A stretch of DNA of 64,000 bases from Laccaria trichodermophora (taxonomy: Eukaryota > Basidiomycota > Agaricomycetes > Agaricales > Hydnangiaceae): the NCBI GenBank assembly GCA_018417955.1, contig JACTVC010000010.1, forward strand, positions 1,314,763 through 1,378,762, read 5' to 3'. The notes below the pieces were generated by a model. That model made no database searches. It saw only the letters and a program-made list of their open reading frames with translations, and was not told where the DNA came from. Made by a program: the position numbers and the translations under genes. Each line of letters begins with the position of its first letter. Positions within the stretch are counted from its first letter, which is position 1. Below, one piece after another: positions 1 through 64,000 of the stretch.

Positions 1-483
1 CCTTGACGCTTTCATTACCATTTCTTCTATTTTTCATTAGATGAATAATCATATATATCACATGGGTTGTTGGGAGGCCAATCACATGACCAATTGCCTA
101 AAATGGTCAAAAAATGAAAGTTGTAGCCCTGTACTGTAGCTTCCAGAATCTGTTTGAATTATGTTCTAGAGTGCTCCCTGTGTGGAGATATGATGTTAAA
201 CATTTTTCTCACTGCCGGCTTTTTTCAACCTTTATGTGTTTTTCTCCATGAAAACAAGACCAAACAATATAATTTCAACACATTTAGCAAGCCAAGAGAA
301 GAGGCTACAATTATGGTCTTGTGGGAAATTTGACCCAAAAAGGAAGGTGTATACCCTAATACCCTAAAAGGGAAACTGACAATGACAGACTACAATATTT
401 ACTGATAGACTACAAATGACCACAAAAGTCAGACTTAGACTACAAAATTTACTGTTGTGCACATTTTAAAGATTTTTGTTTAC

Positions 484-835
484 ATATTTTGTCTAGGACA
501 TCCACTAGAAAAGCTTGTAGTGTCTGCTTTTTCGTTACAAAAGTTTGTAGTGTCCACTTTTTTAGACTACAAAGGTTTGTAGTGTCCGCTTTTTAGACTA
601 CAAAAGTTTGTAGTGTCTGCTTTTTTAGACTACAAAGGTTTGTAGTGTCCGCTTTTTAGACTACAAAAGTTTGTAGTGTCCACTTTTTTAGACTACACAA
701 GTTTGTAGTGTCTGCTTTTTTAGACTACACAAGTTTGTAGTGTCTGCTTTTTTAGACTACACAACTTTATAGGGTCTGCTTTTTGAGACTACAAATTTTT
801 GTAGTCTGCTTGTCTGACATGTACTTTCTGGTGTC
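484..835. repeat. TTTGTAGTGTCYGCTTTTT repeat cluster in FB1-A
   Basis: About eight copies of a ~30-bp unit combine AGACTACAAAAGTTTGTAG, itself an inverted repeat, with TGTCCGCTTTTT or close variants. The mirror cluster lies at about 1690-2000. Related clusters occur in FB2 (18470-18810), FB3 (35130-36300) and at the window end (63899-64000), although these elements have different termini. Repeated short palindromes in a subterminal position suggest protein-binding sites, which is inference. Confidence 0.75.
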
Positions 836-2459
836 CTTGACTATGGTTCATGGGGATATGATTGAGAGATTGACATGACTTTGCATATTGTCTTGTTGCA
901 TCATGAGCTTTTGACATCATGCCCAAGCTGTCTTTCACATCAGGAGAGGCTATTCTTTGCTTTCATATGGATAGCTACTGTTCTATTTCTGAAGGCTACA
1001 GCACTGTGTGGATGGGCTGATTGGTCTTTGGAGATGTTCTTGCATTCAACACCAAAGTCACACCATGATGTACAAGGTTTGCCAAATTCAAGGTTGCTAA
1101 ATCCTGAATGAAGATTGACAAAGAGACATGGCCTTACTGTCATAACTACTGCCATGTCTCAAAACATACTCAACCCTGATAGTTAATTCTGATATGATCT
1201 CTGTGAGGTCTACAACCTTACTGTCATAGCTACTGCCATGTCTCAAAACATACTCAACCCTGATAGTCAATTTTGATATGATCTCTGTGAGCTCTACAAG
1301 ACTATGGATATTCCTAGCTGAATTCATGCATATCTTTTATCAATAGCCAATGATACATGACAGTAGGGCCAGGTCTCTTTGTCAATCTTCATTCAGGATT
1401 TAGCAACCTTGAATTTGGCAAACCTTGTACATCATGGTGTGACTTTGGTGTTGAATGCAAGAACATCTCCAAAGACCAATCAGCCCATCCACACAGTGCT
1501 GTAGCCTTCAGAAATAGAACAGTAGCTATCCATATGAAAGCAAAGAATAGCCTCTCCTGATGTGAAAGACAGCTTGGGCATGATGTCAAAAGCTCATGAT
1601 GCAACAAGACAATATGCAAAGTCATGTCAATCTCTCAATCATATCCCCATGAACCATAGTCAAGGACACCAGAAAGTACATGTCAGACAAGCAGACTACA
1701 AAAATTTGTAGTCTCAAAAAGCAGACCCTATAAAGTTGTGTAGTCTAAAAAAGCAGACACTACAAACTTGTGTAGTCTAAAAAAGCAGACACTACAAACT
1801 TGTGTAGTCTAAAAAAGTGGACACTACAAACTTTTGTAGTCTAAAAAGCGGACACTACAAACCTTTGTAGTCTAAAAAAGCAGACACTACAAACTTTTGT
1901 AGTCTAAAAAGCGGACACTACAAACCTTTGTAGTCTAAAAAAGTGGACACTACAAACTTTTGTAACGAAAAAGCAGACACTACAAGCTTTTCTAGTGGAT
2001 GTCCTAGACAAAATATGTAAACAAAAATCTTTAAAATGTGCACAACAGTAAATTTTGTAGTCTAAGTCTGACTTTTGTGGTCATTTGTAGTCTATCAGTA
2101 AATATTGTAGTCTGTCATTGTCAGTTTCCCTTTTAGGGTATTAGGGTATACACCTTCCTTTTTGGGTCAAATTTCCCACAAGACCATAATTGTAGCCTCT
2201 TCTCTTGGCTTGCTAAATGTGTTGAAATTATATTGTTTGGTCTTGTTTTCATGGAGAAAAACACATAAAGGTTGAAAAAAGCCGGCAGTGAGAAAAATGT
2301 TTAACATCATATCTCCACACAGGGAGCACTCTAGAACATAATTCAAACAGATTCTGGAAGCTACAGTACAGGGCTACAACTTTCATTTTTTGACCATTTT
2401 AGGCAATTGGTCATGTGATTGGCCTCCCAACAACCCATGTGATATATATGATTATTCAT

Positions 2460-3375
2460 CTAATGAAAAATAGAAGAAATGGTAATGAAAGCGTCAAGGA
2501 CCTAATGAAATATCCTAATGAGAAATCTAAGAAATAGTAATGAAAGAGCCAAAGCCTAATGAAATATCCAAATGAGAATTTTAAAGAAATAGTAATGAAA
2601 GCGCCAGAGGGCATAATGAAATATCCTAATGAAAAGGTAATGAAAGTGCCAGAGACCCTAATGAAATATCCCAATGAAAATTCAAAGAAATAGTAATGAA
2701 AGCGCCAGAGAGCATAATGAAATATCCTAATGAAAAGGTAATGAAAGCACCAGAGATCCTAATGAAATCTCCTAATGAAAATTGTAATGAAAGCGCCAGA
2801 GGGCATAATGAAATATCCTAATGAAAAGGGAATGAAAGTGCCAGAGACCCTAATGAAATATCCCAATGAAAAGGGAATGAAAGTGCCAGAGACCCTAATG
2901 AAATATCCCAATGAAAATTTAAAGAAATAGTAATGAAAGCGCCAGAGAGCATAATGAAATATCCTAATGAAAAGGGAATGAAAGCGCCAGAGATCCTAAT
3001 GAAATCTCCTAATGAAAATTGTAATGAAAGCACCAGAGGGCATAATGAAATATCCTAATGAAAGTGCCAGAGACTCTAATGAAATATCCCAATGAAAATT
3101 CAAAGAAATAGTAATGAAAGTGCCAGAGGGCATAATGAAATCTCCTAATGAAAAGGTAATGAAAGTGCCAGAGACCCTAATGAAATCTCCTAATGAAAAT
3201 ATTAATGAAAGCGCCAGAGAGCATAATGAAATATCCTAATGAAAAGGGAATGAAAGTGCCAGAGACCCTAATGAAATCTCCTAATGAAAATTCAAAGAAA
3301 TAGTAATGAAAGCACCAGAGGGCATAATGAAATATCCTAATGAAAGTGCCAGAGACTCTAATGAAATCTCTTTCA
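2460..3375. repeat. AATGAAA-type minisatellite in FB1-A arm
   Basis: Degenerate tandem units of about 40-45 bp are built from TAATGAAATATCCTAATGAA, a GTAATGAAAGCGCCAGAG-like block and spacer variants. The array is the subterminal part of the FB1 arm and reappears inverted at 27620-28760 and directly at 31130-32200 in FB1-B. It contains no credible ORF. Confidence 0.85.
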
Positions 3376-3761
3376 TAAAAACCTATGACATTAAACAGAA
3401 TGGCTGTAGGACAGTTGTCATAGATTAATCATAAATAGTGGTAGCCACTAGTGCTGCCATACCTTCTTGCTATGAAGAGACTCATGTCGACATGGGAGGG
3501 ACCTCTTCCGGAATCCATTTCGTCAGCAGACAAAGCAGGAGGTTGTTATTCAGTCCGTGAAATTGAAGAATTGGAGCGCGAAGTGGCTCGTTTCTACACC
3601 CAGTCCTTCTTCAACTTTTTTGGTCGTGCAGCCATTGTTCCTCGTCGACTTATCTAATGATTTTACGTTGTGGCCACATTTTGAACAGTTTTGGACGATA
3701 TCTATTACTACTTTTGTCAATCTATTGTTTTTTGTTATTCGCTCATGGAGGTGGCCCACAC

Positions 3762-6700
3762 ATGAAGACAATGCTACAGGTACGTGACACATTTATACTC
3801 TGCGTTGGTTGAGCCGATTCCCCCCCTTTTCACCCATACCACCTTAACCTGTTTATACATATGCCCCAGAACAACCAAACTTATCCGAATCGTGTAACGC
3901 GTTCCTGGAAGGCTACCATTCCTGACATTCCGCTTCCTGAAACCCACGCCAAACCTGGCACGAGGACTCGTGTGACGAAGGTTTGCATTCTTATCATCCG
4001 CCGATGCTTTTACCAATGCACAAGATGTAGAAGGCCCGTAAACACAAAACCATCGAAGCTGCTTCCAAGGTAGGAACGATTCGCACCTATGCAAGTGCTT
4101 TTTCTGACGCGTAAAATTCTAGAACTCTATGGATGTTGAATCGAAAGAACCTGAAGAGGTCGATATTGTTGCTGAGGTACTTAGATTCCTGTCTCACTCA
4201 ATGCCCTCCACTTACTTATAGGATGTAGACAGCCATGGAAACACCTGTCCTCGAAGAACGAGAAACAGATGAAGAACGTGACAGAGCTGGGGAACAGGGA
4301 GTGGCATTGAACGTCGACAATCCCATCCCTTCTACGAGTTTGTCTGCAGACATTCCAGATGTACGAAACTTTCTGTCACTTTGATGCCGCTATTCAATCA
4401 CATTTCAGACTGCGGCCGTTGATACTGGTGAACAATTTGTCGCCACTCTCTCTGTGAATTCTCGAGGACATAGGAACGAAGAGGTAAGATATTGTCTACC
4501 AACCCAATGCCCTTCTGATTGTGAAAACATAGAATGACGATAACGTCACTGCTACTACCTGCAACATACAGCCGCCTCAAAAACCGAGACCCATAAGACA
4601 GCAGATTCGTAACGGGCACGATTTACAGAACGACGACAACGAAGACGATCAATTCCTTTCATCCCGCAGAGGTTATCGCCAACTGCAATTCACTATTCGT
4701 GACAGCAGCCCAGACCCCGATGGTGTCGTCTTCAAGGGCTTCACTTCACGCATTCCGAAAGCCAGTAACAAAAAGGCTGACATCGACATGGAGGATGATC
4801 CTGACATGGAAGATCATCCTGCTCAAAACACAACCGTCACATCTTTTGAATTCCCTTCCACTACAACTCCAGCGCTTTCTTGCCCCGTGGCTCAAGCCCA
4901 TTTGTCGGATAAGCAAAACCCTAGCTTGGATGAGGAAGACGTTCCATATGTTGAAGAAAGCGAACCCAGCGGATCCGATTACGGGGAAACCGTCGCAGCT
5001 GCCCGTCTGAAATGTCAGGAGCGTATCGCTCTTCTAAGACGTGTGGATGATAAGAACTCTAAAGCTGCTGCGGCAACATCTCCTCCTCGTTTTACAGCTC
5101 AGCAGAAGTCCAAGGGCCGTGCCGATCCTGTCAGCAACAACGATTCTTCTGGTGTTGAGGATGATGGCGGTTCTGATGGGGAGAATCTAGCTGACGAGTC
5201 ATCAGAGAAGCCTGTTAGCAAGAAATCGAAGGATGCTGCCGACGTCGCTCGCCTTCTCAAAATGGCGTTGTTTGATTCAAATGATGAACGCCAATGTCAT
5301 TCCGACACTGAATCCGTACACAAACCCTCAAAACAGAAGTTAACTTGATCACGTTCATCTGCCAATGCTACCAATAATCATGACGAGGATGATGACGCTG
5401 ACGATGACGCCGATGCCGACGCCGATGCTGAAGATGACGCTGACGCCGATGCTGACGATGATGCCGACGCTGATGCTGATGCTGACGCCGACGCCGACGC
5501 CGACGACGAATTGGACACCCTTCGCCGCAAACCTGTACCCAAACCCACAAAAAAGAAGTCAACGCGATCACATTCATCTGCCAATGCCGCCAATAATCAC
5601 GACGAGGACGATGAGGCTGAGGCTGACGATGAATTGGAAACCCATCGCCACAAATCAGGTCCCCTCCCAAAGGCTGCAAAAGAGGCTGCCTTCGTAGCAC
5701 ATCAAGAGTATCTCGACAAGCTGGAAGCCTTGGCTTCTGAATATGATAAGCCTATGAAGCTTCTCCTTCAACTCGTCGCTCAAGAAGTCAAGACGAGTCA
5801 TCGTCTCAACCCTTGGTCAGCCTTCCAGCACTGGTACACCCGCTTTGGTAATGTCAAGAAAACAAAAGATAGTATGTATCTCCAATGTCCCCACCTCACT
5901 AGAAGCTGATGTAAATACAGTTTCTGCGCAAGCGTGGGCTAAGTTCGTTGCGAAACTTTATAAACAGGAGCTCGACTCTCTGGGAGAGAAACCTTCACAG
6001 CAAGATATTCATGAGCATTTTAAGGAACAACTTGATTATTATCGCAATGTTGTTGTGGCATTTTTGGAATCCAAGCGAGACGACGGAAAGTTCCCGCAGG
6101 TTATAAAGAAAGTTGTTGAGCCGTTTATCAAATTAGTATGTTATCACTCTCTTAACATCCTATCTCTCTCATACTAACATGTGTTTTAGGCCACCAGAGC
6201 TTACGAGGAGACGGGGATTCAAGTCTTTGGATTTGCAATTGATGTCAATGCCAATTCAACTTCAAGCTTGGCTTGGGGCGGTAGCCGCGAATACGAAAAG
6301 CTTCGTGAACGTTACAAGTCGTCTGTCGAGACCCAGCTGAGAGATTACGAGGGGATGTTCAAGATGGCAGAGATGGACCAGTGAATGGCAGGTTCCTCAA
6401 ACAGTCCATTGATACACGTTGAGCCGAAGTCCACTGAAAATAAGCGGGATTGCCTCATGCGAGTTCTTGGTGAATTTTTGCGCAGCGATCTAAGTAAGTT
6501 GTTTCTTTCATCATAAAGGCATCTTTAACATTGCTACATCAGTTGAAATCTTAACTGCCCGCAACGAAGAAGGTGGCAACATGAAGAAGGTTACCATGAA
6601 TTGGTCTTGGACTGACTTCGCGTTCAAGAACAAGGTCACCATTATTGGATGGGGTCTTGTAGATGACTTCCCCCGTGAAGGATTCACCTTGAAGGGGAAG

Positions 6701-8107
6701 GGGAAGGGGGAGGCGTTCTTCCAACGGATTGTTCAGTCCCGCGTTGATGAGTATAAGCGGAAGAGGGGAAGGCAGGTTAGCGATGACGAGGATATGGACT
6801 CATCACTCAAATCGCCATATGTTCGAATTGTGTCGTGGACCTCAGGCAAGTCTAATGTGCTTTTTTTTGTATTATCTTGCATCTAACACTACATGATAGA
6901 GCAACGAAAGCAATGTCTGATTAAACAGCAAGACATTCCCCTTGTTGTAGACATAACGGGGAAGGTCTTATCGACTGTTTACAATTCGAAAGTCTGGGCC
7001 AAGTCAGCCGAAGCCACTGGCCAGAAGCCTCACCAATCGGTCAGAACAGGGAGCGACGACGAAGAAGATTTTGCAGGACTCGCCACCAACCCCCCTTATC
7101 ACTGTCCAGCTCATAATCCTCGCCCAACCTTGCCTCACTCGCAAGGTTACCAGCAACGTGTGCCCAGCAACTGCTCCCCTCAGTCCCGATCTTCAATGGA
7201 CCCTCGTAATCAAGGTGGTTACCAACAACGCATGCCCAGCAATCCTGCTCCACACTCCCGAACTTCAGTGGACTCTCACGATCGTGTTGGTTACCAACAA
7301 CGAGCAGCCACTGACTCCGGTCTTCGCTCTCCTCACTCACGGGCTTTAGCGGATCCTGGCAATCATGGTCTGGACTACCCACGAGCATCAACCAACTCCG
7401 GTCCACGCTCTCCTCGCTTACAATCTTTGGCAGATTACAGTGATCGTGGTCAGGACTACCAACGAGCTCCCATAAATTCCCAAACCAACTCCCCTCACCC
7501 TCGATCTACAACAGATTTTTATGATCGTGAACAAACCCACCAACGGTGGGATACTGCAATTCTACCTCAGACGAAGAAGCCTTATCAACCAGATCCGGCG
7601 AACCATGATCGTCGTGGCTATAATCGAAACTTTTACACTGGCGTAGAAGACGATGAATATCGACATACGCATGATTTCACCCCTGGGCACAATCAGAGTC
7701 GCTACCACGAAATTGATGATGATTATCGCGGTGGTGCCCGTGAGGCATCTAATCCACCTCCACTCAACCGCCAGCATACCAGTCACAATGAGGATGGCCA
7801 TCGTCATCCCGATCGATACAATGCAGGCCCCGCACGCAGTCACTATGCCGTAGAAGACCCTCGCAATCTTGCAAAGCGGTCTTACAACGAAGAGGATGTG
7901 GGACATCCTGTCATGGGTGCTTCTTACCCTGAGCCACCTCCAAAGAAGCGTAAGATATCGCAGTTGGATAACGGCACTATCCGCAAGGTTGCTCCCTTGC
8001 CAGCACGGCGAATCCCATCTGGTGGTCGCCCGACCTCTCCAAACAACGGCAGGCCAGGCTCTTCGAAGGATTTGTTGAGAGGTTATCCTCTGAACGGAAG
8101 GCGCTAG
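3762..8107 (+). pseudogene. Broken multi-exon acidic nuclear-type protein gene
   Basis: About eleven exons can be joined in phase, approximately: 3762-3779, 3870-3980, 4031-4069, 4123-4176, 4229-4360, 4409-4483, 4533-5871, 5921-6135, 6190-6493, 6543-6845 and 6900-8107. The intron 6846-6899 has a GC-AG border with donor GCAAGT. The product would be a large, acidic, low-complexity protein. It includes an Asp/Ala repeat (about 5395-5505), helical segments after WSAFQHWYTRFG, and a basic, Pro/His/Arg/Tyr-rich tail with a PPPKKRKI nuclear-localisation-like motif near 7930. Two in-frame TGA codons interrupt it, at 5346-5348 and 6382-6384. The first aligns with CGA in an internal duplication (compare 5334-5400 with 5550-5610). 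I do not recognise a function. The first exon is uncertain. It is called a pseudogene because of the two stops, unless they are read through. Confidence 0.6.
5380..5610 (+). repeat. Internal duplication with GAYGCYGAC (Asp-Ala) microsatellite
   Basis: A block encoding SSANA-NNHDEDD occurs twice (about 5355-5395 and 5570-5605), separated by a GATGCC/GACGCT array encoding alternating Asp and Ala. The first copy has TGA where the second has CGA, and ACT where the second has ACG, showing C-to-T change at CpG in the first copy. The array lies inside exon 4533-5871 and keeps the frame. Confidence 0.7.
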
Positions 8108-8955
8108 TTTGACTTCGTCGTTTCATTCTCTATCTGAATATCTCATTCCCTAGTAGTCTACTTGGTTATCTCATTTGCTACCTTATGTTTTCAAGTATGA
8201 TTTATGATTGCTATGTTTTACTGAGTTCTATGCACTCTATGTAGTATGTTATTGTTAGAAAGGTTGATTTCCGTGACTGACAATCACCTTAGCAATTTTC
8301 TATCTGTTTGCGAAAGTTACAAGTACCTGTAGTATGTAAGTATTTATGTGCACAACACCAAGCAACATTGCAAATGCAGGTGGAGATTTGTAGTTCCTTC
8401 TATCAACCTGCTCAATGATAGCTGCTGTCAAAGCAATGTGAAATTTGGGACCTTCAATTCAAATCATATATAAACCTTCTTCCTAAATCAATTGAACTTC
8501 TCCTTATCATTGATTCAATATATATGAAAGTGCTAACTACTTTCAAAACATGTACATTGAAATATACCAGTTCATTCATTCAAGTCCTCTTCCCATGCTG
8601 ATAAGATGGACATTGAAACAAAAAACCATGAATTAAGTTATTAACTTGGGTACTTTGATCCTTGGGAGTCCCAGTGTACCAAAAAAAATCAGATGGGAAT
8701 CCCTTAGTTAAAGGAATCCCATGGAACAACTCCTAAGGGACTCCCACATCACTTGGATTCCCAAGACAGGAGAGGCCAATTATGGAAGTCCAGAAGAATA
8801 TCAGGGGAATCCCAAGGGAATACCTGGCTACCCCCAGGGGAATCCAATAAATAGGTGGGATATACCATGGTATTGGTCCCTCATAGGGTAGTCTTATAGG
8901 CATAGACTAACTACCCTAATAGGGTACCTTTAGGTGGTTGCCTGAAGTGAGAAAT
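8108..8955. other. Intergenic region, AT-rich, with GGGAATCC-rich stretch
   Basis: This is the 3' flank of the broken gene. No ORF of note. Positions 8640-8940 hold recurring GGGAATCCC/GGGACTCCC blocks and a GGGTACTTT ... AGGGTACCTTT pair near the ends, which may be a degraded small inverted-repeat element. No target duplication could be identified. Confidence 0.4.
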
Positions 8956-9255
8956 TCATCTTGAACGATTTAGCGAGAAAGCTGCTTCAGAATTGGCTGG
9001 CTCGACGCAAATTGACAACCAGAATGGTAAAATATCATTATGGTTTTTCTCTCCTACTTCATCGCGCTTTCTGTAGGTGATCATCACTATTTTTACGTTC
9101 GAGTGTGAGGTAAAAAAAGTAGAACTCAAAAACTGCTCTGACGAAATATCGGCCGCATTTTGTTCAGGCCTTTCCAAATGACGGATCTTTGGAAAGAAGA
9201 GATGACAAGTTCGTAAACTCGGGCCACCACATCCAACCTTGATGAACGACTTATG

Positions 9256-10239
9256 TTATGACATTCCCTGACATTCCCTCTTTAGATGTGAAGCCCTCTC
9301 AAATTGACAAATCTTTCTCCATTGATCGGCAGTACCAATTTCAATCCAAGGCAGTGACTTGTTGGAGGGTAAGCTACTGAATGCACGCAGAATAATCCGC
9401 TTTCGTTCAGATGCGCAATGATTAACCTCAATAGGCCAAGGGGCGTGGATCAGCTCAAGTACACGAGAAAGGTCCATCCGCGGGACGATCTCGAGGTATC
9501 GCGGACGTGGATTTGCCAAGTTTCGGTGCTGGGTAATGGATGATCGCTTTCAGGAAACAAGAATCGAACTACGTCAATGCGGTCCTTGGTTGGTGTGTCG
9601 GAATCTCGCTTTACAATTTCAGCTATCGCCTTAAGCACCGCAGCAGTCTTAATAGCACGGTGTAGACCACCAAGGGCGTGACTCCCATGGAGAGGCGGGT
9701 ACATGAGCACCATTCTGCCACTCCTAGTCTAAAAGCCGACGAGTCAGCTGGAAGCTGGAAAAAGCTCATTTGTTTTGTATGCGCGCTTACATTTAATCGG
9801 GCGTCAACGCTAGAGGGGGCTCTGAGCATAGCTTGTGAAGAGCATCGATTTTTTGCATTTTAGGGAGTTCCTGCAGGGGAGCACCAGTGTCAAGGGCTTT
9901 CCTGGACCTCTGTGATGAGAGTTTGAGGTTGGTCCTGAAGAGGAGGATGTTAATGGATGGTGGAGGCAATTTGCACAACTCCCACAATCCCCAACCAAAC
10001 AACTTTTTGACCTCTACGTCGTTGTGGTAGACTCGATAGATCTGGCGGTGGGATGAACATGCTATGTTGACGCACGTCATGGATGTCGTCATCGCGTCGA
10101 GGCATACTTGAGAATTAGAGTTGTCCAGTGCAAACGGCTGTAATATTGTGGCGCACAGCATTGTCGAACCGCAACTGTGGTGCTTGGTGTATAAATATTC
10201 CGCGCCGACCAGCAAGTCCAAGCCAAATCCGTCAGTCAT
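9256..10239 (-). pseudogene. Possible degraded minus-strand gene, unrecognised
   Basis: Three minus-strand reading segments follow one another: 10239-9793 (148 aa, with a plausible start near 10170), about 9713-9450, and 9519-9256. They have coding-like composition (e.g. ALDNSNSQVCLDAM; LPWIEIGTADQW). A possible intron runs from about 9810 to 9730, but the first segment meets a TAA just before the donor and the last two overlap in different frames. This could be one gene damaged by frameshifts or a gene whose splicing I cannot resolve. No domain was recognised. Confidence 0.25.
10190..10197 (+). promoter_or_regulatory. TATA box of the DUF6699-type gene
   Basis: TATAAATA lies 67-75 bp upstream of the ATG at 10265 and is followed by a CA/TC-rich leader, a typical fungal core-promoter arrangement. 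It supports 10265 as the start rather than the upstream in-frame ATG at 10121, which lies before the TATA box. Confidence 0.6.
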
Positions 10240-10264
10240 CGTCCACTTTTATAATACGCCAGCT

Positions 10265-11086
10265 ATGGACTCTCACCTCACTACGTCACTCTATAACAAT
10301 GTCTACATCGTACATCCACCCACTCCATCTATCCCACCAAACTACCCCAACGCCATCAGCTACACCCAATCACCAATAATTCCCAACTCGAACCCGTACC
10401 TTCTTTCTCCGTCCAACGCTGGCCCCAATTCTCTCCCTGCATCTCCCTATCATAACAATGCCGCCTCCCCCGGGTTCAACCAACAACAACCACCCATTGG
10501 CCAAAGCTCCTTCTGGCCTACCTCGCCTTCCTACCACCCACTCCCACTCTATCCCTCCATCCCATCTCCTCCCCTCCAAATCCATCCATACCTAAACGGC
10601 GAATTCCCTCTCATCTTCGACATCTCCCTACTCACATGCTCCCCAATGCTGTGCGTGGGCCCAAACCAAGCCATCACACTCTCCGACGAAGTGCTCAACC
10701 GACCCGCCACTCACCCGCCCATCACGCATCTACAAATCATATGCGACCGCATCCCGCAATGGCCCATTCACCTAGGTCAAGGATACAACGCCCTAAGCCC
10801 AAACCTCGGCTCTCTGCCCCCTATTAGGGTGGGCGATATCCTGGGGGAGATATGGCAGAACTTGCATGTGCAGGTCTCGCTTGAAGATTGGGTCAAGTTG
10901 AATATTGCGGAGCAGACGGAGGTGGCGAGGGCATGTACGACGAGGTGTAAGAATGCTGCGAGTCGCGGGATAATGGTTGACGCGGAGGGGGCGAAGAGGG
11001 TTGATTTTTTGTTGAAGGAGGTTTGGTTCAAGGGGTTGGTGAGGATTGAGGAGTCGTATGACCAGATGCTGTTGGTTGTTGCCTAG
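10265..11086 (+). CDS. DUF6699-type basidiomycete protein
   Basis: Single-exon ORF of 273 aa from ATG 10265, ending in TAG. Residues 1-110 are low-complexity (Pro, Ser, Asn, Tyr). The C-terminal ~150 residues have the pattern I associate with DUF6699: a hydrophobic strand after HPYLNGEFPLIFDISLLT, a PATHPPITHLQIIC strand, IPQWPI, a VGDILGEIWQNLHVQV helix, a helical segment with EQTEVARACTTRCKN, and the closing RVDFLLKEVWFKGLVR strand pair. This family is expanded in mushroom genomes and its function is unknown. No in-frame TGA or frameshift is seen, so it is the best candidate in the window for a working host gene. The neighbours give no functional hint. Confidence 0.75.
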   Translation: MDSHLTTSLYNNVYIVHPPTPSIPPNYPNAISYTQSPIIPNSNPYLLSPSNAGPNSLPASPYHNNAASPGFNQQQPPIGQSSFWPTSPSYHPLPLYPSIPSPPLQIHPYLNGEFPLIFDISLLTCSPMLCVGPNQAITLSDEVLNRPATHPPITHLQIICDRIPQWPIHLGQGYNALSPNLGSLPPIRVGDILGEIWQNLHVQVSLEDWVKLNIAEQTEVARACTTRCKNAASRGIMVDAEGAKRVDFLLKEVWFKGLVRIEESYDQMLLVVA

Positions 11087-12019
11087 ATAGAGGTTTGACA
11101 GGAACGTTGGCCTTGATTCGACGTGTTATCTTCATGGTATATAACTTGCTGTCCTAATTGTGTTTTGACGACCTGTAAAAGGACCTAGATGGATTGTGCT
11201 AGTAGAGGATTACGAGTATGCCTGTAGACCCCGTATGCTGCAGCTCGAGCAGTTAGCTTTAGTTGGCACCATTCTCCCGAGGGACCCGCATAGCAATAGA
11301 ATTTATCTTACGCTGATGTGACGAATCCCGCGCCTTTCATGGACGCTCACAAATCCCCTCATTCCGACTGTGGAGGGGGAAGAGAAGCATGGTAGGACGC
11401 TCATGTCGCCATTAACCAGTGAGATCAGAATTCTGTGGCCCATGAGAGGGGCAGGTGGCAGTGAAACATCTGAAATTGTAGGTGACTCAAATGAGGGAGT
11501 CGCACTGCGAATTCGATAAGAGGGCGGTGGAGGACTACGTGCAGTGACTGGTACTGCTAACTTTGTGGAGGTGGTACGGCGGGACGTTTATGGGGCAGAA
11601 GGGGCCCGTCGGTGAGTCCCCTTGAAGGGAGGTGGTGGCGTGTTGTTATATGCCATTGATCCTAGAACTGACGGAGTGCTGAACATCAGTCTGAGAGTGA
11701 GAACAAAAATTGTAAGTCCTTGCTTACCTACTGGTTTCATGAACAAGAGAACCAGAGGCGGAGAGTAAGACCTTTGCATCGTTTGAGTGATCTTCTTGAC
11801 AACCAATTGACAAAAATGGTCCCAAGGTTTCTTCAGTGCAACCTTTATAAAGGGAAGCGGCATCAAGCGTGTCGCACGGAAATCCAACACGACCACTGCG
11901 TTGTAAGTACGTGCGTGTTGAAATCGGAAGGACAGAGGCACACGTGAGCGCGTCTGTCAGATTACGTAAACAGACATGACACAGTGATGCCAGGCATTGG
12001 CTGGCAACCACTGCCAGCT
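11087..12019. other. Intergenic region
   Basis: No convincing gene. A minus-strand ORF of 117 aa (11588-11941) has no recognisable features and no supporting context, so it is not called. The last bases before 12026 are the left target-site copy of the inverted-repeat element that follows. Confidence 0.5.
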
Positions 12020-12025
12020 CAAAAC

Positions 12026-13096
12026 TATGGCGGTTGTTCTGCACATTTAATCCCCGCACGCAACTTTCCGAGTGCGCACGCAACTTTCGACCAGCGCGCA
12101 ACTTTTGGATACTAAATTTGGTTGTTTGGTCTTGTTAGATAGGAACACAACTAGCATTTCTCATGCAACATCACCCAAGCAATGCTCAACATTGTCCCGA
12201 AGTCTCTCATCGTTGTTGAACACGGCGAGCTCACATATAGTGTACATCTATTTATTGCCTAAATCTTCTTTTCTCTGTTTCAACTTCAAAATAGTGTGTA
12301 GAGTATCATTGCAGAATTCATTGTATCAAATAATTTGCGCTGAAAGTAAGGTACGAGCTCATTGTGCTTGACAGTGAGTGGCATATGTCTGTCAACGTGT
12401 GACAGCATAGAAGGTTTGACGTTGCAACATGAGAAGCGATCAGGCGGAGTCTCAATATCTTCTTAGGTAAATTCCATCATCAGGATTGGAATAATCAGCT
12501 TGATCATTGCCAACTACCAAATCTGGTATGCCTCCGTCCGCCCCCAATCGAGCCACTGTTACTCTCAAGTACTTAATTTGTTATTTATACTGTAATTTAG
12601 TGTGTCATGTATGTTATTTGATAGAATGGTAGTGTAATAGTATAGCAATGAGAATATAAGGTTGTATTTGGAGCACTTTACATGGGGGATGGGGTGGAGG
12701 AGACATACTACTCATCAGTTACATCACCAGTCTCACCAATAACCTTCATTACTACATATAACAACTGATTCACATGCTACAGGATACCCTTTGGTCAATT
12801 TGAAGCAAGCAGATGGTCTTGGGATGACTATAAGAAATAATATGAAGGAGATGAATAGAAATCAGTGAAAAGTGCAAAATTGGCATACTGTGACCTGGCC
12901 ATTTTAGATAAAAATTATATGAAGTGGTAGCAGGTAGGGCTGGGGTAGCTAGAGGGTGGTTCGAAAGGAATTACATGGAAGAGTTGATGCCTTTACATAG
13001 TCGGAAGTTGCACCATGCAGTCAAATTTAGCATCCAAAAGTTGTGTGCTGGTCGAAAGTTGCATGCAGGGATTAAATGTGCAGAACAACCACCATA
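12026..13096. mobile_element. 1,071-bp inverted-repeat transposon (MITE-like), TSD CAAAAC
   Basis: The ends are inverted: TATGGCGGTTGTTCTGCAC at 12026 and the complement of TATGGTGGTTGTTCTGCAC ending at 13096. Similarity continues inward for roughly 70-90 bp, including CGCAACTTTCGACCAGC. CAAAAC flanks it at 12020-12025 and 13097-13102. The interior (about 12130-13000) is AT-rich and has no transposase. I infer a non-autonomous element. Its insertion lies 10 bp before the start codon of the next ORF. Confidence 0.8.
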
Positions 13097-13105
13097 CAAA
13101 ACTGC

Positions 13106-13609
13106 ATGACTGCACAAATCTACCATGATCCTGAGGCCCCAGGCAAACTTCCTCCACTCTGGTATCACTCTCCTCTCAATGTCACAAGTGGTACACCCCG
13201 TTTGTGCTACTGGATCAACGAGGAAGGGCTTCGTTGGTTTGAACAGAAATACGGAATCAAACTTGCTGACCATCATCAACAAGATAGTAACGTTCCCTTG
13301 TGCCTGAACACCCTAATACAGGAAGCTGGTATCGCTATAGGATGTTGCTTCACTCCACGACGACATGAATTTGGTGTGTGTGACTTTCTGGTCATCACAC
13401 AGATGCAGTGCAGGGAGTGGATAAATGACGGGCTGGATAATTATGAGGAAGTTTATCAAGAAGATTTGAAATGTCATTCATCTGCGATTGAAGACGAAGT
13501 GAAACAGCAGTTGGAAAATGAGATGGGTTTGTGGCCACCCTTGTATGGTTTGCTGACTCCTCTCTCTGTAGCAATCAAGACATCTGGGTTCAAAAGCTAT
13601 TTTACTTAA
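13106..13609 (+). CDS. Unrecognised 167-aa protein
   Basis: ATG at 13106 lies just after the right target duplication of the 1.07-kb element. The ORF could start further upstream within that element, but the sequence there is transposon DNA, so this ATG is preferred. The protein is acidic, with motifs such as PGKLPPLWYHSP, CYWINEEGLRWFEQKYGI and a helical C-terminal half (ENEMGLWPPLYGLL), and ends in TAA. It may be an exon of a larger gene whose 5' part was displaced by the transposon. No function is assigned. Confidence 0.4.
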   Translation: MTAQIYHDPEAPGKLPPLWYHSPLNVTSGTPRLCYWINEEGLRWFEQKYGIKLADHHQQDSNVPLCLNTLIQEAGIAIGCCFTPRRHEFGVCDFLVITQMQCREWINDGLDNYEEVYQEDLKCHSSAIEDEVKQQLENEMGLWPPLYGLLTPLSVAIKTSGFKSYFT

Positions 13610-14038
13610 TGGTCACATGGAGAAATGCTCACCCAAACTGACAGGAAGCATAGGTGGAGCTTATGGATTTCATCAGGACAGAGATTCTGGTTGCAGGTGG
13701 AGATTGAGGTGCAAATACAGGGAGTGCATGATGATGGATGGAAGGGACAAGAATGTGAGAGAAGGCCGTTATGTCGACTGTGACGGACAAGGTTATACCA
13801 TACAGATATCTTGCTTACTATCAAAAAGAAATAGAGGACTGAGCAGGCAATTTCTGAGGGTGGGGAGTTGGTGAGTTCACATCGGTCGAGTCGTATATGC
13901 GGATGAATAGTAACAACCTTCATGAAGATGTTTCGCTTGTGCCATTGCACCTCTTTGGTTGGATCATCCATGCAAGCTGCTTTGCATGCTCATCTTTCTC
14001 CACCCTCCATGACCACCCCATTGGCTTTGCGGCGGTAG
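13610..14038. other. Intergenic flank before the LTR-B insertion
   Basis: No gene is supported. A minus-strand 121-aa frame (13606-13971) looks like chance. The last five bases, GGTAG, would be the host target site of the LTR-B element starting at 14039; the other copy is not in the window. Confidence 0.4.
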
Positions 14039-14396
14039 TGTAATGGTGGACTATAGTCCTGGACTCTTACATGATATGGGATCATCATTTACACATGTTT
14101 GTCTCTTGTTGTATCTAGTTGTAGTTCGTATTATCTTGATAACCACATTACATACATATGTGGATTGGGTCACAGATACACTTTACAGTTAGGCAACCCG
14201 ATGCCTCCCCTCTGGGATACCAGAGCCTGATGTTGGGTGACAATGTCCCCCTCCCAGGGTTACAGGGATGCTCACTCGAGAAGATGCTACACGTCTCCTC
14301 ATCTTCCTTGCTCTTGCAAGTACCTCACCTTTTCTCCGCTGCCATCTCGTGTGCGCGACTCCATCGAGAAGTCATGGATACATGCTCAGTTTCACA
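14039..14396 (+). repeat. LTR-B, 5' LTR of the outer retroelement
   Basis: 358 bp beginning TGTAATGG and ending TTTCACA. It aligns along its length with the reverse complement of 61261-61626, sharing e.g. CCTCCCCTCYGGGATACCAG, GGGTGACARTGTCCC and TTCTCCGCT. A primer-binding site follows immediately, so this is a 5' LTR in plus orientation. The body of its element is split by later insertions and continues at 27523-27544, 32279-33520 and 39478-39874. Confidence 0.85.
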
Positions 14397-14397
14397 A

Positions 14398-14410
14398 TGG
14401 TGGGGGCACC
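14398..14410 (+). other. tRNA primer-binding site of LTR-B element
   Basis: TGGTGGGGGCACC starts one base after the LTR. It is complementary to a tRNA 3' end GGTGCCCCCA plus CCA. The same 13-mer follows both LTR-A 5' LTRs (27187-27199 minus; 40192-40204 plus), so two LTR families use the same primer. Confidence 0.85.
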
Positions 14411-14521
14411 ACAGACTTCACCAAGATGAAGTCCGTGAGTGCATAGGCGTGGAGAACCTGCAAAAGGTATGCCCCTCTGACACAATCTGTCAACTGACTA
14501 TTGTACATAGCCTACCTACAA

Positions 14522-14838
14522 TGTGAAACCGTGTTCAGGACTTCTCGTGAGTGAAGTGCGAGGGAGGAGTAGTGGATGGCTGACAACGTGTCAGCGCTTA
14601 TTCTGTGTGATTGAGCAGATGACAGGGTGCTCAGCCAGCTTGACATGATGGTTGTGGTGTGCGCAAACCTGCAGGTTTGCGTGTCGCGAGTCACTAGTCG
14701 GCGGACATATCATGCAAAAGGTAATGATATAAGATGATGGGGAACCCTAGCATAGGGTTCCCTCGATATGTACAATGTAACAAACAAGTATATACAATAA
14801 GCGTAGCTAGTCGTGTGATGTCCTAAATACTCCTCACA
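14522..14838 (-). repeat. LTR-A copy 1, 3' LTR
   Basis: 317 bp, TGTGAGGAG...TTTCACA on the minus strand. It aligns with the 5' LTR 27201-27517 with nine differences, all transitions at CpG sites (six lost in the 5' LTR, three in this one). It lacks a PBS and has a purine tract on its outer upstream side, which identifies it as the 3' LTR. Confidence 0.92.
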
Positions 14839-14849
14839 AAGCCCCCCAC
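14839..14849 (-). other. Polypurine tract of LTR-A copy 1
   Basis: GTGGGGGGCTT on the minus strand directly precedes the 3' LTR. The equivalent GGGGGGGCTT precedes the LTR-B 3' LTR at 61627. It would be the plus-strand priming site in reverse transcription. Confidence 0.8.
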
Positions 14850-14875
14850 ATTACAAGACTCAGCTACGGGTTAAG

Positions 14876-17430
14876 TCAAAGCTTGGCTCTCAGTTTGTGA
14901 TGTTTCTTCCCCGCTCTGCAGTGACATGGCGTTTCCTCCATACATTCTTCCAAAGTGACTCCGGCTCTGTGTAATAGAGTAACATCTGGGGCCGGGGAAG
15001 CTCGCCTTGGAGAAGTAAGCCGCATTTCCAAGGGAGCAGGTTGTGAGGGTCCTTCCATAAGATCGTCGACGGTTGGTGGAGAAGGGGCAGAAGGTCGTTC
15101 CCATCTATTAGTGTAATTTTGTACGGCTTCCTTAAAAGTAGCTTCTGAAACAAAGTGAGTTATCACCAAGGCGTCCTCGTCCGTCTTCCTGTGAGTGAGG
15201 AAACCATGTAGTAAACAAGCGTCCTCATTAGACTTCATATCCAACCAAATGAGAGGACAGGAATCAACCACCGTTCTATAGCGTCCCATTCGAACGGCAA
15301 CCCTTCAAAACATAGGAAGCGTGAATCTGAGGAGTGATTTGCGATGGTGTCCATGCTGGTCGATACACTAGCTGCAGGGGTGGACGATATTACTGGTAAC
15401 AGTGGCGTAGTATCTTCTGTTCCAGACGAAGAATGCATTGTAGGATTGGGAGGCATAGCGGCAGGAACTGTACTCTCTTTGTTCGAATCCGATTGATGTT
15501 CCGCACTTCGAGCTTTCTTGATCTGTGTTCGAGTTCCTTCAGCATCTCGACTCCCGCCTTCTAAGGTAGAGGTTCGTGGACGACGGCCCAGGGAACTATC
15601 CTCCTTGTGTACTGGCGGTTCACTATGAGCTTGAACGGTTTGCTGACGATAAGCACGCAGTTCCATTGGAATGGGCTTTTGAAGGGAAGAGGCTGCAGTT
15701 GGCTGGACAAGCAATTGGGGGAGAGGTGTAGTAGACTGTGGAGGCTCAGGCTGCAAAGGTTGAAGCTGTACTTTACTGCTGCCCTTGCGAAGAGAAGACC
15801 TCAGAGGTAGGTCGGAGGGCGGTGGAGTGGGAGCTCTTCGTCCTGCAGTACCTCTTTTCGCGTTAGGAATTGTGTACAGCCAGTGGGACGCCGCATGTTC
15901 CTTCGTGATGACCGTACTTTCCTTCCCATCCCTTAATTCCACGAATCGAGCTTCGGGTGCTGGGAATCCAAATAACTCCACATCCGAGACTGCCCCTGGA
16001 GGTATTTCAAAGCTTTCAAAAACGAATAACTCTCTCCTGTTGGCTTGGTCATAGTATACTCGCTCGCAGTCCTCGGGCCTCGATGACACTGGGCAGAAAC
16101 ACGAAGTGTCCTTATCCAATTCTTCTTCCCTCCAAAATGTCCATTTCCCTGCAGTTGCCATCATGACTGGCGGCGGTACTATCCATTCGACTCGCTCCTG
16201 GGCTAATGATCGTACTTCGGGGTCAGGCACTTTGATCGCTGGGTCTACTCTTGGTGGCAGCGAACGTGCTGGAGACATACGGTCGAGGGATGAGGGACAG
16301 CCATTTTTCATCACTACTTCGGGTATCTCATCTAACAGCCTGTGTTTAAAGCCATCCCATCCTTGCACTCGTGGGTTCAATCCTGCTTGATCCTCAGCTT
16401 CTAAGACAGGTTGGGCTCAAGGTATTCCGTCCTGACTTGCTAGAGTGTTGATCAGGGCGCCGTGCCTATATGCCAAATTGTCGAAACCATTGTGTTCCTG
16501 TGCCAAGTACTGTGCGTCGGATTGTGCTACGAAGTCCGAGTTCTTGTGGTCTTCCTTGTACAAGTAGAGATCGGATACGGAAACTTCGTGGATAACGAAG
16601 CACGGGATCTTGTGCTTCAGCAGCCAATATACTTTGTTCTCCTTTGCACCATTGATCCAAGCTCCCAACACGTTGTCTGCTGCAAAGGGTACCTCCGACA
16701 ACCATTGTTCTGAGATGGCTTCACTCCTTTCAGCAATCATGATGTTCATAGTCCAGACCCAAGTATCCTTCAGCTTCAACCCCCTCTGAACCGCAGCTAC
16801 TTTGTTGACCCCGTCTGTGAAATGCACTTCTCCTATCAATTCCCTAAACTCGCTATCAGTGGGTAATATCGGTCTGTTGCTCCAATAGTCGGGGTTGATT
16901 GCAGCTACGGATTCTAAGCTGGAAATCGTTGCATCCAACTCCCCATTTCGGTTGGTAAGTTGAAGCAGATACACTGCGTCTAATCGACCCCAATCTGTAG
17001 CCCTTCCTTTTGGTAGTGAGCTGACCCAGGCTGTAAACAGAGGAATATGTTCGATCCTCAAAGTCAATGCTTTATTCCTTCGTACAAATGTTAACCATGG
17101 TCTACGGGGGTTGTAGTGCTGGGGAGATCTTGTAGGATCAAAGCGTCCCAGGTGACCATCAAATCGTCGTTTGGAGGGGTCCGTTTCCATCGCTACGTTG
17201 TACCCCGGGGCTCGTATGCCAGGGTAGAATGCGTCGATCGTCGAGTTCGGCGACCACAGATCCCATACCTTCCCTTTTATCAAAACCACGCGACTATGCA
17301 CCCTGGAGAAAGGAGGCAGCAGGAACAATAGAGAATCGTCGACTACTGGAGGTTCGAAGTACCCAAAACAACTCTTTCTCTGGCGAGTTTCATATCGTCG
17401 AGAATCGTGGCCGGTCGGAGCCTTGGTATG
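14876..17430 (-). pseudogene. Additional 3' ORF of LTR-A, RRM-like C-terminus, broken
   Basis: One minus-strand frame of ~720 residues runs from 17430 to about 15280. It is interrupted by a single TGA (16417-16419) between DGIP and AQPVLEAED, then needs a frameshift near 15280 to continue to 14876. The order is: a folded N-terminal region (RRPWLTFVRRNKAL, PLFTAWVSSLPKG, RLDAVYLLQLTNRNGELD, VLGAWINGAKENKVYWLL), a WTFWREEELDKD segment, a long Pro/Ser/Gln linker, and a C-terminal domain beginning FLCFEGLPFEWD and reading on through VVDSCPLIWLDMKSNEDA. That domain has the strand-helix-strand spacing of an RRM. The ORF lies between integrase and the polypurine tract, where env-like or accessory ORFs sit in Ty3 elements. 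Its 5' end is cut by FB2. Function unknown; the RRM assignment is by pattern only. Confidence 0.6.
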
Positions 17431-17629
17431 CACTAGTCCCTACCACTTCTTATCATAAAACACTGGCAACTGCCAGCACAGTGATTTGCCCACTGCCTAG
17501 CCTTTTTATGAAATGAAATACATGGGCAAGGGTTATGAAAGGCATCTCATTTCTTCCCAAGGCTTTATATCATTGCAATTTCATTTCTATTTCTTTCCTA
17601 GGATTTCATTTCATTTCCCCCACTTTATT

Positions 17630-17950
17630 TCATTCCTGTCTAGCACTATTTTTCATTGTGATATTTTGGTATTTCATTTCTGCCTGGCACTATTTTTCAT
17701 TGCGATATTTTGATATTTCATTTCTGCCTGGCAGTATTTCTCATTGCAATATTTTGGTATTTCATTTCTGCCTAGCACTATTTTTCATTGCAATATTTTG
17801 GTATTTCATTTCTGCCTGGCACTATTTTTCATTGCAATATTTTGGTATTTCATTTCTGCCTAGCACTATTTTTCATTGCAATATTTTGATATTTCATTTC
17901 TGCCTGGCACTATTTTTCATTGCGATATTTTGGTATTTCATTACTCTCTA
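17630..17950. repeat. 44-bp tandem repeat in FB2 left arm
   Basis: About seven units of TATTTCATTTCTGCCTGGCA followed by CTATTTTTCATTGCAATATTTTGG, with C/T and A/G variants. The inverted copy is at 22435-22755. The tandem open frames it creates on one strand are not considered genes. Confidence 0.85.
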
Positions 17951-19316
17951 GCTCTGTTTTTCATTGCTTGCCTAGGGTGATATTTTTGTTATTTCATTCC
18001 TGCTTAGCATTATTTTTCATTGCTTGCCCAGGGCATATTTCATTCCTGCCTAGGTGAAAAACAGGGTAGGGATGATGACCCCTGGGAGGGTAGTCATATG
18101 ACCAATTACCAAAAATGGTCAAAAATGAAAGTTGTAGCTCTACACTGTAGCTTCACAAATGTGTTCAAATTATACTCTGAAGTGCTCCCATTGTGGAGAT
18201 ATAAGGTAAAGGATCCTCAAAAGCGTCGCGTTTTTGTTTTTTGTGGTTTTCTCCATGAAAACAAAACCAAATGACATGATTTCAGTATATTTAGAAAGCT
18301 AAAAGAAAGGGCTACAATTATTGTATCATGGGAAAATTGACCAAAAAAGGAATGTGCATGCCCTAGAAAAGAAATTGACACCGACAGACTATAAGACTCT
18401 ACCATAGACTACAAAAGTCAGACTTAGAATACAAAGTTAGGGTTAAAAGCTGATCCAAGACTACAAAGTTTGTAGTGTCCACTTTTCATCATCACAAAAT
18501 TTTTGAGTGTTCATTTTTTCCATAGAAAGGTTTGTAGTTTCTGCCTTTTGGCACTACAAAAGTTTGGTGTGCACTTTTCCCTTAGGAAAGTTTGTAGTGT
18601 CCGCTTTTTGAGACTACAAAGGTTTGTAGTGTCCGCTTTTTCATTAGAAAAGTTTGTAGTGTCTGCTTTTTGACACTACAAAGGTTTGCAGTGTGCGCTT
18701 TTTCATTAGAAAAGTTTGTAGTGTCCGCTTTTTGAGACTACAAAAGTTTGTAGTGGGCACTTTGTCATTAGAAAAGTTTGTAGCATCTGCTTTTTGAGAC
18801 TACAAAAGTTTGTAGTTGACATGTAGTTTATGGTGTCCTTCGCTCTGTCTAGGTTATGGGGATGAGGTTGAAGGATTAACATGATCTTACTTACATATTG
18901 CCAGTGGTGCTGCATTAGTTTTTGACATCATGCACAAGTTGTCTTTCATATTAGCAGTACTTTACCCTCCCTGGGTTAATCCATATGGAATGGATGGAAT
19001 GGGGGGTGGACTGCACAAATTCCAGATGGATTCCATGGAATGGGGGATGGATTCCATGACTTTGGGGGATGGATTCCATGGAATGGCTGATGGATTCCAT
19101 ACTCTATTCTATATGTTCTATACCATTTTAAGGGTGGAATTCATATGGACTCCATATGGAATCCACATGGAATCCACATGGAATGACTTTATAAAATAAT
19201 TCTAAGTCCACATCATGTAATCATGGTTTCTACATTCATGAGTCATAGCTTAGCAGGAAAAAATGAAATGTATTAAATAGACTACACAATTTATGTTTAC
19301 TATTCTCAATATCTAA

Positions 19317-19630
19317 GGGAGGGGGGAAGACAGGGGGAAGTGATGGAGGAGGAGGATGTAGTAGAGTGAGGGGGAGGGAGGGGGGAGGGAGGGGGAAGGA
19401 GTGATGGAGGAGAGAGGGAGTGGTGAAGGGAGAGGTGGGAATGGATGGAGGGGGGAGCAATGGAGGGAGGGGGAGCAACAGAGGGAGGGGGAGCAACAGA
19501 GGGAGGGAGAGCAATGAAGGGAGGGGGAGGGGGAGCAATGAAGGGAGGGGGAGCAATGAAGGGAGGGGGAGCAATGAAGGGAGGGTGAATGATGGAGGGG
19601 TGGTGGTGAGGGATGTTGGAGGGAGGGGGA
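19317..19630. repeat. G-rich low-complexity array
   Basis: Purine-rich GGGAGGGGGAGCAATGAA-type units. The long frames on both strands (Ser/Pro/Leu-rich or Gly/Arg/Glu-rich) are composition artefacts. The G-runs could form G-quadruplexes, which is inference. Confidence 0.75.
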
Positions 19631-19737
19631 GCTTACCTGGGCTCGTCGTTGCCCATTTCCGTTCACGTGAGCGGAATCCTCCATGCGTGGGTGCTCTGGG
19701 TCCACGTTTGTGGGCGGTGGGCTCGTTTTGGCGTGGG

Positions 19738-19900
19738 CAGTCGTGGCGTGGGCGGTCGCGTCGTCTTCGTGGGCGGTCGCATCGTCTTCGTGGGCGGTCG
19801 CGTCGTTGTCGCGTTGTCGTGTCGTCTTCGTGGGCGTTCGCATCGTCTTCGTGGGTGGTCGCGTCGTCTTCGTGGGCGGTCGTTGACATCCGTGGGCGGT
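19738..19900. repeat. GC-rich minisatellite, ~24-bp unit
   Basis: Tandem units of CGTGGGCGGTCGCGTCGTCT with variants (CATCGTCTT, CGTTGTCG). A second GTCGTTGTCGGC array follows at 20120-20230. Very CpG-rich compared with the surrounding AT-rich foldback arms, suggesting a different origin or little methylation decay. Confidence 0.75.
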
Positions 19901-20025
19901 CGTCCTTGGTCGTGGGTGTCGTTGACGTCGGCGTGGTGTGGTGGTGGATCTGCCACGTCACCACGTGGCACCTGTGGTTTGGGTCAGCTCAATGGGTGGG
20001 GTGGTTTGTTCGCGAGTGGAATGAA

Positions 20026-20059
20026 ATGACGGACGACGACATTCGTCGTCGTCCGTCAT
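20026..20059. other. Perfect 15-bp hairpin
   Basis: ATGACGGACGACGAC (20026-20040), loop ATTC, then its exact reverse complement (20045-20059). It lies between the two GC-rich minisatellites. It could mark the junction of a small inverted-repeat insertion; no function is claimed. Confidence 0.7.
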
Positions 20060-20374
20060 CTGGTTGCCACGCCGCTGGCTGACCTGGGCTTTCCGCTCGC
20101 CGTTGTTCCCACCCATCCGTGGTTGTCGTCAGCGTCGTTGTTGGCATCGTCGCCAGCGTCGTTGTCGTCGTTGTCGGCATCGTTGTCGGCGTCGTTGTCG
20201 GCGTTGTCGACGTCGTTGTCGCGGGCGGTCGTGGCTTGAGACGGTGGCGTGGATGGTGGTGGTGGTGGTGAAAGAAAGAAACGACGTGGCAACGCGACAG
20301 CCATAACTGTCACGTTTGAGATGCCACGTGACAAACGATGCTATATACAGACCTTTAGTTTACCTTGTAACAAA

Positions 20375-20444
20375 GCTGGTGTGGCTCAGGTGGTTGAATT
20401 GCTGCTTCTATTCACGACATTGTGGGTTCAATTCTCTCAGATGC
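20375..20444 (+). repeat. tRNA-derived SINE-like head
   Basis: The stretch beginning GCTGGTGTGGCTCAGG has an A-box-like TGGCTCAGGTGG (20382-20393) and a B-box-like GGTTCAATTCT (20425-20435), 31 bp apart. That order and spacing is typical of an internal RNA polymerase III promoter. It cannot be a working tRNA: the stems do not pair well and the B box lacks the usual CGA. A short AT-rich tail follows. I infer a SINE head or tRNA relic. Confidence 0.45.
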
Positions 20445-23295
20445 AAAAATTTTATTTTTACTTAAATATAGTAAGGACACTATAAATCCTATATCTATAT
20501 GTATTCTAATGGTATAATGGTCATTAATTCCTTCCATGGAATCCATATGAACTGCTCCATGGAATCCATATGGACTTGTTCCATGGAATCCATGGTGGAT
20601 ATGCCTAAGTTCCATATGGAATTCAGTGGAATCCAGGTGGAATGGCAATGGATTCCATATGGAATTGACCATTCCATGATCATTCCACATGGAATCCATG
20701 ATGTCCATGGAACAACAAATTGGCTGTGGTCTCAGCCAAGATTCCTTCCATGGATTCCACATGGAATTGGTGATGGATTCCATATGGATTAACCTGGGCA
20801 AGGTAAAGACCTCCATGTTAGGAAAGATGCCTCCATATTAATACATACTGTCCTATCTCAAAACATAGTTATAAGGTCATGGGGATATGGCTGAAGGATT
20901 GACATGACCTCACATATTGCAATTGCCACATCATCACTTCTTCACATCATGCCCAAGTTGGCTTTCAAGCCACAGGAGGCCATTCTTGTGTGAAAGCAGA
21001 CAGACAGTAACTATCAATGTGAAAGCAGAAAATAGCCTGTTCTCATGTGAAAGGCAACTTAGTCATGATGTCAGAAAGTTGTGATGTGGCAATAGCAATC
21101 TGTAAAGTCATGTCAATCCTTCAGCCATATCCCCACATGAACCTATAATAATTATGTTTTGAGATAGGACAGTATGTATTTGTGATATAGGATTGGAAGG
21201 GAATGCCCAGAGGCCATAGTCAAACAGTGGTATATAGCTAGATTTGGATATCTTACATAAATATTGATCTTTTGTCTTGAACCACCACCTTGTCAGCAGT
21301 CTTGCCATCCTCTTGCACTACATGTAGTGCTTTGTATAACTGTACTTCCTACAGTATGCATAGTCATGTTGGGCCAGCTGAGTATCTTGTAACTGCTCAT
21401 TGCTCACTCATGGGTGTTGATCCCAGATCCACCCATTCTTGCCTCCTCCTTCCCTCTTGGCTTCAGCTAAGCGAGAAGTTCAGAGTGAACGCTTCACAGT
21501 ATTAATATGAAGGCATCTTTCCTAATATGAAAGACAACTTGTGCATGATGTCAAAAACTAATGCAGCACCACTGGCAATATGTAAGTAAGATCATGTTAA
21601 TCCTTCAACCTCATCCCCATAACCTAGACAGAGCGAAGGACACCATAAACTACATGTCAACTACAAACTTTTGTAGTCTCAAAAAGCGGACACTACAAAC
21701 TTTTCTAATGAAAAAGCACACACTGCAAACCTTTGTAGTGTCAAAAAGCAGACACTACAAACTTTTCTAATGAAAAAGCGGACACTACAAACTTTCCTAA
21801 GGGAAAAGTGCACACCAAACTTTTGTAGTGCCAAAAGGCAGAAACTACAAACCTTTCTATGGAAAAAATGAACACTCAAAAATTTTGTGATGATGAAAAG
21901 TGGACACTACAAACTTTGTAGTCTTGGATCAGCTTTTAACCCTAACTTTGTATTCTAAGTCTGACTTTTGTAGTCTATGGTAGAGTCTTATAGTCTGTCG
22001 GTGTCAATTTCTTTTCTAGGGCATGCACATTCCTTTTTTGGTCAATTTTCCCATGATACAATAATTGTAGCCCTTTCTTTTAGCTTTCTAAATATACTGA
22101 AATCATGTCATTTGGTTTTGTTTTCATGGAGAAAACCACAAAAAACAAAAACGCGACGCTTTTGAGGATCCTTTACCTTATATCTCCACAATGGGAGCAC
22201 TTCAGAGTATAATTTGAACACATTTGTGAAGCTACAGTGTAGAGCTACAACTTTCATTTTTGACCATTTTTGGTAATTGGTCATATGACTACCCTCCCAG
22301 GGGTCATCATCCCTACCCTGTTTTTCACCTAGGCAGGAATGAAATATGCCCTGGGCAAGCAATGAAAAATAATGCTAAGCAGGAATGAAATAACAAAAAT
22401 ATCACCCTAGGCAAGCAATGAAAAACAGAGCTAGAGAGTAATGAAATACCAAAATATCGCAATGAAAAATAGTGCCAGGCAGAAATGAAATATCAAAATA
22501 TTGCAATGAAAAATAGTGCTAGGCAGAAATGAAATACCAAAATATTGCAATGAAAAATAGTGCCAGGCAGAAATGAAATACCAAAATATTGCAATGAAAA
22601 ATAGTGCTAGGCAGAAATGAAATACCAAAATATTGCAATGAGAAATACTGCCAGGCAGAAATGAAATATCAAAATATCGCAATGAAAAATAGTGCCAGGC
22701 AGAAATGAAATACCAAAATATCACAATGAAAAATAGTGCTAGACAGGAATGAAATAAAGTGGGGGAAATGAAATGAAATCCTAGGAAAGAAATAGAAATG
22801 AAATTGCAATGATATAAAGCCTTGGGAAGAAATGAGATGCCTTTCATAACCCTTGCCCATGTATTTCATTTCATAAAAAAGCTAGGCAGTGGGCAAATCA
22901 CTGTGCTGGCAGTTGCCAGTGTTTTATGATAAAAGTGGTAGGGACCACTCTGGTAGTGTAAAACGCATGCCGTCCATGTTCGGATTCGTAGAAATGGCTA
23001 GAGTCCAGGAATAACCCGCGCGCAGCAGCAGGGTATAATCAAACTAGCGAACAAAGTTTTGAACCGCGCGCAGCAGCGAGTTCTCCACTAAAAGTCAATA
23101 AATGAACGGTGAGAGAAGTAATTGATACTTTTCCCACTGTTCATAATATTTACCTAAATTATGTAATTATGTACTTAGAAACGAGCTCTCCTTCTTCGCC
23201 TATGAATAGAATGTGATGGACATGAATCGAGGCTTCTTGTGTGAATGCTTGAAGGGTATAAGTTAATCCATTCTGCCTTCCTTCCCTTCCTTTCT

Positions 23296-23688
23296 TTACC
23301 ACCATTTCCAACGCCAACGTTTACGCTTGGGAATTGCCAGTTGGATAATCAACGCTCCTTCCCTTACTGCATCATATAATACCCAGCCTTCCTTTTCTAC
23401 AGGCGTTCTCATCAACCCTACTGCACCATAGCCACCTGACAAGTATACATGAGGCGCATCTTTGGGGTCGAAAGAAGTAGGCGAGATCAACTTCCAGCAA
23501 TTTACCAATGGGAAAGGGTTAGGATGGGCGAATCGAGCTACTTCCAATCGCGGAATGCCTACTGGGATAGGAGGTATCGGAATGAGGTTATGGAAATCAT
23601 GAGATGCCTTGATGTTGCACATTGGGTTGGGGCATAATGACGAATTTGGAACGTGGACTGGAGGAGGGAAAGCAGGGAAGCCAGACAT
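23296..23688 (-). pseudogene. Start of the LTR-A additional 3' ORF, probable exon
   Basis: A 130-aa minus-strand frame starts with a Met, is rich in Pro and hydrophobic residues, includes SGGYGAVGLMRTPVEKEGW and ends KRWRWKWW with a GT-type donor (GTAAAG) overlapping the stop. It lies directly downstream of the integrase-chromodomain frame and upstream of the FB2 insertion. I read it as the beginning of the same accessory ORF that resumes at 17430. Sequence 22959-23295 is probably intron plus short coding pieces (e.g. NPNMDGMRF). Function unknown. Confidence 0.4.
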
Positions 23689-23868
23689 GGTGTAGGGTGT
23701 TTGTGGACCAGGAATTGCAGAAAGTAAGGACAGTGTGGGTTTGGATATTTCACAGAAATATTGAGAGTTAAGAAGGACACCTCATCCTCACTGTTCTCTT
23801 TTAAATTCTGAGCAGTGTTTGAATTTTACTCTAGAAATTCTTTTTGGGGATGCAGGGACGTATGAGAC

Positions 23869-24699
23869 CTAGTTTAGTCCTAATTTAGCCAAGTATTCTC
23901 TCTTGAGCTCTGGAGAATTGCGTAAATTGGCTTCCGAGACCCATGAGTCCGATTCTGGGCCGTACCCTGCCCATCTAACTCTGAATGTCCTTCTATTGCC
24001 CCTCTTCCTTCCTGATAATTTATGCCCTATAATAGCTTCGACCTCATACTCCTCGGTTGGCAGGAAATCTCGAGTTGGCGGTAGGGTAGTGCAGTCATCG
24101 AAGTCCGACGGGGACGGTTTGTACTTCTTCAGGTGGTCAATATTGATCACGGGATGCATCGGATAGGAATCAGGTAGCCTGAGTCGGTACACGTTGGGGT
24201 TGATTCTTTCCATAACTTCAAAGGGTCCTATCATCCTCTGCACTAACTTCCGTCCCATACCTTCCACTTCTACTAGTTTCAGAGTATGTGGATTTACCAA
24301 TACTTGGTCTCCTGGCAGAATCTCTTCCACAGGACGCCTGTTCTTATTGAAAGCTTTAGCTTGCCGTTCTTGTGCGATCACGAGGGCATCTCGTGCTTGT
24401 TCTCGACGTAGGTTGATAGCTTTTACATATTCCTCTGCTCGATCACTGGAATGGAACCCTTCTTCCTGTGACCATTGTTTTGTCTGTACCTCTCCAGTCA
24501 AAACTTTCGGATGATAGTTGAATAACAACCCGTTCGGAGCGTCTTGTGTGGAAGAGTGTTTGGCCGAGTTATATGCAAAGGCGAGAACAGAAAGCCAAGC
24601 TGCCCAAGAGCTACGGTCCTTGGAGACGTAAGCCCTAAGCATTTGCTCTATGGTAGCATTCAAAATCTCTGTCTGCCCATCAGTCTGAGGGTCCCCCAT
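23869..24699 (-). pseudogene. Ty3 integrase C-terminal part and chromodomain
   Basis: 276 aa beginning in the integrase core at GDPQTDGQTE, the conserved block after the second catalytic Asp. It continues with the LSVLAFAYNSAKHSST helix (normally followed by a P-F/L-x-L-x-Y block, here APNGLLFNYHP), the GPFEV integrase C-terminal SH3-like region (IGPFEVMERINPNVYRLRLP), the HPVINIDHLKKY block, and an HP1-like chromodomain (EYEVEAIIGHKLSGRK, FRVRWAGYGPESDSWV). It ends in TAG. Chromodomains direct chromoviral integration to heterochromatin. The frame has no 5' part: the preceding RT/RNase H/integrase zinc-finger region is deleted, and the gag fragment is joined to it out of frame near 24700. Confidence 0.9.
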
Positions 24700-26245
24700 T
24701 CCTTCCAGAACGATCGTAACCAGAATAGTTTGTCACTGAGAACCGATCTGGAGAAGGATTCCGCCTGTCTCCTTGAGGACTAACAAAGCGTGCACTTTTG
24801 CCAGGAAGACTCAGCCCTGAATGGACACTTCGAGAGTGACCACGCTGAACCGTGACCCAAGGATTATGAGGGTCTTCGTCCTCCTGCCCTTTCGCAGTTA
24901 TCCCAATGAGGTTAGAGTTTCGATCAGGGAAGTGATGGAGCAGGTGGCTTCTATGCAGGGCCATGGAAATCGAAGCTGTCGGTGGTACACGCCTATGATC
25001 TACCAAAGTAACAGTTCCAAAAACCGAGAGCTGACTCTGTTCCTGATTCTTAGGATCCTTTGACATAGAACCTTGAGTTCGACTCCATGCTCGAGGAGAT
25101 TCCGGTCGATCCTCCTCGTGAAATTGCGGGTAATGCACAGGTCTTCTCTGATAGGGGTGCGTATTCACCAAACGGCCCGATTGAACCCATTCTTCTACCA
25201 GTTTGTCTTTGTACCCTCGTAGGTGTTCTGGTAAATTCACCTGATAGTCCTCCTGCATGATATGCCTTGCTACCTCAAGTCATGGCGGTAAAAGACCGTA
25301 ATTTGAGCGTACATCTGATAGTGTAGAGTTGTAAGAATGATTGGTCAACACGTTGTGGAATTGGCCAAATGTAGTCTTTAAGTCGTTGAATGATTGTCAA
25401 ATATGGTTCACTGCACCCTTACACTGAGTTTGTAAAGTGTAAAACAATAATTGGATATGATTCTCATCATCTCCCATTGCAAGTTGTTTGAGGATAACGA
25501 AACCTCTATCAATACTAAAGGAACGTCAGTGTGATCGCGCCATCAAATGATCTATGGTTTGAATGATTTGCGAGATACCGAGTGAGACTTCGTAGGTGTG
25601 CATTAGGTGAGTGTAACAAAGGGAGTAGTAGGAGCTTCCGTTGATCAGGTTTAATTGTACATTGCCTGGAGTAAGCTCGATCGCGCAAAGCATCTGAGTG
25701 TAATCTTCCAAGGACTGCCACTCGCAATTCTGATGCTGCTCCATCCATCATATGACTATGTCATGGAAGGGGACGGTTTCAGCTAGAGTGAGGCCTGGGA
25801 GAGCTCCTCTCAGTACTCCAAACCCTGCGAGCGGATCGTTGTCATCCTCAGGGCTCCAAGTGTGATGGCAACGTGCAATCGACTCCGACAAAGTCTCCTC
25901 ATAGGCATTCGCCATCTTCAGATGAGGCACATGAGAGAACAAGTGAGCCTCCTTCTCCTTCTCTCTCTTGATCCTACTGATGATTCCCCTTGTGGTCTCA
26001 GAAACTGGAGGATTCGAGGGAGCGGAAGCAGGGAGAAGTGGCTTGTTCTGTGCGCGACTCGGACTGCCCTCCTCTGTCTGTAGCGTTTTATTCGGATCCT
26101 CCCCTGACTGCGATACGGTTGGTGTCATCATGCTCTTAGCACCTTTCTGAACCGTTGAAGAAGTAGTCGGCTGAGGGTTAGAGGCCGATCTCGAAATTCT
26201 AGAAGATGGTTGCCCAGGAGTGCTTTTACGACTAGAACCAGTCAT
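24680..26245 (-). pseudogene. LTR-A copy 1 gag, truncated, four TGA codons
   Basis: Minus-strand counterpart of 55831-57400 with very few differences. One reading frame runs from ATG 26245 to about 24700 and is broken only by TGA codons equivalent to those in copy 2. After GRNGGPS it runs into integrase sequence in the wrong frame and stops. The junction carries GGGGGACCCTC, shared between gag and the integrase GDP codons. At one gag position copy 1 has CGG (Arg) where copy 2 has CAG (Gln), again a CpG transition. Confidence 0.85.
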
Positions 26246-27186
26246 AATGGTGGTGGAAGGAGTAAATGGGGTGAACTTCAGATATCGATGGGGTCACTCC
26301 ATTTCAACCACATGTATTTAATACGAATGGGCATAGCACTTAGGTCGGCAGCAGACTGAATCTGGCTAGATTGACCCAATCGATGAATTGTCGTCTTCAA
26401 TCGATAACTAGATTACTAGAGGATAAGAAATAGAGGGTCCGGGACTCTGGAACAATGAATATTGCTCCCATCAATATAGAAGCAGTGCTGTCTCGTGTGA
26501 ACAGCAGGTCGCGATATCGCAGTATCCTCCCATCCTTCGATAAATGCTCCACTTCTATAAGGATAGACTCACTCAAGGGTTTACTCGCCGTGCTAACACT
26601 GGTTTGATTCCCTTAATCCGAGCAGCACCTTACCATTCGATCTACAGCTAACAATCCAGCCAACAGCACAAACGCAAGTTGACACTGAATCGGTTGCTGT
26701 TTCCTGAATGGTTTGGTAGTCCCTAATCGTTGTCTTACTGACCACTTTCCTCAGTCGCGTAAACACGATTCTAAGTCTAGTAGTCAGTAGACGACATTTT
26801 CAATGAATCCAGTTGCGTATTCGCGTATCCGGGTTCATCTACTGCAAGAGGCTCCGGCTATCATAGAGATCATGGTCGTGAAATCACGTAATCCTTGTCT
26901 CTCCTAAGCCTTCCAGGTAGAATCCTCCTTCCTGGAGCTTCCAACCTGCCGTGTTGCTGCAAGCAGCGATCAAAAGTTCGGCAGAAGGGGTTTCTGAAAG
27001 ATATCCTGGTATATGGACTGTCTGCCGCGTTGCCGCAAGCAGCGACTGTCCATTTCCCCCGGATTCTCTCTGTGTACCCTTTCCTCTTCCCTCAATTCAT
27101 ATCCCCATCATGATCATCCTCAACTGTCAACTCGGACTTCGTCTCCCTTTGTTTGGCAGACTTCACTTCACTTTGGTGAAATCCGC

Positions 27187-27199
27187 GGTGCCCCCACCA
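27187..27199 (-). other. Primer-binding site, LTR-A copy 1
   Basis: TGGTGGGGGCACC on the minus strand, one base inside the 5' LTR. Identical to the sites at 14398 and 40192. Confidence 0.85.
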
Positions 27200-27200
27200 C

Positions 27201-27517
27201 TGTGAAACTGTGTTCAGGACTTCTCGTGAGTGAAGTGTGAGGGAGGAGTAGTGGATGGCTGACGACGTGTCAGCGCTTATTCCGTGTGATTGAGCAGATG
27301 ACAGGGTGCTCAGCCAGCTTGACATGATGGTTGTGGTGTGCGCAAACCTGCAGGTTTGCATGTCGCGAGTCGCTAGTCGGCAGACATATCATGCAAAAGG
27401 TAATGATATAAGATGATGGGGAACCCTAGCATAGGGTTCCCTCAATATGTACAATGTAACAAACAAGTATATACAATAAGCATAGCTAGTCGTGTGATGT
27501 CCTAAATACTCCTCACA
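27201..27517 (-). repeat. LTR-A copy 1, 5' LTR
   Basis: 317 bp. Almost identical to the 5' LTR of copy 2 (39875-40190), apart from one base in a CACACCACAACC run, yet nine CpG transitions away from its own 3' LTR at 14522-14838. This implies that the 5' halves of copies 1 and 2 are more recently related than the two ends of copy 1. Confidence 0.9.
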
Positions 27518-27544
27518 TACAACAACAACCACCCTAGATCCTTC

Positions 27545-30500
27545 CACTAGTGGCTACCACTATTTATGATTAATCTATGACAACTGTCCTACAGCCATTC
27601 TGTTTAATGTCATAGGTTTTTATGAAAGAGATTTCATTAGAGTCTCTGGCACTTTCATTAGGATATTTCATTATGCCCTCTGGTGCTTTCATTACTATTT
27701 CTTTGAATTTTCATTAGGAGATTTCATTAGGGTCTCTGGCACTTTCATTCCCTTTTCATTAGGATATTTCATTATGCTCTCTGGCGCTTTCATTAATATT
27801 TTCATTAGGAGATTTCATTAGGGTCTCTGGCACTTTCATTACCTTTTCATTAGGAGATTTCATTATGCCCTCTGGCACTTTCATTACTATTTCTTTGAAT
27901 TTTCATTGGGATATTTCATTAGAGTCTCTGGCACTTTCATTAGGATATTTCATTATGCCCTCTGGTGCTTTCATTACAATTTTCATTAGGAGATTTCATT
28001 AGGATCTCTGGCGCTTTCATTCCCTTTTCATTAGGATATTTCATTATGCTCTCTGGCGCTTTCATTACTATTTCTTTAAATTTTCATTGGGATATTTCAT
28101 TAGGGTCTCTGGCACTTTCATTCCCTTTTCATTGGGATATTTCATTAGGGTCTCTGGCACTTTCATTCCCTTTTCATTAGGATATTTCATTATGCCCTCT
28201 GGCGCTTTCATTACAATTTTCATTAGGAGATTTCATTAGGATCTCTGGTGCTTTCATTACCTTTTCATTAGGATATTTCATTATGCTCTCTGGCGCTTTC
28301 ATTACTATTTCTTTAAATTTTCATTGGGATATTTCATTAGGGTCTCTGGCACTTTCATTCCCTTTTCATTGGGATATTTCATTAGGGTCTCTGGCACTTT
28401 CATTCCCTTTTCATTAGGATATTTCATTATGCCCTCTGGCGCTTTCATTACAATTTTCATTAGGAGATTTCATTAGGATCTCTGGTGCTTTCATTACCTT
28501 TTCATTAGGATATTTCATTATGCTCTCTGGCGCTTTCATTACTATTTCTTTGAATTTTCATTGGGATATTTCATTAGGGTCTCTGGCACTTTCATTACCT
28601 TTTCATTAGGATATTTCATTATGCCCTCTGGCGCTTTCATTACTATTTCTTTAAAATTCTCATTTGGATATTTCATTAGGCTTTGGCTCTTTCATTACTA
28701 TTTCTTAGATTTCTCATTAGGATATTTCATTAGGTCCTTGACGCTTTCATTACCATTTCTTCTATTTTTCATTAGATGAATAATCATATATATCACATGG
28801 GTTGTTGGGAGGCCAATCACATGACCAATTGCCTAAAATGGTCAAAAAATGAAAGTTGTAGCCCTGTACTGTAGCTTCCAGAATCTGTTTGAATTATGTT
28901 CTAGAGTGCTCCCTGTGTGGAGATATGATGTTAAACATTTTTCTCACTGCCGGCTTTTTTCAACCTTTATGTGTTTTTCTCCATGAAAACAAGACCAAAC
29001 AATATAATTTCAACACATTTAGCAAGCCAAGAGAAGAGGCTACAATTATGGTCTTGTGGGAAATTTGACCCAAAAAGGAAGGTGTATACCCTAATACCCT
29101 AAAAGGGAAACTGACAATGACAGACTACAATATTTACTGATAGACTACAAATGACCACAAAAGTCAGACTTAGACTACAAAATTTACTGTTGTGCACATT
29201 TTAAAGATTTTTGTTTACATATTTTGTCTAGGACATCCACTAGAAAAGCTTGTAGTGTCTGCTTTTTCGTTACAAAAGTTTGTAGTGTCCACTTTTTTAG
29301 ACTACAAAGGTTTGTAGTGTCCGCTTTTTAGACTACAAAAGTTTGTAGTGTCTGCTTTTTTAGACTACAAAGGTTTGTAGTGTCCGCTTTTTAGACTACA
29401 AAAGTTTGTAGTGTCCACTTTTTTAGACTACACAAGTTTGTAGTGTCTGCTTTTTTAGACTACACAAGTTTGTAGTGTCTGCTTTTTTAGACTACACAAC
29501 TTTATAGGGTCTGCTTTTTGAGACTACAAATTTTTGTAGTCTGCTTGTCTGACATGTACTTTCTGGTGTCCTTGACTATGGTTCATGGGGATATGATTGA
29601 GAGATTGACATGACTTTGCATATTGTCTTGTTGCATCATGAGCTTTTGACATCATGCCCAAGCTGTCTTTCACATCAGGAGAGGCTATTCTTTGCTTTCA
29701 TATGGATAGCTACTGTTCTATTTCTGAAGGCTACAGCACTGTGTGGATGGGCTGATTGGTCTTTGGAGATGTTCTTGCATTCAACACCAAAGTCACACCA
29801 TGATGTACAAGGTTTGCCAAATTCAAGGTTGCTAAATCCTGAATGAAGATTGACAAAGAGACCTGGCCCTACTGTCATGTATCATTGGCTATTGATAAAA
29901 GATATGCATGAATTCAGCTAGGAATATCCATAGTCTTGTAGAGCTCACAGAGATCATATCAAAATTGACTATCAGGGTTGAGTATGTTTTGAGACATGGC
30001 AGTAGCTATGACAGTAAGGTTGTAGACCTCACAGAGATCATATCAGAATTAACTATCAGGGTTGAGTATGTTTTGAGACATGGCAGTAGTTATGACAGTA
30101 AGGCCATGTCTCTTTGTCAATCTTCATTCAGGATTTAGCAACCTTGAATTTGGCAAACCTTGTACATCATGGTGTGACTTTGGTGTTGAATGCAAGAACA
30201 TCTCCAAAGACCAATCAGCCCATCCACACAGTGCTGTAGCCTTCAGAAATAGAACAGTAGCTATCCATATGAAAGCAAAGAATAGCCTCTCCTGATGTGA
30301 AAGACAGCTTGGGCATGATGTCAAAAGCTCATGATGCAACAAGACAATATGCAAAGTCATGTCAATCTCTCAATCATATCCCCATGAACCATAGTCAAGG
30401 ACACCAGAAAGTACATGTCAGACAAGCAGACTACAAAAATTTGTAGTCTCAAAAAGCAGACCCTATAAAGTTGTGTAGTCTAAAAAAGCAGACACTACAA

Positions 30501-32271
30501 ACTTGTGTAGTCTAAAAAAGCAGACACTACAAACTTGTGTAGTCTAAAAAAGTGGACACTACAAACTTTTGTAGTCTAAAAAGCGGACACTACAAACCTT
30601 TGTAGTCTAAAAAAGTGGACACTACAAACTTTTGTAACGAAAAAGCAGACACTACAAGCTTTTCTAGTGGATGTCCTAGACAAAATATGTAAACAAAAAT
30701 CTTTAAAATGTGCACAACAGTAAATTTTGTAGTCTAAGTCTGACTTTTGTGGTCATTTGTAGTCTATCAGTAAATATTGTAGTCTGTCATTGTCAGTTTC
30801 CCTTTTAGGGTATTAGGGTATACACCTTCCTTTTTGGGTCAAATTTCCCACAAGACCATAATTGTAGCCTCTTCTCTTGGCTTGCTAAATGTGTTGAAAT
30901 TATATTGTTTGGTCTTGTTTTCATGGAGAAAAACACATAAAGGTTGAAAAAAGCCGGCAGTGAGAAAAATGTTTAACATCATATCTCCACACAGGGAGCA
31001 CTCTAGAACATAATTCAAACAGATTCTGGAAGCTACAGTACAGGGCTACAACTTTCATTTTTTGACCATTTTAGGCAATTGGTCATGTGATTGGCCTCCC
31101 AACAACCCATGTGATATATATGATTATTCATCTAATGAAAAATAGAAGAAATGGTAATGAAAGCGTCAAGGACCTAATGAAATATCCTAATGAGAAATCT
31201 AAGAAATAGTAATGAAAGAGCCAAAGCCTAATGAAATATCCAAATGAGAATTTTAAAGAAATAGTAATGAAAGCGCCAGAGGGCATAATGAAATATCCTA
31301 ATGAAAAGGTAATGAAAGTGCCAGAGACCCTAATGAAATATCCCAATGAAAATTCAAAGAAATAGTAATGAAAGCGCCAGAGAGCATAATGAAATATCCT
31401 AATGAAAAGGTAATGAAAGCACCAGAGATCCTAATGAAATCTCCTAATGAAAATTGTAATGAAAGCGCCAGAGGGCATAATGAAATATCCTAATGAAAAG
31501 GGAATGAAAGTGCCAGAGACCCTAATGAAATATCCCAATGAAAATTTAAAGAAATAGTAATGAAAGCGCCAGAGAGCATAATGAAATATCCTAATGAAAA
31601 GGGAATGAAAGCGCCAGAGATCCTAATGAAATCTCCTAATGAAAATTGTAATGAAAGCACCAGAGGGCATAATGAAATATCCTAATGAAAGTGCCAGAGA
31701 CTCTAATGAAATATCCCAATGAAAATTCAAAGAAATAGTAATGAAAGCGCCAGAGGGCATAATGAAATCTCCTAATGAAAAGGTAATGAAAGTGCCAGAG
31801 ACCCTAATGAAATCTCCTAATGAAAATATTAATGAAAGCGCCAGAGAGCATAATGAAATATCCTAATGAAAAGGTAATGAAAGTGCCAGAGACCCTAATG
31901 AAATCTCCTAATGAAAATAGTAATGAAAGTGCCAGAGCGCATAATGAAATATCCTAATGAAAAGGTAATGAAAGTGCCAGAGACCCTAATGAAATATCCC
32001 AATGAAAATTCAAAGAAATAGTAATGAAAGTGCCAGAGGGCATAATGAAATATCCTAATGAAAAGGTAATGAAAGTGCCAGAGACCCTAATGAAATCTCC
32101 TAATGAAAATTCAAAGAAATAGTAATGAAAGCGCCAGAGGGCATAATGAAATATCCTAATGAAAGTGCCAGAGACTCTAATGAAATCTCTTTCATAAAAA
32201 CCTATGACATTAAACAGAATGGCTGTAGGACAGTTGTCATAGATTAATCATAAAAGTGGTAGCCACCAGTC
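27545..32271. mobile_element. Foldback element FB1-B, complete, TSD ATCCTTC
   Basis: 4,727 bp. Left arm 27545-29877 and right arm about 30090-32271 are inverted copies with a loop of about 210 bp. Left end CACTAGTGGCTACC; right end read inward GACTGGTGGCTACC. ATCCTTC flanks it at 27538-27544 and 32272-32278. The loop contains a tandem duplication of about 85 bp (CACAGAGATCATATCA...). The element is inserted in the leader of the LTR-B retroelement. No coding capacity. Confidence 0.9.
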
Positions 32272-32278
32272 ATCCTTC

Positions 32279-32915
32279 AAAGGATGAAGAGGCCCTGGTG
32301 GAAGCCTCATGGGTCTTGTCAGTATGTTCATTCACAGCTAGCAAGAACCCTCTACACGAGGATCCTGTAGACCCAACTTTGTCACTCGACCCACTTGTTG
32401 ACGAAGAAGTTCCGTCTGAGTCTTCTCCATTCTCAATAGCGCATCCATTCGCTGCTTTTGAGAATCATTCCCCTGAAGACTCAGACAACCAGGCTTCGTC
32501 ATCCATCACCCTTGTAGATTCCTCGCCAATTCCGTTCTCTGCATGAACTCTTGCTGCTCTGGGAAGTTACAGATTGACCAGGAAATCATCGTCTCTCCCA
32601 ATTGACTCAAGCTATGCCTGCTGCTGCTGTGTGAGTGCTCTCCCTGTTTGGGACCCTGCTGACAAGCATTCCCTGACCCCTTCAACCCTATTGATGGCAA
32701 CTCCAGGGCAACTCATACCCTGTCTACGCCCAGACCATCAACCACCTCCTCTTAAACCAGGAGGTTGCCAGCGAATCGATTCTACACTCTGTCCTATGAG
32801 TTCGTCAATCCCTTCTATCAGAGAGGACTTCTCTAAAAACAAAACCTGTAATACCAACAACTCAGCTAGTTGAGACCTTGTCACTCCGCTGACTACAAGA
32901 AAGAAAGGGAAGAGT
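32279..32915 (+). other. LTR-B leader region, continued
   Basis: After removal of copy 1 and FB1-B, this stretch joins 14411-14521 and 27523-27544 into one leader between PBS and gag. It has open stretches (32256-32546, acidic, Ser/Pro-rich; 32574-32873) which may be an upstream exon or part of gag, but I cannot define a start. Confidence 0.4.
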
Positions 32916-34487
32916 GTGACCATGGCGGAAGAACCAGACCCCGAAGCAGCGTCGCCCACAAATCATAGTTCTATGCCAGCATCTGGGCCCGTTCTTATTG
33001 GTCCTCACACTCCCAACAACCCCTTCAAGGAAGGATCGTCTTTGAAACCCGCTGCTTTTCCAAGCACAAGTCATCTACTGACCATGAGTAAAACAGCTTT
33101 GAATCCTCCCGCTGCTCCCAGGAGCGCGAATGATGCTTGGATTGGCACTCAGAATAAAGGGACACACCAACCTTCAGTCACCGGCGCGAGTCGAACCGCT
33201 GCCTCAACTCATGGAGGTTCACCCCGTCCTGATCCTGCATTCGTAGAAGACTTGTTAAACTTACAAGCTGCTATCCAGCATACTACCAAGAACAACAGAA
33301 CTTGGTCCTCTACATCCAGTCAGACGGAGGACGAAGAAACGGAGACTATGTCCATGGATGGTGGAAGTACATCCAAATTTAAGACAATATTCTGGGACAT
33401 TGATCCCTACAGAGACCTGCCAGTCTGGGCTGAATCTGTTACACAGTCAGCAGCACGCATATTTGGAACCTTTGATCCTGCGAAGGATGAGGATGTTTTA
33501 GTTCCCTTAGGAGCTATCGACACTTCAGTCACCCATTTTAGGGTACCTGTGAGGTATATGAATTCTTTGATTTAGGGGACCTCCATGGTACCCATTCCAA
33601 GGGTGGTATAAGAGCACATACCAATACCATGGTACCATGGTATGGAAAACCCATACCATACCAATACCATGTTACCATACCATACCATGTCACCTCATAC
33701 CATACCATGCCATACCATACCATCATACCATACCATACCATACCATCATACCAGGGTGTCTGGGGTCCTTTTTCAAAATATATAAATTCTTTCTGCAGGC
33801 TGCAATACTGGTCCATTGGGTGCCATTTTTTGTGGAAAGCTTCTTGATGTTTTTCCCAAGATTTTAAGATACAAATGGAGGCTATATAGTCAAATCCATC
33901 CTTTGAAAATCAGTTCAAATGAGCTTAATCCCAGCTTTTTCCATGCATCAAAAGCCATTTATTGATACATATCTTTCCCAGTCCTTTCAATTACAATTAG
34001 AACAATATTCATCACAAATAAATCAATGCTGCATCAGTATTTGAGAAACAAAGAAAAGAAAACATTTTGTGTATTGGCTATAGTCCTGGACCATGCATGA
34101 TACCATGCATTGCAAAAGCATGGACTTGAGCTAAATTATTATCCAACAGCCTAGGCTGAAATATGCACTTCAACTAATCAACTACATTAAGTACCCTTCA
34201 CAGATGATTCATTTCAAAAGCCTGAAATTTGGATTCAAAAAGTGCCATGCTGTTGCTGTCAAAGAAGTATGTGTATATATTTACTATTTGAAAACTACAT
34301 ATGATGGAATCAAAGTATTGTTGTTCTGAGAATTTGACCAAAGTTGTCATTATCAAAATATTTGGTCCAATCCAAAGTCTTGTCAATTGGAGAGCCAGGG
34401 GTACAGATTAAGGAAGCTCCTGTTGGCCATGGCCTCCCAAAACCATGATACTATGTTCAGCCTTATTCATATCACATGTCATACCAC

Positions 34488-34925
34488 AACCATTCATACC
34501 ATACCACAACTATTCATACCAAACTATGGTATTGCCCCCTCACCATACCATACTATGGTATTGCCATCTCACACCATACCATACTATGGTATTGCCATCT
34601 CATACCATACCATGGTATTGCCCCCTCACCATACCACACCATGGTATTGCCATCTCATACCATACCATGGTATTGCACCCTCACCATACCACACCATGGT
34701 ATTGCCATCTCATACCATACCATGGTATTGCACCCTCACCATACCACACCATGGTATTGCCATCTCATACCATACCATGGTATTGCACCCCCATACCATA
34801 CCATACCATGGTATTGCACCCTCACCATACCATACCATGGTATTGCACCCCCATACCATACCATACTATACCATGGTATTGCACCCTTATACCATACCAT
34901 GGTACTCCACTCCCATACCATACCA
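34488..34925. repeat. CATACCATGGTATTGC array in FB3 left arm
   Basis: About a dozen units of TACCATACCATGGTATTGCA with CCCTCACCA or CATCTCA spacers. The unit contains the palindrome ATACCATGGTAT. Mirror array at 38110-38500. The His/Tyr/Pro-rich frames in all phases are artefacts. A related CCATACC array is at 33600-33760. Confidence 0.85.
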
Positions 34926-35211
34926 TGTTGTTTGATGTTTAAGGTGCTGTTCTCAGGATCCAGTGTGAATTTCTAAATATGGAAGGTGTGGCTATGCTAA
35001 ATGAAAAAGAAATTAATGGGATAGATGCTTAAAATATCACAGGAACCATAATCTATGCAGAGGAAGGCAGAAAACCCCCATTTCGAAGTTTGTTTACATA
35101 TATTTACCAATAGCTTTAACCAAAGTAAGGCTACAAAAATTGTAGTGTCCGCTTTTTTCATTAGAAAAGAGAAGTATGATTAGAAAACTTTGTAGTGTGC
35201 GCTTTGATGTG

Positions 35212-35740
35212 CGCACTATTTCCTAATTGGGCCATTTCCTAATTGGGAAAAGCGTTACACTTTTTTCTGCCACACCTGATGTCAGGCACAGTGCGCATTT
35301 AGGTCGGGAACTGTTTCCCACGCTTTTTGGGCCAGAAGAGTTAGTGGCTAGCTTAGTGTTGTCATTGTTAATGACGATGTGCGCACTATTTCCTAATTGG
35401 GCCATTTCCTAATCAGGAAAAGCGTTACACTTTGTTCTGCCACACCTGATGTCAGGCACAGTGCGCATTTAGGTCGGGAAATATTTCCCACGCTCTTTGG
35501 GCCAGAAGAGTTAGTGGCTAGCTTGGTGTTGTCATTGTTAATGACGATGTGCGCACTATTTCCTAATTGGGCCATTTCCTAATCAGGAAAAGCGTTACAC
35601 TTTTTTCTGCCACACCTAATGTCAGGCACAGTGCGCATTTAGGTTGGGAACTGTTTCCCACGCTCTTTGGGCCAGAAGAGTTAGTAGGCTAGCTTAGTTT
35701 TGTCACTGTTCATGACGATGTTCGCATATTTCCCAATTAG
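35212..35740. repeat. ~170-bp tandem repeat, three units, in FB3
   Basis: Each unit runs GATGTGCGCACTATTTCCTA ... AGCGTTACAC ... GTTTCCCACGC ... GTTAATGAC. Units start near 35210, 35379 and 35549; the inverted set is at 37310-37835. Units contain TGCGCACT and TCCTAATTGGGCCATTTCCT, the latter with a GGCC core as in the KDZ subterminal motif, probably by chance. Confidence 0.8.
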
Positions 35741-35754
35741 GAAATTCATTACAT

Positions 35755-36310
35755 AATATCAGTTTGTAGTCTCCGCTTTTTTAGACTACAAAAGTTTGTA
35801 GTGTGCGCTTTTTTCATTACAAAAGTTTGTAGTCTTCTGCTTGTGTTCACTACAGAATTACTAGTGTGCGCTTTTTTAGACTACAAAAGTTTGTAGTGTG
35901 CGCTTTTTTCATTACAAAGGTTTGTAGTCTTTTGCTTGTGTTCACTACAAAATTACTAGTGTGCGCTTTTTTCATTACAAAAGTTTGTAGTCTTCTGCTT
36001 GGGTTCACTACAAAAGTTTGTAGTGTGCGCTTTTTTCATTACAAAGGTTTGTAGTCTTTTGCTTGTGTTCACTACAAAATTACTAGAGTGCGCTTTTTTC
36101 ATTACAAAAGTTTGTAGTCTTCTGTTTGGGTTCACTACAAAATTACTACTGTGCGCTTTTTTCATTACAAAGTTTGTAGTGTGCGCTTTTTGGACTACAA
36201 AAGTTTGTAGTGTTCGCTTTTTTCATTACAAAGGCTTGTAGTGTCCGCTTTTTTCATTATAAAAGTTTGTAGTGTCTGCTTTTTCATTACAAAAGTTTGT
36301 GGTCTGCTTA
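35755..36310. repeat. TTTGTAGTGTGCGCTTTTTT repeat cluster in FB3
   Basis: Units of ATTACAAAAGTTTGTAG plus TGTGCGCTTTTTTC, some with CTTCTGCTTGTGTTCACTAC. Mirror at 36730-37300. They share the core with the clusters in FB1 and FB2 although the CpG-containing GTGCGC variant dominates here. Confidence 0.8.
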
Positions 36311-39300
36311 TCTTATATATTATATTGTAGTCTCCTATTATCTATGTAGGTATGACCTGATGTTTCAGGCAAACTGACTGCAGCCAAACAGCTGGCAAAT
36401 CATTCACACTTTGTACTCCCTAAGGAATTACATTCAAGACTAACTATTGGAAAGGGCAGGTAGTGGCAGCTACCCAATGATGAAGTAGAAAGAGAGGACA
36501 TGTCAAGGTTGGCTATGTTCAGACATAGTTGAGTCCCCAGATATATGGAAAGAATGTTGAATATGATGAGAACATGACTGAACTACCTGCCCTTTCAAAT
36601 AGTTAGTCTTGAATGTAATTCCTTAGAGAGTACAAAGTGTGAATGATTTGCCAGCTGTTTGGCTGCAGTCAGTTTGCCTGAAACATCAGGTCATACCTAC
36701 ATAGATAATAGGAGACTACAATATAATATATAAGATAAGCAGACCACAAACTTTTGTAATGAAAAAGCAGACACTACAAACTTTTATAATGAAAAAAGCG
36801 GACACTACAAGCCTTTGTAATGAAAAAAGCGAACACTACAAACTTTTGTAGTCCAAAAAGCGCACACTACAAACTTTGTAATGAAAAAAGCGCACAGTAG
36901 TAATTTTGTAGTGAACCCAAACAGAAGACTACAAACTTTTGTAATGAAAAAAGCGCACTCTAGTAATTTTGTAGTGAACACAAGCAAAAGACTACAAACC
37001 TTTGTAATGAAAAAAGCGCACACTACAAACTTTTGTAGTGAACCCAAGCAGAAGACTACAAACTTTTGTAATGAAAAAAGCGCACACTAGTAATTTTGTA
37101 GTGAACACAAGCAAAAGACTACAAACCTTTGTAATGAAAAAAGCGCACACTACAAACTTTTGTAGTCTAAAAAAGCGCACACTAGTAATTCTGTAGTGAA
37201 CACAAGCAGAAGACTACAAACTTTTGTAATGAAAAAAGCGCACACTACAAACTTTTGTAGTCTAAAAAAGCGGAGACTACAAACTGATATTATGTAATGA
37301 ATTTCCTAATTGGGAAATATGCGAACATCGTCATGAACAGTGACAAAACTAAGCTAGCCTACTAACTCTTCTGGCCCAAAGAGCGTGGGAAACAGTTCCC
37401 AACCTAAATGCGCACTGTGCCTGACATTAGGTGTGGCAGAAAAAAGTGTAACGCTTTTCCTGATTAGGAAATGGCCCAATTAGGAAATAGTGCGCACATC
37501 GTCATTAACAATGACAACACCAAGCTAGCCACTAACTCTTCTGGCCCAAAGAGCGTGGGAAATATTTCCCGACCTAAATGCGCACTGTGCCTGACATCAG
37601 GTGTGGCAGAACAAAGTGTAACGCTTTTCCTGATTAGGAAATGGCCCAATTAGGAAATAGTGCGCACATCGTCATTAACAATGACAACACTAAGCTAGCC
37701 ACTAACTCTTCTGGCCCAAAAAGCGTGGGAAACAGTTCCCGACCTAAATGCGCACTGTGCCTGACATCAGGTGTGGCAGAAAAAAGTGTAACGCTTTTCC
37801 CAATTAGGAAATGGCCCAATTAGGAAATAGTGCGCACATCAAAGCGCACACTACAAAGTTTTCTAATCATACTTCTCTTTTCTAATGAAAAAAGCGGACA
37901 CTACAATTTTTGTAGCCTTACTTTGGTTAAAGCTATTGGTAAATATATGTAAACAAACTTCGAAATGGGGGTTTTCTGCCTTCCTCTGCATAGATTATGG
38001 TTCCTGTGATATTTTAAGCATCTATCCCATTAATTTCTTTTTCATTTAGCATAGCCACACCTTCCATATTTAGAAATTCACACTGGATCCTGAGAACAGC
38101 ACCTTAAACATCAAACAACATGGTATGGTATGGGAGTGGAGTACCATGGTATGGTATAAGGGTGCAATACCATGGTATAGTATGGTATGGTATGGGGGTG
38201 CAATACCATGGTATGGTATGGTGAGGGTGCAATACCATGGTATGGTATGGTATGGGGGTGCAATACCATGGTATGGTATGAGATGGCAATACCATGGTGT
38301 GGTATGGTGAGGGTGCAATACCATGGTATGGTATGAGATGGCAATACCATGGTGTGGTATGGTGAGGGGGCAATACCATGGTATGGTATGAGATGGCAAT
38401 ACCATAGTATGGTATGGTGTGAGATGGCAATACCATAGTATGGTATGGTGAGGGGGCAATACCATAGTTTGGTATGAATAGTTGTGGTATGGTATGAATG
38501 GTTGTGGTATGACATGTGATATGAATAAGGCTGAACATAGTATCATGGTTTTGGGAGGCCATGGCCAACAGGAGCTTCCTTAATCTGTACCCCTGGCTCT
38601 CCAATTGACAAGACTTTGGATTGGACCAAATATTTTGATAATGACAACTTTGGTCAAATTCTCAGAACAACAATACTTTGATTCCATCATATGTAGTTTT
38701 CAAATAGTAAATATATACACATACTTCTTTGACAGCAACAGCATGGCACTTTTTGAATCCAAATTTCAGGCTTTTGAAATGAATCATCTGTGAAGGGTAC
38801 TTAATGTAGTTGATTAGTTGAAGTGCATATTTCAGCCTAGGCTGTTGGATAATAATTTAGCTCAAGTCCATGCTTTTGCAATGCATGGTATCATGCATGG
38901 TCCAGGACTATAGCCAATACACAAAATGTTTTCTTTTCTTTGTTTCTCAAATACTGATGCAGCATTGATTTATTTGTGATGAATATTGTTCTAATTGTAA
39001 TTGAAAGGACTGGGAAAGATATGTATCAATAAATGGCTTTTGATGCATGGAAAAAGCTGGGATTAAGCTCATTTGAACTGATTTTCAAAGGATGGATTTG
39101 ACTATATAGCCTCCATTTGTATCTTAAAATCTTGGGAAAAACATCAAGAAGCTTTCCACAAAAAATGGCACCCAATGGACCAGTATTGCAGCCTGCAGAA
39201 AGAATTTATATATTTTGAAAAAGGACCCCAGACACCCTGGTATGATGGTATGGTATGGTATGGTATGATGGTATGGTATGGCATGGTATGGTATGAGGTG

Positions 39301-39874
39301 ACATGGTATGGTATGGTAACATGGTATTGGTATGGTATGGGTTTTCCATACCATGGTACCATGGTATTGGTATGTGCTCTTATACCACCCTTGGAATGGG
39401 TACCATGGAGGTCCCCTAAATCAAAGAATTCATATACCTCACAGGTACCCTAAAATGGGTGACTGAAGTGCTATCGATGGGATCCTTCCCAGCTGGACAA
39501 AGTACGAATGCGAGCGCCTAAGGTGTGCCATTGAACTGGTATATAAAACACCCAGAGATTGCCGATGGGACGATCTAGGGGCTGCAGTCCAAAAATTCGC
39601 CAATTACGGGATCAGTAAGAGGGACCTCGTAAGGTACACCGGTAACGAAATTGCCTATGGAGTCGAACAATCCCTATTGCTTGAAGCTTCCCAAGTGGTA
39701 GTAACCATAGATCAAGTACTACAGGTCCTGGCTGACTTCTTCCATAAACGGGATCACGACCGTTTTGTACTTGACTATGACTTCCTCTTCTTATGAATGC
39801 TTGCATCCTGTGTGAGTTGAACTGAAATACTAGCGACATATCGTGTTCTACAACACCGAATGACTGTAGCTGCC

Positions 39875-40190
39875 TGTGAGGAGTATTTAGGACATCACAC
39901 GACTAGCTATGCTTATTGTATATACTTGTTTGTTACATTGTACATATTGAGGGAACCCTATGCTAGGGTTCCCCATCATCTTATATCATTACCTTTTGCA
40001 TGATATGTCTGCCGACTAGCGACTCGCGACATGCAAACCTGCAGGTTTGCGCACACACAACCATCATGTCAAGCTGGCTGAGCACCCTGTCATCTGCTCA
40101 ATCACACGGAATAAGCGCTGACACGTCGTCAGCCATCCACTACTCCTCCCTCACACTTCACTCACGAGAAGTCCTGAACACAGTTTCACA
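39875..40190 (+). repeat. LTR-A copy 2, 5' LTR
   Basis: 316 bp, TGTGAGGAG...GTTTCACA, followed by G and the PBS. Contains the palindrome GCAAACCTGCAGGTTTGC and an AGGGAACCCTATGCTAGGGTTCCCC inverted repeat, shared by all three LTR-A copies. Preceded by CTGCC, its presumed 5-bp target site in the LTR-B element. Confidence 0.9.
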
Positions 40191-40191
40191 G

Positions 40192-40204
40192 TGGTGGGGG
40201 CACC
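40192..40204 (+). other. Primer-binding site, LTR-A copy 2
   Basis: TGGTGGGGGCACC, identical to the sites at 14398 and 27187 (minus). The leader 40205-40295 is the same as in copy 1 up to the KDZ insertion. Confidence 0.85.
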
Positions 40205-40295
40205 GCGGATTTCACCAAAGTGAAGTGAAGTCTGCCAAACAAAGGGAGACGAAGTCCGAGTTGACAGTTGAGGATGATCATGATGGGGATATGAA

Positions 40296-40386
40296 CAGGG
40301 CATTCAGTAGATATGCTATGGAACCATAACAATAGAAATTGACAATTGTCCCAATAAGTCATAGGGCTACCCCAATGGGCCCAATT
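40296..40386 (+). repeat. KDZ transposon left terminal inverted repeat
   Basis: Starts CAGGGCATTCAG; from about 40308 it aligns with the right end, and from ACCATAACAATAG (about 40323) it is nearly identical to the reverse complement of the right end. The outermost bases differ between the two ends (CAGGGCATT versus CACAAGTAT), which is unusual for an element able to move. Confidence 0.85.
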
Positions 40387-40735
40387 ACAAAGGACGTTAT
40401 GACACTGTACATTGGCCCAATGATGTAAGAATATGTATATTTGATTGTTGGGCCCAATGAAGCTGCCACTGTCAAAGCCAAGGGTTTATAGATTGGCCAC
40501 ATGGGTTAAATGGGGGTAATTTTGACCGTCAATATATGATTGCATTAAGCTACAGTTGATAGTTGGGCCCAACATAGGGTAATGGTTAATGGTCAAGGTT
40601 GGGCCCAATGGCCCAATTATTAAGCTACAGTTGAAGGTTGGGCCCAACATCAGGTAATTGTTATTTCGACAAGTTGGGCCCAACGGCGAAATTCATATGA
40701 CATGGCTTGTATCTTGGGCCCATGGATCAAAATAC
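40345..40735. repeat. Subterminal TTGGGCCCAA palindromes, left
   Basis: Five exact TTGGGCCCAA copies (about 40448, 40563, 40598, 40638, 40674) and several GGCCCAAT/TGGGCCCA variants. Variants recur near the right end (about 54663, 54750, 54815, 54880). A short palindrome repeated at both ends suggests transposase-binding sites. Confidence 0.75.
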
Positions 40736-40779
40736 ACTATAGTTCCAAAGGTTAGCCCAATCTTTGGATTTTCGGGGTC

Positions 40780-41300
40780 GGGGCATTGTTCCGTTAAGAC
40801 CGGCCCCACGGACCCGCAGTTGTTCCGGACGTGTTGCTCCACTGCACCCGCGGATTAAAACGCGGACAAGCAATTGTTCCGTTACCCCCGTGGGCCCACC
40901 CACCTTTCTTTGACCCGTGGTCCGCCTGCTGCTCCCGTGCACCCGCGGACCGAAATAAGGACGTAAAATCGTTCCGTTACACCCACGGGCCCACCCTCCT
41001 TTCTTTGACCCGTGAACCGCCTGCTGCTCCCGTGCACCCGCGGACCGAAATGCGGACGAAAAATCGTTCCCTCCTTTCTTTGACCCGTGTTGCTCCATTA
41101 CACCCGTGGACCACAACGCGGAACAGCAATTGTTCCGTTACCCCCGCGGACCAACAGTCGTTCTGTTACATCCCCCGTGGACGCTGTTGCTCCGTTGCGG
41201 CGACGGACCAAGGACTGTTCCATGACACCCACGGGCGAAGACTTTCATTACACCTGTGGACCGCCTGTTGATCCGTTACACCCGCGGGCCACTGGCTAGA
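40780..41300. repeat. GC-rich subterminal repeats with CCGCGGACC core
   Basis: Degenerate units of about 60-65 bp with TTCCGTTACACCC, GCGGACC and TTTCTTTGACCCGTG elements. CpG-rich, in contrast to the decayed retroelements nearby. No credible gene; open frames here (e.g. 40831-41271) follow the repeat. CCGCGG also marks the right subterminal array. Confidence 0.7.
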
Positions 41301-41470
41301 CCTCCTGAGGATGGGGCTTTGACAGGCATGGGCCACCCAAAATAGGTGGCATAGGATATAGTCTGAAGTCCGATGAATCGTCCGGGAGCAATTTCTTAAA
41401 GAGACGAAATAGGGACTGTTCAGGCTTAATGTGGTCTAGTTAAACATGAGGATGACATGAGGCCATATTG

Positions 41471-41477
41471 TATATAA
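41471..41477 (+). promoter_or_regulatory. TATA box of the TET/JBP gene
   Basis: TATATAA, 35-41 bp upstream of the ATG at 41512, just inside the subterminal repeats. It lies close enough to the ATG that the 5' UTR would be very short or the start lies on a further upstream exon; TTTGCAG at 41498-41504 could be an acceptor. Confidence 0.45.
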
Positions 41478-41511
41478 ACCTCCGTGATGAAAATAATATT
41501 TGCAGGACGGC

Positions 41512-42905
41512 ATGACCACTGCTATGCCTGCCTTGCAGGCTCTTACAGACGATGTTGCCCTCTATATGTCTGGGAGACTCCGCTACAACATCTTGCAGGA
41601 GGGTCTGAACGACTTCCCACCAAAGGAGCTAGGCGAGGACCTTGTCACCGCATGTGAACAGGCTATCTCGGTGATAACGGAGGCATGGATGGCGAAGCCT
41701 ATTCAAGTGGACTGGCATATCGAGGAGTTCGTTAAGGAGTTGGGATCACGACCTACAGGTATTCGTCAGTATCATTTTTATCCAACGGAATGATGATGTC
41801 TCCTCCAGGAATGAATGAAGTTTTGGAGGCCGACTTAATGAAGAAGTTTCCACCTGCATATCCCTCTGAACGGGAGGTTGTGGAAGGAAGGCCCTTGAGA
41901 GTTCTGGATGTCCGCGGCTTTACGCTGGCTTGGTATTTGCCCGAGGCAATATCGGAAACTGTTCAGGTGAACTCCACCGCCTTGTTATTCAGCTGTGAAA
42001 CTTACCTTTCATTCATCAGAACCGTCTTATATGTGCATTGGCCCATCTTAGGCCCTACTTGAAAGCTAACCCTCCTCGAAGCGGAGGCGGATGGCGAAAT
42101 GACGTGGGTTATTTTCGGACCCCGGGTGAATCAGAGATACCCGTGGGTAGCGTAACTCTTACACCACTTTGGGGATCTGCCGGACATGAGGTATATTTCT
42201 ACATTTTATAGTTATTCCTCGCTTATGGCCTCCCAGTATCATGGTACACCATTGCAAGCATCTTCCACCTTGAAGGACGACTCTGGTGGAGGTATGAGAT
42301 TTATCAGGGACATTATGGACTTTCAAGCGATAGTGGGGGGTGTTATGAGTGTCCTCCATCCTGCGCAGTATTGTATTATGCGGGCTTCGCTTATCCGGGC
42401 TGCCAATCAAGGGAAGAAAGATCCGGATGGAAAGCCCGTTTCCCCCGTCCATGCCATTCAGGACGTCGACGGACTACGTCGAATACTTCGATATTGGGCC
42501 AGCGGATTTACGGGACTATCAGTCATAAGTCAGAGGGAATCACCATTCCATAGAGATGGACAAAGTCCGATGGGAATGTTCGATCTCCTGGCCACCATTG
42601 GCCGGACGATTGATCCAAACCTTCGGGCCGAGCTTCCAGGCATTGGGATTAGATTTCAATACAAGCCGGGCACTCTTCTCTCAGTATTGTCCAAGTCCGT
42701 TAGGCATGGAGTATCGCCTTCAACCGAGGAACGATACTGCTTGGCGTTCTTCATGAGAGAACGGGTACTCCGTCAACTGGGGTATGACCAGCATCCTTGG
42801 ATGTCGGATGAGTTGTTTCTGGCTTGGTTGGAACTAGACGACCCGGAAAAGATGGAAAGAATCATTCATCTGGAACAAGGGGGTGAATGGAAACCATTGA
42901 TATAG
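41512..42905 (+). CDS. TET/JBP-type 2-oxoglutarate/Fe(II) dioxygenase
   Basis: Four exons join in phase: 41512-41758, 41809-41966, 42020-42190, 42237-42905, giving 414 aa and ending in TAG. The C-terminal half has the TET/JBP double-stranded beta-helix signature: a GSVTLTPLWGSAGHE block (compare FQQGHE in relatives), a substrate-loop region, then SPFHRDGQSP with the HxD iron ligands (H297, D299), FDLLATIG, LPGIGIRFQYKPGTLL, the distal iron ligand in SVRHGVS (H349), and the 2-oxoglutarate-binding Arg of ERYCLAFFMRE (R358). The family oxidises 5-methylcytosine in DNA to hydroxymethylcytosine and further products. No in-frame stop or frameshift is present, unlike several neighbours. Carried as cargo in a KDZ transposon, where TET/JBP genes are known to have expanded in fungi. 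Exon 1 start is the least certain point. Confidence 0.88.
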
Positions 42906-42920
42906 ATATATACATATATA

Positions 42921-45900
42921 CTACATGGACAGACCCCGAACAGCTTTTGAAAAATCATCGTCCGTAACCATCATAACGTCCAAATTGTCTTGACATGGAT
43001 TGGCCGGAATGTCTTGCTCCGAGGCGGGTCCGTGCAACGTATCCGGGTCCCCACCCTCTGAGAGGGAAAATTCTGGGAGACCTCGAATGGGCGGCCTGCC
43101 CCTCCTCTGTAGCCTTTGTGGAAGTGCCCGTCTTGGTCGGGCAGATGAAAGCATTGCTTGAGCCATATCCTCCGCCACCTGTGTATTCTCCTTCAGCTTA
43201 TCCTCTTTCTCATGACGTTCTTGGATGTTATCAAGAACGCGACGTTGATATTCAGTCCGATATTCGGCCTCCATTGCAGTAATATCCACTGAGGCGTCCT
43301 GCATTCTTTCGTCCAGCTCCTTGATGTTGTCAGAGAGCCGGTTGATTTCTACATCCAAGGTCGCCGCTCCGCGGGCGATGCCATCCCGGAGAGCTTCCAA
43401 TTGTTCTATCTCCGCGGAGTTGGATACGGAGATCGGAACCTCCCCTCGGTGTTCATAGATTTGCTCCAGCTAAATGGAAATGTCAACAATAGACAGCCTG
43501 GTTTCAGCAAAACGGTCAACTTACAAACTTTGAATGTATGAGAAGTGCATCCTCCTGCACATCACTCCATTTCGGAAATGTATCCACAATGGACGCCATA
43601 TCCTTTGCGTTCCACCAGTCACTCAAATAGCAGTCCACGATTCGATCAGGGTTGGTGTCCGGGCATTCAAAGTCCATATGAACTGGGCCCCTCGCGGAGA
43701 TGGATTCTGCAAGATACGTGGGAATGTCGTAGTGATACCCTCGGGCACGATGCGATCCGAGTAAATATGTAATTGCGTCCTGAATTGAGAACGTTAACGG
43801 GGAAATGAGGGACAAAAACAGGGTCACTTTACCACTTCTTGTTGAAACATTTTCACCCATGCTTCTTCCTGGTCCACGGTTTTTACATCCCTCAAAGCTC
43901 TGTTTGCGGCCCGAAACCTTGAGCTCATCATATAAAGAAGTTGTTGCATAGGCACCGTACGCTCTTCGTTGTCCAACTGCTCATCAGTGAACAACATATT
44001 TGGAGGACAAGAAATATTTTGCCGATAGATACAATCAATTCTTAGATCAGCCCTGTGGAAATACAGTAGCAAACAACCCGAACGGACATGATACGCTCCC
44101 ACGTTTACGCCCGCGGCCGTAGCCATGCAAGGAGAACCCGTAATCAAATGGCCCCGGAACGTTGGAAGTCAGCAAGCGCCTGGATCTGGAACGCCTGCCA
44201 CATGCCCGCTTGTCTCCTAGCATAACACTGCTTCCCTGGAGTCGTTTCATATCCAAGGCCATCCCACGTTTCAGCCCGACGCTGGAAGTACACATCGTCC
44301 AGCGCATTTCCCGCGGAACGAGCTTGAATTCCTCCAGCCACCTGTCCCGCCTTGCCTTCGCCCGGATATAATTCACTCGATACACTGGAATTACTGTTAG
44401 TCGTAGATCCAAAGACTGGCTAAAGTTCCTACATTCTTCCATGTGAAAGCTTTCGAATGAATCTCCATGAATATTCATGCCCCAGAACCAGGGAATGTTC
44501 TGGTTTCTAAAGCCCCGACCATTTGGCTGAGAAATATTGGGAAGCGTATGGGTTTCTTTCTTTTCTATAGGTCGATATTTGTTGAGAATGTCAGCCGACG
44601 CACCCAAGCGGGCCAAAGCCCATCGAGCGTGTGCATAGACCCGGAGATGGTGTGCCAAGTTTCTATCCGCAGTATTTACCTTGTCATAGGAACGGGTCTT
44701 TCCCTTTTTACTTTCCTGATTGTTAATTTCTTTGCGATAGATGAATGATTTGTGTCCGATTTCCAAACGGATGGCTGCCAGTGTATCATTGGCTTGTGCA
44801 ATCCGGAGAAGAATCTCCCGCTGACGGGCAATCGCCATTTGCTCCAGAAGGTCAGGAAAAGACGAGGGGAGTATGACCTCCATGCTTTCAGCCATTTGCC
44901 TGTCAGATGAAGGGGGATTGGCCAGCAGCATCTCCAAATCATCGTCATGTTCATATCCGTCTTCCACGGGTGGTATGTCCATGGTCTGACTCACGAAGTC
45001 TACTCCGGGAAACAGTTCGTATGCTTCCCGCTCGAATGCATCAATTCTTCGGAGAAACATCTGACGTCGCTTCGCCAGGTCGAGCTTGTCCTCGGGTGTT
45101 GGCTTCCTGCCCATCATCCGGATAAACCGACTTAACGCCAATCTACTAATATAAACTTAAAGTCCCTGATGAGGGACAATTAACTTACTGAGCTTCCTGT
45201 ATCTTGATCCCAGTGCTAACCCACAATGTTACTCCCATGGAAGCGTTCACTGGGGATTCCTGTCCCATGAGCGCTGCTTGAACGTCCTTCTGCGTAGGCA
45301 CTGATGCTGGCCTTTAATACAAGACAGATTAGGTTGTAACAGAGGAAGACAAACCCTTCGGAGCTTCTGCTTCATACACATCCATTGCTGAGGCATCAGC
45401 CACCCGGCGTCTCTGTGCTTCCTCAGCAAGTCCATCCCAATCTTTAAGTTGTTCGGGGCTCGCAGTGTCCGAAAGTTTCAATAACTCCGCTTCGCGGCCG
45501 CGAGTCCGGATTGAATCTTCTTCCAGCGGTGGCATAGCGAAGAAACTAACACCAATCAGCATCGCTTTTGGAAGACATATTTAAGGCGGACCCATGTTCA
45601 CGAGTTTCTTCCAGTTGCTATCTCCCATGTGGGAGTCCAAGACCTCGGTCCGATGGGCGAGAGTCATTGTTCGGGAGATTCGACCAATGTGATTAAGGGT
45701 CGACCAAAGGGTCTCCAGAATTTCACCATCAGCCTGACCCGCCCCCTCAATAAAAGTAGGTGAAAACCTAGCCAGACAAATCAATTGATGCCCGTGGACG
45801 TGGAAAAGGCCTATCCCGGGAATGATGATTAGGCCTGGGTGAACTTCGAGAAACGGGCTGTCCTCCACCCGTTTGAAAAAATTCTTATGGTACTGGCAGT

Positions 45901-47701
45901 TCACATCATAGACCACAATGCACTTCATTCTTTCCTCCATGTTGGTGTTCTTCATTGCCTCACAAAGTGCGTAATCCATGTTCATCTGTCTAGCAAACTT
46001 TCTCAATGACATAAAAGACGGCGGAGGACAGGAGTACCTACCTTTCGCCTTTTTGAAAGTCAACAACACCACCAGGGCAGTAGCAGCCATGCCTCAGACA
46101 CGCAGCAGCTCCCAGACCCGTGGAATCGCAACCTTTGTGAATACGGGCCTTGTCATTGACAGCATGATGCTCATTACAAGTTGGTGCCTAGAACGGCCGG
46201 GTCGAAAGGATCCGGAATAAATGGCTAATTGCTCACCTCCTTGACTTCTTTCGCGACCCTCAAATGCTGTCCGTATCTTTGCTTTTCCACCATGTATCCC
46301 TCCCCATTCTTTAACCAAACATCCGTTTCCGGCCGTCGCTGCAATTTATGATTACAGGTAAAGTTACCATCCAGAACAAAGCCCCGAGAATACGCCCATT
46401 GCTCAGCATCCTCTTTCCAGTTCTCTGGAAGATTAACCCCCGGCTGCGGACATGCTGCACAGAAAAGTGCTAACTCTCCTGTTCCGGGAGGACGATGTTG
46501 ATGTCCGAATCCAAACCACTTGTATTCTTTTAAACTTCTCCATTGACGACTTGCCCGAATAAGCTCTCGATATCGGTCCTGCCATTTCCTTTTGAGTCCA
46601 TAGTCCAAAAATCTCATTGTGGCTCCTACATACCTTAACCTGCCTTGGAAATGCTTTGGAAGTCATTCTCCGGAGTTTGGAATAGTAATGGGTCGCGGAC
46701 GTTTTGCATTCCAGGTTTTCCAGGAGATAGTCATCAAGGACACTGAAAGTAAAAGCTGTCTGCGGTTGAGCGGAGGTAGAGGGAAAGAATCCCATCCGTA
46801 ACAATTGAATATCCAATGCGGGTGCACCCGCACAATGGCAGAATGACGTAGGTAGCTGATGAATTCCGTTTGTATGAACAAATGTAAGCACCCGACGTCC
46901 ATTCAGATAAGATACAGGTGGATCGGGGATCTCATTGTCATCCTGGAGACTTTCCCCGGCATCCGTGAGATCCTCGATATCGATGTCAATGTCAATGTCA
47001 TCCGGGTCCATATCCGCGGAATCCAATGGACATCCACCCTGATCCAGATAAATATCTGGGTCTAACCCCTCATTATCCGAAGAATCCCATTTCATCCCCG
47101 GACAAGGCGAGCCGTTGTGTCCCAAGTGTACGACAATACCCACTTTCCATAACCAAGATGATGAGAAATATGAACCAGTCCAGCTTTTCACCCTGTGAAA
47201 CGGATGTCGACGATGTGAGATTCTGCAGCAATCTGTGCATTCGGATGTATTTCCCAGACAATCCTGGCATTTCCACGTTCCCTCCCTTACCCCGCACGTA
47301 GCACAGATATTAGAGGGTGCCGGAGCCTCTCGTTCAAGTAATTCATCAAGATACAACCGGCGACGATTTCCCCACTCACGTAAATAATCGTTGGATGACT
47401 GTCAATTGTAAAAAATCTGTTGACATGACTAAGTCAAGGTACCTACCTTGGAACCATTTATCTCCTGATTGTTCACGTTCATGAACATAATTTCTTCATT
47501 TGTTCCCATTGAGCAGTCATCCCGGTCAACTTGGGGTAAAGAAACAGAGTTTTTTTGGGGGGATTGAGATGGGGTGGAAATGCATTGAGAGGACGTTGGG
47601 TCTGTTGGAAAAACTGTCTTCACTTTGACATTTCCACGGGGACCTTGAGTATAACGGGTGTGTTTCAGAGAGCCTATGACCTTTGTTCTCCGGGTACTCA
47701 T
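42921..47701 (-). pseudogene. CxC2-KDZ transposase with two lesions
   Basis: Reading from ATG 47701, supported exons are 47701-47447, 47398-46634, 46578-46237, 46187-46042 and from 45989 to about 45590. Later exons lie in 45562-45329, 45141-44084, 44021-43848, 43758-43521 and about 43470-42921 (TAG), with less certain borders. Domains: basic N-terminus; CxC2 cysteine cluster (CATCGVREGTWKCQDC...CTDCC, RHPFHRVKSWTG); RNase H-like KDZ core with LDGNF, the HHAVND and KGCDSTGLGAAACLRHGC blocks, VVYDVNCQYHKNF and FIEGAGQADGEILETLW, LAHRTEVLDSHMGDSNWKKLV; helical C-terminus (VYRVNYIRAKARRDRWLEEF) and a coiled coil (LDVEINRLSDNIKELDERM). A +2 frameshift near 44290, an apparent extra TG in ATGTGTAC, breaks EMRWTM from YFQRRAETWDGL. 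A TGA at 44144-44146 interrupts the next segment. Without the frameshift and TGA the protein would be roughly 1,300 aa. The coiled-coil tail might instead be a separate gene. Confidence 0.8.
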
Positions 47702-48115
47702 CTCTAATCCGTGGTGTTGTTGTGGAACTTTGAAGGAGACGTTTTGCCTCGTGGTGAACCTCATGTTCATCACGTTGAACCTCATGTTTATCAATCAATG
47801 GATAAGTCTTCCTTTGCTGCATTTCTCCCAAGTAGATTAAATAGGGTCAGGTGAAGGCTCTGATTTTGTCACCACTGATAGCATGCCCGGCAACGGTAGT
47901 ATAATGCGGACTAGCAGAAAAGAGTGAGCATTCTATTTTTAGCTCGCCAATCTCTGGTGGGCTTGCCAAAAAAGGCAGAAAACTTGTCAAATATGGTAAT
48001 CAGGCCTTTGTTTGTTTAGCATCCCGAAGTCTAACATTTCTCTGCCGAATTCAGCGAAGAAAAAAAAAACAATTCAAGAATACATTTACAACTCCATCTC
48101 ACGAGCTTCTAAAGA
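47702..48115. promoter_or_regulatory. Divergent intergenic region between transposase and next gene
   Basis: 414 bp between the transposase ATG (minus) and the ATG at 48116 (plus). Contains a (A)10 tract at 48060 and pyrimidine-rich stretches. It must hold both promoters; no clear TATA box was found. Confidence 0.4.
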
Positions 48116-50609
48116 ATGAACAACAACTCGCTAGATGTCCCTGTGCCCTCCGGGGACGAAATACCTCCCCCGAAAACGGTGGAACACGTCGCACCCCCAG
48201 CCCATATCTGGGAAGACTGGCAGACGGAGATCCTAGAAAAATATCTTCCGGAATATAGGTCAAAGAAGTCTGCTGGAGCCCGGGTTGCAATTATGGGAAA
48301 GGTGCTACAAAAATTCAAGGCGAGGAAGGAATCTGCAGAAGGAGATACAGCTAACCTCCGAAAGGTAAGCATAGACCGAAACGGATGGCCCGTTTGACTG
48401 CTAATTGAATACCACAGGCCGTCCAGCAATGGTTCGGAGTCAAGTCCAGAATTCGAAAGCCTAAAGAAATAAAAATCCGGAGCATGAACTGGAACTTCCG
48501 GACCGTCGCATCGGTGCAGAAGAAGATGGAAATTAAGGAGGCCCAACGGACGCTATCTGGAAATGGGGATATTAAGTTTGGTAGCTTCCAAGCCGGGCTG
48601 AATTTGGTTTTGAGCAATCTGACAGAGGATGAGATTGAAGAGTTAAAAGAGACGGCGAAAAAGTGGAATTTACAAGGGCCTCCGGAAGAGGAGAAACAGA
48701 GGTCTGCCTTTGTCCGTACCCTTCTCACCCGGCTCATGCTTTTACAAACAGGCTGGCTGTGAAATCCGCAATGAAGTTCTGCCGGACCTTTGCTGAAAAA
48801 GCCTGGAAGCAGCTTGGGGGGAGGGTCTACATTTTCTGGGGTTGCCGCGATGAAGACGGGACACTATCCGCTTCCAAATTCGACTTTAATGCTGAACTCG
48901 GGATGGGCAGGAGCTATCGAGATGTTATTGACGACGGTTCTGTTTCTGACCTCTCCTGGGGAAAATATCTTCAGCAATGCTATGATGGAAATGCCAAGGC
49001 CGCGGAGAATGATATTTTTGTCGGGGGACATCGTAACTCACCAATGGATTTGGACACCCGGGAGAATGGTGAGCCAATACTCCCAGAGCCAGAGTCATGG
49101 CCTTCGGATGTCACGGGGGAGGTAATGATCCGATGGTTGAAAAAGCTATTAAGATCATTTGTAGGAATGCATTATTGTGAGTCAGACTACCTGCCATCCT
49201 GTCCTACAACGGCCCATATCTTTTTAGCATTGGCCACTGATGGAAGAACCTCTCGGGTCCCGTGGGCCGATATTGTGAAAGATCAGGCAACGTTCATAGA
49301 TGAAGAATACCTTCCGGATTACCAGACGCTTGATGCGGAGCCGTCGCACCTCGCCATTCAAAAGGTGAAGACGCTGTTAAACTTTTGGATTCAACGACAG
49401 CGTGCCGGGCAGACTGTGTTTCGCTTTCGGCTTGTCATCCAGGGTACTGAACGTGTCCCGGCAAAGGCTCCAGACGTCCGGACGAATACGCAAAAGCCGA
49501 CCCGTAGATCCAGAGCAAAGGAGAACTTGAAATGACAAGTCCGTAGATCGAATGAAGGGGAACTCAGAAGTGACGAGGAAGTTGATGATCCATTGAAAAA
49601 AAAGGTCAAGGGACAAAAGGGCAAGGGTAAAGTCAACAGAAAGGGAAAAAAAGGAAAGAAGTCCGCGGAGATGGTCGACGATTCCGGAGAAGAATTCGAT
49701 CTTCTGGCGATGGATGACTTGGTCTTTTCTGATGATGACCTCCCTCTTCCGAATAGCTTAGACCGTACAGCCGGACGTGACATGGGATCTGGTGGGATGG
49801 GCATGAAAGGCCCGCGGGTGGGTGGAACCACTACTACGAAGGGCCCGCGGGCGGCTGGAACCGCTGTGGTATGTACAACCGGTGGAGCACACTCCACAAC
49901 CACGGCCTATACCCTACCAGCGCCCGCCATTGGCCCAACCACCGTCCAGACCCTCCCCGCACCCCACAGTTTAGCCACCGCTGACAAGGCTTTGTGGAAC
50001 AGGTTTGCGGCTCATCTTCCCCTCGACTGCGTCGATTGGTCCGAGGAGCAAGCTATTGCACAATTCCGCGTGTTTCAACGTTGGTTCAGTGCTGAGACCA
50101 ATGGTGTACTGGCTGGGGCTGCATTATACACCCCCCCCTCAGTGGCAATGAACAGGGACGTCGCAGACCCGTCACCACCCGCGGGTGGGAACGATTCTCC
50201 GAAGACGATTGAGCCCGTCTTTGCCAAGGTCGCAGAGAAAATGCCTGACCTCATGCTGGTTGAAAGAACGACTGCATGCGGTTCCACCAATCCGGGAGAA
50301 AGGACACCTGAAGGGGCTACCCCCACGCTGGCAGACAAGGAGACTCTGGCGTTGAATCATTCACTCCCGAATAATTCAATGATCCAAAATGCACGCGTTG
50401 AAGAGGTTCCAAAACGTGTATTGGACCCATCGGACAATCCAGAGGGTCAGGACATCCAGATGAAAGATGGCCCACCCGCAAAGAGGGCCCGGACCGCTGT
50501 GAAACCAACCCCTGCCAAGCCAACCAGGAGCAGCGCCCGTACCAATGCCCCTGGTCCGTCCATCCCCTTGACTAGATCGAAGGCAAAGCGCGGGGGTAAA
50601 CGCAAATAG
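48116..50609 (+). CDS. Unrecognised KDZ-cargo protein, in-frame TGA at 49533
   Basis: Exons 48116-48364, 48418-48701, 48752-49176 and 49228-50609 join in phase. The first ~85 residues are helical with WEDWQTEILEKYLPEYRSKK and continue to VQQWFGVKSRIRKP, reminiscent of DNA-binding helix bundles, though I recognise no named domain. The middle has WKQLGGRVYIFWGCRDEDG and WADIVKDQATFIDEEYLPD. The C-terminal third is low-complexity: Lys-rich (KKVKGQKGKGK), acidic, then Pro/Ala/Thr-rich with a basic SKAKRGGKRK end, suggesting a nuclear protein. A TGA at 49533-49535 (after ENLK) is the only break in the frame between 49228 and the TAG at 50607. Either the protein ends at ENLK and the rest is untranslated, or CGA has become TGA. 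Confidence 0.6.
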
Positions 50610-50809
50610 TCCGGCCCAACGTCGGACCTTTTACTTACTGGAACTTGACTTTCATTTGTCTAAATACATTGGAGCTTTAGCAGTCCGTTAGTACTTGACA
50701 ATATAATCTGAATGGAATCTTTGCAATAACTATGTAGACAGCTGGAGAAGCTGGATCGTTTCCCCACGGCCGCGGACCGTTTTGTTTCGGCCGCCTGGAC
50801 CTTTTCAGG

Positions 50810-50865
50810 AACGTTAATCACCCTCGGTGATTAACGTTTAATTCCCTCCAGCATCTGGAGGGAAT
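50810..50865. terminator. Two tandem hairpins between convergent genes
   Basis: AACGTTAATCACC-CTC-GGTGATTAACGTT (50810-50838) is a perfect 13-bp stem, followed two bases later by ATTCCCTCCAG-CAT-CTGGAGGGAAT (50841-50865), an 11-bp stem. They lie in the 360-bp gap between the convergent genes ending at 50609 (+) and 50970 (-). A role in 3' end formation for both strands is inferred from position only. The rest of 50610-50969 shows nothing else. Confidence 0.5.
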
Positions 50866-50969
50866 GCATTGTAACCATCTGCTCAAGAAAAATTGTATTT
50901 GAAAACCTAGCTGCGATAACTATGTGTATGTCCAAAAAAAATTATAGGAGGGCCGTAGACACCGTACAA

Positions 50970-53286
50970 CTAATCCAACGTCTTGGCCCGGTCAACTGGA
51001 GAGCCGTCAACTGCATTGAAAATGTAACGTCCGTCATCGATGGAGGGGACTAGGCCGTGCAGAGCGTCGTTGGAAGGAGTCGATGGCCGTGGATGGACGT
51101 CGCCCAGGGAGATGGTAGTCAGGTCTTTAGCACCCGCGGACCCGTGGACTTCGCTCAAACCCCCTTTCACGTCCTTAGCCCTCTGCACCTCCTTCCGAAC
51201 CGCATCGTCGTCGACTACCCTGTCCCATCCCACCGCCCGTTCAACTCTCATCCGCTTGTCCAAACCATCATCCGGGTGCCTCAAGAACTCATTGGTCATC
51301 ACATTGAGGCAGAGCCCCTCTAGCTTCCCCAATCTTTCCTCAATGAACTCCTTTCCACGGCGTACGTTTCGAATGTCTTCTTCGATCCCAGCGACCCTCC
51401 CACCCAGGCTATCCAGTTCGTCCGGTAACCTCGAGATTCCATCCGCGTCGTTTAGTTGAAGGTTGTCGTTCACCCCCTGGATAAAGTTCTGAACCCGGGT
51501 TTTCAGGCCCTCGGACAAGGACCTCATCTGCTGCTGGGTTACCATTCCTTCAACCTTTTCACGGAGTTCGTCCAGCACCTGCGAAGAGACGGGATCCTCA
51601 CTCGGGGCGCGTGCGGCGAACGATTCCATCAAGACCTTTTGACTCTCCTCAAGGTCCTCCAACATCGACCTCTGCATCTCGAGTTCCTTCTTCAACTCTT
51701 CCATCTCCTGGTCCTTCTGCCGGATCGCGATGGCGGACATGGCCTCGACTCGGGCGGACGTCTCGCGGACCTTATTGGACATTTTGCCCAGATCAACGCC
51801 TTGCTGGCGGACGGATGTCGAGATGCTGTCGAGACGACGGGTGAATGGATCCTGGAGGTCGATGGGCATATGGGAGTCTTCCCTAAGCTCCGCAAATGTA
51901 GCCCCTGGGGGACGTTAAGTCACTCTGTATTTCCATAGAGAAATAGAAGGACTTACTGGCTGTTTCACCATCGTGGCCTGGTCGTACACTCCCATCCCTT
52001 ACCCTCCCCTTTGTGACGCTAACCTCAGGTTCGGACGTCTGGCGACTTGAGGCCCGCGTCACCCGAATAGCCACCTTTGGTTCCTTTGCAAACTCTGGGA
52101 CGATTACCTCCGCTACGGACTTCTCAGGGATTTGGTTCGGTCCCGTGTAGCGCGAATTCGCATATACCGTTGTCTTCTCTGGATGAATGAGACCGCGGGC
52201 ATCGTCCTTGGCGGGGGGTGGTCGAGAGCCCCCATTCTGGGTGACAGCCTCAGTCTTCGCGGGTGGTTTGGTGGCGCGAGGACGAGGGCGCGCATCTTTG
52301 GCCTCGATTTCTTTGCCCGCTGGCTTCGCACTTTGCTTCGGCGGAGCAGTGACGAGGACGATGGGGGGAGTCAGTTCACGGGGTTTTTTCGACGTCGTCT
52401 TCTTGGGCATCGGATTGGAGGTAAGTCGATTGGCAGACGCACCGGGGGTGTTGACAAAGCTACAGCCGATCTTCCTTGAACGGCACTTGACGCACGCGTT
52501 GCCTTTGAGACCTATTGCGACAACGCAATCCAAGTTGGCGATCTCGCACTGCTTGCAAGGAGTGCGATGGCGGGGGGTGGGTTCGGTGGCCGTAACTCCC
52601 ATTGTCCCAAAGTCGTAATCGGGGTCGTCCATCTCGACATCCTTGTTCTCTCCCTGCACCTTCGCCTTCTTCCTCTGCTCCTTCGGCCCTGGTACTTCCA
52701 CAACCTCAGCCTCCATGTCTCCATTATCCCCTGCATCCGCCTTACGCTTGTGCCCTCTACTCCGCTTTTTCGGAACTTCCTCCACAACCTCCTTCTGTTT
52801 GCTTTTCTCTCCGGCCGCTGGCCCATCCGCGTTCACTCCCCAGCCGCCTAATAGATCACTGAAGTCATCCTCCTCAACTTCCTCCTCTTGCTCCTGCTCG
52901 GGCGATGGCTCCTCGAGAACTTCCCAATTAAAATCCCCCTGCTCCGTTACAAGGACCTCGTTGGTAATCCGCTCCATCTCGGGCGTTACTGAAAAGTCAG
53001 GATCGTGTTGCAGGACTTGCGCGCAACGTAGGTACCAACCCTACATTTTTCTCTGAGTTGCATGTAATGTTAGATAGTGAAATACACTCACCACAACCTT
53101 TCGTAGGGAATCCTCCCGAGCTGCCCTTGTCTGCTCGTTCGCACCTTCATACGATTCCCTGTACCAAGTGCGGGCCAATTCGATGAGTGAGGGAATCCGC
53201 GGGTAAATCTCGTTGATTTTTTCACGGGTGGGAAGCTTCTTGGTGAGATCGGAGGGGATGTTGAAGATGGAGAGTGGGGTGGACAT
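50970..53286 (-). CDS. Zn-cluster and coiled-coil KDZ-cargo protein
   Basis: Three exons in phase: 53286-53092, 53040-51957 and 51904-50970, giving 737 aa, TAG stop, no in-frame TGA. Residues ~1-90 are helical. They are followed by an acidic region (EQEQEEEVEEDDFSDLLGG), basic KKRSRGHKRKAD (nuclear-localisation-like), and a cysteine cluster C-x2-C-x6-C ... C-x2-C-x6-C (CKQCEIANLDC, CVKCRSRKIGC) that resembles fungal Zn2Cys6 DNA-binding clusters but with a longer middle. The next ~200 residues are disordered, Pro/Lys-rich. The C-terminal ~300 residues form a long coiled coil (EELKKELEMQRSMLEDLEES; EFIEERLGKLEGLC). I infer a DNA-binding accessory protein of the transposon. Similar Cys-cluster proteins are common in mushrooms and mostly unstudied. 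Confidence 0.75.
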
Positions 53287-53623
53287 AATGACCGTCGACG
53301 CTAACGTGGTGGGTGGATAACGGAGTGGATGGGTGATGGGAAAGAATAGAGAGGTGGTGGGGGTGGAAATATTCTATGTCAACATTTCCATTTTCGGACA
53401 TCAATGAATTTCGGCCGAATCTGGAGGATCGCATCTCGATTACTCCATTCACCATCCAAATTGTCTTGAACAAAGTACTCCATTGTCCACCCTCCGAATC
53501 GTCTTCAGCAATAAAATGTCGTCTACGTCCCCTCTTGGTGCGCACTGTTCAACCCTTTTGTTTATTGACTAGTCAACTGACTGGAGAACAAAAGTCCGTT
53601 TGGCTGGGAATGCTTCCGCGGAC
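53287..53623. other. Divergent intergenic region
   Basis: 337 bp between the minus-strand Zn-cluster gene and the plus-strand coiled-coil gene. CACC/CATC-rich next to 53290-53370. No TATA box stands out. Presumed bidirectional promoter. Confidence 0.4.
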
Positions 53624-54185
53624 ATGATGTCCCGGACGTTCGCCGCAACAAAGGGTAGGTGTTCACGTATGACCGTTGATTTCGTTGACCAATCTACCTA
53701 GGCATCAATTCCATGTTGGAAAACTACGAGCGACTGGAGCAGGCGAGAAATGATACGGATGTACGTATCTCATTTCGTCCTTTTACAACTTTCTAAAAGC
53801 CATCCTGAAGGTCGCTATTGCAAACTCCGAAAGCAATAAAACTTCCGCGACGCTCAGGGATTCTGATGGTCCTACGCGGGTACCTCTATCCTCGCCCTCC
53901 TCGAATCTCCGTCGGACCTTTTTTGATGAGGTCGCACCGGATTTGCCAGCAGTGACTCACCCTCTGGAATACGCCAGAATGGCGTATAAGGTATTGTATA
54001 GGGAATACGAGGAAGCGGTGAGGGCTCGGGACTTTTTGCTGCAGGTCCGCTCTCATGCGGAGGACCAACTTGAACAGTTGGACATGATGATCAGCCTCAA
54101 GAAAAAGGCCGTTCAACTTCAATCCAAGGGTGTGAGTTCAGGAGCTGTACTTAAGGTGTCGGATGGAATGGATGGTGGGCCTTAG
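53624..54185 (+). CDS. Small coiled-coil KDZ-cargo protein
   Basis: Exons 53624-53654, 53702-53760 and 53811-54185 join in phase to 154 aa, TAG stop. The start could be either of two adjacent ATGs. Helical throughout the C-terminal half (HPLEYARMAYKVLYREYEEA, ARDFLLQVRSHAEDQLEQLD, MISLKKKAVQLQ), preceded by a Ser/Pro-rich linker. Composition like a coiled-coil assembly factor; it might pair with the coiled coil of the Zn-cluster protein or of the transposase, which is speculation. Confidence 0.65.
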
Positions 54186-54189
54186 TTTT

Positions 54190-54610
54190 TTACATACATT
54201 TATGAATACTTGTGCCCGCGGCTTCTACGAAGTATCCGGAGATCCATCACATTTATGAATACTTGCGCCCGCGGCTTCTACAAAGTATCCGGAGACCCAT
54301 CACATTTTTCAATACTTGTGGCCGTGTCTTTTCGTTAATTAATACTTGCACCCGTTCCTTCTAGAAAGTATTCGGAGATGTATAATGTTGATTGAGACTT
54401 CCCCCCGCGTCTTCTACAATGTATTCGGAGATCACAAAAGCTTGGATCTGTTGGATGGAAGGGATGCGGGTCGGTAGTTTGTGACTTACATTTATGAATA
54501 CTCGCACCCGCATCTTCTACAAAGTATTGGGAGATGGATCACGTTGTGCCATAGTTGCGTCCCCGCTTTCCGTTGATTAATACTTGCGGCCGTGTCTTCT
54601 ACAAGGTCTC
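54190..54610. repeat. ~58-bp tandem repeats, right subterminal array
   Basis: About six degenerate units of ACATTTATGAATACTTGYGC, CCGCGGCTTCTAC and AAAGTATCCGGAGAT. Later units lose CpG (CCGTGTCTTCT). With the GC-rich array at 40780-41300 it forms the subterminal domain of the KDZ element. No gene. Confidence 0.8.
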
Positions 54611-54885
54611 CGTAATAGCTTTCCGGAGGAATGTATCCGGATCTTTCAACAAGTGCACGGGCAAATGGGCCCAACTTTTGGCTATCAGTAGATTATACTT
54701 TGGGTACCTATGGTACCATTGATTATAGCAATAATCATGTCCTTTTGAGCACATGTGGCCCAACCTTTTACCATTGATTATGGCAATGATGAGGTCTGAT
54801 GAATACCCATTGGGCCACACATGAATACCATATGTTAGGTACATCCATGGGTCCCAGGTATGGATCCATGGCGTCCATGTGTATT

Positions 54886-54973
54886 GGGCCCATTGGGGTA
54901 GACCTATGACTTATTGGGACAATTGTCAATTTCTATTGTTATGGTACTATAGTGACATCTATGTATACTTGTG
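54886..54973 (-). repeat. KDZ transposon right terminal inverted repeat
   Basis: Reads inward CACAAGTATACATAGATG, then CACTATAGTACCATAACAAT and on through GTCCCAATAAGTCATAGG. Matches the left end as described. Confidence 0.85.
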
Positions 54974-54980
54974 ATATGAA

Positions 54981-55830
54981 TTGAGGGAAGAGGAAAGGGT
55001 ACACAGAGAGAATCCGGGGGAAATGGACAGTCGCTGCTTGCGGCAACGCGGCAGACAGTCCATATACCAGGATATCTTTCAGAAACCCCTTCTGCCGAAC
55101 TTTTGATCGCTGCTTGCAGCAACACGGCAGGTTGGAAGCTCCAGGAAGGAGGATTCTACCTGGAAGGCTTAGGAGAGACAAGGATTACGTGATTTCACGA
55201 CCATGATCTCTATGATAGCCGGAGCCTCTTGCAGTAGATGAACCCGGATACGCGAATACGCAACTGGATTCATTGAAAATGTCGTCTACTGACTACTAGA
55301 CTTAGAATCGTGTTTACGCGACTGAGGAAAGTGGTCAGTAAGACAACGATTAGGGACTACCAAACCATTCAGGAAACAGCAACCGATTCAGTGTCAACTT
55401 GCGTTTGTGCTGTTGGCTGGATTGTTAGCTGTAGATCGAATGGTAAGGTGCTGCTCGGATTAAGGGAATCAAACCAGTGTTAGCACGGCGAGTAAACCCT
55501 TGAGTGAGTCTATCCTTATAGAAGTGGAGCATTTATCGAAGGATGGGAGGATACTGCGATATCGCGACCTGCTGTTCACACGAGACAGCACTGCTTCTAT
55601 ATTGATGGGAGCAATATTCATTGTTCCAGAGTCCCGGACCCTCTATTTCTTATCCTCTAGTAATCTAGTTATCGATTGAAGACGACAATTCATCGATTGG
55701 GTCAATCTAGCCAGATTCAGTCTGCTGCCGACCTAAGTGCTATGCCCATTCGTATTAAATACATGTGGTTGAAATGGAGTGACCCCATCGATATCTGAAG
55801 TTCACCCCATTTACTCCTTCCACCACCATT
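54981..55830 (+). other. LTR-A copy 2 leader after the KDZ insertion
   Basis: 850 bp, collinear with copy 1 (minus, about 27115 to 26246). Contains two GCTGCTTGCRGCAACRCGGCAG repeats at about 55030 and 55110, potential leader hairpins or packaging structures. No convincing ORF. Confidence 0.6.
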
Positions 55831-56817
55831 ATGACTGGTTCTAGTCGTAAAAGCACTCCTGGGCAACCATCTTCTAGAATTTCGAGATCGGCCTCTAACC
55901 CTCAGCCGACTACTTCTTCAACGGTTCAGAAAGGTGCTAAGAGCATGATGACACCAACCGTATCGCAGTCAGGGGAGGATCCGAATAAAACGCTACAGAC
56001 AGAGGAGGGCAGTCCGAGTCGCGCACAGAACAAGCCACTTCTCCCTGCTTCCGCTCCCTCGAATCCTCCAGTTTCTGAGACCACAAGGGGAATCATCAGT
56101 AGGATCAAGAGAGAGAAGGAGAAGGAGGCTCACTTGTTCTCTCATGTGCCTCATCTGAAGATGGCGAATGCCTATGAGGAGACTTTGTCGGAGTCGATTG
56201 CACGTTGCCATCACACTTGGAGCCCTGAGGATGACAACGATCCGCTCGCAGGGTTTGGAGTACTGAGAGGAGCTCTCCCAGGCCTCACTCTAGCTGAAAC
56301 CGTCCCCTTCCATGACATAGTCATATGATGGATGGAGCAGCATCAGAATTGCGAGTGGCAGTCCTTGGAAGATTACACTCAGATGCTTTGCGCGATCGAG
56401 CTTACTCCAGGCAATGTACAATTAAACCTGATCAACGGAAGCTCCTACTACTCCCTTTGTTACACTCACCTAATGCACACCTACGAAGTCTCACTCGGTA
56501 TCTCGCAAATCATTCAAACCATAGATCATTTGATGGCGCGATCACACTGACGTTCCTTTAGTATTGATAGAGGTTTCGTTATCCTCAAACAACTTGCAAT
56601 GGGAGATGATGAGAATCATATCCAATTATTGTTTTACACTTTACAAACTCAGTGTAAGGGTGCAGTGAACCATATTTGACAATCATTCAACGACTTAAAG
56701 ACTACATTTGGCCAATTCCACAACGTGTTGACCAATCATTCTTACAACTCTACACTATCAGATGTACGCTCAAATTACGGTCTTTTACCGCCATGACTTG
56801 AGGTAGCAAGGCATATC
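55831..56817 (+). pseudogene. LTR-A copy 2 gag N-terminal part with four TGA codons
   Basis: One frame from ATG 55831 runs into the long ORF at 56818. It is broken only by TGA at 56326, 56548, 56677 and 56794; there is no TAA or TAG in it. The product starts basic and Ser/Pro-rich (MTGSSRKSTPGQPSSRISRS), followed by a charged KREKEKEAHLF segment and helical blocks (NCEWQSLEDYTQMLCAIEL, HIQLLFYTLQTQCKGAV), as expected for Gag. Copy 1 has all four TGA codons at the same positions. Confidence 0.8.
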
Positions 56818-59800
56818 ATGCAGGAGGACTATCAGGTGAATTTACCAGAACACCTACGAGGGTACAAAGACAAACTGGTAGAAGAATGGGTTCAATCGGG
56901 CCGTTTGGTGAATACGCACCCCTATCAGAGAAGACCTGTGCATTACCCGCAATTTCACGAGGAGGATCGACCGGAATCTCCTCGAGCATGGAGTCGAACT
57001 CAAGGTTCTATGTCAAAGGATCCTAAGAATCAGGAACAGAGTCAGCTCTCGGTTTTTGGAACTGTTACTTTGGTAGATCATAGGCGTGTACCACCGACAG
57101 CTTCGATTTCCATGGCCCTGCATAGAAGCCACCTGCTCCATCACTTCCCTGATCGAAACTCTAACCTCATTGGGATAACTGCGAAAGGGCAGGAGGACGA
57201 AGACCCTCATAATCCTTGGGTCACGGTTCAGCGTGGTCACTCTCGAAGTGTCCATTCAGGGCTGAGTCTTCCTGGCAAAAGTGCACGCTTTGTTAGTCCT
57301 CAAGGAGACAGGCGGAATCCTTCTCCAGATCAGTTCTCAGTGACAAACTATTCTGGTTACGATCGTTCTGGAAGGAATGGGGGACCCTCGAATGGAGGAG
57401 GAGGACCACCAGGAGGAGGACTGCCAAGTTCAAGGAATCATCGGGTAGATAGTGGCCCACTGTATATGGGAAGTGATCCATGTAGCACGAGACAGGGGCC
57501 TCCAGGAGGCAACCCTCTAGGAGGAGGTCCCAATTATAGTCTTGAGCCGGAAGAAGAAAAGGGAAAGGGAGATTGGCAATTGAATAATAAAATTAGCATC
57601 GCGATGATACCACAGTGGGATGGGAATCCTACAACTATGATCGATTATATCATGGAAATCGCCTTACTTGCTCGTCTCTCAAAGAGAATCTTCAAGGAAA
57701 TAGGACAGATAGCACCCATACAATGGACTGGCTTAGCCAAGGGTTGGTGGATGAATCTACCCAGTGCAGACCAGGCTTACTTCTTGCAAGATTGGGAATG
57801 CCTTGTATCTGGGATACGAGATCATTTCATGAACGATGAATGGCTTAATGACCGGGGTATCGAATTTGACTCCATGCGCTTCAGACAAGGTAACTTACAT
57901 ACATGTGAAACTCCCAAGGAATACTTCAACCGGAGAATTCGCTTGAACATGGTCTTACACCCAGAGGAGGTTGACGGCCCCACGGTCACACATCGACTCA
58001 TGAACAGACAGCCGATTCTATGGGGATCAATCCTCAATACTACTTCTTGCACAAGTGTAGTACAGTTAACGAAGCTAGCCAAATCCATGGAGTCCAATCT
58101 GGTTGCGCAATATTACAATGGACTCCATATCGAAAAATATAAGTCAGCCCACATTGCAGAAGCCGTTTCCCCTGAGACTTCAGAGAAGAGTGTTGAAGAA
58201 GCAGCTCCCAGTGTGTCCAAGGAAGCCCATGCTGTCTTCAAGAAAGGACCGAAAAGGTGCACCGACTGGCCTAAAGGAAGGACCATTGCCAGTTACAGTT
58301 ATTGCAGAGACGACTCTGTAGTCAGCCAGGTCCCTCCCCCAGGTCCCTGCTTCATCTGCCTGAGTCCTAAACATTTCTTCTGGGATTGCCCTCATAACAC
58401 TAGGTTTTTCGCGAAGTCGGCTCACTCGGCAGACGTAGTAATAGATCAGGAGGAGTTATGGAGTCTGGACCTAGAGTACTACAACAATATCGCAGCCGCT
58501 ATGACATCTACTTCCGAGTATGCCTTGCCTGATTCTAAGTCCGAATCATCAGACATTACGGAAGTTGCTGACAAACGCAACCGCAATGAACGAAGGCGTG
58601 AGAAGTTTGACATGAAGTCTAAGCATAAAGGAAAACAAAGGCTGGAGTCACCTCCTATGGAGAATAGAGTGACCTGTCAGAAAATGAAGCTACATAAGCT
58701 AGCGACGGTAGCAACTTCTAGACACGCTTTGGAGGATTCCACTGCATCACCGTTAGAGGAACAATTATTCTCAGATGAGGAAGATATAGTGGATCACCTG
58801 GATCCGGAGACGAGTGATACTGAATCCCAATCCAGTAAAGGGGACGATGAATCTTCATCAACTAGTTCATCCTCCTCATCTCCGGTTTTACCCTCTTCGT
58901 CAGCAATGAAGACTGATTCGCGAAGGGTTACCATTGAAGAAGAGGAAGATCCTGAAGCTCCCCCTATCCCTAGTGCCGCACACAGCCCGCAACGTAATCG
59001 TGAAACGCAGAAGGACTTTATACCAGACGAATCAGAAATTATCACGGCCTTGAGGAAGGAGACCAAGCTGGAAGGATTAGGATCATTAGGCACCCAAGCC
59101 CTTCATATCAAAGCCCATGTACAATTCATAGGCAGAGGAGAAGTGAAAGCTCGTCTAGATTCAGGAGCCGACATTACACTCATGTCGGAGGATCACTAGT
59201 AGCTGCACTCTACATCGATGTATTTATGGCAGCTGCTGTGGCAAAACTTGATCAGCTACCATGAGGGAATGAAATGAAATTTCATTGATTCACGGCACCC
59301 ATTTCATTCAAAATGATTCATTCTGTTTCATTGATTCATGGCAACTGTTTCATTCATTTCATTTCATTGATTCACAGAAATTACTTCATTTTTCATTTCA
59401 TTCCACCACAGCAACTGTTTCATTCATTCCTTCATTGTTAGAGCTGGGAAAATTATTACGTAATTGATGTAAAATATTAAAGTGCCTTATTTGGCAACAG
59501 TATGCCTATCTTGTTATGTATTTGAGCCTCAAATGCAAAAGTACTCCCATATGGCCTCCCACACCACTGCAGTAGGGCACAACACATATCAGGCATAATT
59601 GTATATTATTTCCTTATTTAGGTGTGTATTAAAACATCGAAATTGTTGCCTGAAAGATTGAAACAAAAATGAAATAAAGAATGAAACAAAAATTCCATGG
59701 TAAGAATGAAACAAAGAATGAAACAAAGAATGAAATAGTTGCCAGGAATAAATGAAACAGAATAAATTTCATTCTTCCTGGTAGGAATGAAGAAAGGATT

Positions 59801-61260
59801 GAAATGAAATGGAATGAAACAAAAACGATTTCATTCTCCACGGCAATGAATGAAAAAAAATGAAACAGTTGCCGGGAATGAATGAAACAGAATAAATTAT
59901 CTCAAATGAAACAGGTGCCGTGAATGAATGAAAACTTTGCATTTCATTCATTCACGGTAGCTGATCAAGTTTTTTTATGGCAGCTGCCATAACTACATCA
60001 TGTAATTGGCAGCTACCAGTCGGAGGATTTCTGGAAGCAGATGGGAACTCTAATGAAGCTGAAGGAGGGAATGAGGATGAAGTTATACCACCTTACGGGT
60101 CATGCTAAGGTCTTAGGCTACGTCAAAACACGTCTATACACTCAAACAACCGATGACGCATGGATCAGCTTCGAGCTGGAAGCATACGTAGTACAAGGAA
60201 TGAAAGTTCCTTTGTTACTAGGGGAGGACTTCCAGACCGCCTATGAATTACATGTGAAAAGATACGCCACCGGGCATTGCGAAGTCACTGTAGGCGATAG
60301 CTCGAGGATTATTCCAGCCTCCTCTGCTCACAATGTGGATTTGGGATTCGAAATACGCCAAGCATACTTGGCCAAATCCTTCGTCCGAGCCAAGACCGCT
60401 AGGAGAAACAGAGCAAGGGATATGAAGAACATGCCGAAAGATTTACAGCCGGTCTACGCAACGGAAGACGTTCAAATAGAAGCTGGAAAGGTGAAGATGG
60501 TCAGAATAATGGGAGCCATGAAAGAAAGAAAGGACTGGCTTGTGGAAAGGGTCATAGTAGGAACAGATACCACAGATATTCTGGCTGCCCCCTTTACATG
60601 GATTAATTCAGACAACCCTCTCCTGCCAATCGCGAACCCAGGAACAAGACTGCTATATGTGAGAAAAGGCGAAGTGGTAGGAAGACTGGCAGATCCTTCA
60701 GCATATTTAGATCATCCAGACGAGGAAGCCCTACCCAAGTACGTCGCATCTGCAGAAGCTATTCGGGCTGTCATTACAGGAACGTTACGAGAGCAAGATC
60801 TAGCCAAAGCCAATAAGCCCCCTCCTGTAGTCCCAGATAGTAAACTCGAGGGCAAGGAAAGTTGGGGACCGAAAACTACTGCGGTACTAGAGGACTCCGC
60901 TTCAGGCCCAGTCTCAGAGTTAGTCAACTTAGGGCCTGATATTCCTGAGGACATTCTACCGAGATTGGAGGAAGTGTTGCAGAAAAACGCACAAGCTTTC
61001 GGTGTAGACAGAAGGCTAGGACATGTGGACGCCAAGGTCACAATCCCTCTTCATCCCAATACGAAGCCAATCTCGTTACCCATGTATGGTGCATCCCCTG
61101 CGAAACGGGAAGTAATTGATCAACAAGTTAAGGCGTGGTTTGAAGCGGGCGTAATTGAGCCCTCTGTCAGCCCTTGGGGGTTTCCCGTGGTAGTCGTGTA
61201 CAGGAATGGCAAAGCTCGACTAGTGGTGGATTACCGGAAGCTGAATGCGAATACTATTCC
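56818..61260 (+). pseudogene. LTR-A copy 2 Gag-Pol: zinc knuckle, protease, start of RT
   Basis: The part up to 59193 holds a Gly/Pro-rich linker, the Ty3 Gag capsid-like region (WTGLAKGWWMNL, FMNDEWLNDRGIEFDSMRFR, TPKEYFNRRIRL), a CCHC zinc knuckle (CFICLSPKHFFWDC), a Ser/Asp/Glu linker and the protease motif LDSGADITLMS. FB4 then interrupts it. From 60029 the same frame resumes (FWKQMG, LLLGEDFQTAYELHV) and enters RT at KAWFEAGVIEPSVSPWGFPV and VVDYRKLNANTIP, where the LTR-B 3' LTR begins. RT catalytic YxDD, RNase H and integrase are not in the window. A fungal chromovirus-type element by its close copy with a chromodomain. The four upstream TGA codons plus truncation make it defective. Confidence 0.88.
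59194..60020. mobile_element. Small inverted-repeat element FB4 in pol, TSD CGGAGGAT
   Basis: 827 bp. Ends CACTAGTAGCTGC (left) and ACTGGTAGCTGCC (right, inward), with inverted similarity for ~65 bp up to AAACTTGATCAGCTACC. CGGAGGAT is found at 59186-59193 and 60021-60028. The interior consists of ATGAATGAAACAGTTGCCG-like and TTTCATTCATTC repeats in inverted halves. Removal with one target copy restores the pol frame between SED and FWK. No coding capacity. Ends resemble FB1. Confidence 0.9.
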
Positions 61261-61626
61261 TGTGAAACCGGGTTGTCGTTCTTGACCTCTCGACAAAGGC
61301 GTGAGCGAGTGAGGGTAGCGGAGAAGATGCGGGGAATGTGTGAGAGCGCACGTGGAGCGGTCATGCGTGTCGTGGCTGCACCTCCGTGATCCAGTGACCC
61401 TGGACGAGGGACACTGTCACCCAGCGCGGGGCTCTGGTATCCCGGAGGGGAGGCACAAGGCAGCCTAGCCGTATACGATAGGGATGACCCGCTCCACATA
61501 TAAGTTTATGTGAAAGTTGCAAGTGGTTTATTTGTTAGTCTCGGCACCACATAACAAGAAGATAACAAGAGTAAATACGATGGTCCCATGTCACGCAAGA
61601 TAGGTAAGTAGTACTACGGTATCACA
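61261..61626 (-). repeat. LTR-B, 3' LTR
   Basis: 366 bp, TGTGATACCGTAG...GTTTCACA on the minus strand; homologous to 14039-14396 but clearly diverged, and much richer in CpG. Preceded on its upstream side by the purine tract. Confidence 0.85.
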
Positions 61627-61636
61627 AAGCCCCCCC
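61627..61636 (-). other. Polypurine tract, LTR-B
   Basis: GGGGGGGCTT on the minus strand directly upstream of the 3' LTR, matching the arrangement at 14839. Confidence 0.75.
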
Positions 61637-61672
61637 GTGAGATTGGAGCATCGACCATGGTGTTGAGCTCCT

Positions 61673-63898
61673 TCAGCGCCGTCGCCGTCGTCTCTTCCGC
61701 TCTTCGCGTTCCTCGTCCCGCCTTCTGTACCCCTGGATCTTCTGCCCACTCCGACGACCCCTCTTTGTCCTCTTATAGTCTGGTTCTCCGACATCATCAA
61801 GATCGACGGGATCCTCGTCCATGGAATCCTGCGTAGGATGCAGATCATCCGGAGTGACCAGTGGGGCCGTCAGTGGCTGAACTGCGCCTCCCCAAGACAT
61901 ATGACTATTCCAAGGAACGGGGCTTCCCATAGGCAAATCCTCCGGTACTCGTTCGGCAGCCACCCACTGAGTGGAATCCGAGAGTCTGGCAGCTAGATTG
62001 GAAGACGCTGCGTCGCTCAACCTGGCGGATAAACGTTCCGTCATCCGAGACATGAGGGTTGGCTGTGCGGGGGTGGGAGGTGGGGATCCGGAAGGCATTT
62101 GTCTTGTAGTCGAGATTCTGGAGGCTAGTGGCTCTGTAGGCCGTTCAAGGGCGAAAGACGATGGCGCGGTCGTTGAAGGCAATGCTGCAGCCACTGGCCA
62201 TGGTAACAGAGCACTAGGGGTTGCCTCCGACGATGGCATAGGGAGGGGTAGTACAGTCGTATTTCCCTGTAAAAGGACAGGGCTGAAGGTATTTCCTGAT
62301 GGTGACCACATGAAGGCAACGTTCGCGCCAAAGGGCAGCGGGGCGTTATGCGGTAATCCTACAAAGGCAGGTCCACTGGGTAATACGGGCAACGGAGGGA
62401 TCTGCATGGTTGTAATCGAGTCCATATTCAGAACAGCAGCAGAGTCGAGTTTATTCTGATTTTCCCAGGGGCCCATCAGGATTGAGTTACACAAGTGACG
62501 GAGAGGACGGGGTTCTGGGGACCTAGATCGACGGTAAGGGGCACGTTCATGATAGCGAGGAGAAGGAGTCCGCTGGTATCGTCTTCTGGAGTATTTGGGA
62601 CACACAGGTGATCGTCATCGCGGAGGGGGTGAAGATCTTCTGTTGACGCGATAGCGGTCTGTTGAGGGAGATCGTTGCTGGACGTCCCGAGACTTGTGAC
62701 GTCCTTTGGTGTCCCTACCCAGGGAGGATGAACTGGTCATAGGTTCTGGGATTGAGGAAGGCCTTTGCTCTTCGGCATCCGCCGTGGGGTCTGGCCATCG
62801 GAGGGAAGAACGAGCAAGGGCTCCAACATAGTCTTCGTAATCTGTGAAGGCGACCAGTAATTCCCTGTCATTTTCTCTTCTGTGATGCATGTAGGTCCTC
62901 ATTTGACGAGCTTGGTCCACTGACTCCATTTCGAACCAAAAGCTCTGATTGCGGCCGGAGTTGGCTCTGAAAATCTGTCTGACCGTAAGATGAAGGCGAG
63001 CGGCGATTGATGTTATCAGACTTTGGGTGGTCGAGAATCCTTCCGAGGAAGGTAGCCCATATAACATCAGAAATGCGGAAGCGAACTCGAAAGGGTCCGT
63101 TACGGGAGCCTCTTCCGTCCTGATCTCCGAATCCACAGTGAAGGTGAGGGGAGGGATCTGCGGACCCATAGCTTCGTGAATAGAATCTTCATCCCCCAAT
63201 GAGATCTCATCTTCATTCCACGTACGATTCGTTACTGGGACAGGCAAGGGAGGGGGAATTCGAGTGGGCTCAGACAAGTTGACTCTTGGTTCTACGGTTG
63301 CACCTAAGGCAGCGGGCTCAGTTCCGACAGATGGAGTGACAAGGGGTGATTCGACGATTTGGGCTGGATGCGGAGCTCTAGCTTCAACAACCTGAGCAGC
63401 GGGCGTGGGGATCGCGCTCTCAGTTGTTACCTTCGAGGTCGTTGCTTTATTTTGAACTGATTGTCTTAAGAAGTCCAGGTTGGGATAGTAGTCGTCGTCG
63501 CTGTCACTGTCATCGTCAGGTGGAGGTCGCGGGGTTTCATTCAAACGTGGGAGGTCTTCCGGTCTGGGAACGGGAGCTACTTTGCCTACATCAGATGATT
63601 GCGGCTCCTGAGTTTTGTAGATCCAGAAGGGCTGTGGACGTCGAGTCTTGGTCATGTCCTTATATATTCCCTTCGGACAGGGTATACCAAAGACGTCCGG
63701 ATTTGATACGCATCCTTGCGGCGCTCGAGGCGGGTGAAGAAAGAAGAGGTGTCGATGCTTGTCTCTGTCGTACATGGAATGAGAACGGTGATCGGGAACA
63801 AACTTGGCGCCCACTTCGCGGAAGGTCCCTTCAGGCTGGTGATTTTCTACCCATTTGACCCACCTTTTCCATTCATGCGGAGGAGCACCTGGTCGGCT
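61673..63898 (-). pseudogene. LTR-B additional 3' ORF: RRM-like plus RS-rich region
   Basis: One frame from before 63814 to 61673, broken only by TGA at 62615-62617. It begins with a WKRWVKWVEN segment and FVPDHRSHSMYDRDKHRH, then an acidic and Pro-rich linker, then a domain starting AFLMLYGLPSSEGF with LITSIAARLHLTVRQIFR, NQSFWFEMESVDQARQMRTY and ELLVAFTDYEDYVGAL, which has RRM-like strand-helix-strand spacing. A Ser/Arg-rich stretch follows (RSPSTDRYRVNRRSSPPPR, then after the TGA RSPVCPKYSRRRYQRTPS), a Pro/Ala-rich region, a duplicated RLSARLSDAASS block and a very basic C-terminus. The layout is like an SR-type RNA-binding protein. It sits in the position of the LTR-A extra ORF. Function unknown; the RRM call is from pattern only. 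Confidence 0.6.
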
Positions 63899-64000
63899 TA
63901 CAAGGTTTACTGATAGACTACAAAAGTCAGACTTAGACTACAAAAGTTTGTAGTGTGCGCTTTTTCATTAGAAAAGTTTATAGTGTCTGCTTTTTTAGAC
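63899..64000. repeat. Start of another foldback-type repeat block
   Basis: TTTACTGATAGACTACAAAA followed by TTTGTAGTGTGCGCTTTTTC units, as in FB1 and FB3. It begins abruptly inside what is an internal repeat in FB1, without the CACT end, so it is a fragment or a different family member. It interrupts the LTR-B 3' ORF. Confidence 0.7.

Follow-up and report, generated by a model that had tools for sequence, protein, structure and literature searches.

The window, a stretch of 64,000 bp from contig JACTVC010000010.1 of Laccaria trichodermophora, contains a 14,678-bp transposon with a KDZ transposase, a TET/JBP dioxygenase and four further genes (Table 1). The initial annotation had counted five genes in all; there are six, given that the small coiled-coil-type genes CC2 and S6 are separate.

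Table 1. Positions of the transposon, its genes and its terminal features in the window
Feature	Position	Strand	Remarks
Target-site duplication ATATGAA, left copy	40289..40295		Identical to 54974-54980; empty site at 27096-27102
Whole element, TET-carrying Kyakuja-type KDZ transposon	40296..54973	+	Ends CAGGGCATTCAG...TGTATACTTGTG, shared by two further full-length copies
Subterminal inverted repeat, left arm	40316..40396	+	92.7% over ~81 bp versus right arm; offset 20 bp inward from the end
Seven TGGGCCCA palindromes, left 500 bp	40376..40722		Starts 40376, 40449, 40564, 40600, 40639, 40675, 40715
CpG-dense repeat array upstream of TET	40781..41310		51 CpG in 530 bp
TET/JBP dioxygenase, AG-like	41512..42905	+	Exons 41512-41758, 41809-41966, 42020-42190, 42237-42905; 414 aa
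CC2, coiled-coil-type	42921..43997	-	322 aa; 3 exons; open in 3/3 full copies
KDZ transposase with CxC2 cysteine cluster	44144..47701	-	8 exons; 1,071 aa in both the C1 and the C8 copy
G4, conserved protein without assigned family	48116..50609	+	3 exons; 796 aa in the C1 copy
Zn-cluster-like and coiled-coil protein	50970..53286	-	737 aa; 3 exons; open in 3/3 full copies
S6, small coiled-coil-type	53624..54185	+	Exons 53624-53654, 53702-53760, 53811-54185; 154 aa; open in 3/3 full copies
Right subterminal 53-bp tandem repeat	54196..54318
Subterminal inverted repeat, right arm	54872..54952	-	Pairs with left arm
Single TGGGCCCA close to right end	54885..54892
Target-site duplication ATATGAA, right copy	54974..54980		Same letters as left copy

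Insertion site and terminal structure

The borders and the 7-bp duplication given in the initial annotation are correct, and its argument for insertion from an empty site holds as well. When both flanks are joined through one ATATGAA, all 307 bases agree with window positions 27252-26946 on the minus strand. The 2,417 bp that adjoin the element on its right are 99.96% identical to 24687-27103. Thus, the paralogous empty site is real. The element is probably a recent insertion inside a Ty3/gypsy-like element.

The ends had been described as inverted. This is true of the ~81-bp repeat, which begins 20 bp inside each end; the outermost 20 bp hardly pair at all past the terminal CA and TG. The left 500 bp hold seven TGGGCCCA palindromes, versus a mean of 0.004 and a maximum of 1 in 2,000 single-base shuffles of the same stretch. 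Two more occur in the remainder of the element and one in the 49,315 bp of window outside it. Their register is nearly equal in 14 short related elements (see below), and we consider TGGGCCCA a probable recognition motif. The CpG-dense array that follows could possibly be a methylation-sensitive promoter region for TET.

Sister copies and short partners

Other copies with these ends are present in the genome. A 37-base left-end pattern (up to three mismatches) has 68 sites, versus none for the reversed control pattern. Two of the copies are full length, C1:3956692-3971372 (duplication CAGGAGC) and C8:1064000-1078681 (duplication TGAGAAT), and are 99.55-99.7% identical to the window element. 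Both ends were available for 19 elements, of which one (L026, with just 3 bases of right flank) was left out of the duplication count; the 7-bp duplication is perfect in 15 of the remaining 18, has one mismatch in one and is absent in two.

The short elements share the ends, the TGGGCCCA motifs and the 7-bp duplications of the window element. They are seemingly gene-less partners of the full element. Capture of host genes was not found in the three short elements checked for frames: L029 has no frame longer than 169 aa, and the middle of L025 has eight frames of 83-217 aa that are mostly repeat-like. The two long frames of L026 resemble, on visual inspection, those of a nested Ty1/copia element.

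Gene content and the conserved block

The transposase family named in the initial annotation (CxC2-KDZ) is borne out by Pfam, both in the C8 copy (PF18758, 3.8e-49; PF18803, 7e-25) and in the separate frames of the window copy, which still match KDZ/CxC profiles. Overlooked at that time was a frameshift: relative to both other full copies, the window transposase lacks one base near 44291 and another near 45492. Some of the single-base losses in the full copies, including those in the window transposase, could be assembly errors. A premature TGA in G4 of the window copy (49533-49535), created by a C to T change that by eye is a CpG-type transition, had also been missed. Since one gene or more is broken in every full copy, none of the three is demonstrably autonomous, and the window copy is probably non-autonomous.

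We use the label Kyakuja on the basis of duplication length, CA..TG termini and TET type rather than a tree; the Pfam KDZ model spans Kyakuja, Zisupton and Dileera.

The TET frame is open in the window copy. The predicted protein matches PF12851 (E=3.6e-14; 52.8 bits, cut-off 34.9) and the CcTET structures 8jkk (E=2.5e-32) and 7vpn (E=2.8e-32), and the CcTET alignment agrees with the initial annotation in that HRD, the distal His and the Arg are all kept. In the same alignment the Asp337-equivalent is retained and Ser occupies the Gly331-equivalent position; Gly or Ser at position 331 has been reported for Kyakuja TET (Kojima 2025, PMC12730594).

The other four genes are more difficult to classify. 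CC2 matches no Pfam family above cut-off, and neither G4 residues 1-438 nor S6 match anything in Pfam at E up to 1. The Zn-cluster protein falls slightly below the cut-off of PF00172 (20.5 versus 21 bits). Database homologues of G4 (2 + 2 proteins) and of the Zn-cluster protein (2) are too few for family profiles, and an AlphaFold2 model of the G4 core from five aligned sequences was unusable (mean pLDDT 37.9).

The block TET+, CC2-, KDZ-, G4+, Zn-cluster-, S6+ is found again in diverged families of the same genome. Among the 64 TET rows, 43 have G4 on the same strand 3-20 kb downstream and 25 have CC2 on the opposite strand 0.2-4 kb downstream; in the reverse view, 43 of 55 G4 rows and all 25 CC2 rows are placed in this way, and the G4 relatives beside TET have identities down to ~30%. 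When these 55 rows were placed uniformly at random, at most 3 fell beside TET in 500 draws, although this control is crude in that it treats rows as independent. Some of the 64 TET rows have a relative at a different position or on a different strand within 35 kb (CC2, 1 row; G4, 3; Zn-cluster, 3; S6, 3). Neither of the conditions that the initial annotation had named as refuting applies in this genome, in that many sites share the ends and G4 and CC2 relatives are found beside TET genes. The Zn-cluster protein and S6 are placed as expected by a listed TET in 15 of 22 and 23 of 42 rows, and the other 7 and 19 rows are elsewhere.

It could be supposed that the extra genes are host genes picked up by chance by a single element, and it is consistent with this that none of them has a Pfam match above cut-off. 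However, the recurrence of CC2 and G4 beside TET, the depth of the G4 identities and the random-placement result all run against it. Judged by gene positions, chance capture is contradicted in this genome, and we give it very little credence.

CpG decay in the full-length copies

Of the 66 substitutions among the three full copies, 51 are CpG to TpG. This excess suggests long-term methylation and argues against lasting self-demethylation. CpG and non-CpG C>T changes stand at 51:5 in the full copies versus 151:57 in 14 short relatives (p=0.004), which as a ratio of rates (CpG over other C>T) gives 36.5 versus 18.9. It would be too strong to say that TET-carrying copies decay more than TET-less ones, because the left ends of the TET carriers (ratio 12.6; 55:15) do not differ from the TET-less relatives (151:57; p=0.35); the right ends stand at 32:0. 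Parts of the element thus differ, and comparing like with like we find no sign of protection.

The initial annotation had proposed that the transposon may demethylate itself or its target and so escape silencing inside a methylated retroelement cluster. In a strong form of this idea, the encoded TET keeps its own element unmethylated in cis. The open TET frame in two of the three full copies is consistent with this, as is the CpG content: at 0.86, the observed/expected ratio of the element is above that of seven short relatives out of 15 (0.58-0.76) and of nearby palindromic repeats (0.14-0.50), and in the array (element positions 480-1010) the window element has 52 CpG versus 13-28 in 14 short elements, but 47 in the TET-less derivative L025. 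A CpG comparison with the LTR-A copies yielded one difference in all, too few to weigh on either side. However, youth can account for the higher CpG content, and the substitution record (both the 51 of 66 changes and the left and right ends) speaks against a lasting form of escape; the G4 stop of the window copy is a change of the same type. We regard lasting protection in cis as quite improbable.

Discussion

The reading that we prefer, at a probability of roughly three in four, is that of a recently inserted, TET-carrying Kyakuja-type transposon whose ends are moved in trans by a KDZ transposase, with TET providing transient, and possibly targeted, anti-silencing. In this scenario, the transposase would cut and paste any DNA with CA..TG ends and a TGGGCCCA-rich subterminal zone, and would therefore mobilise in trans the window copy, disabled as it is, along with the short elements. 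TET would oxidise 5-methylcytosine, and perhaps N6-methyladenine, on transposon DNA, allowing expression or transposition for a limited time without freeing the element from methylation for good. The products of the other four genes (G4, CC2, the Zn-cluster protein and S6) may be conserved helpers, possibly in DNA binding or targeting. A point against this reading comes from Marasmius oreades, in which passages of PMC9674265 describe low CpG methylation on source copies of active transposons; recent activity of an element under heavy methylation fits poorly with this.

Alternatively, TET may act genome-wide or as a maker of marks, converting 5-methylcytosine to stable oxidised bases (or acting on N6-methyladenine) irrespective of the element that encodes it, such that the transposon benefits only from a general loosening of silencing. 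In Coprinopsis and Laccaria oxidised bases also occur on retrotransposons, and action that is not target-specific has been speculated upon (Kojima 2025, PMC12730594). In addition, the abstract of PMC8889193 ties oxidised bases to gene regulation and transposon silencing, and the residues at the Asp337- and Gly331-equivalent positions are compatible with this view. On the other hand, the fixed place of TET among the helper genes suggests an element-specific task, and we hold genome-wide action to be possible, if somewhat doubtful.

A more specific form of the preferred reading is that one or more of G4, the Zn-cluster/coiled-coil protein and CC2 bind the CpG-free TGGGCCCA arrays at the ends and bring TET there, so that demethylation of the adjacent CpG-dense array, upstream of TET, would be confined to times when expression or movement is imminent. 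The short elements retain the binding array and would benefit in trans. We consider this arrangement unlikely.

From the perspective of novelty, complete TET-carrying Kyakuja elements with 7-bp duplications and CA..TG ends were published in December 2025, together with the idea of self-demethylation (Kojima 2025, PMC12730594). The borders, the duplication class and the TET cargo, which the initial annotation had listed as new along with the gene set, are thus not new in kind. The main text of that paper does not describe extra Kyakuja genes or non-autonomous partners. Added here are the six genes, the recurring block, the short partners, the broken genes of the window copy and the CpG decay.

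There is reason to be interested in this locus. According to a passage of a 2026 review (PMC13297926), functional characterisation of the TET/JBP enzymes that transposons encode is still to come, and as far as this passage and Kojima 2025 go, it is still an open question in print how a transposon-borne TET is aimed and whether it frees its own element from methylation. As a test bed the locus is clean: its ends are exact, the window itself contains an identical empty site, and the sister copies are near-identical. The TET-less short partners with the same ends provide an internal control, and the conserved block names candidate helpers. CpG decay in the TET-carrying copies places a first constraint, namely that escape, if there is any, is seemingly not lasting.

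The closest enzyme of known structure, CcTET of Coprinopsis cinerea (PDB 7vpn, 7w5p, 8jkk), resembles the predicted TET described here over two stretches, residues 44-143 and 155-375 of the query, and in HRD, the distal His, the Arg and the Asp337-equivalent; it differs at the Gly331-equivalent (Ser here). Kyakuja-1_LB and Kyakuja-2_LB of Laccaria bicolor (PMC12730594) have in common with the window element a KDZ transposase, an AG-type TET, 7-bp duplications and CA..TG ends, but they are reported to lack terminal inverted repeats, whereas the window element has the ~81-bp inverted repeat 20 bp inside its ends. KDZ1 of Cryptococcus neoformans (~11 kb) likewise has a KDZ transposase with a CxC cluster, but differs, in the sections available of PMC12810828, in its 241-bp inverted repeats, CxC1 cluster and 8-bp duplications; the same sections mention TET once, in a cited title. 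VANDAL/VANC of Arabidopsis also has element-encoded anti-silencing, directed at tandem repeats that lie in non-coding regions of the element. The abstract of PMC10398659 on this system describes sequence-specific binding proteins and names no TET-type enzyme, whereas targeting by helpers is what we hypothesize here. If guidance by helpers is correct, the transposon would represent a counterpart of the plant VANC system in which an enzyme is paired with a guide.

Borders, target and copies

In this genome (59.0 Mb in 77 contigs), the TET-carrying Kyakuja-type KDZ transposon has the borders that the initial annotation assigned to it, with the 7-bp duplication ATATGAA on both sides. An empty site had also been proposed near 27115, and the flanks of the element, joined through one ATATGAA copy, are indeed identical to 27252-26946 (minus) over 307 bases. 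The right flank matches 24687-27103 at 99.96% identity across 2,417 bp. The insertion is thus young, and its target was a repeat of which the window also has an unoccupied version. The frame adjoining the target repeat (see table) suggests that the neighbouring LTR element is of the chromodomain Ty3/gypsy type.

The inverted ends described previously need qualification, in that the outermost tips pair only as CA/TG, but an inverted repeat of ~81 bp (92.7% identical) begins 20 bp inside the ends. Further copies with the same ends are present, two of them full-length. The first 1,000 bp match at least 46 genome stretches and the last 700 bp at least 78, repeats within the ends included. A 37-base left-end pattern (up to 3 mismatches) occurs at 68 genome sites, compared with 0 for a control pattern; at 18 of these sites, a same-strand TET match lies no more than 6 kb downstream. 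Among 19 elements with both ends, 18 could be scored for 7-bp duplications (L026 was excluded, its right flank being cut short): 15 are perfect, one has a single mismatch and two have none. Three TET families whose proteins are 56-60% identical have the left 37 bases in common (3 mismatches); thus, the ends are either far better conserved than the genes or have been exchanged.

Features of the element, its relatives and the window (bare coordinates refer to the window)
Feature	Location	Size	Matches or comments
TET element, window copy	40296-54973	14,678 bp	
Full-length copy 2	C1:3956692-3971372		99.55-99.7% identity (range for both further copies)
Full-length copy 3	C8:1064000-1078681		99.55-99.7% identity (range for both further copies)
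TET (TET/JBP dioxygenase)		414 aa	PF12851 3.6e-14; Coprinopsis cinerea TET (CcTET) 2.5e-32
CC2 (coiled-coil type)		322 aa	Pfam: none above cut-off
KDZ (transposase)		1,071 aa	PF18758 3.8e-49; CxC2 7e-25
G4 (conserved protein)		796 aa	Pfam search of residues 1-438: no match
Zn-cluster-like/coiled-coil protein		737 aa	Zn-cluster 20.5 bits, just below the 21-bit cut-off
S6 (coiled-coil type)		154 aa	Pfam: no match
CpG-dense array	40781-41310		Between TGGGCCCA zone and TET
L025	C8:1155121-1161282		Perfect duplication
TET families with common left end	C5:147634; C16:61324; C47:2894		
Frame adjoining target repeat	23869-24732 (minus)		Integrase C-terminal, Tf2-1-like SH3, chromodomain
Palindromic repeats	1-3370; 17436-22945; 27545-32270; 33521-39470		Arms roughly 97-99.8% identical; probable non-autonomous DNA elements from other families
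Frame, probably a host gene	10112-11086		PF20415 (DUF6699) 2.5e-23

Gene content and state of the copies

The splice models are predictions made by hand; several introns were picked for an open frame in the C8 copy, a choice also guided by known KDZ sequences. They predict six genes rather than five, with S6 and CC2 separate. The TET/JBP and CxC2-KDZ assignments hold, and the Zn-cluster/coiled-coil gene has a full open frame, with a domain match that falls marginally short. In the alignment with CcTET, the HRD motif, distal His, Arg and Asp337-equivalent are kept, and Ser occupies the Gly331-equivalent (numbering as in Kojima 2025, PMC12730594).

None of the three full copies has all six frames open, since TET, KDZ or G4 is broken in each. 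In the window copy, KDZ is one base shorter than in both other copies near 44291 and again near 45492, and a C to T change creates a stop in G4 at 49533-49535. TET has a one-base loss in the C1 copy, as does G4 in the C8 copy. These single-base losses may be assembly errors. No copy has a broken CC2, Zn-cluster or S6 frame. Of 24 substitutions private to the window copy, 19 are of the C to T type (17 at CpG); among these are the G4 stop and a change at left-end position 40314, a terminal CpG at which many genomic left ends vary.

A gene block in diverged TET families

Relatives of all genes except KDZ were counted from protein searches of the same genome, using 64 of 139 rows for TET, 55 of 113 for G4 (one merged from two), 25 of 66 for CC2, 22 of 44 for the Zn-cluster gene and 42 of 51 for S6. 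Extra exons of the same locus were dropped, and nested insertions caused a few loci to be counted twice (e.g., two TET rows on C21). KDZ rows (at least 31) do not enter these counts. The cargo order recurs, with G4 3-20 kb downstream of TET on the same strand in 43 of 64 TET rows. In 25 of the 64, CC2 follows 0.2-4 kb downstream, on the other strand, and the Zn-cluster gene and S6 occupy their expected places in 15 and 23. Recent copies are not independent, and identity bands are a better unit than rows.

Genes in the expected place beside TET, by TET protein identity
TET identity	TET rows	G4	CC2
93-100%	8	8	8
83-84%	2	1	2
67-81%	7	5	0
56-60%	7	4	7
44-53%	9	9	8
29-39%	31	16	0

Viewed in reverse, all 25 CC2 rows and 43 of 55 G4 rows (45 under a wider distance limit) are in the expected place by a TET; uniform random placement put at most 3 G4 rows there in 500 draws. 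Counting against a strict block are the two bands without CC2 beside TET, the 7 of 22 Zn-cluster rows (one, on C67, failing solely by the 6-kb lower limit) and 19 of 42 S6 rows that do not occupy their usual position beside any listed TET, and the relatives within 35 kb of TET in another place or strand (CC2 1, G4 3, Zn-cluster 3 and S6 3 of 64 TET rows).

Separately, 11 S6-like rows (50-52% identical; on C1, C9, C10, C15, C21, C23, C45 and C67) contain 1-2 stops each and have no listed TET nearby; they may mark a TET-less relative of the transposon.

Short partners and a terminal motif

Fifteen short TET-less elements (L026-L040, about 4.4-9.8 kb) resemble the element in their first 500 bp (~83% identical) and last 205 bp (~90-91%). 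L029 has no frame above 169 aa, L026 contents resemble a Ty1/copia element by eye, and L036 contains 59-bp tandem repeats. L025 is a derivative of the TET element: it keeps 1.3-1.5 kb of each end and S6, around a middle of ~3.4 kb that is mostly repeat-like.

The CpG-free motif TGGGCCCA is present in seven copies within the first 500 bp of the window element; another lies 89 bp from the right end, and the rest of the element has two more. Across 14 short elements (all but L026), the left 500 bp hold 83 copies and the right 300 bp hold 14, and the interiors (67,673 bp in total) have none. Outside the element, the window has a single copy in 49,315 bp. TGGGCCCA is a candidate transposase or helper site.

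CpG decay

Among polarised substitutions in the three full copies, 51 of 66 are CpG to TpG, a change that per site is 36.5 times as frequent as C to T outside CpG. The corresponding figures are 151 of 289 (ratio 18.9) in 14 short relatives, 55 of 97 (12.6) in TET left ends (7 copies) and 32 of 38 in TET right ends (8 copies), with no other C to T changes in the last. Relative to the short relatives (CpG to other C to T, 151:57), the excess is greater in full copies (51:5, p=0.004) and right ends (32:0, p=0.0002), with no difference for left ends (55:15, p=0.35). The bias is found in all parts compared and nothing indicates that TET copies escape it, but we do not firmly claim that they decay faster. 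The simplest reading is long-term methylation of the element, covering a large part of its history. Mis-repair of oxidised bases, or a deaminase process, may also contribute to this signature.

The initial annotation suggested that the element may escape silencing by demethylating itself or its target. The pervasive CpG bias argues against lasting protection, but CpG observed/expected is 0.86 in the element, compared with 0.73 for the stretch of LTR-A (the window's repeated LTR retroelement), 0.58-0.76 for seven of the short elements and 0.14-0.50 for the four palindromic repeats. Taken alone, these values could mean that the TET element has decayed less; its youth would explain them too.

Proposed mechanism and comparison with known systems

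TET-positive Kyakuja elements with 7-bp duplications and CA..TG ends, and their escape from silencing, were described and proposed, respectively, in Kojima 2025 (PMC12730594). The element type is therefore already known, and the target duplication is not new as had been supposed. That paper's main text mentions neither additional Kyakuja proteins nor non-autonomous partners, and a literature search at title and abstract level recognised no description of either the gene block or the short partners, which are new only as far as that search reaches.

The observed structure, copies, duplications, gene order, broken genes and CpG decay can be accommodated in one scenario. The KDZ transposase would move the short elements in trans, the TET enzyme is predicted to be active, and G4, CC2, the Zn-cluster protein and S6 may serve as helpers. 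Anti-silencing would be transient. Source copies of active transposons in Marasmius oreades are reported to have low CpG methylation (PMC9674265); by that precedent, recent movement of a methylated element would imply a temporary release. The nearest functional analogue that we found is VANC, the anti-silencing factor of Arabidopsis VANDAL elements, which is reported to bind tandem repeats in non-coding parts of the elements that encode it.
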